Made by a program: the position numbers and the translations under genes. Source: Cymbomonas tetramitiformis (lineage: Eukaryota > Chlorophyta > Pyramimonadophyceae > Pyramimonadales > Pyramimonadaceae). Taken from it: 64,000 nt of DNA. The notes under the pieces were generated by a model. It did no database searches and was not told where the DNA came from. It was given only the letters and a program-made list of their open reading frames with translations. Positions 1 to 64,000 of the stretch are shown piece after piece. How positions within the stretch are numbered: position 1 is the stretch's first letter; every line of letters starts with the position of its first letter. The stretch lies in NCBI GenBank assembly GCA_001247695.2, contig LGRX02034240.1:1-64000 (forward strand). Direction: 5' to 3'.

Positions 1-270
1 ATATCAAGGTATGTCTTACGCGAGGTCGACTTTACACAAAACTTCTGATTTTCTAGATCGTGAGATATAAGCGATTTAAGTTTCCGCTTATGTATGGTTA
101 AGTATGGGAGATAACTGAGCGGTATCGACCATAACTTTTCAATGCCTGGGTCAATTGCATACCCGGAGTACGCAATATGTTTAGATTGCTTTGACCGACA
201 TGTTTATCGAATAAAATTATTTTCGGAAGTTTTGTGTAAAGTCGACCTTGCGTAAGACATACCTTGATAT
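1..270. mobile_element. MITE-like element with 45-bp terminal inverted repeats
   Basis: Bases 1-45 and 226-270 are inverted copies of each other (44 of 45 positions agree, starting ATATCAAGGTATG). They enclose about 180 bp of AT-rich DNA without an open frame. This is the layout of a miniature inverted-repeat element. The target duplication cannot be checked because the left end is the window edge, so the element may also begin slightly outside. The superfamily is unknown. Confidence 0.75.
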
Positions 271-748
271 GAGCAGTATGGGCAACTTATAGTCGCACTG
301 CTGGCGCAAAGAGCCAAGAAAAGACGAATTGATAACGGGCAAATGGAAGAAACCGAAGGCGATGAAGACAATAGCGAAAACGAGGGAAATGAGGAAGTGC
401 CGACCTGTCCAGACCGGTCCAGACCTGACCAGATGTGTAAAGACCTAGACGACGGTAGCGATGTTGAAATGTGAATAGAATCAGCTGACTAAGACGCACG
501 AAATAGATGTACATAATGTAAATACGATTATTAGAGAAATCTGATATGGCAATTGCTCATTTCTTTTGTATGTCATGCTCGCTACCATTTACAGCACAGA
601 AAATAAATTGCATGCTTCACCGTGTCTTGGAAACATTTTCGTACGTGTCTTGTAATTTTACCGTTGCGGAGGCCTGCGAGCAAAATTATTTTCAACATTA
701 ACTTTTTCAGCACATATATTTTCTAAATATCGCAAAAAACAGCTAATG
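271..748. other. No gene seen
   Basis: AT-rich spacer between the MITE and the Gag gene. A short run of GGTCCAGACC-like words lies around 405-435 and resembles the words near 63640-63725. No LTR or polypurine tract linking it to the neighbouring Gag was found. Confidence 0.4.
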
Positions 749-2209
749 TCAATTATCTACCCTAATATCACGTTTCATCGAATAGCGTGTTACCAGCGGC
801 TGGTCGTGCTCGTGGCATAGGTCAGCGAATTCTTCGTCGTTCTCGTTGTCGAAGGCGGTTTGGAAGGCGGAAACCACCTCGTCCAAGCCCATGGCGGCAT
901 CACGTAGCTCAACATCGCACGAACCACACACCTCAGGGCAACGTGCAGTGTCGTGAAAGTGTCCAGGGCAGAGTGGGCACTCCTGTACGAAGGCCGAGGA
1001 TGCGGAGTGAAATGAGATGTTCCTAGCACCCTGCGCCTTACTACCCTGAGGCCAATTCCCACCCTTCGGGAGTGGGGATGCCGCGAAGCGGTGCCCCCAT
1101 CCCACGCGACGGTCACGTCCGTGAAACTTACCGTCCGTACGACGGTTCCGCTCATCACGCCACTTGGACGGTGGAAATCTCACACCACCGCCCCCATGCG
1201 GACGGTGAGAATCTCTCCGTGGCGGCGGTGCGTCTCGTGAAACATCTCGCTCGCCATGTCGCAGGGAGGCAAGAAGGGTAGTGGCCTCACCAATCACACG
1301 AGCGAACTCCTCGAGGAAGTCCGAAATGTCACTCTGCTCGTTACCTGTGTAGGCCAACCCGAGAGGCGTGTGCGTCGGGGCAGGTATAGCCTTTGGGCGG
1401 TTGGGAGGGCCATTCGGGTTCGCACACCACCAAACCTCCAGAACGTGGGTGTAGATCTCTTCGATGCTTACCTTCGCTAGCTCAGTGTCCAGGCGAAGCG
1501 GGGTAATCACTTCCTTGTAGAACACGGTGTCCAGTGCCGCCAGCAGCTGCCTCTTGGCGGCTTCGTCGTCCAGGGGGGCCGCTCCGCTAGCCGCGATAGC
1601 CTTCAGGCATTCGTCAAATTGCGCGACCAAGGGTTCAGGGTCATCAGACGAACCAAAAGAAATGCTCAAGAGCTCTTCGTGGTGGCGGAGCGGCCGATGC
1701 CCAGGCGGCAGGAGCCGCTTGGTGATCTCCAGCAGGGCACGCTTGCCGTCACGCGGAGAAATTCGGGCCGAAGCGTCAACCCACCTTCGAGCTGGAGAAT
1801 GGGGAGTCGTCAAAGACACCAAAGCGCGAAGCAAAATGTCGTTGTAAATGGGGTGAACTTCTTTGGTGACGTCCACGAGGTCAAAAATATCCTCGCTGGC
1901 GGTGTCCTTGTTGACGAAAGAAGCCTCCAAGGCAGTCACCAAGGAGTCCCAAAGCAGTTGACGATGTGGCTCACTCCCTGAAAACGAAGACGCCTTCGTT
2001 CCCAATGTGTCCTTCGCGACACGCTTCACAACGTCAGTGTCCCAGGACGATTGTAACACGGCATTGCCGCGTGTCCTGTCAGCAGCAGCGAGCACGACCT
2101 TCGCTGACTGCGGGGTGCTCTTATAGCGAGCACCCACGTTCCTAGCAAAAATTGAATCAAGGCGCATCCTAGCGCCCACGGCAGGTGTACCAACCGAGGA
2201 TGTAGTCAT
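749..2209 (-). CDS. Retrotransposon Gag-like protein with CCHC zinc knuckle
   Basis: A 486-residue uninterrupted frame. Residues 411-424 form CPLCPGHFHDTARC, an exact C-x2-C-x4-H-x4-C zinc knuckle, the nucleic-acid-binding motif of retroviral and retrotransposon nucleocapsids. A basic Arg/Gly-rich stretch precedes it (about 325-395) and the N-terminal 300 residues look helical, as in capsid regions. It should package element RNA in cytoplasmic particles. No protease, integrase or RT follows on this strand: downstream is only about 480 bp of spacer and the MITE. It is therefore a Gag-only remnant or a non-autonomous Gag element. The start chosen is the first Met (2209). It is not related in sequence to the Gag of the large element at 46-49 kb. 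Copia or gypsy membership cannot be decided from Gag alone. Confidence 0.7.
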   Translation of the reverse strand: MTTSSVGTPAVGARMRLDSIFARNVGARYKSTPQSAKVVLAAADRTRGNAVLQSSWDTDVVKRVAKDTLGTKASSFSGSEPHRQLLWDSLVTALEASFVNKDTASEDIFDLVDVTKEVHPIYNDILLRALVSLTTPHSPARRWVDASARISPRDGKRALLEITKRLLPPGHRPLRHHEELLSISFGSSDDPEPLVAQFDECLKAIAASGAAPLDDEAAKRQLLAALDTVFYKEVITPLRLDTELAKVSIEEIYTHVLEVWWCANPNGPPNRPKAIPAPTHTPLGLAYTGNEQSDISDFLEEFARVIGEATTLLASLRHGERDVSRDAPPPRRDSHRPHGGGGVRFPPSKWRDERNRRTDGKFHGRDRRVGWGHRFAASPLPKGGNWPQGSKAQGARNISFHSASSAFVQECPLCPGHFHDTARCPEVCGSCDVELRDAAMGLDEVVSAFQTAFDNENDEEFADLCHEHDQPLVTRYSMKRDIRVDN

Positions 2210-3771
2210 CAGAATAAATTCCTATAGGAGGGGGGTTGGGGAAAAGGCGAGGCGCAAATCGTAAGGTGGCGGGCGACGGTAATGCAGTTGCGGAGCAAGT
2301 ACAAGTTGGGGTCGAGCGAAATCAACGAAGTCGAATACGCGACGGCCAAGGAGATGTCGACAGGGGTGATCAGTCCAAGTCAAAAACGAAATCCAACGCG
2401 GACACTCGAAGAAGTTGCCGAAAGTCCCAATCCGAAATCTCACCGCAACTTAGCTTAAACCGCACGCCCTAAAGTGGCCGATCCAACACCTCGCGAGGCC
2501 CCAACGCCCCGCCAAGCGGAAAAGCTCAGCCAAGCATGGCAAAGTCAGCAGTGAGAAAAGCGGGGTAATGCCCCATAACCTGTGATATATAATGTACCGT
2601 ATTATATCGGGTGGTCACTGAATAGTTTCTCATACAAGTGTAAACTGATTATAACGATAAAGGAATATATAATGCATCTGTGACCTAGGTATCTGTCACC
2701 AAGTACTGTACGAGTACTGGTACAGTCGAACGGAGTCATGCAAGTTATGACCTACGGTGCACTGACTCCAGCAACCCGTTCGGTTTCACTTTCTCTGATC
2801 CCGCACCCTGTGCGGTTCACACGCCCCCTTGGCTTCGTGATTTGGCGGCGAGCACCCTTGTCCTCTACGCCTCCATCTTGACCTCGCGTGCCTCGTCGAC
2901 ACCGGGAATTTCGTCGAGCACCCTGTCCTCGACCCAAAATCTACGCGAGCACCCTGTCCTCGACCCGACATCTACTCGAGCACCTTTGTCCTCGACGCTT
3001 TTGTCCATCTTTACTTTGCGCTCTGGCCAGCAGCACCTCAACTGCAGCAAAATTGGCTTATCGCACGACGTTTTTGACGTCACCACCGTCTTCCCCGCGG
3101 GAATCTACCCCAGATTGACTTTTCCATCGTTCGATTTGGTTATTTTTAGCGAAAGTTACGTTTTCGCTTGGGAACCCTAAGTGTTGGGCTCCAGATTTTA
3201 CAGCTTACAGCGGCCATGGCTTCGTGTCGTCAGCGTGCCCGCATTTCTGCAGTTGCCTCCGCGCTGCACGTGATTCGACGACGAGAACTTACCCATGGCT
3301 ACGATCTGGTGGTGTCTGGTGGTGCTCATGCACCAGACACCAAAATCGAGTCCATTAACCACATCGTCAACTACATGAGCTTTGACCACTACGAGCTCAC
3401 CCCGCAGCATCCTCCACTCTTCCCTCCACCCTGCGTGCCCCTTGGCCATTGCCTGGTGGTGTTTGGAGGTGTTGCATCCCTCATCCCACCGTTTTCCCTC
3501 TCTGCTTTCGCACTTGTGTGCGGCAGAGTGGAGCCACACCGCATTTTCCACCTTCGCCCCCCTCGGGGTGTCCACGTCCCCGCACTCGCTATGTTGGTAC
3601 CACACATCGTCGCACCGCATCGCGTGGGCGTTGGATGACGACGTCCTGGCGGCGCTCGACTTCGTCCACCATCGAGACCTACGCCGCGGTCCACCCTCGA
3701 TTGCTGGGCTAGATTCGCCGGCTGGCCTGTGGGAGTAGTCATCCCCACAGCACATGCATGGGCATAAGCCC
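2210..3771. other. No gene seen; contains a short minisatellite
   Basis: GC-richer spacer. Overlapping short frames on both strands at 3168-3788 have no recognisable motif and look like chance frames in GC-rich DNA. A small tandem repeat lies at 2849-3000. Confidence 0.4.
2849..3000. repeat. Degenerate minisatellite, about 32-bp unit
   Basis: Four imperfect copies of a unit built around CGAGCACCCTGTCCTCGACC, separated by ATCTA-like spacers. The two middle copies are the best conserved. Confidence 0.6.
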
Positions 3772-3775
3772 CTAG

Positions 3776-4840
3776 TGTCTATTGCCAAATGGGTACGGTG
3801 GGTTAACCCACCGTAATGGCGATTTTAAACAACCTAAAGCTTTTATGTAACGGCGTATATGGTCTCAAACCTATGTTTCATGGCACTCATTAAGAGTCCC
3901 TTCGAACATGGAAAACATACTTTGCACAATTCTAAGGTGTTTTCGATATGTAAGAGGCGCATGAAGTTGCCAAATATTATGGTGGGTTGGGAAATTTGCT
4001 TACGGTGGCTTTACAAGTGTCACAAATATTGGTAGATCCGTGCCGTACGGAGGGAGGCGCTAGTATGCGTTCTTAGGGTTGGCACTTCATATATGATAGT
4101 TGACAATGTCAAGTTTTGATGTAAATCACTTGGGGAGGCATGTGCATATTGTAGGCATGTTACGTTACCATGGGGGTGTCGGGGTTCATTAAGCCCTAAA
4201 ATTGGCTGAAATCCGTTATTTTCATAGGGTTTCGTGGGGAAAATAAGTTCACGTCAATGGGTACAGCTCTAGCAGCTGCAAAAGTTTATGCATCATAATA
4301 CATCCATAGACCAAACGATTTTTATCTCAACAAGGCAATCCACTGTGGTTTAAGCATGTGTATTGTCATGCATTCACCCAAATGCAAATACGCGGTGATG
4401 AAGACGAGGGAATTCGCGTGCTTGTCTCCGTCATATTCGAACGTCACTTCGAATCGCTTGCCAGGTGCTTTGTCCGGGTCACATGCGGTCACTCGAGCCT
4501 TCAAGCTATATTGAAGGGGGTTGGGGCATTGCCCGCCAAACTCTTGGACAGCCCATTCCCGCCCACACGCACCAGCGGGAATGCATAACTCACACCCTAT
4601 AATTTTCACACGTTTTCTCAAGTTGAGCGCAATTGGAGGCATGTTTAACAGCGTTTGCCGCCAAGTCTATTGACCCCCGAGTACTTTTAGTATTGGTTTT
4701 AGGTGTCTAGTTCGTCACTATAATGTAACATTTCTTTCGGATCCGCGTAACGACCCCGTTACGCGCCAAAAGCGTAGGGTTGGTTTACCCACCGTAACAG
4801 CCTGTTACGGTGGGTAAACCCACCGATCTGGCAATAGACA
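3776..4840. mobile_element. TIR DNA element, TGTCTATT family, CTAG duplication
   Basis: The ends are TGTCTATTGCC... and ...GGCAATAGACA, flanked by CTAG at 3772-3775 and 4841-4844, a 4-bp target duplication. Just inside each end lies a palindrome (GGTGGGTTAACCCACC on the left, GGTGGGTAAACCCACC on the right). The 1065-bp body has no recognisable transposase, so it is probably non-autonomous. A sister element with the same TGTCTATTRCC tip and the same palindrome position sits at 50342-51013. The superfamily is not assigned. Confidence 0.8.
4322..4642 (-). CDS. Hypothetical ORF inside the TIR element
   Basis: A 106-residue frame inside the 3776-4840 element. It contains several cysteines (CELCIPAGACGREW near residues 17-30) but no known motif that I recognise. 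It could be a remnant of an element-encoded protein or a chance frame. No supporting upstream signals are visible. Confidence 0.2.
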   Translation of the reverse strand: MPPIALNLRKRVKIIGCELCIPAGACGREWAVQEFGGQCPNPLQYSLKARVTACDPDKAPGKRFEVTFEYDGDKHANSLVFITAYLHLGECMTIHMLKPQWIALLR

Positions 4841-4844
4841 CTAG

Positions 4845-6070
4845 AGCACGCATCTAGAGACCAGCGCGGCGGAGCCACTCTAGCTGGGTTGAAAAAGACC
4901 TCTTAGGGTCTCAAAAGATGCTTGTTTCTTAGAGTTTTGCCTCTGTGGCCAGCCGTAGGATGCTAGCCCCGGCCTTGGCTAGCTTGTATCGTGACACCTC
5001 ACGCCTTCGGGGTGAGGTGGTGTCATGGAGAGACAGACTTTCGCCCCCCCATAACAGGGGGTGACTGTCTCTTCCTGTGTCACACCTCGCCTTGTGGTGT
5101 CACTTGCATCTTGCCCGGCATCACTTCCGACAGATAATAAAACCACCAAGTTATTTTATTATCTCATCTTTGACTGTGACACTCCGGGTTTGCACTGTAT
5201 GCTTCTTGAGTTGTTGTGACCCGCAAATATATCCACCCTTTGCATATATTTTGCTGTTCACATCAGTATGCCGTTGAGTATGCTCCAAACGGTCGCATTT
5301 TGACTTCGAGCGTTTTGGGTTTGGGTTTCAATGATGATTAATGTACCCAAACCCAATAATGCCTTTCAGGATGGGCGTTCCCGTTAAAAATAGCTCACGA
5401 AAGTTGGCAAATATATTCATATAAAGGGTCTTATGAACACTTCCTACAAGTTTCAAGGTATTCCGTTGTGTACCAGGCACACTCCTGATAACTTATACAT
5501 ATTTTTCTCTTTATTTTCCTTTCTTTTCTTTTATCTTCTTTCTTTTCTTTTTATGTTTTCTATTGTTTTTGGTGTATCACATAGGCTTCTAGCCTTATAT
5601 TCCACTGTTTATTTGCATGACATATACTGGCTACACAGCCTAGCAATACTATCACTTTTCGATATAATGTATGGTCGCAAACCTATAACATCTATATCCT
5701 TATGTTCAGTCTTGGCATACAGCCTAACACTAACATGTACAACTTGTCCTTAATTTCTCTTGATCAACGCTAACTGAGGTTCACTTTTCCCAAGCTTCCC
5801 CTTTCATCATGTCGCTCTTTAACTCACTAGCAGGATTCCTAGATTGACATCTGTCATCGGCCAATTACCAGCAGCCCATGCCTGATTCTGTTACTCCTCC
5901 ACCAATCATCAGGCAGATCATGATACTTGTATTGCCATTGCAGATCTTCTCCTGGAATCTACCATGAATCATTTCATTACAGATCTTCTCCTGAAATCTG
6001 CTTTGTCATCGATTATTTTCCCCACTCGCTCACTTATGTGAATATCCGATAATTCCCCATTATTCGCGAG
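4845..6070. other. No gene seen
   Basis: Spacer, with a pyrimidine-rich, low-complexity frame at 5433-5753 that I do not treat as a gene. Bases 5273-5345 hold one diverged arm of the fold-back sequence found at 6449-6544. Confidence 0.4.
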
Positions 6071-6419
6071 TGGGGCATGCACGCTCGGGGCATACCCATG
6101 GGGCATACGTCTCGGGGCATACCCATGGGGCATACGCCTCGGGGCATACCCATGGGGCATACGCCTCGGGGCATACCCATGGGGCATACGCCTCGGGGCA
6201 TACCCATGGGGCATACGCCTCGGGGCATACCCATGGGGCATACGCCTCGGGGCATACCCATGGGGCATACGTCTCGGGGCATACCCATGGGGCATACGCC
6301 TCGGGGCATACCCATGGGGCATACGCCTCGGGGCATACCCATGGGGCATACGCCTCGGGGCATACCCATGGGGCATACGCCTCGGGGCATACCCATGGGG
6401 CATACGCCTTGGGGCATAG
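6071..6419. repeat. 27-bp minisatellite, about 13 copies
   Basis: Near-perfect head-to-tail copies of a unit GGGGCATACCCATGGGGCAT plus ACGCCTC. Two units carry GTCTC instead of GCCTC. Because 27 is a multiple of three, each frame without a stop stays open and gives a 9-residue periodic peptide (for example GHTHGAYAS). Frames are open on both strands for that reason; no codon evidence favours a protein. Confidence 0.9.
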
Positions 6420-6448
6420 CCCTGAGCTGTCCGTGCCTCCCGGTACAC

Positions 6449-6544
6449 GTTGAGTATGCTTCCAATGGTCATATCTTGACTTCGAGCGCTTTGGGTTTTC
6501 AAAACGCTTGAATTTAAGATGTGACCATTGCAAGCATACTCAAC
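6449..6544. repeat. Fold-back (hairpin) repeat
   Basis: Two arms of about 40 bp, starting GTTGAGTATGCTTCCAATGG and ending with its near-complement CAAGCATACTCAAC. They could fold into an imperfect hairpin. A related single arm lies at 5273-5310. Confidence 0.7.
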
Positions 6545-6993
6545 GGCCCACCTTGCGCTTCAGAGGGTGCACTAATATTCCTGTCAGTAATATTAGTGCC
6601 TAGTTTCGTGCGCCCTGACGCACGAAAACCCCTCGGCTGCAAAGCGTTTTATGCATTGGGTCCGACGTGGGTGGGTTTCATCCCACACTAGGTTGGCACT
6701 TGCCAACTTAGCCCTCCACATCTCAGGGCGCGGTCTGATCTCTAAGCCTGCAGCACGAGCTCCACACAACCCGCATCGTTAGTTCACACAAGAAACCAAG
6801 TAAACACAAAATACTCGCTTAAGAAACGTACCACCGACAGCAGTTCAGCAGTTCAGCAGTTCAGCAGCATTCGCCTTACGAGGCGAATGAACGTGCACGA
6901 ATGAATTGTGGGCGCTGACCATGACCTTTATCATCGACCCCTGTTGTAGGTTCCAACTTCCAAGTGTACGTTGAACGTTGTAGTCATCACGAT

Positions 6994-7635
6994 TGTCAGG
7001 GTCATGACCGATGACATATGTGTCATACATGTCATACGTGTCATACCTGTCAGACATGTCATACCATACAGGATCATGACCGATGACATATGTGTAATAC
7101 ATGTCATACGTGTCATACCTGTCAGACATGTCATACCATGTCATGTCATGTCATGTCGAGTCGTGTCATATATTATTATGACAGTCGTCAGTACGGTCGG
7201 CTATGACTGTACATGTCGCTAGATGATAAGTCACATCATCTGTCATTATTCAAGGAAAGACTTGAATGACCCTGTCATCGAGAGTTCGTATGTCGAACTC
7301 GAAGATGGCAGAGCAAGATACATCTTGAAGTACAAACAAGAACCATCTTGGCTTTAAGCATGTGCGGAACACGCATGCACAGTATGAACGAACTATTCGT
7401 TATCACAATACTGGTCGTTCAACCTACGTCTCGGGTTCACAACCCAATGGCGGTACTATCTATGATGATAGGAGACGTATGGTATAAGATGAGGAAGCGT
7501 TGGGCTTCACGCAGATCTTCACTCAGAGACTGCACTCATCACCCGCTATTACTTTCACTTGCGTTGCTGTCCAACTTCGCAGTGTTAACTTGTATATTGA
7601 AAATATATTCACGGCCTGTTTATCTTGCCGTATCA
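6994..7635 (+). repeat. 5' LTR of the 11.4-kb element
   Basis: 642 bp, TG...CA ends. It contains a 72-bp internal duplication rich in CATGTCATAC words (about 7003-7140). The base after the LTR starts TATGGTATTCTCC; a TGG-type primer site (7638 onward) is possible but no tRNA match was made. Confidence 0.88.
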
Positions 7636-8352
7636 TATGGTATTCTCCTAAAACTCGTCAAGGCACGAAAAGAGAACTCAAGTGGGTGCAGCGTCAGAGA
7701 TAGTATATATCATATTGTTCGCAGGTTTGCAGGTTGGCGCATAAGTGACAGCGCTCGCATTGATATTGAATATCTGCAACTCGAATAATATAAACTTGCA
7801 TATCGTCAGCACACGGATTGCGCGAGGAGATTTTTCATCGCGAACATATTCGCAGCTGACAGCATCCGCAGAGAAGTCGTCTTGATTCTATAAGCGACAA
7901 GGTGTGCGCACAGTGTACGGAACGCATGCAAATGATGTCAAAATTCGCAGGAATGTCACTGTATGCGAGATGCAGATGCGCGAACGAAAATGATCGTCAG
8001 CACATATGATTTACATCAACTGCGACTGGACGCACAGAATTTCGTTTAACAGCGCGCTCGCATTCGTTCATGCGACGTACATCAGCAATCGATTTTCGCA
8101 AATGCTCGTATGATGATTTTTAGCTCGTCAGCGCGATGTGCACTGATGTGATGCTCGTGTGCGCGATGTGCACGTCAGCGCGATGTCATGATTCATCTGA
8201 TGCAATGGACGCACGTTTTTAGGGCGCATGATTCCTAACGTGTCTTTATGCAGCGATACAAAAAGAAAAAAGAAAAAATGTGACTCTTCCTACTGGAAGC
8301 GTGATATTTGAAGGTGCACAGCTGTTACGCCTGCCCCTAATCACATGCACAA

Positions 8353-9054
8353 TCAAGGCGGCTTCTTACTGTTTTTTAGAGCCTTCTCCTTCTCCGACCT
8401 GCTGTGTGAAATCAACATCTTGGCAGCCCATTCCACCGCGATGCTACTGATTTTCTTGAGGAGGGCCTCCGCTTCCTTCTTGTTGAAGCCGAGGTGTTGC
8501 GTGAGAGCCCTTGCGTTGTGTTCATATACCGACCCCGTGGTTCCGAAAACCATCGGGTGAAAGAACACTTTATAGCCTTTGGATCTGAGTAGCTCCATAA
8601 GGGGCTCATACTTGTTGAGTTTATCGTGAAGGGACACATACCAGCGAGTGTCCCACGTGAAGGCCACCTCTATGAGGTGGATTTCTCCCACATCCTCCCT
8701 GTGGGTGTTTTCCGGCCTGCCTGGGGGGGCGTCCCTGACGTCCTCTGCACCCTTGATCATGACAATATCCACAAAGTGTGGTATGTCGTCTGGGGGCTCC
8801 TTCGCCCCCGGGTGGTCCCTTCCGTCCCCACGGCACTGACCCCTTCTGAGTACGAAGTCCGGTATCGGGCGGGTACATTTGCTAGTCCCGTCGAGCCCAG
8901 CGTGGTGCGCGATCCAGATCGGACTGGCGCCCGTTCGTCCCTTCCTGATCGCTTCGTAAAGGGTCCTTGCCACTTCGTTGTGCCTGGCTGTGGCCATGTT
9001 CATGCTGGTCTCGTCTTTGCATCCAGCCAGCCTGTGTGCCAGCCTGTGATACAT
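8353..9054 (-). pseudogene. C-terminal restriction-like endonuclease remnant of a LINE (R2-like class)
   Basis: A 233-residue frame antisense to the surrounding LTR element. Visible are RHNEV (residues 24-28), IPDFVL with P65-D66, EVAFTWD with E129, and KLNKY with K145/K148. This is the PD...(D/E)...K order of the restriction-like endonuclease at the C-terminus of R2-type non-LTR retrotransposon proteins, where it nicks target DNA. The RT and zinc-finger parts are absent upstream, and the N-terminal side is cut by the repeats beyond 9054. It is a dead 3' fragment nested in the LTR element. Family assignment rests on motif order only. Confidence 0.6.
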
Positions 9055-9112
9055 ATAAAATGTGTACGCGCGTCAGTATCCTCTGCAGAATGATTGTATA
9101 CTTGCAAGGATG

Positions 9113-9237
9113 CTGTGGACGCATGATCACCATACTGCTGTGGACGCATGATCACCATACTGCTGTGGACGCATGATCACCATACTGCGGTGGACGCGTG
9201 GTCACTATACTGCTGTGAATGTATGATCACCATACTG
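9113..9237. repeat. 25-bp minisatellite, 5 copies
   Basis: Unit CTGTGGACGCATGATCACCA plus TACTG. The first three copies are identical and the last two degenerate. It lies directly at the 5' side of the LINE endonuclease remnant. Confidence 0.85.
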
Positions 9238-9239
9238 CA

Positions 9240-12200
9240 ACAATTCACACTATGTTCTGATGACTGCATCAATATTTCTAATGCTGATGATTAGAGTACA
9301 GCATTTCATACTTATCTGAAGTATAGTGTGCAAAATGTTTACTAGAGCATACACTAACTTACAGCACATATTACTTGCAGCATCTGAGTATATGTACATC
9401 TTATACTGAATGACTGCCACACTGTAATTTGTGCATGCATTATTATAACAGATGTTCTAAATGATCCAACTTGATCACGGTAACAGTTGGAATAGATGTG
9501 CACAAAGCATTCATTTGCAGTGCATGCTAACTATATTAGAACCCATACAGTATAAGGTGCCTGTTCAGTAATCTTAACACAGTAATTAGCTCAATATGAC
9601 CCGGTGGAGTCGAGATACTCCTCGGATCACATATTGTTCTACTGTGGATTACTGAAAGGATACTCACCGGAGCTGTATGTGAAATATACCAAGCAACTCA
9701 TTTTGTAAATGAGATTATTTTGGAATTACAATACTCCTAAGCTTAATATATCATGCTAGATGTATTCAGTGCATGGTATGCTGATAATCCTGCATGATGA
9801 ACTGTCTGGAAATGTTGTAATGTCCAGAAGTTATCTTACTGCAAAGTGTGTAGAAGTGAACACACACACACACACTGACAAAAAAGTGCTAATCAGTAAG
9901 CACTGCATGCATGCACACACATTGCATTGTATGTATTAATATTCACTGATTCAAAGTGAATTGATTAACTTAAATATCTATCATGTATATGATAATGTAG
10001 ATACCACTTTCCAAACACATGTGCGTGGAAAGTGTCAGCGATTGTGATAGATATGGGAACAGATAAATCAACATGCTGTAGGGCTGGATGGAGTTATCTC
10101 CAGACCCGAAGGCAAGATGTCACAACTATAGACACGCCCAACCCTGGGGTCGGGGACCCCCTCGCAGCCCCGACAAAGGCCTTCCCCCCCCTTGCGCTCT
10201 CAGCTTCGCCACTTCCCTGCCACCTCTCAGACAGTCGTTCCCACGTCCGCGCTCAGTTGTCACCATTTTCCCCCACTCCGCAACATCGCTTTTCCCCAAG
10301 TGCGCCCGTGTGCCATTTATACCGGGCGACGTATAATTTATACCAGCCACACCACCGCCCCGATTTCACGCTCAGATACCACCAGCAATCCACGTCAGCC
10401 CGATGTAAATCTTGCTTCAGCAAACCACCAGGAAAGCAGATGCCAGTACCTACGTCCGAGGGCAAGCCTTCCTGACCGCTACCCTTACAGGAGGAGCAAA
10501 CCTCACAGGCCCATTCCCTTTCGCGAGTCGAAACTCCGTGAAACCCGCGATCAGTACGGCGCCCCCCAGACGACCCCTTCCTCATAATCAGTTATTCGCC
10601 CGATGACGCTTGTCACGCATCTTAGTTATACCCAAAACACGCCAACGCGGTACAGTACGACGCGTCACGACAACAGCACCCTCGCACAGCAGCCACAGGC
10701 GCCACCCATGGCGTATCAGCCGTTACATCTACCCAAAACACCCCAGTCAGTTATTCAGCAGCACGACAGCCACGTCACCACGTACGACGACAACGCCAAA
10801 CTCGAATTACATTCGCCCTGACCCATTTCCTGTTCTACAAAATGCTTTCTCTCTGAACTGCTCCCGCTCGCACGACCGGGGCGACAGTCCACCGGGCGGG
10901 GCGCGACATCCGCCGGGCCAGGCTGAGCCCATCCACGGCCTCGTGAAGATCAAGGAATATCACAGGCACCACAGCGCCTCATCCGCGCCACGTGGACGAA
11001 GTCTCCGGCTCGCCGCACCGGATCACCGCTGGCACCTGCAACACCAACGAGTACAAACGCGAAGCACTGCGCCGCGCCCCAAGCGCGGAAGTTCACGGCA
11101 ACTCGACATGGACACACCACATGTGACACCACGTCACAACAGCAGCCAGCGTCAGAATGTAGTATCTCAAGAGTCACCAACGGGATGTAGCATTTGGCGA
11201 CAGTTCAAATGAGGAAGCAGATCGCTGATTGGAGAAGGCGAAACATCGCGAACCGAGAAGACACAAAACGCCTAGCTGCAGCTGTAGGAAAAGAGCTCTT
11301 AAAGAGAATAGAGACGATTTCAAAACATTCTGCAGATAACTCTGAACCTTTCAAAATCATCTTGGCCTTGCGTAAGTTTGTATCGAATATATATATATTT
11401 CCTCGCTGAATTTACAGCGACTTTGCAAATCCCCACGCACTAAGCGCATGTTTGAATCAGTCAGGGACAGTTTGTCTGATACGCGCTCCTCACGTAGCGC
11501 ATAGCCTGAATTCAGTGCCCCCGAACTCGCAACCCCGCTCGCGCGGCCACACCGGCTAGGCGTAGATCCACACTCGCATAACGGAAGGCGAATCCGCCAC
11601 ACTAAAGGCCGCAGCTCCGCGCAGTTGAGGTAAGCCCGAGACGCCGTGTGCTAAGTGAACGCTTTCCGTGTTTTCTTGCAAGAAACGGACAGTCGTGCAG
11701 GGACCCGATATGCACCTAAGGAGTCTGGAGCACCTCTGAATTCACCGCACGACAATAAACAGGCGCGCAAAAGTGTACCCTGAATTCATGCGTGCGTGCG
11801 TTTGCGGTATGTGTGCGTGCCGCAGCTCAGCTTTAGCTTCACTCACTAACGCCGCTGCTGCTTCCTTCTACGTGTCCGCACGAAGACATCGTCTTCGTCG
11901 TTTACGACTACTTTTCTTTACCAAGTTCACGAGGGAATTCTCAGGTGAGGCGCGATAGTTCGCACTCCCGTGAATTCCCACCCCAAGAGTGTTGAGAAGG
12001 TGCACGGCGACGCCGAGACGGCCAGCGGCTTTCCGTTTTAAAAACCCGAATTCAGCACAAGCTCGGAAATTCAGCACGCTCGGCTAAGCTCGGCCACTTC
12101 AGACGACGTCACCGCTCAACACTCCTGACGACTTTTCAGACTCCCGAGAGTCAACGGCTCCTCTTTCCGGACCCCGCTGTGACCGTTTTCAAGTGTGCGT

Positions 12201-14250
12201 TCACGCGCGCTCCGGCTGTATGACTTCAGAGTGGATTCACCACACTCTTTCGCTGCTTGGACACCATGAATTCTCAAACCTTACCCAACTGTGTTCTTTC
12301 GCTGTTGTGGCCTGAGCCGACCCCGTGAATTCAGCGCCGACTGCCGCTACCTTCTTTGGGCATCCCCACTCGGGCTGGTTGGCCCAACGCGGGGGCTGAA
12401 TTCAACCTTTTCAGCCAGCCCGAGCGAGTTGTGAATTTAGTATCTGCTGGCTGCTGGACCTTGGTATCCCTTTTGAAGTCGGGCCCAGCAGCCCGTTTGG
12501 CCTTCGTTGCGTGGTTCCCGAGCCGGAGTTGCCCCTTTTCGCCTTCCCCTTCAGGACTCCACTCTGACCCGGCACCTTTTCGTCAGGTTGCCCGTCAGGA
12601 CCTTTGGGGATGCTCACCAGCCCCGTGCACGTTCGAAACTCCCAGAATAGGGCCTTTTTCACAATTTTGCCCTGTTCCCTGAACCTTTCACATTCCATAT
12701 ATACAAATTTTTTTCCAACGCCATCAACGACGACAACAACACGCCCACAGCCACAGCCGCCCTGCCACTGAACTTTGAGATCAGCGCGCCCCCAGCCGCA
12801 GCCGCTCCCCCAGCTCCACACGACCAACCGCAGCCAGCCCACCCCACACTCCGCCACATCAGCTCCCCACCCTGACGAACACATCGCACTCTCCCCGTCC
12901 CAACCAGCAGAAGGCTCCCGCCCAGACGCCCTCAGCTGGGGGGGACATATACAAAAAATTTCCCCCGTAACAGCCCGCGCGCCCTAACTCCGCCAACCCT
13001 CACACCCGTAACCTCAGCAGCCTGGCCACCCTGACACCCGCCACGACACAGCGCTGTTCATAATCGCGACAAAGATACTGCACCCATGCAACAGCTGGTA
13101 ACTGTTGGGTGCAGTCCACTCGTCATTCCACATATCATCGCTGGAGCAACACCAACAACTACATTGCATAATGATAATTGATTCAGATTTGATCAGTTCA
13201 AATGCATGTAACTCTCAGATCAGTATCTACATGACATCTGATAATAGTTGTTGGGGACAGCACACACATACAAATGTGTTGTGTCAAATTGCTGTGATTA
13301 TATCAAGCAATGTCCAGATATGTTCTAAATAAGAAATATCATTTTGATAAATCTTAGAGCACAGACCTATGCTCAGAACAGATCATAGATTGACAAATAT
13401 CACTAAAGTGGATGTTCCCACTTAAGTTGATAAATCTATATATCATCAGAATGTACATTTACTGCCATGGGTTTAAATCAGTAAAACCCAGAAATGCTGT
13501 CAACCTTAGATGTTGATATACAGCATAATTTACTTATTTGCCATGAAATTTGTCATGTGCAAAAGTAAAGTTTATTGCAGTGATTCTGTACTTTACTTTT
13601 CACACACACAGAGATATGTACATATATCAACATATATATATATATATGTTGAAAAACAGCCAAAATCGGTAAAATTCTTTGGCGATTAATTTGAAATTTG
13701 AAAATTGGACCTTGTTTTATTTGTATTATGATTTTATACCTATTAAGGTATGAGGAAATCATAATGACACATGTCATATCTTGTGTAACACCCTAGATAA
13801 TAGGAGTGGAATATGTAGGGGTGTACATATTGGCTGTAACAATAAATCGGTCAAAATGTTCTACGTGTAATCTTTTGAAAATTTGGGATTGATTTTTTTT
13901 GCTATAACGAATATTTAGCTATCAAATAACAATCCCTGAATGACATAACACGTGTAACACCCTGTAACACCCTAAAATCTGGATGTGTGTGTCAAGGGGT
14001 GTAACGTACCTTCTGAACACCCTGTCACATTCAGTTTGGTATCAAAAGCAGTTTTGCTTAAAAACATTTGCAAAATATCTATACTGCTTATTTTTTTTTA
14101 CCTATTTTAGGGTTACTGATACCATGTAACACCCTAATCATATTATTGGGTATATGGGCCACTGTAACCTGACATGCCCAACAATGCCACTATAATTTCG
14201 ATAAACTTCGTGTTTGGCATTAACATATCATGCTGTATTCGACACGGACA
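9240..14250. other. Interior of the LTR element without recognised genes
   Basis: 9240-10020 is AT-rich with a short CA run near 9860. 10030-13060 is C-rich with scattered short frames lacking motifs or consistent codon bias. 11500-12400 has nine GAATTC hexamers. 13780-14160 holds dispersed TGTAACACCCT words. None supports a protein. Confidence 0.4.
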
Positions 14251-14252
14251 TG

Positions 14253-14352
14253 AGCTAGTTATCGGTTTTCGGAGGGGTGATACCACTGGTATCGGCGCGC
14301 GTCAGCGCGACGATGCCAGTGGTGTCACCCCGTAGAAAACCGATAACTAGCT
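14253..14352. repeat. 100-bp fold-back with 42-bp arms
   Basis: The left arm begins AGCTAGTTATCGGTTTTCGG and the right arm ends with its complement AAAACCGATAACTAGCT. The arms pair over about 42 bp with few mismatches around a GC-rich loop. It would form a stable cruciform or hairpin. Confidence 0.75.
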
Positions 14353-14403
14353 TATCGGATTTTTAAGAGTGGCCACGTCGGATTTGATATCGGTTGAAGT
14401 ACT

Positions 14404-16620
14404 GTGTTATTACTTTCCACGTCGGATTGCATACATTTAACGAGTTTGAGTCGTCAAAGCGCACCGATCGATCGCACCGATCGCGATTTCATGACATTAT
14501 TTAAATTAAACCGTTCGATTAAAATTAACGATCGGATTGCAGTTTCGGATTTGACCCGAATACTACATTTGATCGCTCCGCAGGTTCAAACGCTCATTTG
14601 TGAAAGACTCGTTCGGCAGCGCAGCATTGTTCCCTATCTGCTGTGTGCACATCCCCTGGCCTCGCTGACTGGTTTGATCCCTTCGCTTTTCGTTGCGTGT
14701 TCTCAGATTGATTGCAGGTACTGCTTTGGTGTGGGAGGTGTGTCTAATACACTGTCATGTGGTGGGAACGACTTCCTGGTCAACGTTCGTCGCGTACCCT
14801 GTTCTTATGCTTACATGTTTGCCTCGGAAGTTTTGATATCCTCTTTCCTTGTTCCTTTTCGAGTGTTGTACATCCGAGATTTTCAGGCCATTTTCGGCCG
14901 CGGCGGCCAGAGCTACTTGAGTCAAACCCGCGTGCCCTTTTCATTAACGTATCAAGCTACTAAGAGTTGTGTGTTGTCTGTGTGCAGGCTACTTGAGACA
15001 GATCTCTCCGCGCGTGCTGGCATGTGAGCGCTTCAAAAGTACGTTCGTATGCCTCTTTTTTGGCGGTTTGTCGTCACGCAGCTGCGTTGACTGTTTGCTC
15101 TGACGACGTAGTGCAGTATTTGACTTTCAGCTTTTTGTTATCTTCCTTCGTTTTCCGGATGCGTTTTTACAGTCTTACCAGCGATGATCATTGCATTGCG
15201 CAGAATTCATCTGTGCCCGGCATGCGGGTAGGCCACAAACGTTTGATGTTTGTTCCTTTGCTTGCACTCATGCAAGCACCCGAGGCAGGGTAGTGCGTTA
15301 GCCTGATGGCACGCCTCGGGACCACACCCGACCCTGCCACTGGAAGGTACGGTTCCACCGCCTGCAATTTGTGAAGTTTGGCGTACCTTTATCCCGCTCT
15401 TACCTGAATAGTTACTGCCTATATGTTCGTTTTTCTTTTATCTCATGTTGTCTGTATTGTTGCGGTTATGCAGATCACAACTGTGATATCAAAATGGTGG
15501 GGGCGGTATCACGACGGCAACCCGCTATGGCGAGGAGGTATCCGCCTTGTCTTCGGAAAATCTTATCAAAAGTTCCAGCATCTGTGTATAGCAGCCATCA
15601 AGTTGATGACACGGTACATCATGCCGATTGAAACATCAAATGAAGTCTTATTTGACTTATTGACACATAAAGTTCATTATGAAGAAATCATAGATGCATA
15701 TTTCTCCGGCTCTATCATATTATAGGGGCACTGACATAGGAGAACGATGGTTTTTCAAATGTAAATAAGCTATATTGTAAGCTTACGACCATCACTTTGA
15801 CGTCAACAGCCTGAGATGCTGATTGTCGAAATTCAAGAGTTGAAGGATTCGTTGAATCAACCTTGACACATGTGTTTTGATTCATAAATTGTTGATCCAT
15901 GGTTTCTCCCCAAATCTAGAGAAGCTGGCACACAAGTTGTTGCCAATGTCTTAAGGAAAGCATCTGAGCAAAGGATTGCCAGTTGTGCCATCAGGCATCG
16001 AATTCCATGAACAGCAAAGCCGAGTGAGTAAATCCGCCACTCTAGCTATTTGCCCGTCATTCCTTCCAGGTTCATGACAAGAGACAATTCATCAAAGTCA
16101 TACACCAATACATAAGTCACATGCATGGTTGCACAGTTTGTATCCGAATGCAACCCCATCGAGGTTAAGCATCTAGACAGCAACTCTGGCCAACCAAAAG
16201 CCTTCTTGTCTTCGGATATCTTTTGCATTTTCATTTCCAGCTCCATTATATATGGACTAGGAAGCATCATGACTGTGCCTCGCCAGGACGCTAAACCTCA
16301 AAGCCGCACACTTGAGGCGAGCCTTATGAGACAGTGACCTTTGGCTTGTGGGGCGTCAACCCCTTATCAAATCCTGAACATTTGTTAACACCTGGATAAA
16401 TTTATCATGATGCAACTTAAGTGGGATTATAAGTTCCACATAATCATATTGTCTACGTATGCTGAAGGTATAATTGCCGCATATGGTTACAATAGGTCGC
16501 AGCTTCTATAACATTGTGGCTTCTGAGTCAAAAGCCGATAGCCGATGACTTTTGCCAATAATTGCCGACCAAATAATAATCAGGCCGTGGAAACATGTAC
16601 CCAAGAGGTTTTCGTCCATT
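14404..16620. other. No gene recognised
   Basis: A 207-residue frame at 14404-15027 (+) and several shorter ones occur, but I see no known motif, and the region lies inside the non-autonomous LTR element. A host fragment captured by the element is possible but unproved. Confidence 0.3.
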
Positions 16621-16625
16621 GGTCA

Positions 16626-16775
16626 TATATATATATATATATATATATCAGGGCTGCATCCCAAGAACTGCAGGGCTGCATCCCAAGAACTGCAGGGCTG
16701 CATCCCAAAGACTGCGATACACCTTCGGTGCAATGGGCTGCAACCCGAGAACTGCAGGGTTATATCCCTAACATT
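16626..16775. repeat. AT microsatellite followed by 22-bp repeats
   Basis: An AT run (16626-16649) is followed by three to four copies of AGGGCTGCATCCCAAGAACT-type units. A related pair of words (GTGGAAACATGTACCCAAG and GGGGGCTACATCC) recurs at 17285-17580, so a diverged duplication of about 45 bp plus repeat is likely. Confidence 0.6.
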
Positions 16776-17744
16776 TTTTACCCTGCATCAAATTGATATG
16801 ACAGGAGCAGGAATTGATCCTTCCTTGCTAAGGTGTAGTGAGCCTTGTATAAATCATACCCTTACACAGATACGCATATGCGGGTACCAATATCTGTGAA
16901 AAACTGCTAATGCTACCTTTGCCAAGACCGTGGTTTGTCATCGGATTCTGTGGCCAGTCATCCGAAGCTACCGGAGATATCGACTGAGGTAGACGGAGTT
17001 GTGATCCTAAGTTGTGCTTGACAAACATAACTAAAGAAATTTCACATTAGTACGTGGCGAATCCATTCTCACTCATCGCGATAGATGTTCGTCAAAGCGC
17101 GCGTACCGGACCAAATATTGAGGAGTTGAGCAGACCGGGTAAAGGATTATAAGTCCAATCCCGTTAAGCAGGGCCACTCCGTTTGCATTAAAAACAAGCC
17201 CCCAAAATCGGGCTCCCCGTTGCCGCCTATGATCCTCCAAAGTAGCTTAAGGAGGGGAGGAAGGGTTGGGTGCACTATATATAACTGTGGAAACATGTAC
17301 CCAAGGGTTTTCGTCGATCAGTCATATATATAAGGCCGAGAATCGTGCGATTATAAATCGTTAAATCGTGGGATCATCGTTCGCAAAGAACGACGGCTAG
17401 CGCAAATAATCCGTAACGTAGACTTCGGATGCTTTGAATCGTCACTCTGACGCACGATACGTGTGGATCAATCAGTAATCCAGCGTCAATCTGCATCACG
17501 AAACGCAATTCATTGAACCTTGAAACGTCACTCTGAAATACGATACGATTTCCAGAAAGGGGGCTACATCCTAAGAACTGTAAGGTGAGGGACTAAAGTG
17601 GACTCAGTTCCCCCCAATAACCTAAAAACACCATGAGGGACGCCTCAAATCGGTGTAAGAAGACTGGTACCAGCAAGAAGCGACAACAACAAAGACATCA
17701 TAGACATATACTAAGGTATGCCCGTTGTGAGGTCACAACTCTTT

Positions 17745-17756
17745 TAAGAGGGGAGA
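17745..17756 (+). other. Polypurine tract of the 11.4-kb element
   Basis: AAGAGGGGGAGA, two bases upstream of the 3' LTR, the expected site of plus-strand priming. Confidence 0.7.
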
Positions 17757-17758
17757 TC

Positions 17759-18400
17759 TGTCAGGGTCATGACCGATGACATATGTGTCATACATGTCAT
17801 ACGTGTCATACTTGTCAGACATGTCATACCATACAGGATCATGACCGATGACATATGTGTAATACATGTCATACGTGTCATACCTGTCAGACATGTCATA
17901 CCATGTCATGTCATGTCATGTCGAGTCGTGTCATATATTATTATGACAGTCGTCAGTACGGTCGACTATGACTGTACATGTCGCTAGATGATAAGTCACA
18001 TCATCTGTCATTATTCAAGGAAAGACTTGAATGACCCTGTCATCGAGAGTTCGTATGTCGAACTCGAAGATGGCAAAGCAAGATACATCTTGAAGTACAA
18101 ACAAGAACCATCTTGGCTTTAAGCATGTGCGGAACACGCATGCACAGTATGAACGAACTATTCGTTATCACAATACTGGTCGTTCAACCTACGTCTCGGG
18201 TTCACAACCCAATGGCGGTACTATCTATGATGATAGGAGACGTATGGTATAAGATGAGGAAGCGTTGGGCTTCACGCAGATCTTCACTCAGAGACTGCAC
18301 TCATCACCCGCTATTACTTTCACTTGCGTTGCTGTCCAACTTCGCAGTGTTAACTTGTATATTGAAAATATATTCACGGCCTGTTTATCTTGCCGTATCA
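17759..18400 (+). repeat. 3' LTR of the 11.4-kb element
   Basis: Same 642 bp as 6994-7635 with a few substitutions (for example T for C in the CCTGTCAG word and A for G near 17964) and no length change. It is followed directly by ACGAT. Confidence 0.88.
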
Positions 18401-18869
18401 ACGATCCACCGGAACCGGCCGGTGAGGACGATGGTGGGCAGGCTCGATCGCGCGAGGTGCCCAGATTTATATAATCGTGTATAAGTAAAAAGACGTACGA
18501 AATTCAAGCCTCAGTTGCATATTATGCTGGACTTCGGGTTTAGGCTTAGTTATTATGGGCTCTGACTAGCCCCTAGCCTGACCCTGCTTCCGTATCGTGT
18601 CCGTGACATCCTAGCACTGTACTGTACAGTAGTACAGTACAGTAGTACAGTCTTGTTTCACTGTCTGGGTTTCCGAGAGCATAAAGCCTCGGCCAGACAC
18701 TGTTTATGTGATTATCTGTTTGATTCTCAGCGAGCTTAGCCGGACAGCGGATCTGTCTTTCTCGCAGGTTATGCCCGCACCGGCTTTCCGGTGATTCTGA
18801 TGATGGCACAGCGCCTTGCTGTTGCCATGTTCGGCTAAGTAGGACGTAGGAGGGGTTGAGCGCCCACTT

Positions 18870-19834
18870 GGGCGGTGGACCCAAAGTCGTATTGCAATGG
18901 CATCATTACCCAAAGTCGTATTTCAATGGCATCTTTGATATCTGGTTGGCTTTCCCGATAGTGGGTGCACATGGTAAAGGCCCTGCCCAAAAAGCGTCAG
19001 GTAGGAAGGATGGTGTTTCCTCCCCAGCCCTCGCCCGACCACCGCGAGAACGCCATTCGTCTTATACCACCTTCGCTCAAGGGAAGCTTATGGGAGCCGA
19101 TTCATGCGAAAGGTCGCCAAAAGAGAACAATCGTGCCGAACCGCGCAAAAATCGCGACTGAATCGGCTGTCGCGGGCTGTCGCGGGTTGTCGCGGGCTGC
19201 TCGATGCTGTTTCCAAATGCTCGATGCTGTCGCTTCGTTTCCAAATTTCGGGAGGAGAGAGCAAAATGTCGCGACAGCATCAAGGATTCGGAAACGGAGC
19301 TCAATATTTGTATTTTGTATTTTTATATTTTTATATTTTTATATTTTTATTTTATATATTGCTTTTTTATTTCCTGTATAAAATTATATAGCACGGCTTG
19401 ACAAGAACCCTTGTCCGCAGACGTGTTACTCTGGAACCCGAGTCTACGGACCGAAATAGCGCGATTATTACTTAGGGTTTGTAACGCAGATTGAGTTGAT
19501 GGGCATCCGTAGTTTAGACGAGCTTCACAATCATCATGTAACGCAGCCCTCGAATCGAATCGCGGGTAGCCGCGCGAAGCGCGGCTCGTCTAAACTCTGG
19601 GGACGAGAGTAGCAGACGTGTCATCCAAGTTGGACCAACCAGACATTAGCATTTTAGGCAACGGCAGACAAGGCGAATGGGGCGGGGACGGGGAGGGAAC
19701 ACCATCCTTCCTACCTGACGCTTTTTGGCAGGGCCCTTACCATGTGCACCCACTATCGGGAAAGCCAATCAGAACATGCCAGCTCAAAGATGCCACGATT
19801 GCAATACGACTTTGTAAGTGCCCAACTGGCATGG
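18870..19834. mobile_element. Fold-back element with about 150-bp inverted arms
   Basis: The stretch from about 18870 to 19030 is the reverse complement of about 19682-19834, with small indels (shared words AAAGTCGTATTGCAATGGCA and GTGGGTGCACATGGTAA). The centre contains short CTGTCGCGGG repeats and a TATTTT run (19316-19372). No open frame of note is present. Termini and duplication are blurred because the right arm is tandemly copied. Confidence 0.65.
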
Positions 19835-20480
19835 TAACACCATTGGTTGTCGATGACGAGCGAGCGACAACCCCAATTATAAGGGTTATAGTTATATACC
19901 AATCCTTCCTACCTGACGCTTTTTGGCAGGGCCCTTACCATGTGCACCCACTATCGGGAAAGCCAATCAGAACATGCCAGCTCAAAGATGCCATTGCAAT
20001 ACGACTTTTGCAAGTGCCCAACTGGCAAAACACCATTGGTTGTCGATGACGAGCAAGCGACAACCCCAATTATAAGGGTTATAGTTATATACCAATCCTT
20101 CCTACCTGACGCTTTTTGGCAGGGCCCTTACCATGTGCACCCACTATCGGGAAAGCCAATCAGAACATGCCAGCTCAAAGATGCCATTGCAATACGACTT
20201 TTGCAAGTGCCCAACTGGCAAAACACCATTGGTTGTCGATGACGAGCAAGCGACAACCCCAATTATAAGGGTTATAGTTATATACCAATCCTTCCTACCT
20301 GACGCTTTTTGGCAGGGCCCTTACCATGTGCACCCACTATCGGGAAAGCCAATCAGAACATGCCAGCTCAAAGATGCCATTGCAATACGACTTTTGTAAG
20401 TTCACAACTGGCAAAACACCATTGGTTGTCGATGACGAGCAAGCGACAACCCCAATTATAAGGGTTATAGTTATATACCA
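19704..20480. repeat. 193-bp satellite-like array, 4 copies
   Basis: Units begin at 19704 (198 bp), 19902, 20095 and 20288 (193 bp each). Copies 2-4 are almost identical. Each unit contains the right arm of the fold-back element plus the tail CGACAACCCCAATTATAAGG, so the array arose by amplification of one terminal arm. The three frames carried through the repeats encode nothing recognisable. Confidence 0.9.
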
Positions 20481-20995
20481 AAAAGGCCGGATTTTGGGGT
20501 TATGACTATAACCCCCGATATACGGGTTATATTAGTGGTTATAACTAGGCGTATATAACCTTATTTAACCCCAAATATAACCCTTATATCGGCGGTTATA
20601 TAAGGTTATATAACCCCAAATAACTCTTATATCGATTTTCACCCAATGCCTCATTATTTCCTACTTTGTATACTTGCACGATTATGGAACTTGTACAACT
20701 TCACGTGATCGTTATAAAATTCAATGAAATAACGCTAGGAATTGCCCTGAATTGTCGATATAAGCATGCAATTTTGGGGGTTATACTTCGTATAAGGGTG
20801 TATAACCCCGAATATAAACCTTATATCGGGGGTTATATAACCCCATATGGTTATATAACTATAATCATAACATATAACCCAAGGGGGTTATATTGGGGGT
20901 TAAATAACCCTTGATATAAGGGTTATATTGGCTCCAAGGGGGGTTATATAACCATATAAACCCTTATATCACTCCATATCGATATAACCCCACAA
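20481..20995. repeat. Degenerate TATAACCCC-rich region
   Basis: Dense, irregular repeats of GGTTATAT and TATAACCCC words in both orientations, continuous with the tail of the 193-bp units. Probably decayed tandem DNA; no gene. Confidence 0.6.
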
Positions 20996-23924
20996 CTCTG
21001 GTCAATAGGGACCGGACTTCCTAGTCCGTTAAATACGCGTGGGCAGCTGGGCACCCGTAGATCATTATGAAATAACTAACGTAAGAAATATCTTTAAATC
21101 CGACGACGAAATTTAGCCAGCTCAAACCTCAAAAGGCGCGCTTTTTATATAAACACGGTAAATACTCTTTGTCTTCCCACGTGTCATCCCACTTGTCCGA
21201 CGTTTCGCACCAGAATTTAGCACAGGATGCAACATGAAACACGCATTACAGCTGTTTTAACTGTTTTCGATTTTTAAAACTGTATACTCTAATAACATAA
21301 TAATAATAAGAAAAACACACATCAAGCGTCGCTGCACACGCTGTTCAAACCAGCACAATGGAATTGGGAATTATGAAGATGCTCACTTGAGCAGAGAATT
21401 CAGCTGGCGTTGACCGCAAAGAAGTTATATTGTCAAGTCGCGATTACAATTATTTGGAAACCAACAAGTTGCCATGTCTCGCGCGAGCAGGTCCCAAACA
21501 ATCCGTTCTTCCTCGCAGGAGTGTCCACACCTCGAAGGACGCCGTCGTGGAAGAAGCCACTCTCGTGAAAAATGCGCTGCGAAACACAAGAACGTGCGGG
21601 TCTTACGTAGCTGTGAGCCAGTAACTTCACCCTTCCAAACTCTTAGTGTTGTTCCTCGCAGTGAAGATGGCAAACAAGCAGGTCTGCACCCGCAAGTGTC
21701 TTGGAAGGTTTAAGAGTTTGTTTGGCATTATGCAGCTGTGAAGTTTGCGCCCTGCCACTTTATATTATACTGTGCCAGGCATACAAGTTTGAAGATTAAT
21801 CTGTGAAATGTTATTCACGACTGCAATTATCAACTTAGTGTGTCAAACTTGACGGTTTTTCAGCAGAGGTTTCCGAACTCAATATGTGCGTTCGTGCTGC
21901 GGATACTTTAACTTCCATGTAGACAGGGTGTGCTGCGGCGCTGTCCCGGGTGCAGGCGCGGAATCAAGACAGTGCGCTTGGGATGATCTGCTTATCTCAA
22001 GGATGCCTACCTCAGTTGCCAGAGAGTTGACAAATATTCTCCACCTTCAGAAACCAGCGAATAAAGCGAACATAATCCAGGTATCGTGCGTCAACTAAAT
22101 CAGTCGCTCGTGAGTTTGGAAATTGGAATTTGACAGTTAAGTATATCCCTCGAGCACGTTTTACGCTTCACACGTTTAAGAGTAGCCATTTTCCATACAA
22201 TCGCTGCAATGGTAACCCTGAAGGGACTGCTTAGTCGGCAATCGTCTAGTTGCTCAATTGCAACACACGATACCGTTGACGACACCTTGGAACGAGCTCA
22301 AAAAAATAGGATATGACCTCCCAATGTAGGCTGCTCGTACAACCTTCTCGAGAAATAAAGCAGCGCAAACTTTGTAATACTGCATTTAGCAGTGCCGCCT
22401 CCCGTTGCTTGGAGTCGTGACTTAGCTCGGAATTTGCTGCTCTAAGCCCCTTCCAGCTCCTCCTGGAGAACTTTTTTGTGGCGATCTGGGACATTCTGAG
22501 CTGCGGGTGCTATTCGCTTGAGGTTGTTTTCATTGTATTATCTACTGATATGCGGCGGAGTTTGGTGTTTCCTATTAGGATGACGCTCCCCAACGAGAGA
22601 AAGCTGCTACCGAACCTCGACACGCTACAGCCAGCAGAGCTGAAAGTACCCCAAACGAGTCTCAGCGAGTGCGCAGCAGCCTGGAGTCCCACTGGAGAAA
22701 GAAAGCTGTGCGAGACCTGGCGCGAGAAGGGCCTTTCCGTTTGTATGCATCCCTTGTGCTGTCTCTGCTGCATGCTCTTGGCATGGACTTGAAGCGCACG
22801 ACAAGGTCTCCGGACGCCCTCGGTGAAGAACAATCTGGTGTGGAAGCCTCGGTGACCCTCAGAGGGGTCCGTACCGTTGCTTCCGAGGAACAGCCTCAAG
22901 GGGTCTCCGCCTCCCCCGAGGGTGCGCTCCTCTCAAACCTGGGTTTTAAGAAAGGAGAACTGGGTGACAGAGTGTGATGACTTGGCTGGAAAGTCTCGGT
23001 GCTCATATGTGTGTGACGTTTGTGTTCGGTACCTCATAGTTCTCAAACACTTGCTCGGGGAATCGAGTTGAGGTACTGGGGCCTCGTTGTGAACAGGGAC
23101 GGCCGCCTGTTGGAAAGGGGTGTTGGGATGCGGCTGTCTTTGTGGTACTTTTGTGGTGGGCGCTGCTTCTCTCGGGGAGTGCGATAGACTCGGTGTTTGC
23201 CTTTGCTGTGAGATGAGGCAGGGGTGATGGCTCCCTGTCTTCCCTTCATTCTGGCGGGTAGCACTCCGGTGTCCGCATGCGTTGGATGTTTTTCCCCATC
23301 CAGTGTCCATTCCCGCAGTGTTTACTGCACACAACGGTTTGCTTGCGGTGCCCAGGACGAGTAGGTGAAAACTCGGTATTCACCTGCATTGCAGCTTGAT
23401 CCCCCTCAACTTTACTCAACGTTGCATGGGCCGGAGGACCACTATGGAGTCATATTGTTGAGCAGTGCAGTGTTGGAAGGATCTCCAACGGCCCCTCAGT
23501 TTCACTCTTTTGATACAACTGAAGGAGGCTTGTGTGGTATTGTGGCTTGTCACAGCCCTGCCCTGTTCCTGCATGCTTCTATCATCCGATCCTCGGAGGA
23601 GAATAGGCTGACTTTGGTTGGCCATTCAGCGTGACATTGATGTGCTACCTTATCCTCATGAGGCTTATTTAATGAAGCCACAGTACTAAGTGCTAGGTAC
23701 TCTTGAGATTCTACAGAGATTGTTGTGAGACGGAGTGCTAGGTGCACTGTATAGGTTGAGGCTCAGCCAGGAATTGAGTCCTTACCAGGGGGTTGAAAAG
23801 CTGGTGTGTTAGCTAGTACAGTACCTTGTGCTTGCTTCACTATTATAGCCCGAACATGCCACTGGCTGCTTAAGCCAGAGTGTGCTTGGTTCACTATGAT
23901 GCCAACGTGCCATCAGGTGTCGTT
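20996..23924. other. No gene recognised
   Basis: Many short frames on both strands, none with a motif, and no repeat structure of note. I cannot exclude small exons of an intron-rich host gene. Confidence 0.3.
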
Positions 23925-24069
23925 TTAGTTATACTGGAGTGCTCGATGCACAATTAGTTATACTGGAGTGCTCGAAGCACAATTAGTTATACTGGAGTGC
24001 TCGGTGCACAATTAGTTGTACTGGAGTGCTCGATGCACAATTAATTATACTGGAGTGCTCGGTGCACAT
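23925..24069. repeat. 29-bp minisatellite, 5 copies
   Basis: Unit TTAGTTATACTGGAGTGCTC plus GATGCACAA, with single-base variants. Confidence 0.85.
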
Positions 24070-25233
24070 TGTGTAGCTGTAGCGGTGTTGCTGAGGTGCA
24101 TGCCACTGTACCTACGGTGAAGAAGTGGAACAATGTGTATGTATGCAGGACTGGAAGGTATTTTCCGCACAGAAGCACGCAATGGTGCGGCCACTTTCGT
24201 ACTGGCACTCTTCCTTGTGGCAAGGCAGCAAAACCTGAAGGTATGCTCCGAACCATGCTGCGAATACATGAATCACAACCGGTGTATCTATGGTGCCTGT
24301 TCTGTGCTCTTTCAGTGCAAGAGCAGAGTTTGAAGCGGCCCGCATAGTCTAACTTATCAAATCATGTTGATTATAATGATTTAGGTACCGAGTGCCTCGC
24401 CGCAGTTTTTCCTGGGAGATCGAACCTACACACAGAAATAATGGATGAACCGGATGAATATTTATGTGTTAAATTTAATAGAGTCACTGCAGCCTGTTGT
24501 TATGCCGTGAGGAGAAGATTGTGAGAGTTATGCTTTGTCGGGAAAGACGTGGTATTTTAGTGGTTTCCTCTGGCAAACAGCAAAAATGAAACAGTTTGAG
24601 TTGTGACAGCTGAGAGACACTGACACATAGATGGGAGAACTCGTGAATCGACGCCTTGCTGGCCCTCAGCTCTCTGTCTCTTTTATTTGTGGAAAATAAA
24701 AGAAACACTTCTCGTTTCAGGGTATTTTTCAGTGCTAGGTGTGTGCATGCAGTAGTAAGAAAACTCCACGCGTGCAAGATGTTTTTCATTGCCGTGCAAG
24801 CACGCTGTAAAAAGCATTGACGCAAGGCACTTTTCACTGACTTGCGAGTACACTGTAAAGTGCACTTTCCTGAAAGGTATTTTTCGTCATGCTATGAAAA
24901 ATAACTGAACACACTATTGTTTTTCATTGCGGTGCAAGGACACTGTAGATTATATGGCACTGATCAAGACGGGCCTGAAGGTGAAGAAAATGATTTTGCG
25001 ATGGATTTGCAAAACGCCCCATGAGGATGCCCCCGGTGAGACAGCGGAGAATGCGCATTGTAAGAGTGTACAGTTGTAGCAAGAACACTGGGGCAGAGTA
25101 AAGGCGCACGTGAAAAGTTGGAGCCAACGAACAAGTCCCGCAAAAAGAAGGTTCACAAGGGGAAATGCTCAGGAGGCAAGGAGCTGGGCCTTCCCAGCCT
25201 TAGTCTCACTGCGCCATCAGTCTTGGCAGAATA

Positions 25234-25640
25234 TGCCTTCGGGGGCTCCTTGATCCGCCGCTTCAGGAGGAAATGGCGCACTGCTGGCCACTCTCGGGGG
25301 CTCCTTGATCCGCCGCTTCGGGCGGGAGTGGCGCACTGCTGGCCACTCTCGGGGGCTCCTTGATCCGCCGCTTCGGGAGGAAACGGCGCACTGCTGGCCA
25401 CTCTCGGGGGCTCCTTGATCCGCCGCTTCGGGAGGACGTGGCGCACTGCTGGCCACTCTCGGGGGCTCCTTGATCCGCCGCTTCGGGCGGGAGTGGCACT
25501 GCTGGCCATTCTCGGGGGCTCCTTGATCCGCCGCTTCGGGAGGAAACCTTGATCCGCCGCTTCGGGAGGACGTGGCGCACTGCTGGCCACTCTCGGGGGC
25601 TCCTTGATCCGCCGCTTCGGGCGGGAGTGGCGCACTGCTG
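25234..25640. repeat. 55-bp minisatellite, about 7 copies
   Basis: Unit CTCGGGGGCTCCTTGATCCG followed by CCGCTTCGGG, a variable GGGAGTGGC segment and GCACTGCTGGCCACT. One unit is truncated near 25540. The periodic minus-strand frames over it are a by-product. Confidence 0.9.
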
Positions 25641-25924
25641 GTTATCGTTTCACGCTATCGATACCCGGGCTCTTCAATTAACTTTCATAGTGACAGAGCA
25701 ATGTGAGATTGTTGCGGCGTGCCGCACATGAGTTTTCCAAGGAAACTCGTGTGCATCTCTTGCGCCGGCTCAGTACTGAAGATTTCCAAGTGATGGAACC
25801 TCTAAACGCTTAGTGTTAGGGATCTCGATCTTAGCTGCATTGCAATCCCACGGCTCAAGGAAGTCTGCTCGATCTATCCGCACAGAAACCTCCAAATCTG
25901 ACGAGCACCGATTCAAGCATAATC

Positions 25925-26560
25925 GTGCCCCTGCATCACACCATCTCTCCTGATATTGTTCTTATGTGTGTCCAGCATCTGCTGTTAAAGTCCGTTAGAA
26001 TGAATGGCTCGGGCTCATGTGGTGGTGTGCAGGTGAACTTTATGCAAGTGATGCAAAAGTCAGCAGCGAATTTGCAGCGGACAGTTCGATGGTTGCCATC
26101 TCCACCACTGCCTCCTCGCGTGAAGAGACCTCATGAACTGCTGAGGAGTCTGGTTCAGCGAAAGCCGTTGCCTGCTGAGGATTTACCTGTGGAGAAACCG
26201 CGCGCCCCTGCAGCGCACTCGGTGGGAGGTGGAGTGCATCATCGGCCAATGGAGCACACGGAAAAGCAACTTGAGTTCCTGCAGAGGCAAGCAGCACTTC
26301 GGAAGCAGGCGGCGCAAGATGATGTTCAGGGGCTGTCGCATGGTCCCAGCTCTGCGTCGGCGCGGACGATGGATGACCCTTCAAGCACATATGCTCAGCC
26401 ACGGAGAAATGCGACGTCACCGTCCCCGGCCTCAGCAAAGAGAACGGCGAGCGAAAACCCCCAATCCCGGGAAGATAGAAAACAAGTGACTGTTTCCATC
26501 CCAGGACTGAGACCGGATGGGTACATGCACGCAGCGGATTTCTCTCACGGTGCAAAGCTA
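25925..26560 (+). CDS. Hypothetical open frame upstream of a minisatellite
   Basis: About 210 codons of non-repetitive frame starting at an ATG at 25925, basic and Pro/Ser/Gln-rich, ending as it runs into the 28-bp array. The frame formally continues to 27631 only because the array lacks stops. It includes KQLEFLQRQAALRKQAAQDD, a short predicted coiled coil. No family recognised. It may be an exon of a host gene whose intron contains the array, or a chance frame. Confidence 0.25.
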
Positions 26561-26565
26561 ATGTG

Positions 26566-27545
26566 TGTCCCATGTATCACCTTCCAGCCCCACTGCACCA
26601 TATGTCTCCTTCCAGCCCCACTGCACCATACGTCATCTTCCAGCCCCACTGCACCATATGCCATCTTCCAGCCCCACTGCACCATATGTCATCTTCCAGC
26701 CCCACTGCACCATATGTCACCTTCCAGCCCCACTGCACATATGTCATCTTCCAGCCCCACTGCACCATATGTCATCTTCCAGCCCCACTGCACCATATGT
26801 CACCTTCCAGCCCCACTGCACCATATGTCATCTTCCAGCTCTACTGCACCATATGTCACCTTCCAGCCCCACTGCGCCATATGTCACCTTCCAGCCCCAC
26901 TGCGCCATATGTCATCTTCCAGCCCCACTGCACCATATGTCATCTTCCAGCCCCACTGCACCATATGTCATCTTCCAGCCTGCGCCATATGTCACCTTCC
27001 AGCCCACTGCACCATATGTCACCTTCCAGCCCCACTGCACCATATGTCATCTTCCAGCCCCACTGCACCATATGTCACCTTCCAGCCCCACTGCACCATA
27101 TGTCATCTTCCAGCCCCACTGCACATATGTCATCTTCCAGCCCCACTGCACCATATGCCATCTTCCAGCCCCACTGCACCATATGTCACCTTCCAGCCCC
27201 ACTGCACCATATGTCACCTTCCAGCCCCACTGCACCATGTCACCTTCCAGCCCCACTGCACCATATGTCATCTTGAGCCACTGCCATATGTCACCTTCAG
27301 CCCCACTGCACCATATGTCACCTTCCAGCCCCACTGCGCCATATGTCATCTTCCAGTCCCACTGCACCATATGTCACCTTCCAGCCCCACTGCACATACG
27401 TCACCTTCCAGCCCCACTGCGCCACATGTCACCTTCCAGCCCCACTGCACCATATGTCACCTTCCAGCCCCACTGCACCATATGTCACCTTCCAGCCCCA
27501 CTGCACCATATGTCATCTTCCAGCCCCGCAATGCACCATATGTCC
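26566..27545. repeat. 28-bp minisatellite, about 35 copies
   Basis: Unit CACCATATGTCATCTTCCAG plus CCCCACTG, alternating GTCATC and GTCACC types and with several short deletions. 28 is not a multiple of three, so each frame cycles through three translations (period 28 residues); deletions move the frame, yet stops stay absent. Low-information sequence. Confidence 0.92.
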
Positions 27546-27833
27546 ACCTCCCCCAATATATCAAAACTTTGTTTACAGCCATCCGCGACCCTAGACTCAG
27601 GTACCTGGAGACTCTCAGTTTTCTGATTTAATTTCGGGATATCGGAAGTTGCTCTTGGTGTGAAAGTGTTATTGGCTCCATTCGAGGAAGTGCGTCTCAG
27701 TGCGCCCTTTCACTGCAGAGGGTGGCATTCCCGGTTGCCCTCCTGCCCCACGCTGGGCGGCATTGCATGTGCAAGTTGCGTGCTGTGGGGCTGAGATCGG
27801 GGGGAGCGGAGGTACGAATGGTGGTGCAGGGTA

Positions 27834-28496
27834 TTGAGGGAGGGCCAAGTATTTGTGCGGTGTTCCCCCGACATGGCTTCTTTCAAGTTAAATGAAGGAG
27901 ACATCTTGGTGGAAGCAACACCCGACCTCCTTAAAGCGCCAAACGCTACCATCATCTCCACTGCCTCAAGGACGATGTCGAGCATCCTTTCGCAGAACAC
28001 CGAGGAAGCTCAGTGGGCTCTGGCGCAGGATCTGACTGCCCTCGGAGCTCTGTACGGCGCACCGGCCTCACGAAAGCAAATGAATGGGTTCGGCAACACG
28101 GGGAAACTGAAGTCGATGTTTAAGGTTAAGACGTTCCTGAGCTCGATGATGACCAAGGTGAGAGGCGCTCTCAGAAAGCTGCGTTGGATGGTTCATATCA
28201 TGGCATCCATTGGTATCTGTACCTCCTTGAACAAATCTACTTCCGTGCACAATTGTAGGGATCAAGGGCTACATGTCCAGGCATATCAGCTTAGAGAGCG
28301 CCACAGGCCACAGGAGGAATCCATAGGCACAGACTCGCTTTGGCAGCCCTCTGCATGCACACGGCAAGGTGACGCTGCCGTCAGATACCCCCAACGGCCC
28401 ATAGTGGGCGATGAGAGAACCGGCCGATACCTTGACGCTTACCTTTTGCATGTGCTGATTTATTATATAATCCTGTGCAGAGGGCCAGGATGTTGA
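27834..28496 (+). CDS. Hypothetical open frame, possible exon
   Basis: A 220-codon frame. From about residue 14 (MASFKLNEGDILVEATPD) to 125 the composition looks like a folded protein, after which it becomes low-quality. I recognise no domain. With 25925-26560 it could form a split host gene around the minisatellite, but I cannot confirm splice sites. Treat as unverified. Confidence 0.25.
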   Translation: MREGQVFVRCSPDMASFKLNEGDILVEATPDLLKAPNATIISTASRTMSSILSQNTEEAQWALAQDLTALGALYGAPASRKQMNGFGNTGKLKSMFKVKTFLSSMMTKVRGALRKLRWMVHIMASIGICTSLNKSTSVHNCRDQGLHVQAYQLRERHRPQEESIGTDSLWQPSACTRQGDAAVRYPQRPIVGDERTGRYLDAYLLHVLIYYIILCRGPGC

Positions 28497-28499
28497 CAC

Positions 28500-30400
28500 A
28501 ATATCCATGCATTTTATGTGATGTCACTGCGATGCTCATGAATTTGACCTCCTATCGTGCAGTGTGCTTGAACCGCAAGAATATCTGAGGTGGTCATGGA
28601 GTGTTTCTCTAGCAGATGCCAAACGCCAAGAACCAGGAGGCATATCAGATTCTGGCAGCAAATGTCCCTCAAGAACATAATGAGGACCCAGTTGTGGAGT
28701 GCACAAATGATGCTGATACAACGTGTGAGGTAACAATTGTTACGAAGTCAACACTCCGGCAGTTCACAATGGACTGCCCACAAAACACGCATTCCGAACC
28801 AAAAGATTGGCATGCTACGTAAGCCTTTGCTCACGAGCAGGCTTATTCTTCTAGAAGAGATTTTGAGATTTTGTATTTTGAGAGCGCATCCGATTGAAGA
28901 TCTGCCAGCAACACCTACCACAGCAGCAGCGCTGGCATCCGTACTCAGAGCAGGCGAACGGTGCAAAACGCGCACAGCCGACGGAGTGCCGTGGAAATCT
29001 TGCAAACGCCCCGGGCGGTCAGAGCTCCACTCCGGTGGAAAGATAAAGTGTTGAGCCGCGTTCTCTGTCTCCTGCTGACGCTGCCTGGCGTAACGATTGC
29101 TCGGAGAAATTGTCACCGGGCTCGGCCGCGACACCGGTGCAACAGCACCCCGGTGTGTAGAGAGCGCCCCAGAACGCAGAGCTGCGACATCCCGCGGTGG
29201 AACCGATCGCGTAACACCCGCAGGGCCCTGTTACGGTACGGGAATAGATCCTTGGTGCGCAGAGAGCTCCCAAGAATGTACGGGCGCAACATTCGTTAGA
29301 GAGGCCGCCGATCAATTGGGGTTAGCAGCCGCCACCGGCGAATTACGTACGGAAGCTGCGGAAGCAGGAGTACGGTCCGCCGAATTGTGTGAGCCGCCAG
29401 AGCGCAGCGAACGGTCCATGATTAAAGAGAATTCGCAAAACTGACGCTACAATTTACCAACAAAGTCGCTGGAAAGTCGCAGCGAAAGATCCGGCGAAAA
29501 GCGGAACGCCGACAAGTGCAACGGTATCAGAAGTGCGGTGGAAGCATAGGAAGCGGCAGAAAAGTACGCCAATTGAATGCGAAAAAGAGCGCTGCCCAAG
29601 AAGGAATAATGCGGCGAATTGGGTGACTCTGGGGTGATATAGATAAAACTTACAAGACAAAAGACACTGAGCTTTCCCAGCTCATTACTTAAAATCAGCT
29701 GTAACACAGCTTTCTGCAAATCTACATTTATGTCATAGCACAGTCTATCATAGCATGCCATCAGTCATGCCTTCACAGTCATACGTATTTGTCCTAGGAC
29801 AGTATACTGCCGATGTTTTTCTAATATCCTGCAGTATTATTATGTGCTGAAGAGAATTGTTTTTCGAGTATTTGGAGTCGCTTTTTTACCTAGAACTGCT
29901 GATAACCTTGCACTGCCCGCCTTGTATCCGCCTTGTAATCGAATGACAAACGAATCGATCCTGCGGTACGAATGTTCGATCTGGCGATATGTGGAAAATC
30001 CGAGAAAATATAAATGCGAGTCCTGGAAATGGCGTGTTATCTGGCCTTGATCAGGGAGCAAATGTGCCTCATTTCATTAGATGACTAAACCGCTGTATGG
30101 CGCCACGTTGGGAAAGGGAAAGCAACTGATCTCGAGAGGCAGGCGCAGCTTGGTCAAATAAATCAAGCCAGTCGGATCCGTTCAAAACCGCAGAAAGGCC
30201 TTTCTGCAACTTAATTTCGGGCTTTGCAAAGATCATATATCACAAGCTTCGATATATGATATATATCCGGATTGTATCAGCGGATATATAAAGAGATGTC
30301 GGAAACTGTATTGTAAGGTTCACAACTCACAATGGAAAGTTCATAGGCACAGCAAACAAACAAACTCATCAAAATGCCAAAAATTACCACCTAGATAGAC
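28500..30400. other. No gene recognised
   Basis: A 68-codon frame at 28616-28822 (+) follows an acceptor-like CTCTAGCAG and could be an exon. The GC-rich frames at 28961-29444 lack motifs and overlap on both strands. Nothing further is supportable. Confidence 0.3.
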
Positions 30401-30420
30401 ATCATGCAAATTCCCAGCGT

Positions 30421-31093
30421 TCACCCATGCTGATAATCACGACTAACCCTGCAAGCAATTCCGCAGCCCTGCGAGCCGTGGAAGGCAACCACCATCCGCT
30501 GCAACCAAAAGGTCGAAAAGCTCCGCGTGTTCCATGTTGCATCATCCTCCTCCTGAAACAAACGGTATTGCCTGCGCTGTACATAACTGTCGAATAACTT
30601 CCGCGCCGATTTCCCCAAACCTCCAAAAGACTCCATCGCAAAAGGCACAAGCGTGTGCGGCCAGATTGGCCCGTACAATGCCCTCTTGGCTCGCTTATGC
30701 ATGTACTTCCGCAGCCCGCAGCAGCTCCCGAGCAGCCCGGTCCACATACGAGGCACAACAAGGGAATGCAAGGCTCACGTCAATCACCATATGCCTGCCT
30801 CGTCCATCATGGTTGAGCACTGTGATATCGGGCTTCCGATCAGGCGAATACCCATGATGATTGCGATCCTCCACGATGACGAAGGCTGGATCAAAGACTT
30901 GCTTCAGCATAGATGCCAACACATCACGAACGGCATGATGTGCCGCGATAGCCCATCCACGCCGGTTACAGACAAGGTAGTGGTAACCAAAGGGGGCAAT
31001 AGAAGCACCACATACACATGTGTGCACGCCAGCTAGAATAGGCATCGGGGCGCCCAATTGGATATATATCCGTGATATAATCGGATATATCAA
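30421..31093 (-). pseudogene. LINE restriction-like endonuclease remnant, frameshifted
   Basis: Two overlapping minus-strand frames (31093-30695 and 30771-30421). The first has CVCG (C26/C28), H38 and C42 as a zinc-binding cluster, KPDITV with P88-D89 and VIDVSLAF with D105, the C-terminal endonuclease signature of R2-type non-LTR retrotransposons. The second continues with a conserved-looking FAMESFGGLGKSARKLF tail. A frame change near 30697 separates them. No RT is present upstream, so only the 3' end of a LINE survives. It is distinct from the remnant at 8353-9054. Related ATATATCCG words flank it at 30265-30300 and 31060-31095. Confidence 0.6.
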
Positions 31094-31169
31094 GAAAATT
31101 CATAGATATATAACTAAATGTATTATATGTAAAATTCCATATATTGCCACATCTCTGGTTCGAACGACC

Positions 31170-31206
31170 CCCCCCACACACACACACACACACACCCCCC
31201 CACCCC
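31170..31206. repeat. C-run and CA microsatellite
   Basis: CCCCCC, about 12 CA units, then CCCCCC and CACCCC. Confidence 0.9.
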
Positions 31207-31829
31207 TCCACTACCATCGTCCAAATTCGATGTGCCAGGGTCATATTCGACAACCCTCATCCCATCCGAGTGGCGGAAGTGGTCATACAGTAGTGTGAAA
31301 TCACGTGTGCTATTTCTCACATAATCCTTCTTTCATCTCGATGTAGTCCACCTCCATCACGCCTTGGCGACAGCACAACAAAGGTCGCCAAGTCCATTCC
31401 CATTATGCGAAAGCTGGATGGATCCGAAGTGACACCGAAGTGACTATACTGAATAATTCCATATGAGTGTTAGCTTAAGCTGGCCGCTGACGTGGCAATT
31501 CCAGCACTTATCCCTCTAAACCAACTCGGAAGTGTAAAAGTTGTCACTGATGGGGAAACACAAAATAAGCGTGATCTGATTGCTGCGATGAATTTTTTAG
31601 TTATTTTGGGATCGTTATCGAACGATCGTCGGGAATCCTCGGGAACTGCTTGAAGGTTTCAGAGTTTAGGATGATGTGCAAGAGCATTTCTGGATTGTTT
31701 TAATTAGATGACAAGATCGACGTATGCCATGCCATACCATGCCATGCCACACGACACTAGATACCCAAGCGAAGGGGAAGCTTACGTTAGTTATCTCTAT
31801 GAAGTGTAAGACTGGGTATCGGTTTTAAA

Positions 31830-32270
31830 CTCGTAACTTCGTAATCGATTACGAAGTAATCATGAAAAGTCCGAGACCGGTTCGATTGAAGGCGTTGATT
31901 CTCACAACCGATTCGATTACGGGCTTTAAGCCCTTCAATCAGTTCGATTGAGGGCTTTGTACCCCAAAACCGATTCAATTTTGGGCTTTGTTGGAAGAAA
32001 CCAATTCGATTGTGGGGTTTGAATAATACACAAAGTGATTCGATTAACAACGCCCGCTGCAGGCGCAATTTTCCCCTCAAGTATGGTGAAGGTCGGGGGT
32101 GTCAACTGAAAAGCACCCAATACTCGATTATGGAAAGCGGTTTTGAAGATTTCCCAATCCGAATCGATTGAGGGCTTTGAGTTGTCAACCTAATTCGATC
32201 GTAGGGTTTGATCTGCCAAACCGCGATTCGATTGTGTGCTTTGAAATCCCAAACCAATTCGATACCCTAC
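31830..32270. repeat. Degenerate repeats of about 45 bp
   Basis: The words AACCGATTCGATT and GAGGGCTTTG recur about nine times at 35-55-bp spacing with heavy divergence. No gene. 32045-32090 contains GCAGGCGCAATTTT followed by TCAAGTATG, a motif also seen in the MITE at 42811-43090. Confidence 0.55.
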
Positions 32271-32279
32271 GTTCATAGC

Positions 32280-33390
32280 ACTGTCTAACGCGCGTGCTCT
32301 TATATGCGTGTTGCAGGCGTGTTACGGACGTGTTGTAATGACACGACGTGTTAAACAGTTTCTCAACACGTCTATAGCACTGTGTTGCACGCTGCAGTGC
32401 GTTGCACGCTGAAAGTGAGCATGCTAGCAGGGGCATCCAAATGGTGTCAGAACCACCCACTATCATTTGGCATCATCTACGGAAGGGTCTAGGGGTATGC
32501 TCTCAAGATTTCACGGCATTTTGACGCGTATCGCGAAAGCTGGTATTTGGGGGCTTCGGAGGCAGAGGGGCCATGGGGTGTTAAACGGGCAAGACGTGTA
32601 CAGCAATACCTCACATTTAAGGAAACAGGAATTTGGAGCCAGCCTAGCTTTTTCCGTTTTCTGACCCCCCAGCCTCAACGCTTAACACTGGGTTCCTTAT
32701 ATTAACACTGTGTTTCGTTACGGCCTTAACACTGTAACCAAAAAGTTAGCCTAGCCTTTTCCGCATTTTTCCGACCCCCCCCGAAATGGCTGTTTCCTTA
32801 ACCTAGCATTTCCTTAAATGTGAGGTATTACTGTAACGGTGTTTGCAACATGCCTTCAACACGTCCTAACACATGTATTATAGACGTATTGTAGACATGT
32901 TAGAAATATCGTCATGAAATATTTCAACACGTCCTCAACACATACATAACATGTGTTAATTAGCATGTTAAAGACGTGTTGAAGAAATATTATTTAACGT
33001 ACCTTCAACACGCGACTAACACGTGTTACCGAATGTGTTCAAGACATGTTATAGACATAGTCTATTCAATTCAACATGCCCGCAATACATAGTCAAAACG
33101 TGTTAACAGGTGAGTTGAAGACATGCTGCAGACATATTTCTTTATCAGACATATTTTCAACCTTCACGGTAGCAGGGTATATTGGTGGTAGTTTCGGGGT
33201 AAGGTATCGGGTGTATTGAGGGGGTAGAAGGTCGCAAGTTGGAATTTGTCCTCACGTTATTTGCCGTGATGCATGGGGGTTAGATGGAGCCCATGCTTTA
33301 CTAGGCTTCAAGGTTTACAATACGTATACAATACATACGTATCCAATACGGTTACAACACGTGCTTACCATGTTATGTAATATATTATAT
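32280..33390. repeat. ACGTGTT/AACACGT-rich region
   Basis: Many irregular copies of ACGTGTT, AACACGT and related words in both orientations, probably decayed tandem DNA. No coding frame of note. Confidence 0.5.
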
Positions 33391-33752
33391 TATACATATA
33401 TCATGCAAGTGTATTGATTCCTAGGCATTGTCATACTTTCTACAGTACCACAAACCCGTGGGGATGTTCGTGCGCCCACGCATGTCGCAAGACAATTGTG
33501 AAACATTGTAACGACGTCACACAAAAGGACAGCGTAGGACGCATGCGCGCCCAAGTTAGGGACCGGAGTCGGGCGGAACGACACACGGTATAAATAAAGA
33601 TTTCGCCAGGGCGGTTGGACCGCGCGCGATGAGAAGGGCGCGCGATGTTCAATTGTGAAATCTGAAATGTGCAAAATCTGAAATCTGATTTACATTTCTA
33701 GAATAATTATTTGTGCGCACACCATATAAGAAAACAATAGACGGCGTAGTCT

Positions 33753-33971
33753 TGTCGCAAACGTGTGCACATGATGGTACAAATACTGTCGAGCTCGAGC
33801 AATCTTGACACTCGCGGATAACCATAAGTGTGTCATTGACATTCACTGGTCTCGGTAACTGTCCAAGCAATCTCAACATAGTACAAGATCGTAGAGCTAC
33901 AAAATTTTTAGAATTCTGATATACTGAGATCAAACACTAAGCTTCTTCATGCAAGCCCAGATTTCCAACAT
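33753..33971 (-). repeat. 219-bp LTR-like repeat, downstream copy
   Basis: On the minus strand this starts TGTTGGAAATCTGGGCTTGC and ends TTTGCGACA. It is a near-identical direct copy of 34495-34713 (a few substitutions, no indels). It lies 523 bp beyond the other copy and has no polypurine tract in front, so it is a solo LTR or the far LTR of a small or rearranged unit sharing the 34495-34713 repeat. Confidence 0.75.
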
Positions 33972-34494
33972 GAAAAAGGATGAAAACAGCAGTAAAATAT
34001 TTTCATAAAAGTTGGTATAATAACACAAAGTACGAATTATTATCCAAAGCTGTGAGCAGAACTATCTTAGCACTCTAGCACTGGCACGCGAACAGCCACC
34101 TAGCACTCTTGCAAGGCAAGATAATAATGATTCCACTAGCCTGACCTTCAGTCAGAGCTTACTTATATCTCAATGCTCTGTCACATTTCCCAAAACTGTA
34201 ACGGGTTCTAGCCCCTAAATCTTCATCTGGCCAATGGAAAGTCATTATTCCATGCCAGCACTAACAATGTTACCGTTCACCACATTTCGACTGACACGTC
34301 AGTGGCAGAGTAGTCACTGTCATCTTCACCTTATCATTTCTTGGTCACCCGATCATGACCATATCTTCTCTGGCAGGTCTGCATATCTCAGGCAGTCATA
34401 ATCGCGAAGCCTGTCATACTGTCACCTCTGTCACGCGTGTCACCAGCTGGACAAACCCGGCGCGGTACCATGAGAAGCCGGCGTTTGTTACAGC

Positions 34495-34713
34495 TGTCGC
34501 AAACGTGTGCACATGATGGTACAGATACTGTCGAGCTCGAGCAATCTTGACACTCGCGGATAACCATAAGTTTGTCATTAACATTCACTGGTCTCGGTAA
34601 CTGTCCAAGCAATCTCAACATAGTACAAGATCGTAGAGCTACAAAATTTTTAGAATTCTGATATACTGAGATCAAACACTAAGCTTCTTCATGCAAGCCC
34701 AGATTTCCAACAT
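34495..34713 (-). repeat. 3' LTR of the large retroelement (copy 1)
   Basis: 219 bp with TGT...ACA ends, immediately downstream (minus strand) of the purine run GATGGGGGA and 36 bp after the end of ORF2. The same sequence recurs at 33753-33971. No matching 5' LTR exists at the other end of copy 1, where it abuts copy 2. Confidence 0.75.
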
Positions 34714-34724
34714 CCCCCATCTGT
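34714..34724 (-). other. Polypurine tract of the large retroelement
   Basis: AGATGGGGGA on the minus strand directly before the TGTTGG start of the LTR, the standard plus-strand primer position. Confidence 0.7.
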
Positions 34725-34749
34725 AGCTGCTGCGTGCAGTAGCACAGAC

Positions 34750-35091
34750 TCAAATATGGGCTTGTTCAGCATACTGGGTCGTATTACCATCTGCCATGAA
34801 CTTGCCCAAACTGAAAGTGAACATACCAATGCCTTCACCTTCTCCACCCTGTAACATCCTGGCTCTGACCAGAGGATTCTTGAACACCAAAACCCACATG
34901 CATCTGCGGCCAATAGGTCCATGTTCCAGATGTCCAATCACATGCAAGCGTCCAGACTGACTCAATCGTCTGAAGTACGCGCTCTGCTCTCGGTCATGTC
35001 TGTCAAATAGTAAGAAGGAACATGGACACATGCCACCACACGACTGGCCATAACTGCCAAAGGGAACGCGATGTCCAGTGCTGCGAACCAA
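34750..35091 (-). CDS. C-terminal part of the ORF2 methyltransferase-like domain (frameshifted)
   Basis: This frame supplies the end of the domain that starts in 34962-37460. The part from AYFRRLSQSGRLHVI through CMWVLVFKN looks like the last strands of a Rossmann-type methyltransferase. The two frames join if an extra CG in the GCGCG near 34978-34982 is ignored, so the break is a 2-bp insertion. ORF2 ends here at 34750, just before the polypurine tract. Confidence 0.65.
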   Translation of the reverse strand: MVRSTGHRVPFGSYGQSCGGMCPCSFLLFDRHDREQSAYFRRLSQSGRLHVIGHLEHGPIGRRCMWVLVFKNPLVRARMLQGGEGEGIGMFTFSLGKFMADGNTTQYAEQAHI

Positions 35092-37460
35092 GGCGAAGTC
35101 ACCACGGCATCACAAATACCATACTTCTCCTTCCATGCACGATAGTTACCTGGCTGGAGCGCGTCATGCGCCTCAGACCAACCCAGCTGAGAATTCCAGT
35201 CATTATTCATAAACCTCAACTGCGGCCATTGCTCCACCATCACCTCACTGATGACCCCAGTGCCTGCCCACGGGTCCCACACGCCATCGATGGACTTCCA
35301 GTCCACCTCTGTCGCCAAGCGCCTCACCTCGGAGGGCACTGTGATGACCAGCTCAAGCCCCCACTGCAGCGCGCTAGCTTCTCGCACCTGAGCCTTGGTC
35401 ATATGTCTCAATTCTCCTCGCTTTTCAACTTCTTCTTCAGACAAAGCAGGCACACGAGGTGCATCCCTCAACTGCCTTGCCATAGTCTTCTGTTCTCGGT
35501 ACTTCTTGCTCAGCACCGTGCGATGCCCTTCGTTCCAGTGCCCTGGCATGAAGATCTGCACGGCCTTAGAGAGCTTGTCCTGCCTGCCCCAATCAATCTG
35601 ATCTGGCACGCCAAAGAACATGTCCTTCTCCTCCAATAGCATCTCTCTTGATGAGATGGCATGCCATGGCTGAAATTTGTCTCCCTTCACCACACGACGG
35701 GGACCCACGTCTGCTGGCAGCAGGCGCATTTCTGAGGACAGCTTCTCGTTCAATTGCTGCTCCTTCATGCCCAGTCTGTCCTCCAGGACACCAGAGCTCT
35801 TGTCTTCCTGGGTCTGCACCTCAGCGTTAGCAGCTTGCATCCCCGTGCCTGAGCACCTGGGACATAGCCACTCGCCTTCTGGTACTTCATCCAGTGCTGG
35901 GGTAAGACACCACAAGTGGTACCCCCTGTTGCATGCGTCGCACAACAACATCTCTGCTTCCCCATCAGTCTTCCTGCACACTTCACATGCTAGGTGCTTG
36001 CTGGGAACGGCTGCACTGCAGTCATACTGGTCCTTCACCTGTAGGTGACATGGCGCGATGCTCTGCACGGTGCTCTTCTCTCTTAACTTGGCGGCGTCCT
36101 CAAGCACCACCACACCATCTCGCTGTATCTTGACCAGCTTCAGAATGGCGGACTTGGTCGCGACTTCCATGCCGCTGCGAGGCTTCTGTCTGATGTAGAC
36201 AAAGTCACCCACCTTAAACTGGTGTGGCCTAGGCTCAATACCACCACCCCTTCTTCCTTCGTAATGTAGAGTATCACGATGTTGTGCAACCTCCAGGCTG
36301 CAACCAGCGTGCACCATCAGTCGCTTCACCACCTCTGCTCTCAAGAGGAGATCCTTGACCCGAGCGTCCTTGTCATCCTTGACCTCTGGACTGAAGTCTA
36401 TACTGGGCGCTTGCTTCAAATCTGGCGGCACCACTGCCTCTTGGGCAAATAGCAAAGTGAACGGCGCCACTCCTGTGGACTCTTGACGTGCTGCATTATA
36501 GCTCAGCACGAGTGGCCAGAGCTGCTCGTCCCACTCATAGTCGAGGCCCTTCTCCAAGGCGATCTTCTTGAAGCAGAACTTCATCGTGCGCACCACTCGC
36601 TCAGTGAGCCCATTGCCTTCTGGTGAGTCTGGCGAGGTGACTCGTCTGTCTATCAGACAGTCTCTGCATAACTGCTTGAACTCGCCCTCGAACTCTTTGC
36701 CTCCATCCACCAAGCACTCTGCTGGCGCGCCGAACACAGCCAGGACATGACTGCGAAATGCCGCTGCGATGGCCCTTGCCTCCTTGTCAGGAATGGGCAC
36801 GCAGACTATGAATCTGGTGTAGTGCTCGGTCATGATGAGCTTCCTGTTGTTGCCCGCCTTGGTCTGTCTCCTTGAAGGCCATGCCAGGTCCAGCGACCAC
36901 CGATACATGAATGACACGATCTCGAGGGGGGACAAACACGCCTCCTCTCTTGCATAGTGAGTTTTCACGCGCTGACAGGTTTCACACTGAGTAACCACGG
37001 CCTCAACGTCCTTCTTCAGGTCGGCCCACCAATGGCGCTGCCACAGAAGATGCTGCGTGCGTCTTATGCCCCAATGGCCAGTTCTGGAGTGGTATTCTTT
37101 AACCAGTGCAAGACGGTCAGCAGGCTTGGGTATTCTTACTTCCTTGCCTGACAGCGTGATCATGTAGATCTCGTCCGTCGCCTCATCCCATCGATGTCGT
37201 GCTGCGCGTCTCCTCACACGACGAACTCCATCCTCTGGCAACCTCACGCTGCCATTGGACTTCAACCATCTGAGGCACCATGCATCATCATGCACATCTC
37301 GATGCTTGTCACGGTCAGCCTGCTGCTCGGCCACACTGGCCATCAAGTCCGCGAACCTGGTGGTGCACGCCAACCTGGGGAGTCTCATCTCCGCATCTTT
37401 GGCAGGCGGACTCCAAGCAGGCACATCAACGCGCGCTGCTGGAGTTGCGCCCTCCTTCAC
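34962..37460 (-). CDS. Integrase, PHD finger and class-I methyltransferase-like region of ORF2
   Basis: 832 residues from the first Met; the frame opens further upstream through a lysine (AAG) tract at 37519-37547. The integrase has the HHCC zinc cluster (H124, H129, C159, C162) and catalytic D191, D252, E287 in DLAWP, VDGGKEF and LTERVV, followed by an SH3-like KVGDFVYIRQ segment (416-470) usual in gypsy integrases. A C4HC3 PHD finger follows (C492, C495, C507, C510, H515, C518, C533, C536), a fold that reads histone H3 tails. Residues 700-820 carry DPWAGTG (729-735), NNDWN and VTSPWF (787-792), the SAM-binding and catalytic-loop signatures of amino-methyltransferases (N6A/N4C type). SPWF departs from the usual [DNS]PP[YFW], so activity is uncertain. 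Integration and chromatin targeting in the nucleus are the expected roles. Confidence 0.85.
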   Translation of the reverse strand: MKEGATPAARVDVPAWSPPAKDAEMRLPRLACTTRFADLMASVAEQQADRDKHRDVHDDAWCLRWLKSNGSVRLPEDGVRRVRRRAARHRWDEATDEIYMITLSGKEVRIPKPADRLALVKEYHSRTGHWGIRRTQHLLWQRHWWADLKKDVEAVVTQCETCQRVKTHYAREEACLSPLEIVSFMYRWSLDLAWPSRRQTKAGNNRKLIMTEHYTRFIVCVPIPDKEARAIAAAFRSHVLAVFGAPAECLVDGGKEFEGEFKQLCRDCLIDRRVTSPDSPEGNGLTERVVRTMKFCFKKIALEKGLDYEWDEQLWPLVLSYNAARQESTGVAPFTLLFAQEAVVPPDLKQAPSIDFSPEVKDDKDARVKDLLLRAEVVKRLMVHAGCSLEVAQHRDTLHYEGRRGGGIEPRPHQFKVGDFVYIRQKPRSGMEVATKSAILKLVKIQRDGVVVLEDAAKLREKSTVQSIAPCHLQVKDQYDCSAAVPSKHLACEVCRKTDGEAEMLLCDACNRGYHLWCLTPALDEVPEGEWLCPRCSGTGMQAANAEVQTQEDKSSGVLEDRLGMKEQQLNEKLSSEMRLLPADVGPRRVVKGDKFQPWHAISSREMLLEEKDMFFGVPDQIDWGRQDKLSKAVQIFMPGHWNEGHRTVLSKKYREQKTMARQLRDAPRVPALSEEEVEKRGELRHMTKAQVREASALQWGLELVITVPSEVRRLATEVDWKSIDGVWDPWAGTGVISEVMVEQWPQLRFMNNDWNSQLGWSEAHDALQPGNYRAWKEKYGICDAVVTSPWFAALDIAFPLAVMASRVVACVHVPSYYLTDMTESRARTSDD

Positions 37461-37518
37461 GAAGTGGCTCTCGTGCCTCTGGCGATACTGCTCGATGACG
37501 TAGAGCTGCCACTCCTTC

Positions 37519-37547
37519 TTCTTCTTCTTCTTCTTCTTCTTCTTGGT
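37519..37547 (-). repeat. AAG microsatellite (lysine tract)
   Basis: About ten AAG triplets between the DNMT-like domain and the integrase. In the integrase frame they encode Lys, in a neighbouring frame Glu. With the frame change near 37640 this makes the exact linker uncertain. Confidence 0.8.
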
Positions 37548-37630
37548 TCCAGCCTTCTGTCGCTGGGCCCCAATTCCTTCTGCGCCTTTTTGCCCTTTGT
37601 GAGCACATTATCTGCAGCTTCTCCTCCCAG

Positions 37631-38467
37631 TCACGGTGACTCATCACTCATGGTCTTCGCCACCTGCTGAGTATATGCGTTCGAATTCTCAACCCATTCC
37701 GCCAGCAAAGCTTGCCTCTGCTGAAGGTCCGACCTCGCGTGGTCTGCCCAGTTGTTGTCTACAGCGATAGGCTGTCCTGGGGAATTCTCCGCCTCCGAGG
37801 ACTCCTCGCTGTGAGGAAGCCCCTTCCTGCTTGCTTCTGCGACCGCCATCAACAGTTCCATAGCCCTGCGATCCATGGCCAGGCCCAGAATGCTTGCCAA
37901 TTCTACGTCGTTCAGGCCATCGGCCATGCGTAGCTCACTTGCGCTGTAGCCCATGGCTCGCGCCTTCTCGTCGAGGTTCACCTCTCGGGACTCTTCCTCG
38001 ATGTCCTCATCGTTCTGGTTGCGCACCACGGTGCCCATCCTTGCTTTCCTGAATGCTCTTGACCCTTGCGTCGCCATGATGGTGGGAAGAGCCCTTAGCG
38101 GTTCTCCCACCACGTTCACCACGTAGTGAGGCGCGCGGTCTGTTCTTATCACTGGCCTGGGCTGCCAGCCCTCGCACAGGATTGACGATACGACTCGTCC
38201 TTCTGGTCTCGCCACCTTGCTCATCACGGAGCGAAACTGGTGGATCTGGAACAAGTTGCTCCAATACGCTCGCAACCGATGTGCGTAAGCGCCTGCTTGT
38301 GCTGCGTCAAAGGACACTGGTCGGCCAATGACGCTGGCAATGTACGGGAATACTTCGTCCCTGATCTTGGTCCCTGGTCTGTGCGACAATGGGGACACGT
38401 TCTCCAGGATGTATCCTGGGGGCTTCTGCTGCTGTAGCTGCTGCAGCGTGGATACAGTAAGGCTCAC
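37631..38467 (-). CDS. C-terminal half of DNMT3-like cytosine-5 methyltransferase
   Basis: Contains PPGYILENV (E22-N23-V24), the motif VI ENV that activates the target cytosine, and AYAHRLRAYWSNLF (60-73), matching motif VIII of DNMT3 enzymes (HRxRYFWGNL). A T-rich LPTIMATQGSRAF segment corresponds to the DNMT3 motif near the target-recognition domain, and LNDVELASILGLAMDRRAM resembles motifs IX-X. The first six codons lie in the inserted 38455-39350 transposon; the true continuation upstream is 39353. Joining through one TA gives ...YEVVRLL then STLQQL in the same frame, as in DNMT3. After residue 278 the frame ends and shifts toward the integrase. Confidence 0.8.
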   Translation of the reverse strand: MSLTVSTLQQLQQQKPPGYILENVSPLSHRPGTKIRDEVFPYIASVIGRPVSFDAAQAGAYAHRLRAYWSNLFQIHQFRSVMSKVARPEGRVVSSILCEGWQPRPVIRTDRAPHYVVNVVGEPLRALPTIMATQGSRAFRKARMGTVVRNQNDEDIEEESREVNLDEKARAMGYSASELRMADGLNDVELASILGLAMDRRAMELLMAVAEASRKGLPHSEESSEAENSPGQPIAVDNNWADHARSDLQQRQALLAEWVENSNAYTQQVAKTMSDESP

Positions 38468-39350
38468 GTATAAGAAACTCCACCTATAAGAAAGCAGCCG
38501 CTGGAATTTTCGCGAAATTTTAAGAAAGCACTTAAGAAAGAGCCGCTGGATTTTTCGGCAAAATTGATGTCGATTTAAGAAAAATCACGCTGGAAATTTG
38601 TGGTATATGCTCCAAATTATGTATATTTAAGAAAGCGGGTGGCTGGCTTGAGGACCTGTACAATATATCCCGGTTTTGACCATATAAAGTGGAGTATTGA
38701 TTAAATCTAAATGGCCAGAACCTGCGAGTCAAGAGTGAGATCTGCAGTAGGAATGGCGGGGCTTTCTTCCACGCTGAGAGAGCCTGAATCTTCGACTTGG
38801 ATGGGGTGTGTTCTGTCCAAGAGCACACGCTTCTGCGCGCCATATTATTCCTCTATGTCTAAAATCTCTTCGTCCAAAAACTGTTTGAGCTCTTTGAGCT
38901 CATCGACAAGATCTTGTCGCAGATCATAATCGCTGTGGGGATCCTTGCGAAAGAGTTTGGCCTTTTCATTTTTAAAGTCTGCACTTGTGATATACTCGCG
39001 GTCGAGCAGTAATTTTAGGCGTCGCAGCAGACCTTTTTTTGCTGCGTCCATTGGGAAAGTCAACTGAGCATGAAAGAAGACACTGTACAGTATTAAGAAA
39101 GTGTTTCGCTGCAAGATTTCGGCCACAACTCGGCCACGTGTCGGAATAAGAAAATCGTACGCTGGGAAACTAATGGTTGAAATCTGATCCCCGATTAAGA
39201 AAAATCTGACGCCCTCGGAGCACCCGGATAGCCCAGATTTTGCTTCAAATTAGAAACCGCGAATCGCTACGAATATTTCTGGACCGCTCGATTTAAGAAA
39301 GCCAGCCGCTACCCCCACGGCCCGGTTTTCTTATATGTGAGCCTTTACTG
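38455..39350. mobile_element. 896-bp TIR transposon with TA duplication inside the DNMT gene
   Basis: The ends are inverted repeats of about 25 bp (CAGTAAGGCTCACGTATAAG and CAGTAAAGGCTCACATATAA), flanked by TA at 38453-38454 and 39351-39352, the duplication of Tc1/mariner/pogo-type elements. Subterminal TTAAGAAA words followed by CGCTGGAA-like sequence repeat at least four times inside the left end and three times in reverse order inside the right, typical of transposase-binding sites. No full transposase fits; it is non-autonomous. Removing it restores the methyltransferase frame. Confidence 0.85.
38845..39126 (-). CDS. Small hypothetical ORF in the TA-flanked transposon
   Basis: 93 codons, Lys/Glu/Leu-rich, ending FLDEEILDIEE. 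An internal Met at residue 26 (MDAAKKGLLRRL) gives a 68-residue, probably helical, acidic-tailed peptide. It may be a fragment of a transposase. No family recognised. Confidence 0.3.
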   Translation of the reverse strand: MAEILQRNTFLILYSVFFHAQLTFPMDAAKKGLLRRLKLLLDREYITSADFKNEKAKLFRKDPHSDYDLRQDLVDELKELKQFLDEEILDIEE

Positions 39351-40676
39351 TAGAAGCCGAACCACTTCATAAAATAATTTGCTATGCCTGCCATCCAGGC
39401 CTGTAAGCGTTCCAGCAGGGGAGAGATCCTGGCATGGGAACCCACACACCATGACCCACTGACGTCCTCGAAGAGCTCCTGCCCGTATGAAGTCGGCGCT
39501 CGTCATGTCGCGCAGATCTTGGGGTAGGGCCCCAAATTCTACTGCACTGGGCGAAATGAGGTCAGGGTATCGTCGCAGCAACGCCGTACACCTGGCTCTG
39601 GCCACTGTCTGACTGCTCGGTGATATGTCTTGATACAGGTATCGATCCACCTTCATGCCACTGCGGAGCAACATCTCCAGACCAGCACAAAGGCCTCCAC
39701 ATGGCTCATAGCACACCACGCCTTCCTCTCGAGCTTGCGAGAAGAACCGCTTGCTCAACACCCTGGTGTCCACCTTCTCAGGCTTCAAGATGCGTTCGCC
39801 TTCGAAGTACTCATTGCTGTATACAGCGGGGCTTCCTTCGCCATGCGTGCCTCGTGTGGGTCGCACCAGGCTCAGCGCTTTCCAAGCCGCCCTCGCTAGC
39901 CTTCCAGAGTCGGTCACCAATTCGGGTGGGTCAGTGTCGAACATGACCCCATGATGGCACTCCAATTCCTCCTGGTGATGCAAATCGAATAGACGATGCA
40001 CTGGTCCCGTGCCCAGCTGCTCCACGGCAGCCCTCTTGCAGTAGTTGTCAACCTGCACCTCTGGCGTGGCCTCTTCCCCTGGGGAAACATCCCCAGCCAG
40101 CATGAAGCACAGGTGGTCGCAGAAGTCCTTCATGCGAACTTCCCCCACGCCTGCGTGAAGCGCAGTCACCTTTTCTCTCTCATGCCTTGCCCCAGTCTCG
40201 TCCATCGTGGACGGTAACGGGTAGCGAGATGGCACGTCAGCGTTGCTGTTCTTAGCTCCTGGGCGATACTGCACCGTGAAGTCGAACTCCTGCAAGCTGA
40301 TTGCCCAGCGCAGGTGCTGACCCTGAAGATCAGCCTTCTCCATCAAAGTGGTGAGCGGCGAGTGGTCAGTTACCAGCGTGAAGTGTACGCCATGCAGGTA
40401 CTGTCTCAACGTGCGCACTGCCCACACCACTGCAAGCATCTCACCCTTGAAGCTAGCGTACTGCCTCTCTGTCTTGCTCAGGGATCGACTGATTGCCATG
40501 CAAATGTACTCCTTCCCATTGTCATCCTTCTGGCCCAGCACTGCGCCAATGCCATAGGTGCTCCAATCGGTGTACAATATGAGGGGTCTGTCGTCGAGTC
40601 GATTGGCCTCAGACATCTCCCAGAGCAGAGCGCATCCTTCAGCTCCTGGAGCGCTTGGTCTTGATCCTTCCCCCAA
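39345..40676 (-). CDS. RNase H and N-terminal half of DNMT3-like methyltransferase (ORF2)
   Basis: Residues 30-150 are a gypsy-type RNase H: LYTDWSTYGIGAVLG (first Asp), KGEMLAVVWAVRTLRQY (Glu) and LVTDHSPLTTL (Asp). After a linker (about 190-300) comes the methyltransferase: VVCYEPCGGLCAGLEML (motif I, SAM binding), GMKVDRYLYQDI (compare the VDRY block of DNMT3), and GFPCQDLS with the catalytic P414-C415-Q416 of motif IV. The final Gln lies in the inserted transposon. The start Met is not the native start: the RT frame (40478-42820) flows into this one after a frame change near 40600. C5 methylation of element or flanking DNA is the expected activity; it needs SAM. Confidence 0.88.
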   Translation of the reverse strand: MGEGSRPSAPGAEGCALLWEMSEANRLDDRPLILYTDWSTYGIGAVLGQKDDNGKEYICMAISRSLSKTERQYASFKGEMLAVVWAVRTLRQYLHGVHFTLVTDHSPLTTLMEKADLQGQHLRWAISLQEFDFTVQYRPGAKNSNADVPSRYPLPSTMDETGARHEREKVTALHAGVGEVRMKDFCDHLCFMLAGDVSPGEEATPEVQVDNYCKRAAVEQLGTGPVHRLFDLHHQEELECHHGVMFDTDPPELVTDSGRLARAAWKALSLVRPTRGTHGEGSPAVYSNEYFEGERILKPEKVDTRVLSKRFFSQAREEGVVCYEPCGGLCAGLEMLLRSGMKVDRYLYQDISPSSQTVARARCTALLRRYPDLISPSAVEFGALPQDLRDMTSADFIRAGALRGRQWVMVCGFPCQDLSPAGTLTGLDGRHSKLFYEVVRLLQ

Positions 40677-42820
40677 GCTCCCTTGATATCGGTAATCTCT
40701 TTCTTGAGCAGGTCGTTGAGAGGGCGAGCCATCTCAGAGTAGTTCGGCCCTCCTGGCTCACCCACTAAGCCCTTATTATAGTTCATCATGCCCAAGATGG
40801 ACCGAAGTCCCGTCTTGTCCTGCGGCCTCGGAAGCTCCTGGATGGCCTTGCACTTCGCTTCCTGCGCGCCAATGGAGTTATGCCCAATGCGGTAACCCAG
40901 AAAGTCCACCGTGGCTGCACCAAAGGTGCTCTTGCCTGCGTGCAATCTTATGCCAGCGTCCCCCAATGTGCGCAACACGTCCTCGACGTCCTTCAGATGT
41001 TGCTCAGGCGTGGAGTCAGTGTAGACCACTACGTCATCAACGTACGCCACAGTGCAATGCTGCAGATGACGTAACTCGTAGTCCATGATTCTCACAAACG
41101 CAGATGTTGATCCAGCAGCCCCAAAGGGCATCGAAGTGTACTGGTACAACTGGTTCTTCCACCAGAATGCCGTTTTGCTCCTGTCCTCTTCCGTAGCCAT
41201 GGGAATCTGATGGAAGGCTTTGGTGGCATCCAGCGTGGTCTTGAACTTGGCCTTCGCCACCTTCTGGTAGAGCTCCTCTGGTCGATGTGGCAGAGTGTTA
41301 TCCTTGAGGGAGTGTCGATTGACGCCCCTAAGGTCCACGCAGAAGCGAGTCTGGGTCCACAGGCCAGTCGCATGATCCTTCTTACCAGCCACGACGACGT
41401 TGCTCGCATGTCTGCAATGCTTGGCTGCAGGCTCAATGAAGCCATATTCCAGCAATTCCTTGCAGTGGATGTCAATGATCTCTTGTTCGCCCGGGCTGTA
41501 CTTCCTGGGTCTCTGGTAAGCAGCCTTGGACTCGTCCACAAAAGGAATGGAGAACGTGTTGTGCTCTGCCTTGCCCTTGTAGTCTGTCAGGTCGTGAGGG
41601 CTGTTGGCGAAAGTGCCCTTGCATCTGCGAAGGACAGCTCGCATTTCTTCCCAGTGCTCCTCCTTGAAGTCAGGATGCCCTCCAAACGTGGCATTGAGCT
41701 CAGTGTCGAGCCACGCTGCCTCGTCTTTGGTCACAGTGGTGTCGCCCAGAGGTTGAAGCTCGTCCAGCACGGTATACGGCAAGACCTCATCCTGCTCCGC
41801 GACATTGGCCTGCCAACCCGGCTCCCATTGCCTCGACGATTGCTGAGCCTCCCAAGAAGTGCAGAGTGACGCACTCCAGGCACTCCGCGTGGGTGACGTG
41901 ACGCCATGCGCAGGCATGTTCTCCGTCAATGCACCAGCAACCCACAGGATTCCGCACAAAAGCAGAAAAAATCGCAAAATTCTGTTGAACCGCACTGCGG
42001 CTACCGGCGAGTTCGAGGCGAAGAAGCACGCCATTACTCTCCACCCCCCGTGCACCAAGCGAGAACTCCCACCAGCAGCAGTGGAGACCACCAGCGCAAG
42101 GACAATCACCAGGTAGGCGGCCTGCGCGACACGATGAAGCTGGAGATTTCGCCGAAGCTGCGCCCAACGCGCTGCAAAGCGAGGCTTATCCAACCTGGCC
42201 GGCAAAGCGGGCAGGCGCACACGGCCCAGCAAGAAAACTTGGGACCAGCGCAAGGATGGGACAGTCCACCCCCGGCCATCTCGGACGTCACGTACGTCCA
42301 GAGGGACACCCACGGCACAAGAAGCGTGGTGCGCCCCATCCTCCGCATAAATACCAGCGCAGACCCAGAGCCAGGCGAGGACCACGAGGAGAAGGGCTGC
42401 GGCACACTGCGACCAGCATGCCAGGGAAACGACCACCCCCCGGAGGGGTACCACCATCCAACCTTCTGCACGAACACGGTGTACGCCAGCATAGACACCT
42501 GTGGTGCGTACGACAAGGAGCCCAACGTACCAGACATAAGCGAGGGCCCATAGGACCCAAACGTCATAGCATGCACGACGGGGATAACGTCGAGCAACTG
42601 ACCACCATAGCGGCAGCGAGTCCCAAAGCGAGGCCACGCAGCGCCCCCACCATACCTGAAAGGGGCACCACGACAGGCGCCACGCCACTGCTTCAAACAT
42701 CGCCCAAACGGCGACCATGGGCATGGGACCTCGTCCCAGCCACCACCAAACCACTGCACTGCCTGCAAGCGAGATACACGCCTGCAGCACACCCGGGCTC
42801 ATGCGGACTGCAGGGAACAT
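40478..42820 (-). CDS. ORF2 N-terminus: multi-pass membrane-like region plus reverse transcriptase
   Basis: The native start is probably the ATG at 42802 (MSPGVLQACISLAG), which copy 2 shares (MRPGVLRAFLTLAG at 54950); the six codons before it come from a MITE. The first about 300 residues hold six or seven hydrophobic stretches (for example QCAAALLLVVLAWLWVCAGI, AYLVIVLALVVSTAAGG, ILRFFLLLCGILWVAGAL). The RT follows: FCVDLRGVNRHSL, TTLDATKAFHQIP, YTSMPFGAAGSTSAF and AYVDDVVVYT with YVDD at 593-596, then FLGYRIG, all typical of Ty3/gypsy RT. The tail after PRPIDS is out of frame; RNase H continues in 39345-40676. A hydrophobic segment fused in front of RT is not part of the standard gypsy layout. 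Confidence 0.85.
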   Translation of the reverse strand: MFPAVRMSPGVLQACISLAGSAVVWWWLGRGPMPMVAVWAMFEAVAWRLSWCPFQVWWGRCVASLWDSLPLWWSVARRYPRRACYDVWVLWALAYVWYVGLLVVRTTGVYAGVHRVRAEGWMVVPLRGVVVSLACWSQCAAALLLVVLAWLWVCAGIYAEDGAHHASCAVGVPLDVRDVRDGRGWTVPSLRWSQVFLLGRVRLPALPARLDKPRFAARWAQLRRNLQLHRVAQAAYLVIVLALVVSTAAGGSSRLVHGGWRVMACFFASNSPVAAVRFNRILRFFLLLCGILWVAGALTENMPAHGVTSPTRSAWSASLCTSWEAQQSSRQWEPGWQANVAEQDEVLPYTVLDELQPLGDTTVTKDEAAWLDTELNATFGGHPDFKEEHWEEMRAVLRRCKGTFANSPHDLTDYKGKAEHNTFSIPFVDESKAAYQRPRKYSPGEQEIIDIHCKELLEYGFIEPAAKHCRHASNVVVAGKKDHATGLWTQTRFCVDLRGVNRHSLKDNTLPHRPEELYQKVAKAKFKTTLDATKAFHQIPMATEEDRSKTAFWWKNQLYQYTSMPFGAAGSTSAFVRIMDYELRHLQHCTVAYVDDVVVYTDSTPEQHLKDVEDVLRTLGDAGIRLHAGKSTFGAATVDFLGYRIGHNSIGAQEAKCKAIQELPRPQDKTGLRSILGMMNYNKGLVGEPGGPNYSEMARPLNDLLKKEITDIKGAWGKDQDQALQELKDALCSGRCLRPIDSTTDPSYCTPIGAPMALAQCWARRMTMGRSTFAWQSVDP

Positions 42821-43090
42821 ATCAAACTTTTATGTCGTACGGCCAACACTCAAAATTTCCATCGGCCAAGTTTCGGCCATCTCGGCCAAAATCTAAAATT
42901 GCCCGCCGCAGGCGCAAAATTTTAATTTTAAGTATGACAATATGTCAAAAATCGATAAAATTTTGGAAATTTATCGATTTTCCCCTCAATGCGACTCGGC
43001 CCATCCGCAACTTTTCCTTCGGCCCGCCTTCGGCCCGGGCCTCCGTGACACGGCCCCGGGCCGGCCAATCCCAGGAAGATATCTTCCCTG
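42811..43090. mobile_element. 280-bp MITE between ORF1 and ORF2 of copy 1
   Basis: Ends CAGGGAACATATC and GATATCTTCCCTG form 13-bp inverted repeats (one mismatch), with CTG on both sides as a 3-bp duplication. Copy 2 lacks the insertion at the same place (54935-54965). The interior contains GCCGCAGGCGCAAAATTTTA followed by AGTATG, a motif shared with 32045-32090. It lies in the leader between the ORF1 stop and the ORF2 ATG. Confidence 0.75.
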
Positions 43091-43123
43091 CTGGCAGCCC
43101 ACGGCCACAGCGTCGGTCGTGTG

Positions 43124-45409
43124 TCAGGGCTGCCCGCCCGCTGTGCCCGGGGAGCCCTGTTGAAAATGCGGCTGCTGCCTCTGCGTCTCGCGTCGCTGAT
43201 CCGTGTGGCGCTCGAACTCCTGCGTCAACTCTGTGCACACTGAATGCGTCGGAGAAGGCGGGCATCGCAAGGTGAGGCCAGCCGGAATCCGGGACGCTCT
43301 CGGCGCGGAAACGACATGGGATGAAGTCCCATGGCGCCCAGCGGAAGGAGCAGACGCGCGCGCAACATCGCTTGCGCCTTGTCGACGGTCAGCTGCATTG
43401 CCAGAAGGGTGGCGCTGCTGAGATGCAGGGGGGTCTCGGACCTCGTACACATTCCTCGTTTGCACCTCGTCCATGTGCTCGGGCCTCTCGGCCACTCGAG
43501 CCTGAAGGGCGGGCGGCTCATCCGGCGGGAGGCAACGTGCCTCAAAGGATTCCAGCGCCGGCAGCACCCACGGCGCAGCCGTGAGCTTGGTCCCCCACTC
43601 CAAGTGCGTGAACTTCCGGTCGTCCCGCATGACGTAATCGTTCGTGAAATAAGCGCGCCAGAACAAACACCGCCTATCCTCCATGAAAATGTAATGGACC
43701 GGCTTGGCATTCGGGTGCTCCATGCAGCGAAGCACGTGGACTGACCCCAGCCCCACGTAGGAGCACAGCGACCTCTCGATGTTCCTCGCATGGCCTCCTG
43801 GACGCTCCGAACCCGAACCATCGTTTGACAGATCGGAATAGGCCGACATGATCGCCTCCAGCAGGTTGGAAGACGTCGTCTGTCCCCCAAGAGGGAGGCG
43901 CCAGCCTTGGTTCCCACAATGTATGGTCTTGTTGTGCTTCCTCACGACCTTGCCGGGGATACCTGGATGTGTCCGAAGCCGGAGACCTCGTTCACGGTTG
44001 CACACGCCAAGCTCATACACGACACGGCGGCCCCGAAAGCGATCCACGAACGTTATGCCAAACTTCACCATGAAGACGGTGAGGTTGCGGAGATCCCTCA
44101 AGGCCCTCACCTCCTCCACGGACAGAAACGTGTGCACTGAGGTGCTGGATAGGCGTGTGGCTTGCTGCACGGCATCCCAATCTGATCCCGATGGAGACGG
44201 AGGTGCCCTCGCTGGGGACGGAGACAGACGCTGCGCCCGCGGCGGACCCGGAGGTGCAGAGGACACGTCTCGCGGGGAACGTGGTCGAGACCCACGTGGG
44301 ACACGGATTGAGTTTGCCCATGAGCCAATGTTACTCAGAGCAGGCGACGACCCTCCACGAGGAGAGCCAGCAGGGCTCAAGGGTCCAGCTGCTGTCGCGC
44401 AAATGAGCGAAGGCGACAACGCACGGGAATCGCCCGCAAGACCACTGTCGTGGGACGGTGGCGACGGCGTCGTTGAGTGGCCCCTGCTCGGCGGCGACCT
44501 CGCTCGCGTCGGCGCGGGCCTGCTGGCGGACCTGGCACGAGACGACCCAGCGGCGGCCCGAGATGGCCCAGCGGCGGCCTGAGATGGCCCAGCGGCGGCC
44601 TGAGACGGCCCAGCGGCGGCCTGCAACGGCCCAGCGGCGGCCCGAGATGACCCAGCGGCGGCCTGAGACGGCCCCGCCCCGGCAGCAAGCGCAGGTGGCT
44701 GCGGCAGGGCGCGCTTCGTGAGCCTGGTCTTAACCATGTTGCCGGGTGGTGGTGGCCTGCGTTCACCATCTGCGTCAATCGCCTCGTACCCCTGCTGCTC
44801 GGTGTTGACCGACTTGAGCATCTTCCTCATCTCTCCCAATTGTATGTACTCCAGGGCGGCGGCATTCTCGGAGAACACTCTACCGTGCCCACCAAGACCA
44901 TCCTCCACCGGGTAGTACTTGGCATTGGAATCCAGCGAGACGAGCTCCAAGGGTGGTCCTTCTTGGCCGTGTCGAGCATACTGCCGGAATATGCCTCTCG
45001 AGAGGGACTCCACGTCCACCGGGCAGAGATATCTAAGCAACTGGTACTGCCAGAAACCAGTGCTCTCGTACCAGTGAGGGAGTTGGAGCTCTTGCAGCAA
45101 CTCCTCGCCATTCTCGACGAACGCGTGCTCCAACGTACAGCCCATCAAGTCTAGGTACTGCGTGGCTGTGTCCGGCTGGACACAGAAGGCGTTCTCCTTC
45201 AAATCCCACATGAGGGTCCCAGTGACTTCACCACTGGGGTACTTGAGCAATGCCTGGACCTTGTCCTGCAGCTTCTGGATCGGGGTGAAGTCGAGCCTTG
45301 AAATGTCCCTCGGCCTGGGCATGACGACGTTGTGCTTGCTGACAGCGGACGGTACGTGCGTCGTGTAGCTGCCGCCGAGTGTCCAGCGGTCCGTCTCCTC
45401 GCTCGTCAT
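43124..45409 (-). CDS. C-terminal part of ORF1, uncharacterised conserved protein
   Basis: 761 residues, continuing the chain after the protease once a frame change near 45405 is allowed (the 45228-46106 frame reaches the same YDE... sequence). The N-terminal third has a conserved LQLPHWYESTGFWQYQLLRYL block. The middle is low-complexity (QAAAG and Pro/Ser-rich). Residues about 430-620 contain VFMVKFGITFVDRF, RHNKTIHC-like KHNKTIHCGNQGWRLPLGGQT and HVLRCMEHPNAKPVHYIF. These blocks recur in copy 2 with many substitutions, so the region was under protein-level constraint. I recognise no family. ORF1 ends GGQP-stop here, and in copy 2 at the same place. Confidence 0.65.
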   Translation of the reverse strand: MTSEETDRWTLGGSYTTHVPSAVSKHNVVMPRPRDISRLDFTPIQKLQDKVQALLKYPSGEVTGTLMWDLKENAFCVQPDTATQYLDLMGCTLEHAFVENGEELLQELQLPHWYESTGFWQYQLLRYLCPVDVESLSRGIFRQYARHGQEGPPLELVSLDSNAKYYPVEDGLGGHGRVFSENAAALEYIQLGEMRKMLKSVNTEQQGYEAIDADGERRPPPPGNMVKTRLTKRALPQPPALAAGAGPSQAAAGSSRAAAGPLQAAAGPSQAAAGPSQAAAGPSRAAAGSSRARSASRPAPTRARSPPSRGHSTTPSPPSHDSGLAGDSRALSPSLICATAAGPLSPAGSPRGGSSPALSNIGSWANSIRVPRGSRPRSPRDVSSAPPGPPRAQRLSPSPARAPPSPSGSDWDAVQQATRLSSTSVHTFLSVEEVRALRDLRNLTVFMVKFGITFVDRFRGRRVVYELGVCNRERGLRLRTHPGIPGKVVRKHNKTIHCGNQGWRLPLGGQTTSSNLLEAIMSAYSDLSNDGSGSERPGGHARNIERSLCSYVGLGSVHVLRCMEHPNAKPVHYIFMEDRRCLFWRAYFTNDYVMRDDRKFTHLEWGTKLTAAPWVLPALESFEARCLPPDEPPALQARVAERPEHMDEVQTRNVYEVRDPPASQQRHPSGNAADRRQGASDVARASAPSAGRHGTSSHVVSAPRASRIPAGLTLRCPPSPTHSVCTELTQEFERHTDQRRETQRQQPHFQQGSPGTAGGQP
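44536..44690 (-). repeat. 21-bp repeat coding for AAAGPSQ units
   Basis: About seven copies of a unit containing GGCCCAGCGGCGGCCTGAGA, in frame in ORF1, encoding the Ala/Gly/Pro/Ser-rich linker. Copy 2 has only a short AIAGPSRA trace at this position. Confidence 0.8.
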
Positions 45410-46106
45410 AGTGCAGCTTCTGATCCACGTACAGCCAGTTAGGGAACATCAGCTGGTCTATTGTCACCCACTGCTGCTCGCGACACCGTGTGAACTCCAC
45501 GCAGACATGATCTCGGGAAGGTTGAGCCGGCATGTCCTGGGCTGGGCGCTGGAGGATGCGGCAGAGACGCGCGATGCGGCTCCGGTCCAGACACAGTCTC
45601 TGATCCGCCCAGTTGTAGTCGAGAGGCGGACGAATCTCCGTGACCTGGTCCTCAGCGAGCCACTGTGCGCGCCCACCCTCCCAAGGGCTCGGCTCATCAT
45701 AAAACTGTGCGAGCACGCCCTCTGATGCTGTCTGCACGGCAGTTGCCAGTGGCGGCAGGGCACTCCTTCGGCGAATGCTCATCGGGGCTGTCCAAAGGCG
45801 ATTCTGCGCCTGCAGCTCTTCGTGCGTGCTGACGCAAGGCCGTGGGAGTTCACCAGGCTCTCTCGCCGAAGGCGCTGGTGACGCCAATGATGACTCCACG
45901 TCGTCGTCAATATGCTCGGAACGCTGGCCAGAAGCAGCGAACCTCTCCCCCCTCACGCTCGGAGGTGAGTGCCTTAACCATTCGCACTCCAATCCTTGCC
46001 CAAAGATCTCCGACATCAAGCACACCGTAGGATCCACCCGTCTGGGCAGGTCGGGACGTCTGGGTGGTGTCATGTCTACCAGTGGAAGCACCACCTGAGT
46101 ATCCAC
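45228..46106 (-). CDS. Middle part of ORF1 after the protease
   Basis: The frame carries MDTQVVLPLVDMTPP through LMFPNWLYVDQKLHYDE. The same sequence follows the protease directly in copy 2, so here a CG insertion near 46105 has split the chain. It is a linker-like, Arg/Pro-rich segment with a conserved CVEFTRCREQQW-like block. After YDE (about 45405) it is out of frame again and the native chain continues in 43124-45409. No catalytic motif seen. Confidence 0.6.
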   Translation of the reverse strand: MDTQVVLPLVDMTPPRRPDLPRRVDPTVCLMSEIFGQGLECEWLRHSPPSVRGERFAASGQRSEHIDDDVESSLASPAPSAREPGELPRPCVSTHEELQAQNRLWTAPMSIRRRSALPPLATAVQTASEGVLAQFYDEPSPWEGGRAQWLAEDQVTEIRPPLDYNWADQRLCLDRSRIARLCRILQRPAQDMPAQPSRDHVCVEFTRCREQQWVTIDQLMFPNWLYVDQKLHYDERGDGPLDTRRQLHDARTVRCQQAQRRHAQAEGHFKARLHPDPEAAGQGPGIAQVPQW

Positions 46107-48826
46107 GTGCCCAGAATCGTCGGCGCATGTGACACGGCCACACCACTCCCAAGCTTGATGTCAATCATCAAGGAGTTCTTCAGCGGCCCAGTACCTATCA
46201 GCAGGTCCCAAGAGTTCTCGGGCTCGAAGGTCACGAAGGCGTAAAGCCGATGAAGTGTCATGTGCGGTGTGCCTGCAGCCAGTATGACGTCCACATGGCA
46301 GTAATGCGTGAACTTCGTGGGGCTGTTGTCACACCTGGTGACCTTGGCACCGGTGCTGGCCTCATACACCGTAAGGCCCAGTCGCCTCACGACCGCGATG
46401 GAGATGATGTTGCAGTTGGCGCCGGTGTCCATGAGGATCGCCCGGTAAAGCATGAGCTCGCCACCATCAGATGAAACCAGCGCCAGACCCTCATATAGAG
46501 TGGCATTCTGCAACTTGCAGATGGGCTGGACCTGTGTCATCAGCAGCGCCTGCTCGTCGGTCAGGTGCTGCTTCATCTTTTCTCTCAGTGAGTCGTAGGC
46601 ACGGGTCTTGATGGTGCCGGCCCGGACATGTCCATGGTCACTGAAGTCGACCACCCCCAGATCACTCACACAAGCAGCGGCTGCACATCGGGCGGTGACA
46701 CTGTCGGCAACGCCGTCGGGCATCTCATCCAGCGGCAACTCCTCGTCCCTCTGACGTCCTGCGCTCTCGGCTTCCACTTCAACCCCTTGCGCTACCGTAG
46801 CATGCACGTCCTCGAGCTCGTGTTCGTTGACCTCGGTGGGCTGCTCAGCTGCGTTCTTCTGCTCATTATTCATGAGCTCCTCCAGGGCCAGGAGGTTCTC
46901 GAAGTCCTTCGGGATGTCAATGGCGTGCTGGGATACCAAGATTGCTGCGATTTGTGAACAAGCTCGCATGGAGCTGCGGAGGTTGGACGCCAGCAGGTGG
47001 AACTTCCTGCTGAGGATGTTCGGCGGAATGGCCCTGGGTACCTGAGCAGCTTTGTCGAACTCTTCAGGCGTCTTGACCTTGAAGCTCTGCATCTTCTGGG
47101 TGCTACCCAGAGCAACCGCGGCCCTGGCCTGGAACTCTGGCGCATGGCTGGCGCCAGCACCGTCACTGTCCTCCAGTTCCTTCCCCACGAGGCAGCCATG
47201 ATTGTCCTCCTCGTACTCCGCCTGCTGGTTGAAGTGGGAGTCGTACTCGAGCACGTCATCGCCATCCTCTGACTGAGCTTGTGCCTCAACGCCCTTGCCA
47301 CCCTTGGCCGGCACTCCTGGCTGTAGACCTGTCAATTCTGCGGCGAGCTTCTCCTTCACCTCAGCGCTGGCTGCCACCTGCTGCGGCTGCTGCGGCTTCT
47401 GCTTGGACTCCGGCAACTTGAGCCACTCCTTCGTGGTGATACCCATCTTGTGGTGATCGAAGCGGTGGGCGATGTTGTATGCGCGCATCTGAGCATTCTT
47501 GACCTCGTTCGGCCACTTCGAGTTCTGGCGATCCTTGTGGAAGTTGTGGGGTACCTTGGCCTCCCGACTCCCAGTATAGCAGCGCTCTGGCGAATGGGGC
47601 ATCTTCGTGAAGCAGTACTCGAACTGCTGCTTCGAGGCGTCAGGTGGCGGCACCTTGCCATAAGTGGGCTTCTGCCTCTCCGCGTTGTTCGCCTCCCTTG
47701 TAGGCCTCCTCGCACCATCACCACCAGGCTGAGCTGGCTCCTTCTTTTTGGGGTCCCTGCGTTTGTCCCCAGTCTTGTGGGAGGAGCCAGTACGCCTCAT
47801 GGAGGACACCAACTCAGAGAGGTCAAGCCCCAGCATCCTGGCTTCGTAGCAAGAATACACGCAAGTCAGTCTGCGTACGAGTTCCTGCTGGAGCGTCAGG
47901 GCCCATGCTTCTGCATCGTTCTTCAACTTATCCTGCACCTCCACGATGACCTCCAGGTCCTCCCAGGTGACCCTGCTGGGTGCAGGATGGCTGACTCGCA
48001 GCTGCTCTGATACGCGATCTCGGTACTCCTTGATGCGCAGACCCTTGATGCACTCCTCAACGTCCTGTCTGACGATGGAGTCCCCCACTGACTTGCCAGC
48101 ATTGAGCGCCGCTTCCCTGCGTCGGCAGCTTTTCACGTAAGCGAGGCCATCCTGCTCGGCGGTCTGCGACTTGGCGAGCAGCAGGTCCTCCTTCTCCTTG
48201 GTGCCCTTCAACAGGAACTTGGCCTCGAGCTCTACAATGAACGCCCTCAAGGCCCAAAAATAGTGTGAGTCCTCCGTGCCATCCGGCCCTGTGAGACCCT
48301 TGGTGGAAGTTGCATCCTCCTCCCACTCGTTAGACAGCTCACCCTCAGCATCACTATCCTCGAACTTCTTGCAGACTGCCCACGTTGCCCCTGGCGCCAG
48401 CTCATGGAAAGGAGGTTGTGCGCAGCGCACTGAGCCCTGGTAAGAGTCCCTCGTAGTGAGGTCCTTCAAGACGTGCCATGCATGGGAGGCCATAAGGCCA
48501 TTCTTCATGTATGCAGCGCACCACCAGTCATAGGCGACTGAGGTAGCATGATCATCTTCTGCTAGGAGTGAAGGCAAGAGGTCCCACAGCGATCTGTAGT
48601 CTGGTTTGGACTCCATGAAGGCCTTCTTTGCCTGTGCGTTGAGCGAGAGAAAAGCCGCTGACCGCATATGCCTGCGTATCTTAGCCTCGTGAGCCCGCTG
48701 TACTTTTGCCACCATTTCAACAAAGCGCCTGATGAAAAGTGCCCTGTCCTCATTCTTGCCACCAGTGTAACTAAGCTTGTCATCAATCTTGTCAAGTGTG
48801 TGACTGTCTCTGTCATGGTAGTCCAT
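46076..48826 (-). CDS. Gag and aspartic protease of the large retroelement (ORF1 N-terminus)
   Basis: 916 residues. About 1-400 are helical and charged as in a capsid-type Gag. A partial knuckle-like YCFTKMPHSPERC lies near residue 405 but does not fit C-x2-C-x4-H-x4-C. The protease has LMDTGAN with catalytic D800, a NIISIAVVRRLGL strand after it and LLIGTGPL near 875, the features of retropepsins that cleave the polyprotein. The last residues (after PTILG) are out of frame because of a 2-bp insertion. An additional upstream frame (48832-49080, MSTEGSGPESSPSTP...) probably supplies the true N-terminus. Confidence 0.75.
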   Translation of the reverse strand: MDYHDRDSHTLDKIDDKLSYTGGKNEDRALFIRRFVEMVAKVQRAHEAKIRRHMRSAAFLSLNAQAKKAFMESKPDYRSLWDLLPSLLAEDDHATSVAYDWWCAAYMKNGLMASHAWHVLKDLTTRDSYQGSVRCAQPPFHELAPGATWAVCKKFEDSDAEGELSNEWEEDATSTKGLTGPDGTEDSHYFWALRAFIVELEAKFLLKGTKEKEDLLLAKSQTAEQDGLAYVKSCRRREAALNAGKSVGDSIVRQDVEECIKGLRIKEYRDRVSEQLRVSHPAPSRVTWEDLEVIVEVQDKLKNDAEAWALTLQQELVRRLTCVYSCYEARMLGLDLSELVSSMRRTGSSHKTGDKRRDPKKKEPAQPGGDGARRPTREANNAERQKPTYGKVPPPDASKQQFEYCFTKMPHSPERCYTGSREAKVPHNFHKDRQNSKWPNEVKNAQMRAYNIAHRFDHHKMGITTKEWLKLPESKQKPQQPQQVAASAEVKEKLAAELTGLQPGVPAKGGKGVEAQAQSEDGDDVLEYDSHFNQQAEYEEDNHGCLVGKELEDSDGAGASHAPEFQARAAVALGSTQKMQSFKVKTPEEFDKAAQVPRAIPPNILSRKFHLLASNLRSSMRACSQIAAILVSQHAIDIPKDFENLLALEELMNNEQKNAAEQPTEVNEHELEDVHATVAQGVEVEAESAGRQRDEELPLDEMPDGVADSVTARCAAAACVSDLGVVDFSDHGHVRAGTIKTRAYDSLREKMKQHLTDEQALLMTQVQPICKLQNATLYEGLALVSSDGGELMLYRAILMDTGANCNIISIAVVRRLGLTVYEASTGAKVTRCDNSPTKFTHYCHVDVILAAGTPHMTLHRLYAFVTFEPENSWDLLIGTGPLKNSLMIDIKLGSGVAVSHAPTILGTWILRWCFHW

Positions 48827-48831
48827 CTCGT

Positions 48832-49080
48832 CTACTGTACGTCGTCAAACGCAAAGAGGAACTGGTTGGCTGCTGCTGCTGCTGCTCTTGCAGATGCTGC
48901 TGCCCTTACTGTTGCTAATGAAGTTGGTGTGGAGGGACTGGATTCTGGACCTGACCCTTCTGTGCTCATATAGCCAACGTCACGCTGCTGACTGCTTGTC
49001 TCCCGTGCCAGTCGCCGTGCGTCACGCTGCCTGGACTGGACAGTGGCAGCGCTCAGCTCCGCCTCGCTCTCCGTGATCAA
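48832..49080 (-). CDS. Probable N-terminal extension or leader of Gag
   Basis: An open frame whose internal Met (MSTEGSGPESSPSTPT, about 48971) is followed by an Ala-rich stretch from a CTG/CAG repeat and FLFAFDDVQ. It stops 5 bases before the Gag ATG in another frame. It may be the Gag N-terminus separated by a frame change, or leader sequence. Coding status is uncertain. Confidence 0.35.
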   Translation of the reverse strand: MITESEAELSAATVQSRQRDARRLARETSSQQRDVGYMSTEGSGPESSPSTPTSLATVRAAASARAAAAAANQFLFAFDDVQ

Positions 49081-49090
49081 GTGCTACGTC

Positions 49091-49366
49091 AGAGTCGACC
49101 ACCAGCTCTGGTTGGTCCGGGTCGAACAGGGCCGCGTGATTACACTCCAACTCATCTTGATGGTGCAAATCGAATAAGCGATGTACTGGGCTCGTGCCCA
49201 GCTGCTCTCTGGCCGCCATCTTGCAGTAGTTAGCGACCTGCACCTCTGGCGTCACCTCTTCCCCTGCGGGAGGGTCACCAGCCAGCATGAAGCACAAGCT
49301 GTCGCAGAAATCCTTCGTGTAAACTTCCCCCACGCCTGCGTGAAGCGCAGATGCCTTTTCTCGCTG
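49091..49366 (-). pseudogene. Linker fragment downstream of RNase H (copy 2)
   Basis: Encodes GVGEVYTKDFCDSLCFMLAG and VHRLFDLHHQDELECNHA, matching the copy 1 segment between RNase H and the DNMT-like domain. It is the continuation of the 52044-53852 frame beyond the inserted TIR element. Similarity ends at the GACTCTG at 49091, where copy 1 leader sequence begins. Confidence 0.75.
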
Positions 49367-49802
49367 GTAGGCTATTTAATTTAGATTATTTCTTTGTGAT
49401 TTTAGATTAACTCATTTTCATGTTGATTTTTTTGATGTCATCCGGCTATTACCGGTGCATGCATCCATGCCATCGAAATATTACACAAAAGAGTTGTCGC
49501 GTAGCCAAACGAGAGGAAAGTAACATGGCTGAGCCCGACGGCTTTGAGTTCACAAGCCCGGGCAAAAATGTGGAGGATAGTAAGACAGTAACACGCCAAC
49601 TCAAAGACAGTAGCACGTCAAATCAAGATATGTTTCACACAAGACTTACGGAGGGAAAAGAATAAAAAGTGTTTTTTACACACTACAGACTCTAGCATTT
49701 TTATCGCATTGTTCTATCTCACGCAAGAAAGCATATGCATAAGGAGTTCTTGCACGCATATCATACGCACGTACGAAAAAGCATTTTCCTTTTCACGCAT
49801 CT

Positions 49803-50340
49803 TTAGCATTTGCCGCCGCCACGCATTTCGCGTAAACAGCCACTTCCTTGTCCAGAACCCGCCTTCACATGTGTCGCCTTTGAAAAGAGGTTTTGTCCCT
49901 TGAACGTAGAGTTGACAATGATCATCCATTGACACCCTTCTGATGCACTTAGCCTAAAAGCTTTTCCCTCTAGGCATTTCTTTCCCCACCATGCCCTTTG
50001 AAGCACGTCGTTTTCATTGATCCACGTCGAGGGGAGAAGGAACGCGCAGAAATCTCGGCACCTCTCCGCAAAATACATAAAGGCCACCAGCTCAGCACCT
50101 GTGCAAGCTGGGGCGCATATGTAATTCGCGACCTGGATATTTCCGTTGACGTTCTTGTCGTAGATGTCCAACCGCATGTCCAACTTAATGGAATTTTTTA
50201 TGGCAGGGTGATCGACCGCCTTGAAGTCGAACTCCTTGTAGTGGGCTGGCGTCAATGACGTTTTGAGGAAACGCTGCACGTTAGGGATTATCCCAGAACC
50301 TCCCGCAAACGGGTCCATTTTCGTTTTGCAATTTACCTTT
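49803..50340 (-). CDS. Methyltransferase-like gene, C-terminal part
   Basis: Begins in frame after the inserted 50342-51013 element: one TTTG copy is shared and the chain reads NKAKVNCKTK then MDPFAGGSGI. DPFAGGSG is the motif I (SAM-binding) pattern of amino-methyltransferases. About 55-100 residues later ICAPACTGAELVAFMYFAE, CAFLLPSTWI and CQWMIIVNS follow, in the same order as VTSPWFAALDIAFPLAVM, CVHVPSYYL and CMWVLVFKN in the retroelement's C-terminal domain. The usual catalytic [DNS]PP[YFW] is not seen (CAPA instead), so it may be inactive or a divergent family. The Met shown is internal. Confidence 0.5.
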
Positions 50341-50341
50341 G

Positions 50342-51013
50342 TGTCTATTACCCGACACTAAGTTGGGTGCACCCAACCTAAGAACCATATTTCAAACGTC
50401 AATAACCCCTCGAATATCAGACTTATAGTGCCAAAACAATGCTAGGCCATGGGCTACTATGTTCCCTTTGAACAATGGGTATGCATTATACCTCTATAAT
50501 CCAAGATTGCGGGATATAATGAGGCCGTTTCAATAGGGTATGTGCTGAAATAATCCGGATTTCTCTTAGGTTGGGTGCACAATACCTAAGAACTTGGGCA
50601 ATATAAGGGACTCCCCGTGACACTCGAAGGTCCTTTGGAAATTCGGAGACCTATGTCGTCAAGTTCTCGAGTTGCTCTTTCTGCAGTGTCTTGTCAAAAG
50701 TTTCATCCGAGGTCATCTTGACCCTCAAAACCTCGGTTGAAGTAGCATGGGTAGGTAAAACCCCAAAATCACTTGGAAATTTTACAACTTTTCCTACCCC
50801 TCGCATACTTCCCAAAATTGCTCACGGATAAGCTTGATTCACTCAATAGTGTAGATGCGTGTGTAAAAGAGGACATCTCCCCCGTCATTTTGAGCTAATA
50901 AAAACCCGAATCCGGTAACGACAACTCCCAATAATCCCACCAAAGGGTAAGTTGGGTGCACCCAACTTAAATGGCTCTTAAGTTGGGCCCACCCAACCAC
51001 CGGGTAATAGACA
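50342..51013. mobile_element. 672-bp TIR element, TGTCTATT family, TTTG duplication
   Basis: Ends TGTCTATTACCCG and CGGGTAATAGACA, with TTTG at 50338-50341 and 51014-51017. Palindromes such as AGTTGGGTGCACCCAACCT lie just inside both ends, doubled at the right end. It shares the tip and design with 3776-4840 although the palindrome sequence differs. It splits the methyltransferase-like gene; deletion of the element plus one TTTG keeps the reading frame. No internal gene seen. Confidence 0.85.
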
Positions 51014-51017
51014 TTTG

Positions 51018-51333
51018 CCTTGTTCACGAAATTCGCCTTGTTGAATTTCTGAACAAGCCGATGGACCTGCTCTTCTGGTACACATTCCCGCACCGCATCT
51101 CGTGGCAAGCTAAAGCGAGTTTCTTGGACTTTCTTGTAAAGTTCATTGACCATATCCACGGTCACCGAAAACAATGGCACGTATGTTTGAGACCATTCCC
51201 GCAAGGTTTCGGGGGATTCCATGTAATCCCTCGTTTGTCTCGCACTTTTGCGGCTCCTCTCCTTTGACAACTTATTACATTCCTTGCAGTATTTTGAGTC
51301 GCCAACTATCTCATGCCCGCATTTTCTTTTCAT
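51018..51333 (-). CDS. Methyltransferase-like gene, N-terminal part with zinc-binding head
   Basis: Starts MKRKCGHEI and contains C5, C16 and C19 in a ribbon-like CGH-x8-CKEC pattern followed by a basic segment (SKERSRKSARQT), which suggests nucleic-acid binding. A helical region (ESPETLREWSQTYVPLF to VQKFNKANFVNKA) leads to the insertion point at 51017. Sequence downstream of that point in this frame belongs to the inserted element and is not part of the protein. Whole gene estimate without the insertion: about 285 codons. Confidence 0.45.
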
Positions 51334-51417
51334 TGTTGCTATGTTGGTTTTTTATCCCTAGGTATTTTTATTACGGATAGATATCCAAACCAGCACGCTA
51401 CTTTTCAAAGTGGTAGC

Positions 51418-51615
51418 CAGTTCTCACGTTCTCGAAAACATGTCCCAATTCTCGTTTCTCTGTCCCAATTCTCGGTCACTGGCCAACTGCGACTCAGCGC
51501 GCTATGAATCGTGGGTGACAGCCACGGTGACACTATTGCGATCCAGTTCCCACGTTCTCGAAAACATGTCCCAATTCTCGTTTCGCTGTCCTAATTCTTG
51601 GTCACTTGTCTTCAG
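51418..51615. repeat. Two direct repeats of about 65 bp
   Basis: Bases 51418-51484 and 51547-51612 share CACGTTCTCGAAAACATGTC and CCAATTCTCGTTT words with few mismatches, spaced 129 bp. They lie inside the right part of the TIR element. Confidence 0.7.
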
Positions 51616-51746
51616 TCACGTGACAGTCGATTGAAGTTCATCGCACCCGCGGAAAGCAAATTGAAAATGGAAACGAGCCTAACCCCTTCCAGAGTTGCAT
51701 ATTCACGGCCGTGAATTCCAGAATCACGGCCGTGAATTCCGTATGT

Positions 51747-51806
51747 CCGAATGGAACCAAAAACCGTAGGATTAAAATCGAACGGTTTTTGGTTCCATTC
51801 GGATTC
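51747..51806. repeat. Hairpin with 21-bp perfect stem
   Basis: CCGAATGGAACCAAAAACCG pairs with CGGTTTTTGGTTCCATTCGG around a loop of about 17 bases. Just before it (51696-51735) the palindrome TCACGGCCGTGA occurs twice. Confidence 0.75.
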
Positions 51807-52043
51807 CAGTTTCGACATACTCGTTGAATACAGTGCCTTTGAAAGCGGTGGGTTGATAGTGGGGGGCCTTATTTTCAAGCAGAACATAAGAACATAAGAA
51901 CGAGAGCGTTTGACCTGTGTGCACATTATTTGAACACGAGTCGTGAAAAGGACCACCGGTCATAGCCGGATGACATCAAGAAAACTTAATCTAAAATCAA
52001 CATGAAAATGAGTTAATCTAAAATCAGAAAGAAATAATCTAAA

Positions 52044-53852
52044 TTAAATATTTTTCCTTTCTGGCTCGTGCCTTGCCCCAGTCTCGTCCGTCGTGGACGG
52101 TAACGGGTAACGAGATGACACGTCGGCATTGCTGTTCTTAGCTCCCGGGCGATACTGCACCGTGAAGTCGAACTCCTGTAGGGTGATCGACCATCGTAAA
52201 TGCTGCCCCTGAAGGTCAGACTTTTCCATCAAAGTAGTGAGTGGCGAGTGATCGGTCACCAGCGTGAAATGGACGCCATGCACGTACTGCCTCAGCGTGC
52301 GCACTGCCCACACTACTGCGAGCATCTCACCTTTGAAGCTGGCGTACTGTCTCTCCGTTTTGCTCAAAGAACGAGTGATCGCCATACAAATATACTCTTT
52401 TCCACCGTCGTCCTTCTGGCCCAGCACTGCGCCGATGCCATAGGTACTCCAGTCAGTGTATAATACGAGGGGCCTGTCATAATCGATTGGCCTCAGACAT
52501 CTCCCAGCACAGAGCGAGTCCTTAAGGTCCTGGAGCGCCTGGTCCTGCTCCTTCCCCCAAGCTCCCTTGATATCTGTGATCTCTTTCTTGAGCAGGTCGT
52601 TGAGGGGGCGTGCCATCTCAGAATAGTTTGGTCCCCCTGGCTCACCCACAAGGCCCTTGTAGTAGTTCATCATGCCCAGATAAGAGCGAATCCCAGTCTT
52701 GTCCTGGGGCCTCGGGAGGTCCTGGATGGCCTTGCACTTTGCCTCCTGCGCACCAATAGAATTGTGCCCAATACGATAGCCCAGAAAGTCCACAGTGGCT
52801 GCCCCAAAGGTGCTCTTGCCTGCATGAAGCCTTATGCCGGCGTCTCCTAACGTGCGTAGTACCTCCTCAACGTCCTTCAGATGCTGCTCAGGCGTGGAGT
52901 CAGTGTAGACCACCACATCGTCGGCATACGCCACCGTGCAATGTTGCAGGTGACGCAGCTCGTAGTCCATGATCCTCACAAAGGCAGACGTCGCTCCAGC
53001 GGCCCCGAAAGGCATCGAGGTGTACTGGTACAACTGATTCTTCCACCAAAACGCCGTCTTACTCCTGTCCTCTTCCGTGGCCATAGGAATCTGGTGGAAG
53101 GCCTTGGTGGCATCCAGCGTCGTCTTGAACCTTGCCTTCGCCACCTTCTGATAAAGCTCCTCTGGTCGATGTGGCAGGGTATCATTCTTGAGAGAGTGTC
53201 GGTTGATACCCCTGAGATCTACGCAGAAGCGTGTCTGGGTCCACAAGCCAGTCTCGTGATCCTTCTTGCCAGCCACAACGACGTTGCTTGCATGCTTGCA
53301 ATGCTTGGCTGCAGGCTCGATGAAGCCATACTCCAGCAACTCCTTGCAGTGGATGTCAATGATCTCCTGCTCGCCTGGGCTGTACTTCCTCGGCTTTTGG
53401 TAAACAGCCTTGGACTCGTCCTTGAACGGGATTGAGAACGTGTTGTGCACTGCCTTGCCCTTGTAACCTGTCAAGTCGTGAGGGGTGTTGGCGAAGGTGC
53501 CCTTGCATCTGCGAAGAACAGCCCGAATCTCTTCCCAATGTTCCTCCTTGAAGTCAGGATGGCCTCCAAACGTGGCATTGAGCTCGGTGTCGAGCCAAGC
53601 AGCCTCGTCCTTGGTCACAGACCTCACAGTCGTCTTGCCCAAAGGCTGGAGTTCGTCTATCACGGTGTACGGCAAGACTTCATCCTGTTCTGCGACGTTG
53701 GCCTCCCAGCCCGGCTCCCACTGCCGCGACGACTGCTGGGATTCCCAGGAAGTGCAAGGCACTGCACCCCAAGCAAATCGTGTGGATGGCATAGCACCAT
53801 GTACGGGCATGTCCACTGCCAGCTTGCTGGCGACCCACAAAATCCCGCACAA
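52044..53852 (-). CDS. Reverse transcriptase and RNase H of copy 2 (intact frame)
   Basis: 602 codons without a stop. RT blocks are the same as in copy 1, with YADD (309-312) where copy 1 has YVDD; both are found in active RTs. RNase H motifs LYTDWSTYGIGAVLG, KGEMLAVVWAVRTL and LVTDHSPLTTLMEK are uninterrupted. The last codons lie in the TIR element; the native chain continues at 49366. The first Met (MCGILWVAS) is inside the hydrophobic region and is not the native ORF2 start. This copy gives the correct frame across the site where copy 1 is broken (near 40600). Confidence 0.88.
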   Translation of the reverse strand: MCGILWVASKLAVDMPVHGAMPSTRFAWGAVPCTSWESQQSSRQWEPGWEANVAEQDEVLPYTVIDELQPLGKTTVRSVTKDEAAWLDTELNATFGGHPDFKEEHWEEIRAVLRRCKGTFANTPHDLTGYKGKAVHNTFSIPFKDESKAVYQKPRKYSPGEQEIIDIHCKELLEYGFIEPAAKHCKHASNVVVAGKKDHETGLWTQTRFCVDLRGINRHSLKNDTLPHRPEELYQKVAKARFKTTLDATKAFHQIPMATEEDRSKTAFWWKNQLYQYTSMPFGAAGATSAFVRIMDYELRHLQHCTVAYADDVVVYTDSTPEQHLKDVEEVLRTLGDAGIRLHAGKSTFGAATVDFLGYRIGHNSIGAQEAKCKAIQDLPRPQDKTGIRSYLGMMNYYKGLVGEPGGPNYSEMARPLNDLLKKEITDIKGAWGKEQDQALQDLKDSLCAGRCLRPIDYDRPLVLYTDWSTYGIGAVLGQKDDGGKEYICMAITRSLSKTERQYASFKGEMLAVVWAVRTLRQYVHGVHFTLVTDHSPLTTLMEKSDLQGQHLRWSITLQEFDFTVQYRPGAKNSNADVSSRYPLPSTTDETGARHEPERKNI

Positions 53853-54950
53853 GCAAGAGCAGAAAAAATCGCAAAATTCTGTTGAACCGCACTGCGGCTA
53901 CCGGCGAGTTCGAAGCGAACAAGCACGCCATCATTCTCCAACCCCCGTGCGTTAAGCGAGAACTCCCGCCAGCGGCAGCAACGACCACGAACGCGAAGAC
54001 AAGCGTCAAGTAGGCGGTCTGCGCGACGCGGTGCAGCATAAGATCGTGCCGAAGCTGCGCCCAGCGCGCGGCGAAACGAGGCTTGTCAAGCCTGACGGGC
54101 AAAGCGGGCAGGGACACGCGCCCCAGCAAGAGGACTTGGGAGCAGCGCAAGGACGGGACAGCCCATCCCTGCGAAGATCGGCTGACACGCACGTCCACAG
54201 CGAGGTCAGCGGCGTGAGAAACGTGACGCGCAACGTCGTCACCATGGAGACCAGCGCAGATCCAAAGCCAGGCGAGGATCACGAGGAGCATGGCCTCAAC
54301 ACTGCGTGACTACCACGCCAGGGAAATAATCAGCCCTCTGAGGGGCACCATCATCCAATCACTTGCATTAACTCCTATGCTAGAATGGCATTTGGAGTTT
54401 CCACGGTATGGTTGGCTACACCGTCACTTTGTAAGATACATATCAAGGCATGCGTGTTCGTGCTTGCAACCAAGTTCTTCTTGGCATCATTAGCTACAAT
54501 TTGAGCTATCGAATGCCTTGACAGGGGGTGTCTAAGGGGTCTAAATATGCGTTTATTGGGGTGTACGTAAATCGATAATCAATTTCCGTAGTTTACTACG
54601 GAGATTCTAGCATGGGAGTTAATGTAGCGTAGGCCGGCGTAGACACCAGTGGCGTGCACGGAGAGGAGCCAAGCGTACCAAACGATTGCGAGGGTCCAAA
54701 ACACCCAGATGTCATAGTACTCACGGCGAGGATAACGTCGAGCAATTGACCACCACGTCTGAAGAGTGCCCCAGCAAAAAGTAACACAGCGCCACCACCA
54801 AGTCTTGAAAGGGCACTGACTCAGATGCTAGCTCAGCGTCTCTAGCATTGCCCAAATAGCAACAACGGGCACGGAAACACGGCCCAAGTATTGCCAAATC
54901 ACTGCACTGCCTGCGAGCGTCAAGAACGCCCGCAGGACACCCGGCCTCAT
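53853..54950 (-). pseudogene. Hydrophobic N-terminal region of ORF2, copy 2 (degraded)
   Basis: The native ATG is at 54950 (MRPGVLRAFLTLAGSAVIW). The frame hits a TAG after WAMLETLS, is broken again, interrupted by the MITE at 54366-54624, and resumes at 54291 with AWLWICAG, AYLTLVFAFVVVAAAGGSS and PVAAVRFNRILRFF. These parallel the membrane segments of copy 1, with mostly conservative changes and length differences in multiples of three, so a real protein region is decaying here. Confidence 0.65.
54366..54624. mobile_element. 259-bp MITE in copy 2
   Basis: 21-bp inverted ends CATTAACTCCTATGCTAGAA and TTCTAGCATGGGAGTTAATG (one mismatch). Copy 1 has no such sequence at the matching place (about 42465). 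The target duplication is not clear because flanks have diverged or been trimmed. No open frame. Confidence 0.65.
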
Positions 54951-54994
54951 GCGGACTGCCTGTGCTGGCAGCCCACGGCCACAGCGACGTTTGT

Positions 54995-56131
54995 TCAGAA
55001 GGGCCGCCCTCCCGCTGTATCCGGGAGACCCCCATGAAAACGCGCACGGGCTTCCTGCGTATGGTTCTCGAACGCCTCAGACGCCTCCACCCGAACCGTC
55101 AAAGCACTGCTTGTGGAAACGGCAGGAGAATCGGGGCACCGTGGGTTGAGGTCAGCGCTCGGCCAGGGTGCGACGCGAGAAGATGCCCCTCCACGGCCAG
55201 CGGAAATGGCGGGCGCAGGAACACCAGCGCGCGTCCCCAATCGCTGCACATCGCTGTCGCGCGTTCGTCGACGAGAATACGCGTACAGTGTAGGGTGCTC
55301 TTCGTCCCTGTCCATATGCTCTGGCCTCTCTACCACCTGAGCGCGAAGTGCTTGCCACCCTACCGCAGAAGGTGGGTGAAGGCGCTTCTCCAGCAGCTCC
55401 AGCGCTGTTCGCACCCACGGAGCGGCCCTTCCACTTGGCACATACCTCAGCAGCGTGAACTTGCGCTCCTCGTTCGCGAGATACGACTCCTTGAACTGAG
55501 CTCTGTCAGATATCACGCGCTCGTAATCCTCGAAGATGTAGTGCATGGCGGTCGGACTCTCCCTGCAGCGAAGCACGTGCGCGGTCCGGAACGCCATGTG
55601 CGAGCCCAGCATCATCACACAAGTATGCGCCCGTCGACCTTCACCATTAAATTGGATCAAATCGTTGAAGGCCAGCTTAACGGCCCCCAGCAAGTCTGGG
55701 GACTTGGTCTGACCTCCCAGAGGAAGATGCCAATCATTCGCGGCGCAGGCGATCGTCTTGTTGTGCCGGATCGACACACGGCCAGAAACCTCATGAGGGC
55801 TCGCCAAGCCTCGCCTAGCATAACACTCGCCCAGCTGAAACAGGACGGGGCGATCACGTCTGTCCACGTGATACTTCACCATGAACACGGTAACGTCGCT
55901 ATGGGACCGCAACTCCTTCACCTGTTCAGCGGTCAACCAGGTATGAATTGTGATGACTGGGCGGATGCTTCCCTGACCCTCGTGGCTGCCTCGACAGCCT
56001 GCCAATCTGAGCCCGCAGAGGAGCATGGCGGGGATGGAGGTGGTCCCCCTGGAGATGGGGATAAAGGGGGCGTCCCAGATTGGGACAGAGGCGGCGTTCG
56101 AGATGGGGATGGAGTAGGTGAAAACGCCCAC
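54995..56131 (-). pseudogene. ORF1 conserved C-terminal region, copy 2
   Basis: Carries VTVFMVKYHVDRRDR, IRHNKTIACAANDWHLPLGG, AHVLRCRESPTAMHYIF and VVERPEHMDRDEEHP, colinear with the copy 1 ORF1 region at 43.2-44.1 kb. It ends GGRPF-stop (TGA), at the same point as the copy 1 stop and 44 nt before the ORF2 ATG. The frame joins 55933-56721 after a frame change. Function unknown. Confidence 0.6.
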
Positions 56132-56721
56132 GTCCCTGTATCGGAAGGAGGAGACGGTGTTGGCGACCCCATCGGCGCGTGGCGTTGTGGCGACCCTGAC
56201 AACCCGTCAAGTGTTGACTGCTCACGAACGGGGGACCTGGCTCGAGACGGGCCAGCGATCGCGCGGGAAGGTCCTGCCTCGGCGGCAAGAGCGGAAGGCG
56301 GTGGTGATCGGCGCTGAGCCTGTGGCGGTGGCGGCCTGCGACTACCATCGGCTCCAATCGCGTCCAGACCCGATTCCCTCGTGTCAGCACGCCGGAGCAT
56401 CTTCCTGCCCTCCCCCAAGTGCAGGTACTCCTGCGCAGACGCATTGTCAGCCAAGACCTTGCCACCCCCGAGACCATCTTCAACTGGGTAGAACTTGGAA
56501 TTGGGTTCCAGCTTGACAAGCTCCAAGGGTGGCCGATTCTGCCCATCCCTCAGCCACGCCTGGTACAGTCCGTCTCTGAGCAGCGGCATGTCCACTGGCT
56601 GGAGGTACCTGAGCAACTGATACTCCCACACGCCAGCGCTCTCATACCAGTGAGGAAACTGAAGCTCCTGCAGCAGCTCCTCGTTGTTGTACACTGCAGC
56701 GTGGTCTAACGTGGACTGCAT
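55933..56721 (-). pseudogene. ORF1 middle region, copy 2
   Basis: Carries LQFPHWYESAGVWEYQLLRYL and KFYPVEDGLGGGKVLADNAS, equal to the copy 1 blocks HWYESTGFWQYQLLRYL and YYPVEDGLGGHGRVFSENAA. It continues into a Pro/Ser-rich linker without the long AAAG array of copy 1. Separated from the next upstream piece (56779-57030) by a frame change near 56750. Confidence 0.6.
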
Positions 56722-56778
56722 CAGATCGATGTTAGTACTGAGTGGCTGACTCGGGCTGAACGCAGAAGACTCGCTTGC

Positions 56779-58195
56779 TCAAATCCCACATGAGGATACC
56801 GGTGACCTCACCACTGGGATACTTCTGCCCTTCACCTTGTCCTGCAACATCTTCAGCTTGTTGTTGTCGAGCATCGGACCAGTCCGCCGGGGGTAGATGA
56901 CATCCCGCTTGTTAGACGGTATGTGAGTGGTGTAACTGTCCCTGAACATCCACTTGTCACTCTCCTCGTCCCGGTACACCTTTTGATCGATGCTCAGCCA
57001 GTTGGGCCATCTCAGTTGGTCTTCCCTCACTCATTTCTGCTCACCACATCGGGCAAACTCCACGGGGATATGTCTCAGGGAAGGTGGCTCTGCCAGGTCG
57101 TGATGCTTGATAATGCAGCACAGCCGCGCGGTGTCGTTCTTGTCTCTGTACAACCTCTGGTTCTTCCACCTGTACGGGGCACTGACGTCGTCCGCCCGGT
57201 TGTCCCAACGCTCCACCCTGCAACCCTCCCAAGGGAGCGGGTTCGCACAGACGCTCGCGAGCATACGCTCTGACTCCTCCTGCCAACTGCTCGCCAGTGA
57301 TGGCAACGCACTCCTCCGGCGCTCGTCCATGGGACACCTCCAGGAGCGGGCTCGTTGTTGCAGTCGTTGTGCTACTGTGAGCTCGCCAGGCTTTGGTGAA
57401 GGAGAAGGTGACCGTATAGGCGACGCCTCTATGTCGTCGATGTGCTCAGAGCGGACCCCGGAGGCAGCGATCCTCTCTTCCTCTGCACTGGAAGGATGGT
57501 GCGCTGGCCACCCGCACACCAGATAGATCTGGGCCAAAGATCTCTGTCGTTAGGCAAACGATAGGGTCCACTCGCCTGACGCTGCTGGGGCGCTTGGGTG
57601 GCGTCATATCTACCAGTGGAAGTATCACCTGGGTGTCCATGCCCAAGACTGAGGGCGCATGGGACACAGCCACGCCACTCCCAAGCTTGATGTCGATCAT
57701 GAGGGAGTTCTTCAGCGGCCCGGTGCCCACCAGCAGGTCCCAAGAGTTGTCTGGCTCAAATGCCACGAAGGCATGAAGTCGATGAAGCGTCATGTGCGGC
57801 GTGCCCGCTGACAGTATGACGTCCACGTGACAGTAATGAGTGAACTTGGTGGGGCTGTTGTCACACCTGGTGACCTTGGCTCCAGTGCTGGCCTCGTAGA
57901 CCGTGAGCCCCAGTCGCCTAACGACGGCGATGGAGATGATGTTGCAATTGGCACCGGTGTCCATGAGGATGGCCCGGTACAGCATCAGCTCACCCCCGGA
58001 AGACACCAGCGCCAAACCCTCACAGAGAGTGGCGTTATCAAGCTTGCATATCGGCTGCACCTGTGCCATCAGCAGAGTCTGCTCCTCGGTCAGGTGTTGC
58101 TTCATCTTCCTTCTCAAAGCGTCATAGGCGCGGCGTCTTGATGGTGCCCGCCCGCACGTGTCCGTGCTCACTGAAGTCGACCACCCCCAGGTCAC
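56779..58195 (-). pseudogene. Protease and following ORF1 region, copy 2 (several frames)
   Basis: Three consecutive frames: 57446-58195 with the protease (AILMDTGANCNIISIAVVRR, then WDLLVGTGPLKN and MDTQVILPLVDMTPP in one frame, which is broken in copy 1), 57031-57537 with an Arg/Pro-rich linker and VEFARCGEQ, and 56779-57030 with LRWPNWLSIDQKVYRDEE. Frame changes near 57450-57535 and a stop at 57031 disable it. Confidence 0.6.
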
Positions 58196-58730
58196 TCACG
58201 CAGGCAGCAGGTGATGCCAGCAGGTGGAACTTCTCGCTCAAGAGGTTTGGAGGGGGGGCTCTGGGCACCTGGGCGTTCTTATCGAACTCCTCAGGCGTTT
58301 TGACCGGAAGCCCTGCATCTTCTGCGTGTTCCCCAGGGCAACTGCGGCCCTCGCCTGCAACTCTGGTGCAGGACGCGGCTCAGCGTGGTCGCTGGCAAAC
58401 AACCCTTCATCGGCGGGGCACACGTGCTCGTTCACGTCGTACTCCTCTCGCTCGTTGAAGTTTGAGTGGTACTCCGCGTCGTCTTCACTCGCCTCTGACT
58501 GCGCCTGTGCCTATGTGCTCTTGTCTCCCTTGACCGGTCCTGCTGCCTGCAAAGCTGACAACTCCGCAGCGAGCTTCTCCTTCACCTCAGCACTGGCTGC
58601 CACCTGCTGCTGCTTGGTCTCCGGCAGCTTGAGCCACTCCTCGGTGGTGATGCCCATCTTGTGGTTGTCGAACCGGTGCGCGATGTTGTACTCACGCAAC
58701 TTGGCGTTCTTGACCTGTGCCCGGAGGCAC
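58196..58730 (-). pseudogene. Gag C-terminal fragments, copy 2
   Basis: Frames at 58238-58435 and 58511-58699 match the copy 1 Gag tail (REYNIAHRFDNHKMGITTEE; AAVALGNTQKMQGF). A stop near 58510 and an internal deletion between KFHLLAS and AACVSDLG (about 130 codons relative to copy 1) are present. The Gag N-terminus is absent; unrelated DNA begins at about 58731. Confidence 0.6.
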
Positions 58731-58847
58731 AGCGTGAGCCGATATGCCTATGTGTCCGTATGTGTGTCATCGGGGGTAATCTGGGATTGGCACGATGACA
58801 GTGAAATTGGGCTTGAAATCACGATGAGAATGAATACCAGATGTCCG

Positions 58848-59077
58848 GGGTATGACAGTATGACACTATGACAGTATGCCAGTATGACACTATAGCAGTA
58901 TGACAGTACTGTGGGGGGTGTCATCGTGGAACTCAGTCAGACCCTCGAAGAATGGTCAGATTCGCATCGGGGTTGAAAAGACAATGAAATCGAATATCAG
59001 ATATCAAGGTTATGACAGTATGACAGTATGACGCTATGACAGTATGACAGTATGACAGTACAGTAGTATGACAGTAC
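58848..59077. repeat. TATGACAG/TATGACACTA short tandem repeats
   Basis: Two clusters (58848-58910 and 59010-59077) of 9-10-bp TATGACAGTA units inside a larger duplicated context (ATGAAATCG/ACTGTGGGG words recur). Confidence 0.75.
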
Positions 59078-59079
59078 TG

Positions 59080-60182
59080 TGGGGCAGTCATCGTGTCAGT
59101 CTGTTGGCATAACATCTGAATCGAGAATGACGGATCGGAATTAGAAATGAGATCGGATCGGGAATTGAACGTTGAGCCGAAGTGTGACATCGGCTCTCGA
59201 GTGGTTGACCCTGCAACCTGAGTGACGAGTGAATAAGTGGAGCACTTGAGAAGTGTTTAGCCTTCAGAACTCGGAACAGAATTATCGTTTGTACCTCAAT
59301 CTGGCCCTGATCCAGTATATTATAAAATCCGAATTGTGTACCTTTGCACGTTCAATCAAAAACATATTTCCGAGCATCTGTCGTCGTGCCCCTGGCACAT
59401 TTGGTATCAGCGTGCTGCGGTTTCGCCTCTGCGCAACTCGCCCACGGACCTATTGGAACTTTCGTTGTGATACAGGGGGAGAGCTGTACTTCCGGCTATC
59501 TGTGCGCAATTTTTGCCTCCGTAAGTACATTTTTTTTCGTATACAACGGTTGTATTCTCTGGAAAATATCTCCAAAACTTCATATTTTTGCTCCTTAACA
59601 CTGGGGGCTCAAACTGGCTCAGAAACCCAAGCATTCGTTTTCCGATCTTAAACCCGAAGTCCGTCCCAGGCCACAAACGACCGTCAGGGAGCACCCTGAA
59701 GGGTTTCCCCGGTCTACAGTAGCCAAGAAAACCATATAGCTTACCTTTCAGAGCCCCAAAAAGGCGAAAAACCGCCCAAAACAGCCAAAAATAGCCGTTT
59801 TTGACAGTTTCCAGCCTACCCCAAAACCTATCCCAGTAGCTCCCACCACCGAAAAACCCCTCCTTAGACCCCATAGAACAGCCTAGAAACCCCTGATACT
59901 GCCCTCACGGCCATCAGCAGCGGGGAAAGCTCCACCAAACGGCGCTTTCAGCAGTTCTGGGACGTTTCTGGCAGCCCTTCAGCACCTCCTGGTATCTTCC
60001 AGCAGTGCACTGACTGGGGCTTTTTTGGGACTTACGGAGTACAAATACCGTCTGGGACTTCACTGGACCTCTGCATTGGACCTGGCACCTCTCCTTTCGT
60101 CGCTGCTTGACCCTTGCTTGCGCGCCTAGGCACTCAAAAATCGTGTCGCGGAGCCCTGGCCAAATTTTGAGTTCGCTGGTGT
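59080..60182. other. No gene seen; upstream of the next retroelement
   Basis: Spacer or leader. A 155-codon minus-strand frame (59407-59874) and a 132-codon plus frame (59253-59651) overlap each other and lack motifs. An LTR for the downstream element may be here but no second copy lies in the window to define it. Confidence 0.3.
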
Positions 60183-60368
60183 ATGGCAGTACCCCCAGAC
60201 CCAGACAAATACAGAAGAAGAGCGTGGTGGAAGCAAGGACCTATTAAGTGGGTATTCCCTCCAGACCCTACCTATCCACCAGCAGGCGCTTTCTGGCAGA
60301 GCGGTCCTTATTGGAGCGGCCCTCCTTCCCCCTCTTCCTCTGACGACGAAGAGGAGAACAGCGACTGA
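60183..60368 (+). CDS. Small Trp/Pro-rich ORF with acidic tail
   Basis: 61 codons: basic start (DKYRRRAWWKQGPIKW), a Pro/Trp middle and a SSDDEEENSD tail. A second segment in another frame (60400-60558) ends similarly with ADWVPPSPPGSPAPSPPASD then IDEDETD, so the pair may be a duplicated short peptide. Located at the 5' end of the Gag-type element. No family recognised. Confidence 0.35.
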   Translation: MAVPPDPDKYRRRAWWKQGPIKWVFPPDPTYPPAGAFWQSGPYWSGPPSPSSSDDEEENSD

Positions 60369-60643
60369 ACGCCTGGGCAAAGTCACGCTGGCTATCCCAC
60401 CAGTACATTACGACCACGTGTGGCATCTCCAGGCAATACAAGTGATCGGCGCCCCCCCTTGGGTCCTCCTTGGCGCTGATTGGGTTCCCCCATCTCCACC
60501 TGGAAGTCCCGCTCCGTCGCCTCCAGCGAGTGACATCGACGAGGACGAGACTGATTAAATAAAAAGGCGAGCACTCACTACTTTTGCTCACCTGTGGCTA
60601 TTGCCACACCCAGTCTTTGAACTCAACCAGCTCAGCAGTCAGA

Positions 60644-61089
60644 ATGTCACAGCAGACATCAGAAGCATTTCCCAGCATGAGTGTCAGCGCAGAGCAGCTA
60701 CACCACACACTGTTCTCCCCCATGACCTTCCCATCGCCCACCGCATACGCTTCCGCTCACCCCATTCCACATCCAGGCACCACCATGCCCTACACAGCGG
60801 TGCCCCGCCCTTATACTATGCCGGATGGTACCCCCGCACAGGCTGTATGGAACGGCGTCAATTGGGTATTGCCCCAATCAGCGCCCCTCGCTGGGGGAGT
60901 ATCACCAGTGCCGTTCACACTGGGAACCCATCACCCCGTGGGCGCATATCCCACACCGTTCCAACAATAGCTACAGCAGCAGCAGCAGTGGCTCGCGTAC
61001 CAGCAGCAGCAACAGCAGTGGCTTCAGCAGCAGCCACTGGAACCGATGCAGCAGCAGTTACAGCAGCAGCAGTTACAACAGCAGCAGTT

Positions 61090-61133
<44 letters not shown>

Positions 61134-61873
61134 CGCAGCTGCCACAACAGCCGCAGCATCGACCACAGCAGCCCCATCAGCTGGCACCAGCCACCTCCGC
61201 GCTTCACGACTCAGGCGCGGATCTCTCATCGCTGCAGCACTTCATCAGCATCGGCGCCGCGGCCCTGCCGGACCCTCTGCAGGTACCCCTTGACAGCGGA
61301 GTTCAGCAGAACGTCTCGGGCGGGACCCAGCTCTTGGTGCGTCACCTTCCCGCGGTGGCAACAACCTCAGAGACTCGCCGGCGTCGGCGTTCCCGAAGGG
61401 CATCCTCGGGCCCTGCGACACATGGCAAACATCTTCCAGGCCCAAGCCACGCACCTGATCACTCTGACCCCGACTCCGGCACGGACATCAGCCGCACCAG
61501 CACGGGGACCAGAGGCAGCCGAAGCACGCAGGCACGGGCTGAGCGCAGGCGGAGGGCTGCCCACAGGTCCGGCTCTGACTCGGACGCGAGCAGCCGAAGT
61601 GAACACATTCGCAGAGAAGTCCTAGCGGCAGTACAGGCCCTGGACATCTCCGCGGTGCTCTCGAGAGGACTCGCGCTGCCTGGCGCGACGGCATCGGCAG
61701 GAGCCTCCCCACCAGGCGACCCTCATCAGGGCAGCGCACAGGGCCTGACGGCGGACCATCTACACGAGGCAGACGCCGCCGCCAGCGTAACCCCTCCAGT
61801 GCCTCAGACCGCCGCTGAGACCGCTCCCGCCGAACCTCCCACTCACGGGGTCGGCCAAATCCCCACAACATGA
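60644..61873 (+). CDS. Glutamine-rich ORF1 of a retroelement with one in-frame TAG
   Basis: A frame from ATG 60644 (MSQQTSEAFPSMSV) to the TGA at 61871-61873, 409 codons, with a single TAG at codon 109 (60968-60970) inside the CAA/CAG tract. The N-terminus is Pro/Thr-rich, then a polyglutamine stretch (about 110-160), then an Arg/Ser/Asp-rich tail. The TAG is one base from CAG, so it is a point mutation, a readthrough site or, less likely, a reassigned codon. Its stop overlaps the start of the next ORF (ATGA), suggesting coupled translation. Function unknown; perhaps an RNA-binding accessory Gag. Confidence 0.5.
60968..61142 (+). repeat. CAG/CAA repeat tract
   Basis: Imperfect CAG repeats with interspersed TTA, CTC and TGG codons. 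They read as Gln in the ORF, Ser in the second and Ala in the third frame; longest pure run near 61098-61125. Confidence 0.85.
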
Positions 61874-63699
61874 TGGTGGCCCGCCGGCGGCAGTCGATGG
61901 AGACGGTGGTGCACGGCGGTGGCAACCCCGACTCAGAGCCCAGAGACTCCAGTTCAAGCGACTCGCCACCAGGCCCCCCCAGTGATCCACCTCAGGATCC
62001 CCCTGACGACCCCGCACCAGAGCCCTCCTACCCTCAGTACCCAGAGGTCAGAGCCCTCTTCGTCACCCACGATGGTGGGTCATTGTGGGTGCACCAGCCA
62101 GCTGGGGTGCGAGGCGCGGCAACCGTCTCCCTGCCATGGGATGAACGCCGCCGGGCTGGGGTGCAGGGCGACGCCATCTTGTTCAGGATCATGCACCTGC
62201 TGGGAGCGCCGCTGACTGCATATGCGCGCATGGGAGGCCGGCTACACCATGCACCCCTACCCCTTACCAACCCTCGTGTGGAGACCTGGGTCCTCATGGT
62301 CGACCGCGAGGTCATGGATATGGCAATGGGGGACCCAGCCGCGGCCAATGTGCGGTCTACCAGCATGGGGCAGCCAGTGTGGGAGTGGATCCCTGCTACC
62401 GCGCGGGAGTCGGAGATGCAGAACTTCGATCAGGACGGGCTCGCCGCGTGGTCGGAGGTCAGCAACTCCGATTGGTACCGGAGCATGAGCGTGGTGGCCG
62501 CACAACCATCCACACCCCTGCCCTTCCATACACCTCTTCCACTCCCCGCACCACCATCAGCCCCTACATTACCGCCCACTCCGACTGCAGTCCCCACAAA
62601 TCCCGCGCCCGCGCCTCCACCCGCGCATGCCCCGGGACCACCACCTCCAGCCCGTTTCCCCCACTCCGCCGCCACAAACCCCGTTCACTCTGCCACTGCC
62701 GCGAACCCCGTTCACTCTGCCGCCGCTGCGAACCCCGTGCTCTCTCCCAGCGCCACCCCCTTTGTTCCAGGCATCGTCCGTCTGCCGCAGGGCACTAACC
62801 TGCGAGCATTCTCAGACGAGGTCCGCCTGGAGCACAAGACCAAGGAGATGGTGCTAAAGCTGGTCAAGAGCGTCACCAGGTTCCCCCGCTCCGCGTCCGA
62901 CACGAAATCGGCCGACAAGGAGGGCCTCCTGACGCAGTTGGAGCACTACTCCAACATGGTGCGGAAGGTATTCCAGGAGGCCATCGTGATCGAAGCACTG
63001 ACCACTCCCAGTTGTACGCTATCAGTATCAGCGTACCAGGCGAGTGTGTCAAGCCTTCTTTGGAGCTTCAAGGAGCACACTCTTCAAGACCAGCAGAGAA
63101 AGTTCTTGGAGCGCGCGGCGGGGACCTTTGGGTCCGAGCAAGCCTGGCACCAACGCTACGGGGAGCTGGACGTGTTCTTCAGCGATCTGGCGGTGTGCTC
63201 CCTGACGCAGGCCTACCTGGAGAACGCACATGGCGAGGCCATTGCCCTGAAGCAGGCGATGAACGAGACCGCGGCGGAGTATTTCTCGCGATTGGAGACC
63301 CGCATGGCCTCCGTCAACTTCCTGGCCGGCAGAGTCCCCAATTGCGTGGAGATGACCAACCTGTCGATGCTCTCTACGTACCGCCGAGGGTTGAAATATG
63401 CACCCAAGGTGATGCGGCGCCTGAGAGCCATCCACTTGGATGTCTCCAAACCAGAAGAGTGGGAGAGGAAGGCTGTCGCTGACGACATCCCAGGCACCCA
63501 CAACGCCTTGTTGAAGATCCGGGAAGTTGCTGAGGAGGTGGAGAGTGACATTGACACGGAGGCGGCTCAGAGGCGCTCTCAAGACCGTCCTCCCCGTGCT
63601 GTTTCCTTCGCTAATCCACCACCTCGCACCGGGATTCATATCGGTCCAGTCGGTCCGTGTCCACCTCGTTTCCAAGCCAGTCCAAATTCGTCCAGCTAG
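61870..63699 (+). CDS. Gag-like ORF of a retroelement
   Basis: 609 codons starting at the ATG in ATGA (overlap with the previous stop). N-terminus acidic and Pro-rich; residues 70-190 fold-like (ETWVLMVDREVMDMAMGD); 215-300 Pro/Ala-rich linker with three ANPVHSA-type repeats; 310-560 helical, with FLERAAGTFGSEQAWHQRYG, ALKQAMNETAAEYFSRLETR and LSTYRRGLKYAPKV, the spacing and composition of a retrotransposon Gag capsid region. No zinc knuckle. The tail from IHIGPVG onward is made of repeated GGTCCAG-like words, so the natural C-terminus and pol have been replaced by unrelated sequence. Confidence 0.6.
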   Translation: MMVARRRQSMETVVHGGGNPDSEPRDSSSSDSPPGPPSDPPQDPPDDPAPEPSYPQYPEVRALFVTHDGGSLWVHQPAGVRGAATVSLPWDERRRAGVQGDAILFRIMHLLGAPLTAYARMGGRLHHAPLPLTNPRVETWVLMVDREVMDMAMGDPAAANVRSTSMGQPVWEWIPATARESEMQNFDQDGLAAWSEVSNSDWYRSMSVVAAQPSTPLPFHTPLPLPAPPSAPTLPPTPTAVPTNPAPAPPPAHAPGPPPPARFPHSAATNPVHSATAANPVHSAAAANPVLSPSATPFVPGIVRLPQGTNLRAFSDEVRLEHKTKEMVLKLVKSVTRFPRSASDTKSADKEGLLTQLEHYSNMVRKVFQEAIVIEALTTPSCTLSVSAYQASVSSLLWSFKEHTLQDQQRKFLERAAGTFGSEQAWHQRYGELDVFFSDLAVCSLTQAYLENAHGEAIALKQAMNETAAEYFSRLETRMASVNFLAGRVPNCVEMTNLSMLSTYRRGLKYAPKVMRRLRAIHLDVSKPEEWERKAVADDIPGTHNALLKIREVAEEVESDIDTEAAQRRSQDRPPRAVSFANPPPRTGIHIGPVGPCPPRFQASPNSSS

Positions 63700-64000
63700 T
63701 CCGGGTCCAGTTTGGACGGACTGGACGGACCGGACCAAACATTCTTAACATTCTAACATTTCACAAATCAGGGCTCCCATACTTAAGCCCATACTTAAGG
63801 AGTGTAACGCGTCGGCCCGCGACGACGCCTGCGTTTTCACATACTTAAGAAAATTTAAATTTTTTCTTCATACTTAAGGAATAGACACTGGCTCCCCCCT
63901 CCCCCCCTAACCAGGGACTCAGGGGGTATAACCCAGTCGCATGCGTGAGTCTGGGTGTCGGACCTAGTGCACCTGCTTGACAATCGTATACGATTGTCAA
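63700..64000. other. No gene seen; TTAAG repeats and a terminal palindrome
   Basis: CATACTTAAG occurs four times (63777-63880). The last 24 bases, 63977-64000, form a perfect palindrome around CGTATACG. Whether it continues past the window edge is unknown. Confidence 0.5.

Follow-up and report, generated by a model that had tools for sequence, protein, structure and literature searches.

The capture of DNA methyltransferases (DNMTs) by retroelements is known from a few lineages, and chromoviruses are Ty3/gypsy elements with a chromodomain behind the integrase. The closest published element to the one described here is KnitGypsy-Dnmt3 from the streptophyte Klebsormidium nitens, which according to the main text of de Mendoza et al. 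(2018; PMC5890265) carries a Dnmt3-type domain in its gypsy pol, has DIRS-like repeats and keeps its DNMT under purifying selection. The same text places a DNMT within two retroelements of Symbiodinium, SymbioLINE-Dnmt and SymbioDIRS-Dnmt3, the latter with the DNMT in pol and repeats in the order A-coding-B-A-B, and it reports DIRS elements with a Dam-like adenine methyltransferase (PMC5890265). From the prasinophyte alga Cymbomonas tetramitiformis, the host of the present element, a chromodomain gypsy element is known (PMC10675990), and passages of Burns et al. (2015; PMC5741210) list three scaffolds with more than 10,000x coverage coding for products similar to a chromodomain, RNase H and a cytosine DNA methyltransferase, which were taken as retrotransposon-associated. 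These scaffolds are probably pieces of elements such as the one presented here, but the passages describe no element, PHD finger, second methyltransferase or repeat structure.

The window, a 64-kb stretch of C. tetramitiformis DNA, holds a broken, 5′-truncated copy of a Ty3/gypsy-type retroelement at positions 33753-49089 on the minus strand, where all features given below lie unless stated otherwise. Proteins with NCBI labels agree with this host: P0001 and P0004 match at 93% and 96%, and P0054, which is labelled Cymbomonas, shows 100% identity to the sequence C18204. The original prediction of a single minus-strand unit holds in so far as all named domains could be located by Pfam and motifs; the unit is, however, not intact, being cut at its 5′ end (49089), shifted in frame near 40577, 37580 and 34980, and interrupted by a later insertion. 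The first part of ORF1 (46076-48844) comprises a Gag-like region and a putative aspartic protease with a DTGA motif (46409-46438), and exhibits 40% identity to ORF1 of the sister copy C1905 over 48832-46109 (tblastn). No Pfam family matched this frame in the window; in C1905 ORF1 no Gag family was matched and Asp_protease_2 reached just E 0.013, below its cut-off. The later part of ORF1 (43124-46160) consists of low-complexity repeats in a decayed frame without any Pfam match. Downstream follow the reverse transcriptase (40886-41314; YVDD at 41027-41047; RVT_1, E 1.8e-23) and RNase H (40284-40592; RT_RNaseH, E 1.4e-32).

The DNMT3-like C5-methyltransferase (37690-39713, low end approximate) was recognized by Pfam, motifs, tblastn and a profile search, with motif I at 39672-39713, PCQ at 39411-39443, ENV at 38390-38413, HRLRAYW at 38261-38281 and the motif X region at 37853-37891. 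Its DNA_methylase match (E 2.4e-6) covers only 36 aa in that frame; the domain is split between motifs IV and VI by an insertion of about 0.88 kb with terminal inverted repeats (TIRs; ~38460-39346, no strand assigned; inverted ends AAGGCTCACRTATAAGAAA). Behind it lies the integrase (36594-37124), composed of an H2C2 zinc domain (Integrase_H2C2, E 1.2e-16) and a DDE core, for which the rve match (E 6.5e-6, 26.8 bits) remained under the cut-off of 32.6, while the D, D and E motifs are present at 36876-36899, 36699-36716 and 36594-36614. The pol order of RT, RNase H and integrase with H2C2 and DDE, found by Pfam in the L009 pol and in the window, is that of Ty3/gypsy elements. A C4HC3 PHD finger (35853-35990) matched Pfam PHD above the cut-off (E 3.4e-12), as it did in the L009 pol. 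The last domain, a Rossmann methyltransferase-like domain (34753-35450) that contains the frame shift near 34980, is delimited by tblastn to the L009 pol, by its motifs (DPWAGTG, 35256-35276; NND, 35193-35213; SPWF, 35085-35105) and by the fold of the homologue P0048. Of the profile searches that had been proposed, those for DNA_methylase, PHD and RVT_1 thus yielded matches and that for rve stayed under its cut-off, whereas no Pfam family was found for the DPWAGTG/SPWF part in the window frames.

The coding part ends at a polypurine tract (CAGATGGGGGA, 34714-34724), whose last A is common to the repeat boundary and which is also found before B1 in C1905. The predicted ending in a polypurine tract and a long terminal repeat (LTR) is correct for the tract, which stands right before the first repeat at 34713, but instead of a simple LTR a B1-A2-B2 array extends to 33753. 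B1 (34495-34713) starts with TGTTGG right after the tract; A2, together with the GC dinucleotide that divides it from B1 (GCGACA-GC-TGTAAC), occupies 33972-34494; and the terminal B2 (33753-33971), of which the junction was read, ends with GCGACA. The two 219-bp B copies are 98.6% identical, and the B-A-B block occurs 42 times among 40 scored candidates. C1905 has A at its 5′ end and B-A-B at its 3′ end, and therewith a DIRS-like A-coding-B-A-B layout, its A2 being 98.7% identical to the A1 at the 5′ end over 384 bp. The stretch 48600-49089 of the window showed no match to the A repeat. Beyond 49089 the family is represented by another copy in a more advanced state of decay (49090-58716; nucleotide matches of 72-84%, tblastn), itself with a TIR insertion at ~49371-52050. 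Identical LTRs at both ends were not found in C1905; the proteins are gypsy-like, the repeat layout is not. C1905 and other copies have TG...CA ends. Among the four copies in which both ends could be read, C1905 and C24244 are flanked by a 4-bp target site duplication, and C1237 and C20827 are not. In the pol of C1905 and in 1983 aa of ORF1 from the same copy, Pfam revealed no tyrosine recombinase (PF00589); a DDE integrase is present instead. For split-direct-repeat elements it has been proposed that internal repeats serve as templates for completing the terminal ones. The internal repeats of the Cymbomonas element could likewise template the completion of its terminal repeats, with integration proceeding via the DDE integrase.

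In four of 12 sister copies, chosen for long frames out of 124 matches, a single pol frame of 2398 aa comprises every domain in the order RT-RNase H, DNMT3-like C5-methyltransferase, H2C2/DDE integrase, PHD finger and C-terminal Rossmann methyltransferase (DPWAGTG...SPWF). The search for full-length relatives in the same genome thereby bears out that one retroelement encodes a C5-methyltransferase, a second, amino-methyltransferase-like domain and a PHD finger. An origin of the domains from separate genes of the host or of a virus, either inserted into a plain gypsy element or misassembled with it, could have been suspected from the window copy, which carries a TIR insertion and adjoins a second copy. 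This is rejected as practically impossible, because one open frame spans all domains in four copies, assembly artefacts aside; the C-terminal domain was moreover 96-100% identical in all 150 places scored (of 3291 candidates), and the same order recurs in distant relatives. Between two subfamilies Ka/Ks was 0.01-0.08 for the DNMT, the PHD finger and the C-terminal domain (0.01-0.05 for the last) and similar for the RT. Ka/Ks scatters in close copy pairs, with PHD values of 1.04 and 0.79 at Ks ~0.025. Judged by the ratios between the subfamilies, the pol domains are all under constraint.

The Cymbomonas element thus resembles KnitGypsy-Dnmt3 in having a Dnmt3-type domain within a gypsy pol frame and a DIRS-like repeat layout. 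Compared by description and not by sequence, the two differ in that the word PHD has 0 occurrences in the main text of PMC5890265, which ties adenine methyltransferases to DIRS elements only, whereas the Cymbomonas element has a PHD finger and a second methyltransferase-like domain behind its integrase. The Symbiodinium elements possess a tyrosine recombinase or a LINE endonuclease in place of the H2C2/DDE integrase and TG...CA ends found here, and the Dam-like DIRS elements, which share an amino-methyltransferase with this family, differ by their tyrosine recombinase, their domain order and, as described in that text, the lack of a C5-type DNMT in the same element (PMC5890265). With the chromoviruses the family shares a histone-reader-type domain C-terminal of the integrase; this is, however, a PHD finger and not a chromodomain, and a DNMT and a second methyltransferase are added. 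Indeed, Pfam at E up to 1 found no chromodomain (PF00385) in the L009 pol, where the PHD finger takes that position. The main texts of openly available journal papers yielded no account of a gypsy element that bears a DNMT together with a PHD finger and another methyltransferase.

Fifteen relatives, mostly metagenomic and 31-42% identical, have much of the domain plan and its order in common. Copies without the methyltransferases, which would have spoken against their being part of the element, were seen only among these distant relatives: P0031 is without a DNMT, and in P0024, P0025, P0026 and P0028 motifs I and IV of the second methyltransferase are unrecognizable. An integrase tree joined 19 rows at 99/97, P0031 among them; as P0031 forms a long branch of unsure placement, no order of module gain is stated. 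In the metagenomic relatives the stretch between the PHD finger and the methyltransferase looks Tudor-like by eye and is a candidate for such a domain. A scan of viral_contigs with alignments of the C-terminal domain and the DNMT gave 30 and 13 pattern matches, respectively, and no confirmed relative. No K. nitens sequence was among the relatives retrieved by shared-word searches, which would miss distant ones.

Among solved structures the C5 domain is nearest to DNMT3, judged by its profile, for which the best 27 PDB sequences are all DNMT3A/B/C; the PC, ENV and RxR-type motifs are present as PCQ, ENV and HRLRAYW. The PHD profile matches the PHD fingers of CHD4, KMT2, KDM5, BAZ2 and PHF21A. 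For the C-terminal domain an N-type (amino) methyltransferase is plausible, and the original designation as N-type fares accordingly. It is a Rossmann fold with motif I ahead of motif IV, as in amino-methyltransferases; MethyltransfD12 matched weakly in four of the 17 members (E 0.014 at best, and 0.0037 for P0014 in a separate scan); and after re-alignment adenine-N6 methyltransferases are the top fold matches of the AF2 model, which was built for P0048 and is of modest quality (mean pLDDT 60.6, pTM 0.60). On the other hand, Foldseek's own ranking opens with the Rv0187 methyltransferase, a type I M subunit and COMT at low TM-scores, with O-methyltransferases among the first, and motif IV reads SPWF, departing from NPPY at two of four positions, with the third-position proline replaced, and not conforming to (N/D/S)PP(Y/F/W). 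With PHROGs profiles, P0076 obtained only weak rows named 'DNA methyltransferase' and P0048 obtained none, NCBIfam offered nothing convincing for this domain, and the matches listed by a PDB profile search all fell on the PHD part.

This non-canonical SPWF makes it possible, although we lean against it, that the C-terminal domain has a methyltransferase fold without catalytic activity and serves the integrase complex structurally or by binding nucleic acid, with the DNMT as the sole enzyme. SPWF is kept in the window and in nine of the 15 relatives; elsewhere among the relatives the motif reads SPQY or RPFY or is lost. Of the four relatives that lost motifs I and IV, three (P0024, P0025, P0028) can still be aligned further downstream in the domain, with E values from 3e-7 to 0.002 (P0026 only at 0.056), as expected if the fold outweighs catalysis. 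Against a dead fold, an alignment of 13 sequences shows little or no variation in motif I (DP[FW]xGT), in the acidic ND and in SPWF, and the low Ka/Ks of the domain points the same way.

It appears rather improbable that both methyltransferases act on RNA, be it the element RNA or a primer, to stabilize it, to aid its packaging or to escape an RNA sensor of the host. METTL5 and KsgA-type RNA adenine methyltransferases do tie with M.TaqI in the re-aligned fold list, and de Mendoza et al. raise RNA methylation for LINE DNMTs (PMC5890265). Moreover, no clear sign of CpG decay was seen among eight close copies, in which, coding constraint included, C/T differences amounted to 0.018 at CG versus 0.016 at CA, 0.027 at CT and 0.038 at CC, and G/A differences to 0.038 at CG versus 0.024-0.030; this crude test likewise lends no clear support to a marking of the element's own DNA. 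Yet DNMT3, to which the C5 domain is closest, works on DNA, and the DNMT3-type domains of SymbioDIRS are described in the same text as methylating CG de novo in yeast (PMC5890265). A very improbable role is that of accessory defence genes which mark or damage competing DNA of viruses or other elements and not their own element. An opinion paper proposes defence roles for accessory domains of retrotransposon polyproteins (PMC6338049), and the host genome is described as rich in viral elements (PMC10675990), but nothing was found that ties the domains to viral DNA, and, embedded as they are in pol beside the integrase, they would accompany the integration complex.

With a methylase, a histone-reading finger and a second methylase-like domain in its protein, the element may write and read chromatin marks while moving; the originally suggested self-marking of DNA and chromatin-guided choice of sites would be putative functions of this kind. 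We see about an even chance that a Ty3/gypsy-type family took a chromatin write-and-read module into its pol, with tethering by the PHD finger, marking by the DNMT and the C-terminal domain, and tolerated copies as the outcome. The PHD finger, just behind the integrase and thus at the place of the chromodomain in chromoviruses, would tether the pre-integration complex to nucleosomes; as most of the closest relatives with solved structures read H3 tails that lack modification at K4, such tails would be its most likely target. Cytosines in newly made cDNA or at the site of insertion would be methylated by the DNMT3-like domain, and the C-terminal domain would either bind the substrate or methylate amino groups as a second modification (N6 of adenine or N4 of cytosine). 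Animal DNMT3 enzymes couple an ADD domain, a reader of H3K4me0, to de novo methylation, so that DNMT and PHD finger together would be an independently built counterpart of DNMT3. The benefit would be that copies arrive pre-marked or in compatible chromatin and are tolerated. More doubtful is an element lineage in which a writer of two marks (5mC and a second amino-methyl mark) and an H3 reader in the integrase polyprotein would impose a chromatin state on the element's newly made copies.

Beyond what is known of DNMT-bearing elements, this family, present at high copy number, joins to the DNMT within one polypeptide a predicted histone reader and another, unrelated methyltransferase. As some relatives have one or the other module missing or degenerate, natural comparisons are possible, and the published native nanopore reads of the host (nine flow cells, ligation kit; PMC10675990) could show 5mC and 6mA together on recent copies. 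This would reveal whether the epigenetic state of transposons is set by the transposons themselves.

The domains which the original prediction had listed for this stretch were all found, by Pfam and motif positions, on a minus-strand retroelement copy at 33753-49089. It comprises, all on the minus strand, a Gag-PR frame (46076-48844), an extended ORF1 stretch of low complexity between the Gag-PR and RT frames, the RT frame (40478-42829), a frame with RNase H and the initial portion of the DNMT (39345-40733), a frame with the remainder of the DNMT (37631-38584) and an integrase-PHD-methyltransferase frame (34962-37607). This copy is broken: its DNMT is interrupted by an insertion with TIRs, about 0.88 kb long (about 38460-39346), comparison with the sister pol exposed reading frame shifts near 40577, 37580 and 34980, and no A terminal repeat was found at its 5′ side. 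TTTCTTA motifs recur inside the insertion. Beyond 49089 the copy is adjoined by a second, more decayed one, which carries its own TIR element (49371-52050; arms of 58 nt, 98% complementary). A minus-strand frame of the latter (49803-50357) starts with MDPFAGGSG, a sequence resembling an amino-methyltransferase motif I; the frame yielded no Pfam match.

That one retroelement holds all of these domains, as predicted, was borne out by sister copies. Twelve copies were fetched, chosen for long frames among 124 DNMT matches in the searched genome (851.7 Mb; size estimate for Cymbomonas tetramitiformis 850 Mb-1.2 Gb, PMC5741210). Four of them (L009-L012) contain a single 2398-aa frame in which the RT, DNMT, PHD and DPWAGTG tags all occur. 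Over its full length, the C-terminal domain of these four can be aligned without stops; these domains belong to the element. A fifth copy (L015) has a 2242-aa frame which is open past DPWAGTG and stops before SPWF, while in the other seven either mutations or the limits of the fetched stretch interrupt the frame. Pfam matches in the L009 pol included RVT_1 (2.2e-21), RT_RNaseH (2.6e-32), DNA_methylase (1.7e-10), Integrase_H2C2 (1.2e-16) and PHD (1.3e-10), with rve (1.1e-6) at 29.3 bits below its cut-off of 32.6. The C-terminal domain of the window subfamily was found at 96-100% identity in all 150 scored places, drawn from 3291 first-look candidates. The family is thus large, with at least 150 places in the scored part of the candidates, and partly recent. 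Seven near-full-length DNMT matches in the same genome (C25294, C20845, C8, C6, C2041, C154, C16883; frames of 383-401 aa, E 1.6e-29 to 6.4e-27) apparently represent another multicopy DNMT family.

The domains are present in pol in a set order and under constraint. In Nei-Gojobori comparisons of L009 with the sister copies L016-L019 (four comparisons, not independent), Ka/Ks was 0.01-0.05 for the C-terminal domain, 0.06-0.08 for the DNMT, 0.03-0.04 for the PHD, 0.02-0.03 for RT, 0.01-0.02 for RNase H and 0.05-0.07 for the integrase. Pairs within a subfamily have few differences and scattered values: among L016, L017 and L018, 0.79-1.04 for the PHD, 0.19-0.25 for the DNMT and 0.08-0.15 for the C-terminal domain. 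One RNase H pair gave 1.42. Against the window copy, with Ks near saturation, the DNMT gave 0.18 and the others 0.06-0.08 or no computable value. A ten-row profile of the C5 domain, searched against PDB sequences (E up to 0.001), matched 48 of them, the top 27 being DNMT3A, 3B or 3C (best 1.8e-10); next in rank were a plant-type DRM entry and M.HhaI, among others.

Of the proteins with a species name, the closest (P0001 and P0004, 93-96% identity) are those of Cymbomonas tetramitiformis, and the searched genome contains a 100% identical match to a further protein with that label (P0054). Among 47 matches, 15 without the label (P0014-P0022, P0024-P0028, P0031), all from metagenome-type sources, contain a related pol at 31-42% identity. 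Fourteen of them possess a Pfam PHD (exception P0027) and fourteen at least one DNMT motif (exception P0031; P0028 with the weakest pattern only). SPWF occurs in nine; the motif IV position reads RPFY in P0022 and SPQY in P0031, and motifs I and IV of the second methyltransferase are unrecognisable in P0024, P0025, P0026 and P0028. In the integrase tree the 15 relatives and the Cymbomonas rows join as 19 rows (support 99/97), with P0031 on a long branch. As P0024 and P0025 cluster there with P0022 (100/98), and P0026 with P0028 (89/86), these motifs were probably lost at least twice rather than in one event. A G-patch-like motif lies between DNMT and integrase in P0016, P0017 (by Pfam for P0017) and other metagenomic relatives, in which a possible Tudor-like stretch was also seen, by eye only, between PHD and methyltransferase.

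The C1905 copy begins with the A1 repeat (384 bp); at its 3′ end, a GC dinucleotide separates B1 (225 bp) from A2, and B2 comes last. This A-coding-B-A-B order is shared with DIRS-type elements, from whose repeat layout the element differs in ending with TG...CA. Judged by its sequence, the B1-GC-A2 junction resembles the joined ends of a two-LTR circle. The window itself, near 60150-60165, contains the empty site of the C1905 insertion, recognised by flanks that match at 92.6% and 95.4%; read against this site, the insertion has a 4-bp target duplication, CCCT. The flanks are repeated host sequence. The copy on C24244 has the duplication TGCT; none was found in those on C1237 and C20827, where both ends were read. 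The B-A-B block of the window gave 42 matches, itself included, among the 40 scored of 3057 candidates, each 94-100% identical over no fewer than 940 of the 961 bases. Three overlapping matches on one contig (G000:C18438:8399-10848), spaced by 744 bp, form a tandem A-B series.

A DNMT3 inside a gypsy pol, together with DIRS-like repeats, has been published for Klebsormidium (PMC5890265); the main text of that report does not mention a PHD, whereas the Cymbomonas element contains one. High-coverage Cymbomonas scaffolds with a cytosine methyltransferase were reported in 2015 (PMC5741210), and the main text of the 2023 assembly paper describes chromodomain gypsy elements and leaves a methyltransferase unmentioned (PMC10675990). 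In the literature searched, no report of a PHD and a second methyltransferase in a DNMT-bearing gypsy element was found. Judged by domain content, the PHD and the putative second methyltransferase would be what is added here to the known combination. No CpG decay stood out in a simple comparison of copies. For the catalytic and binding steps, all of which we infer, it appears most likely that the PHD would tether the integrase complex to nucleosomes, that the DNMT would mark the cDNA or the insertion site, and that the C-terminal domain would add a second mark or hold the substrate.
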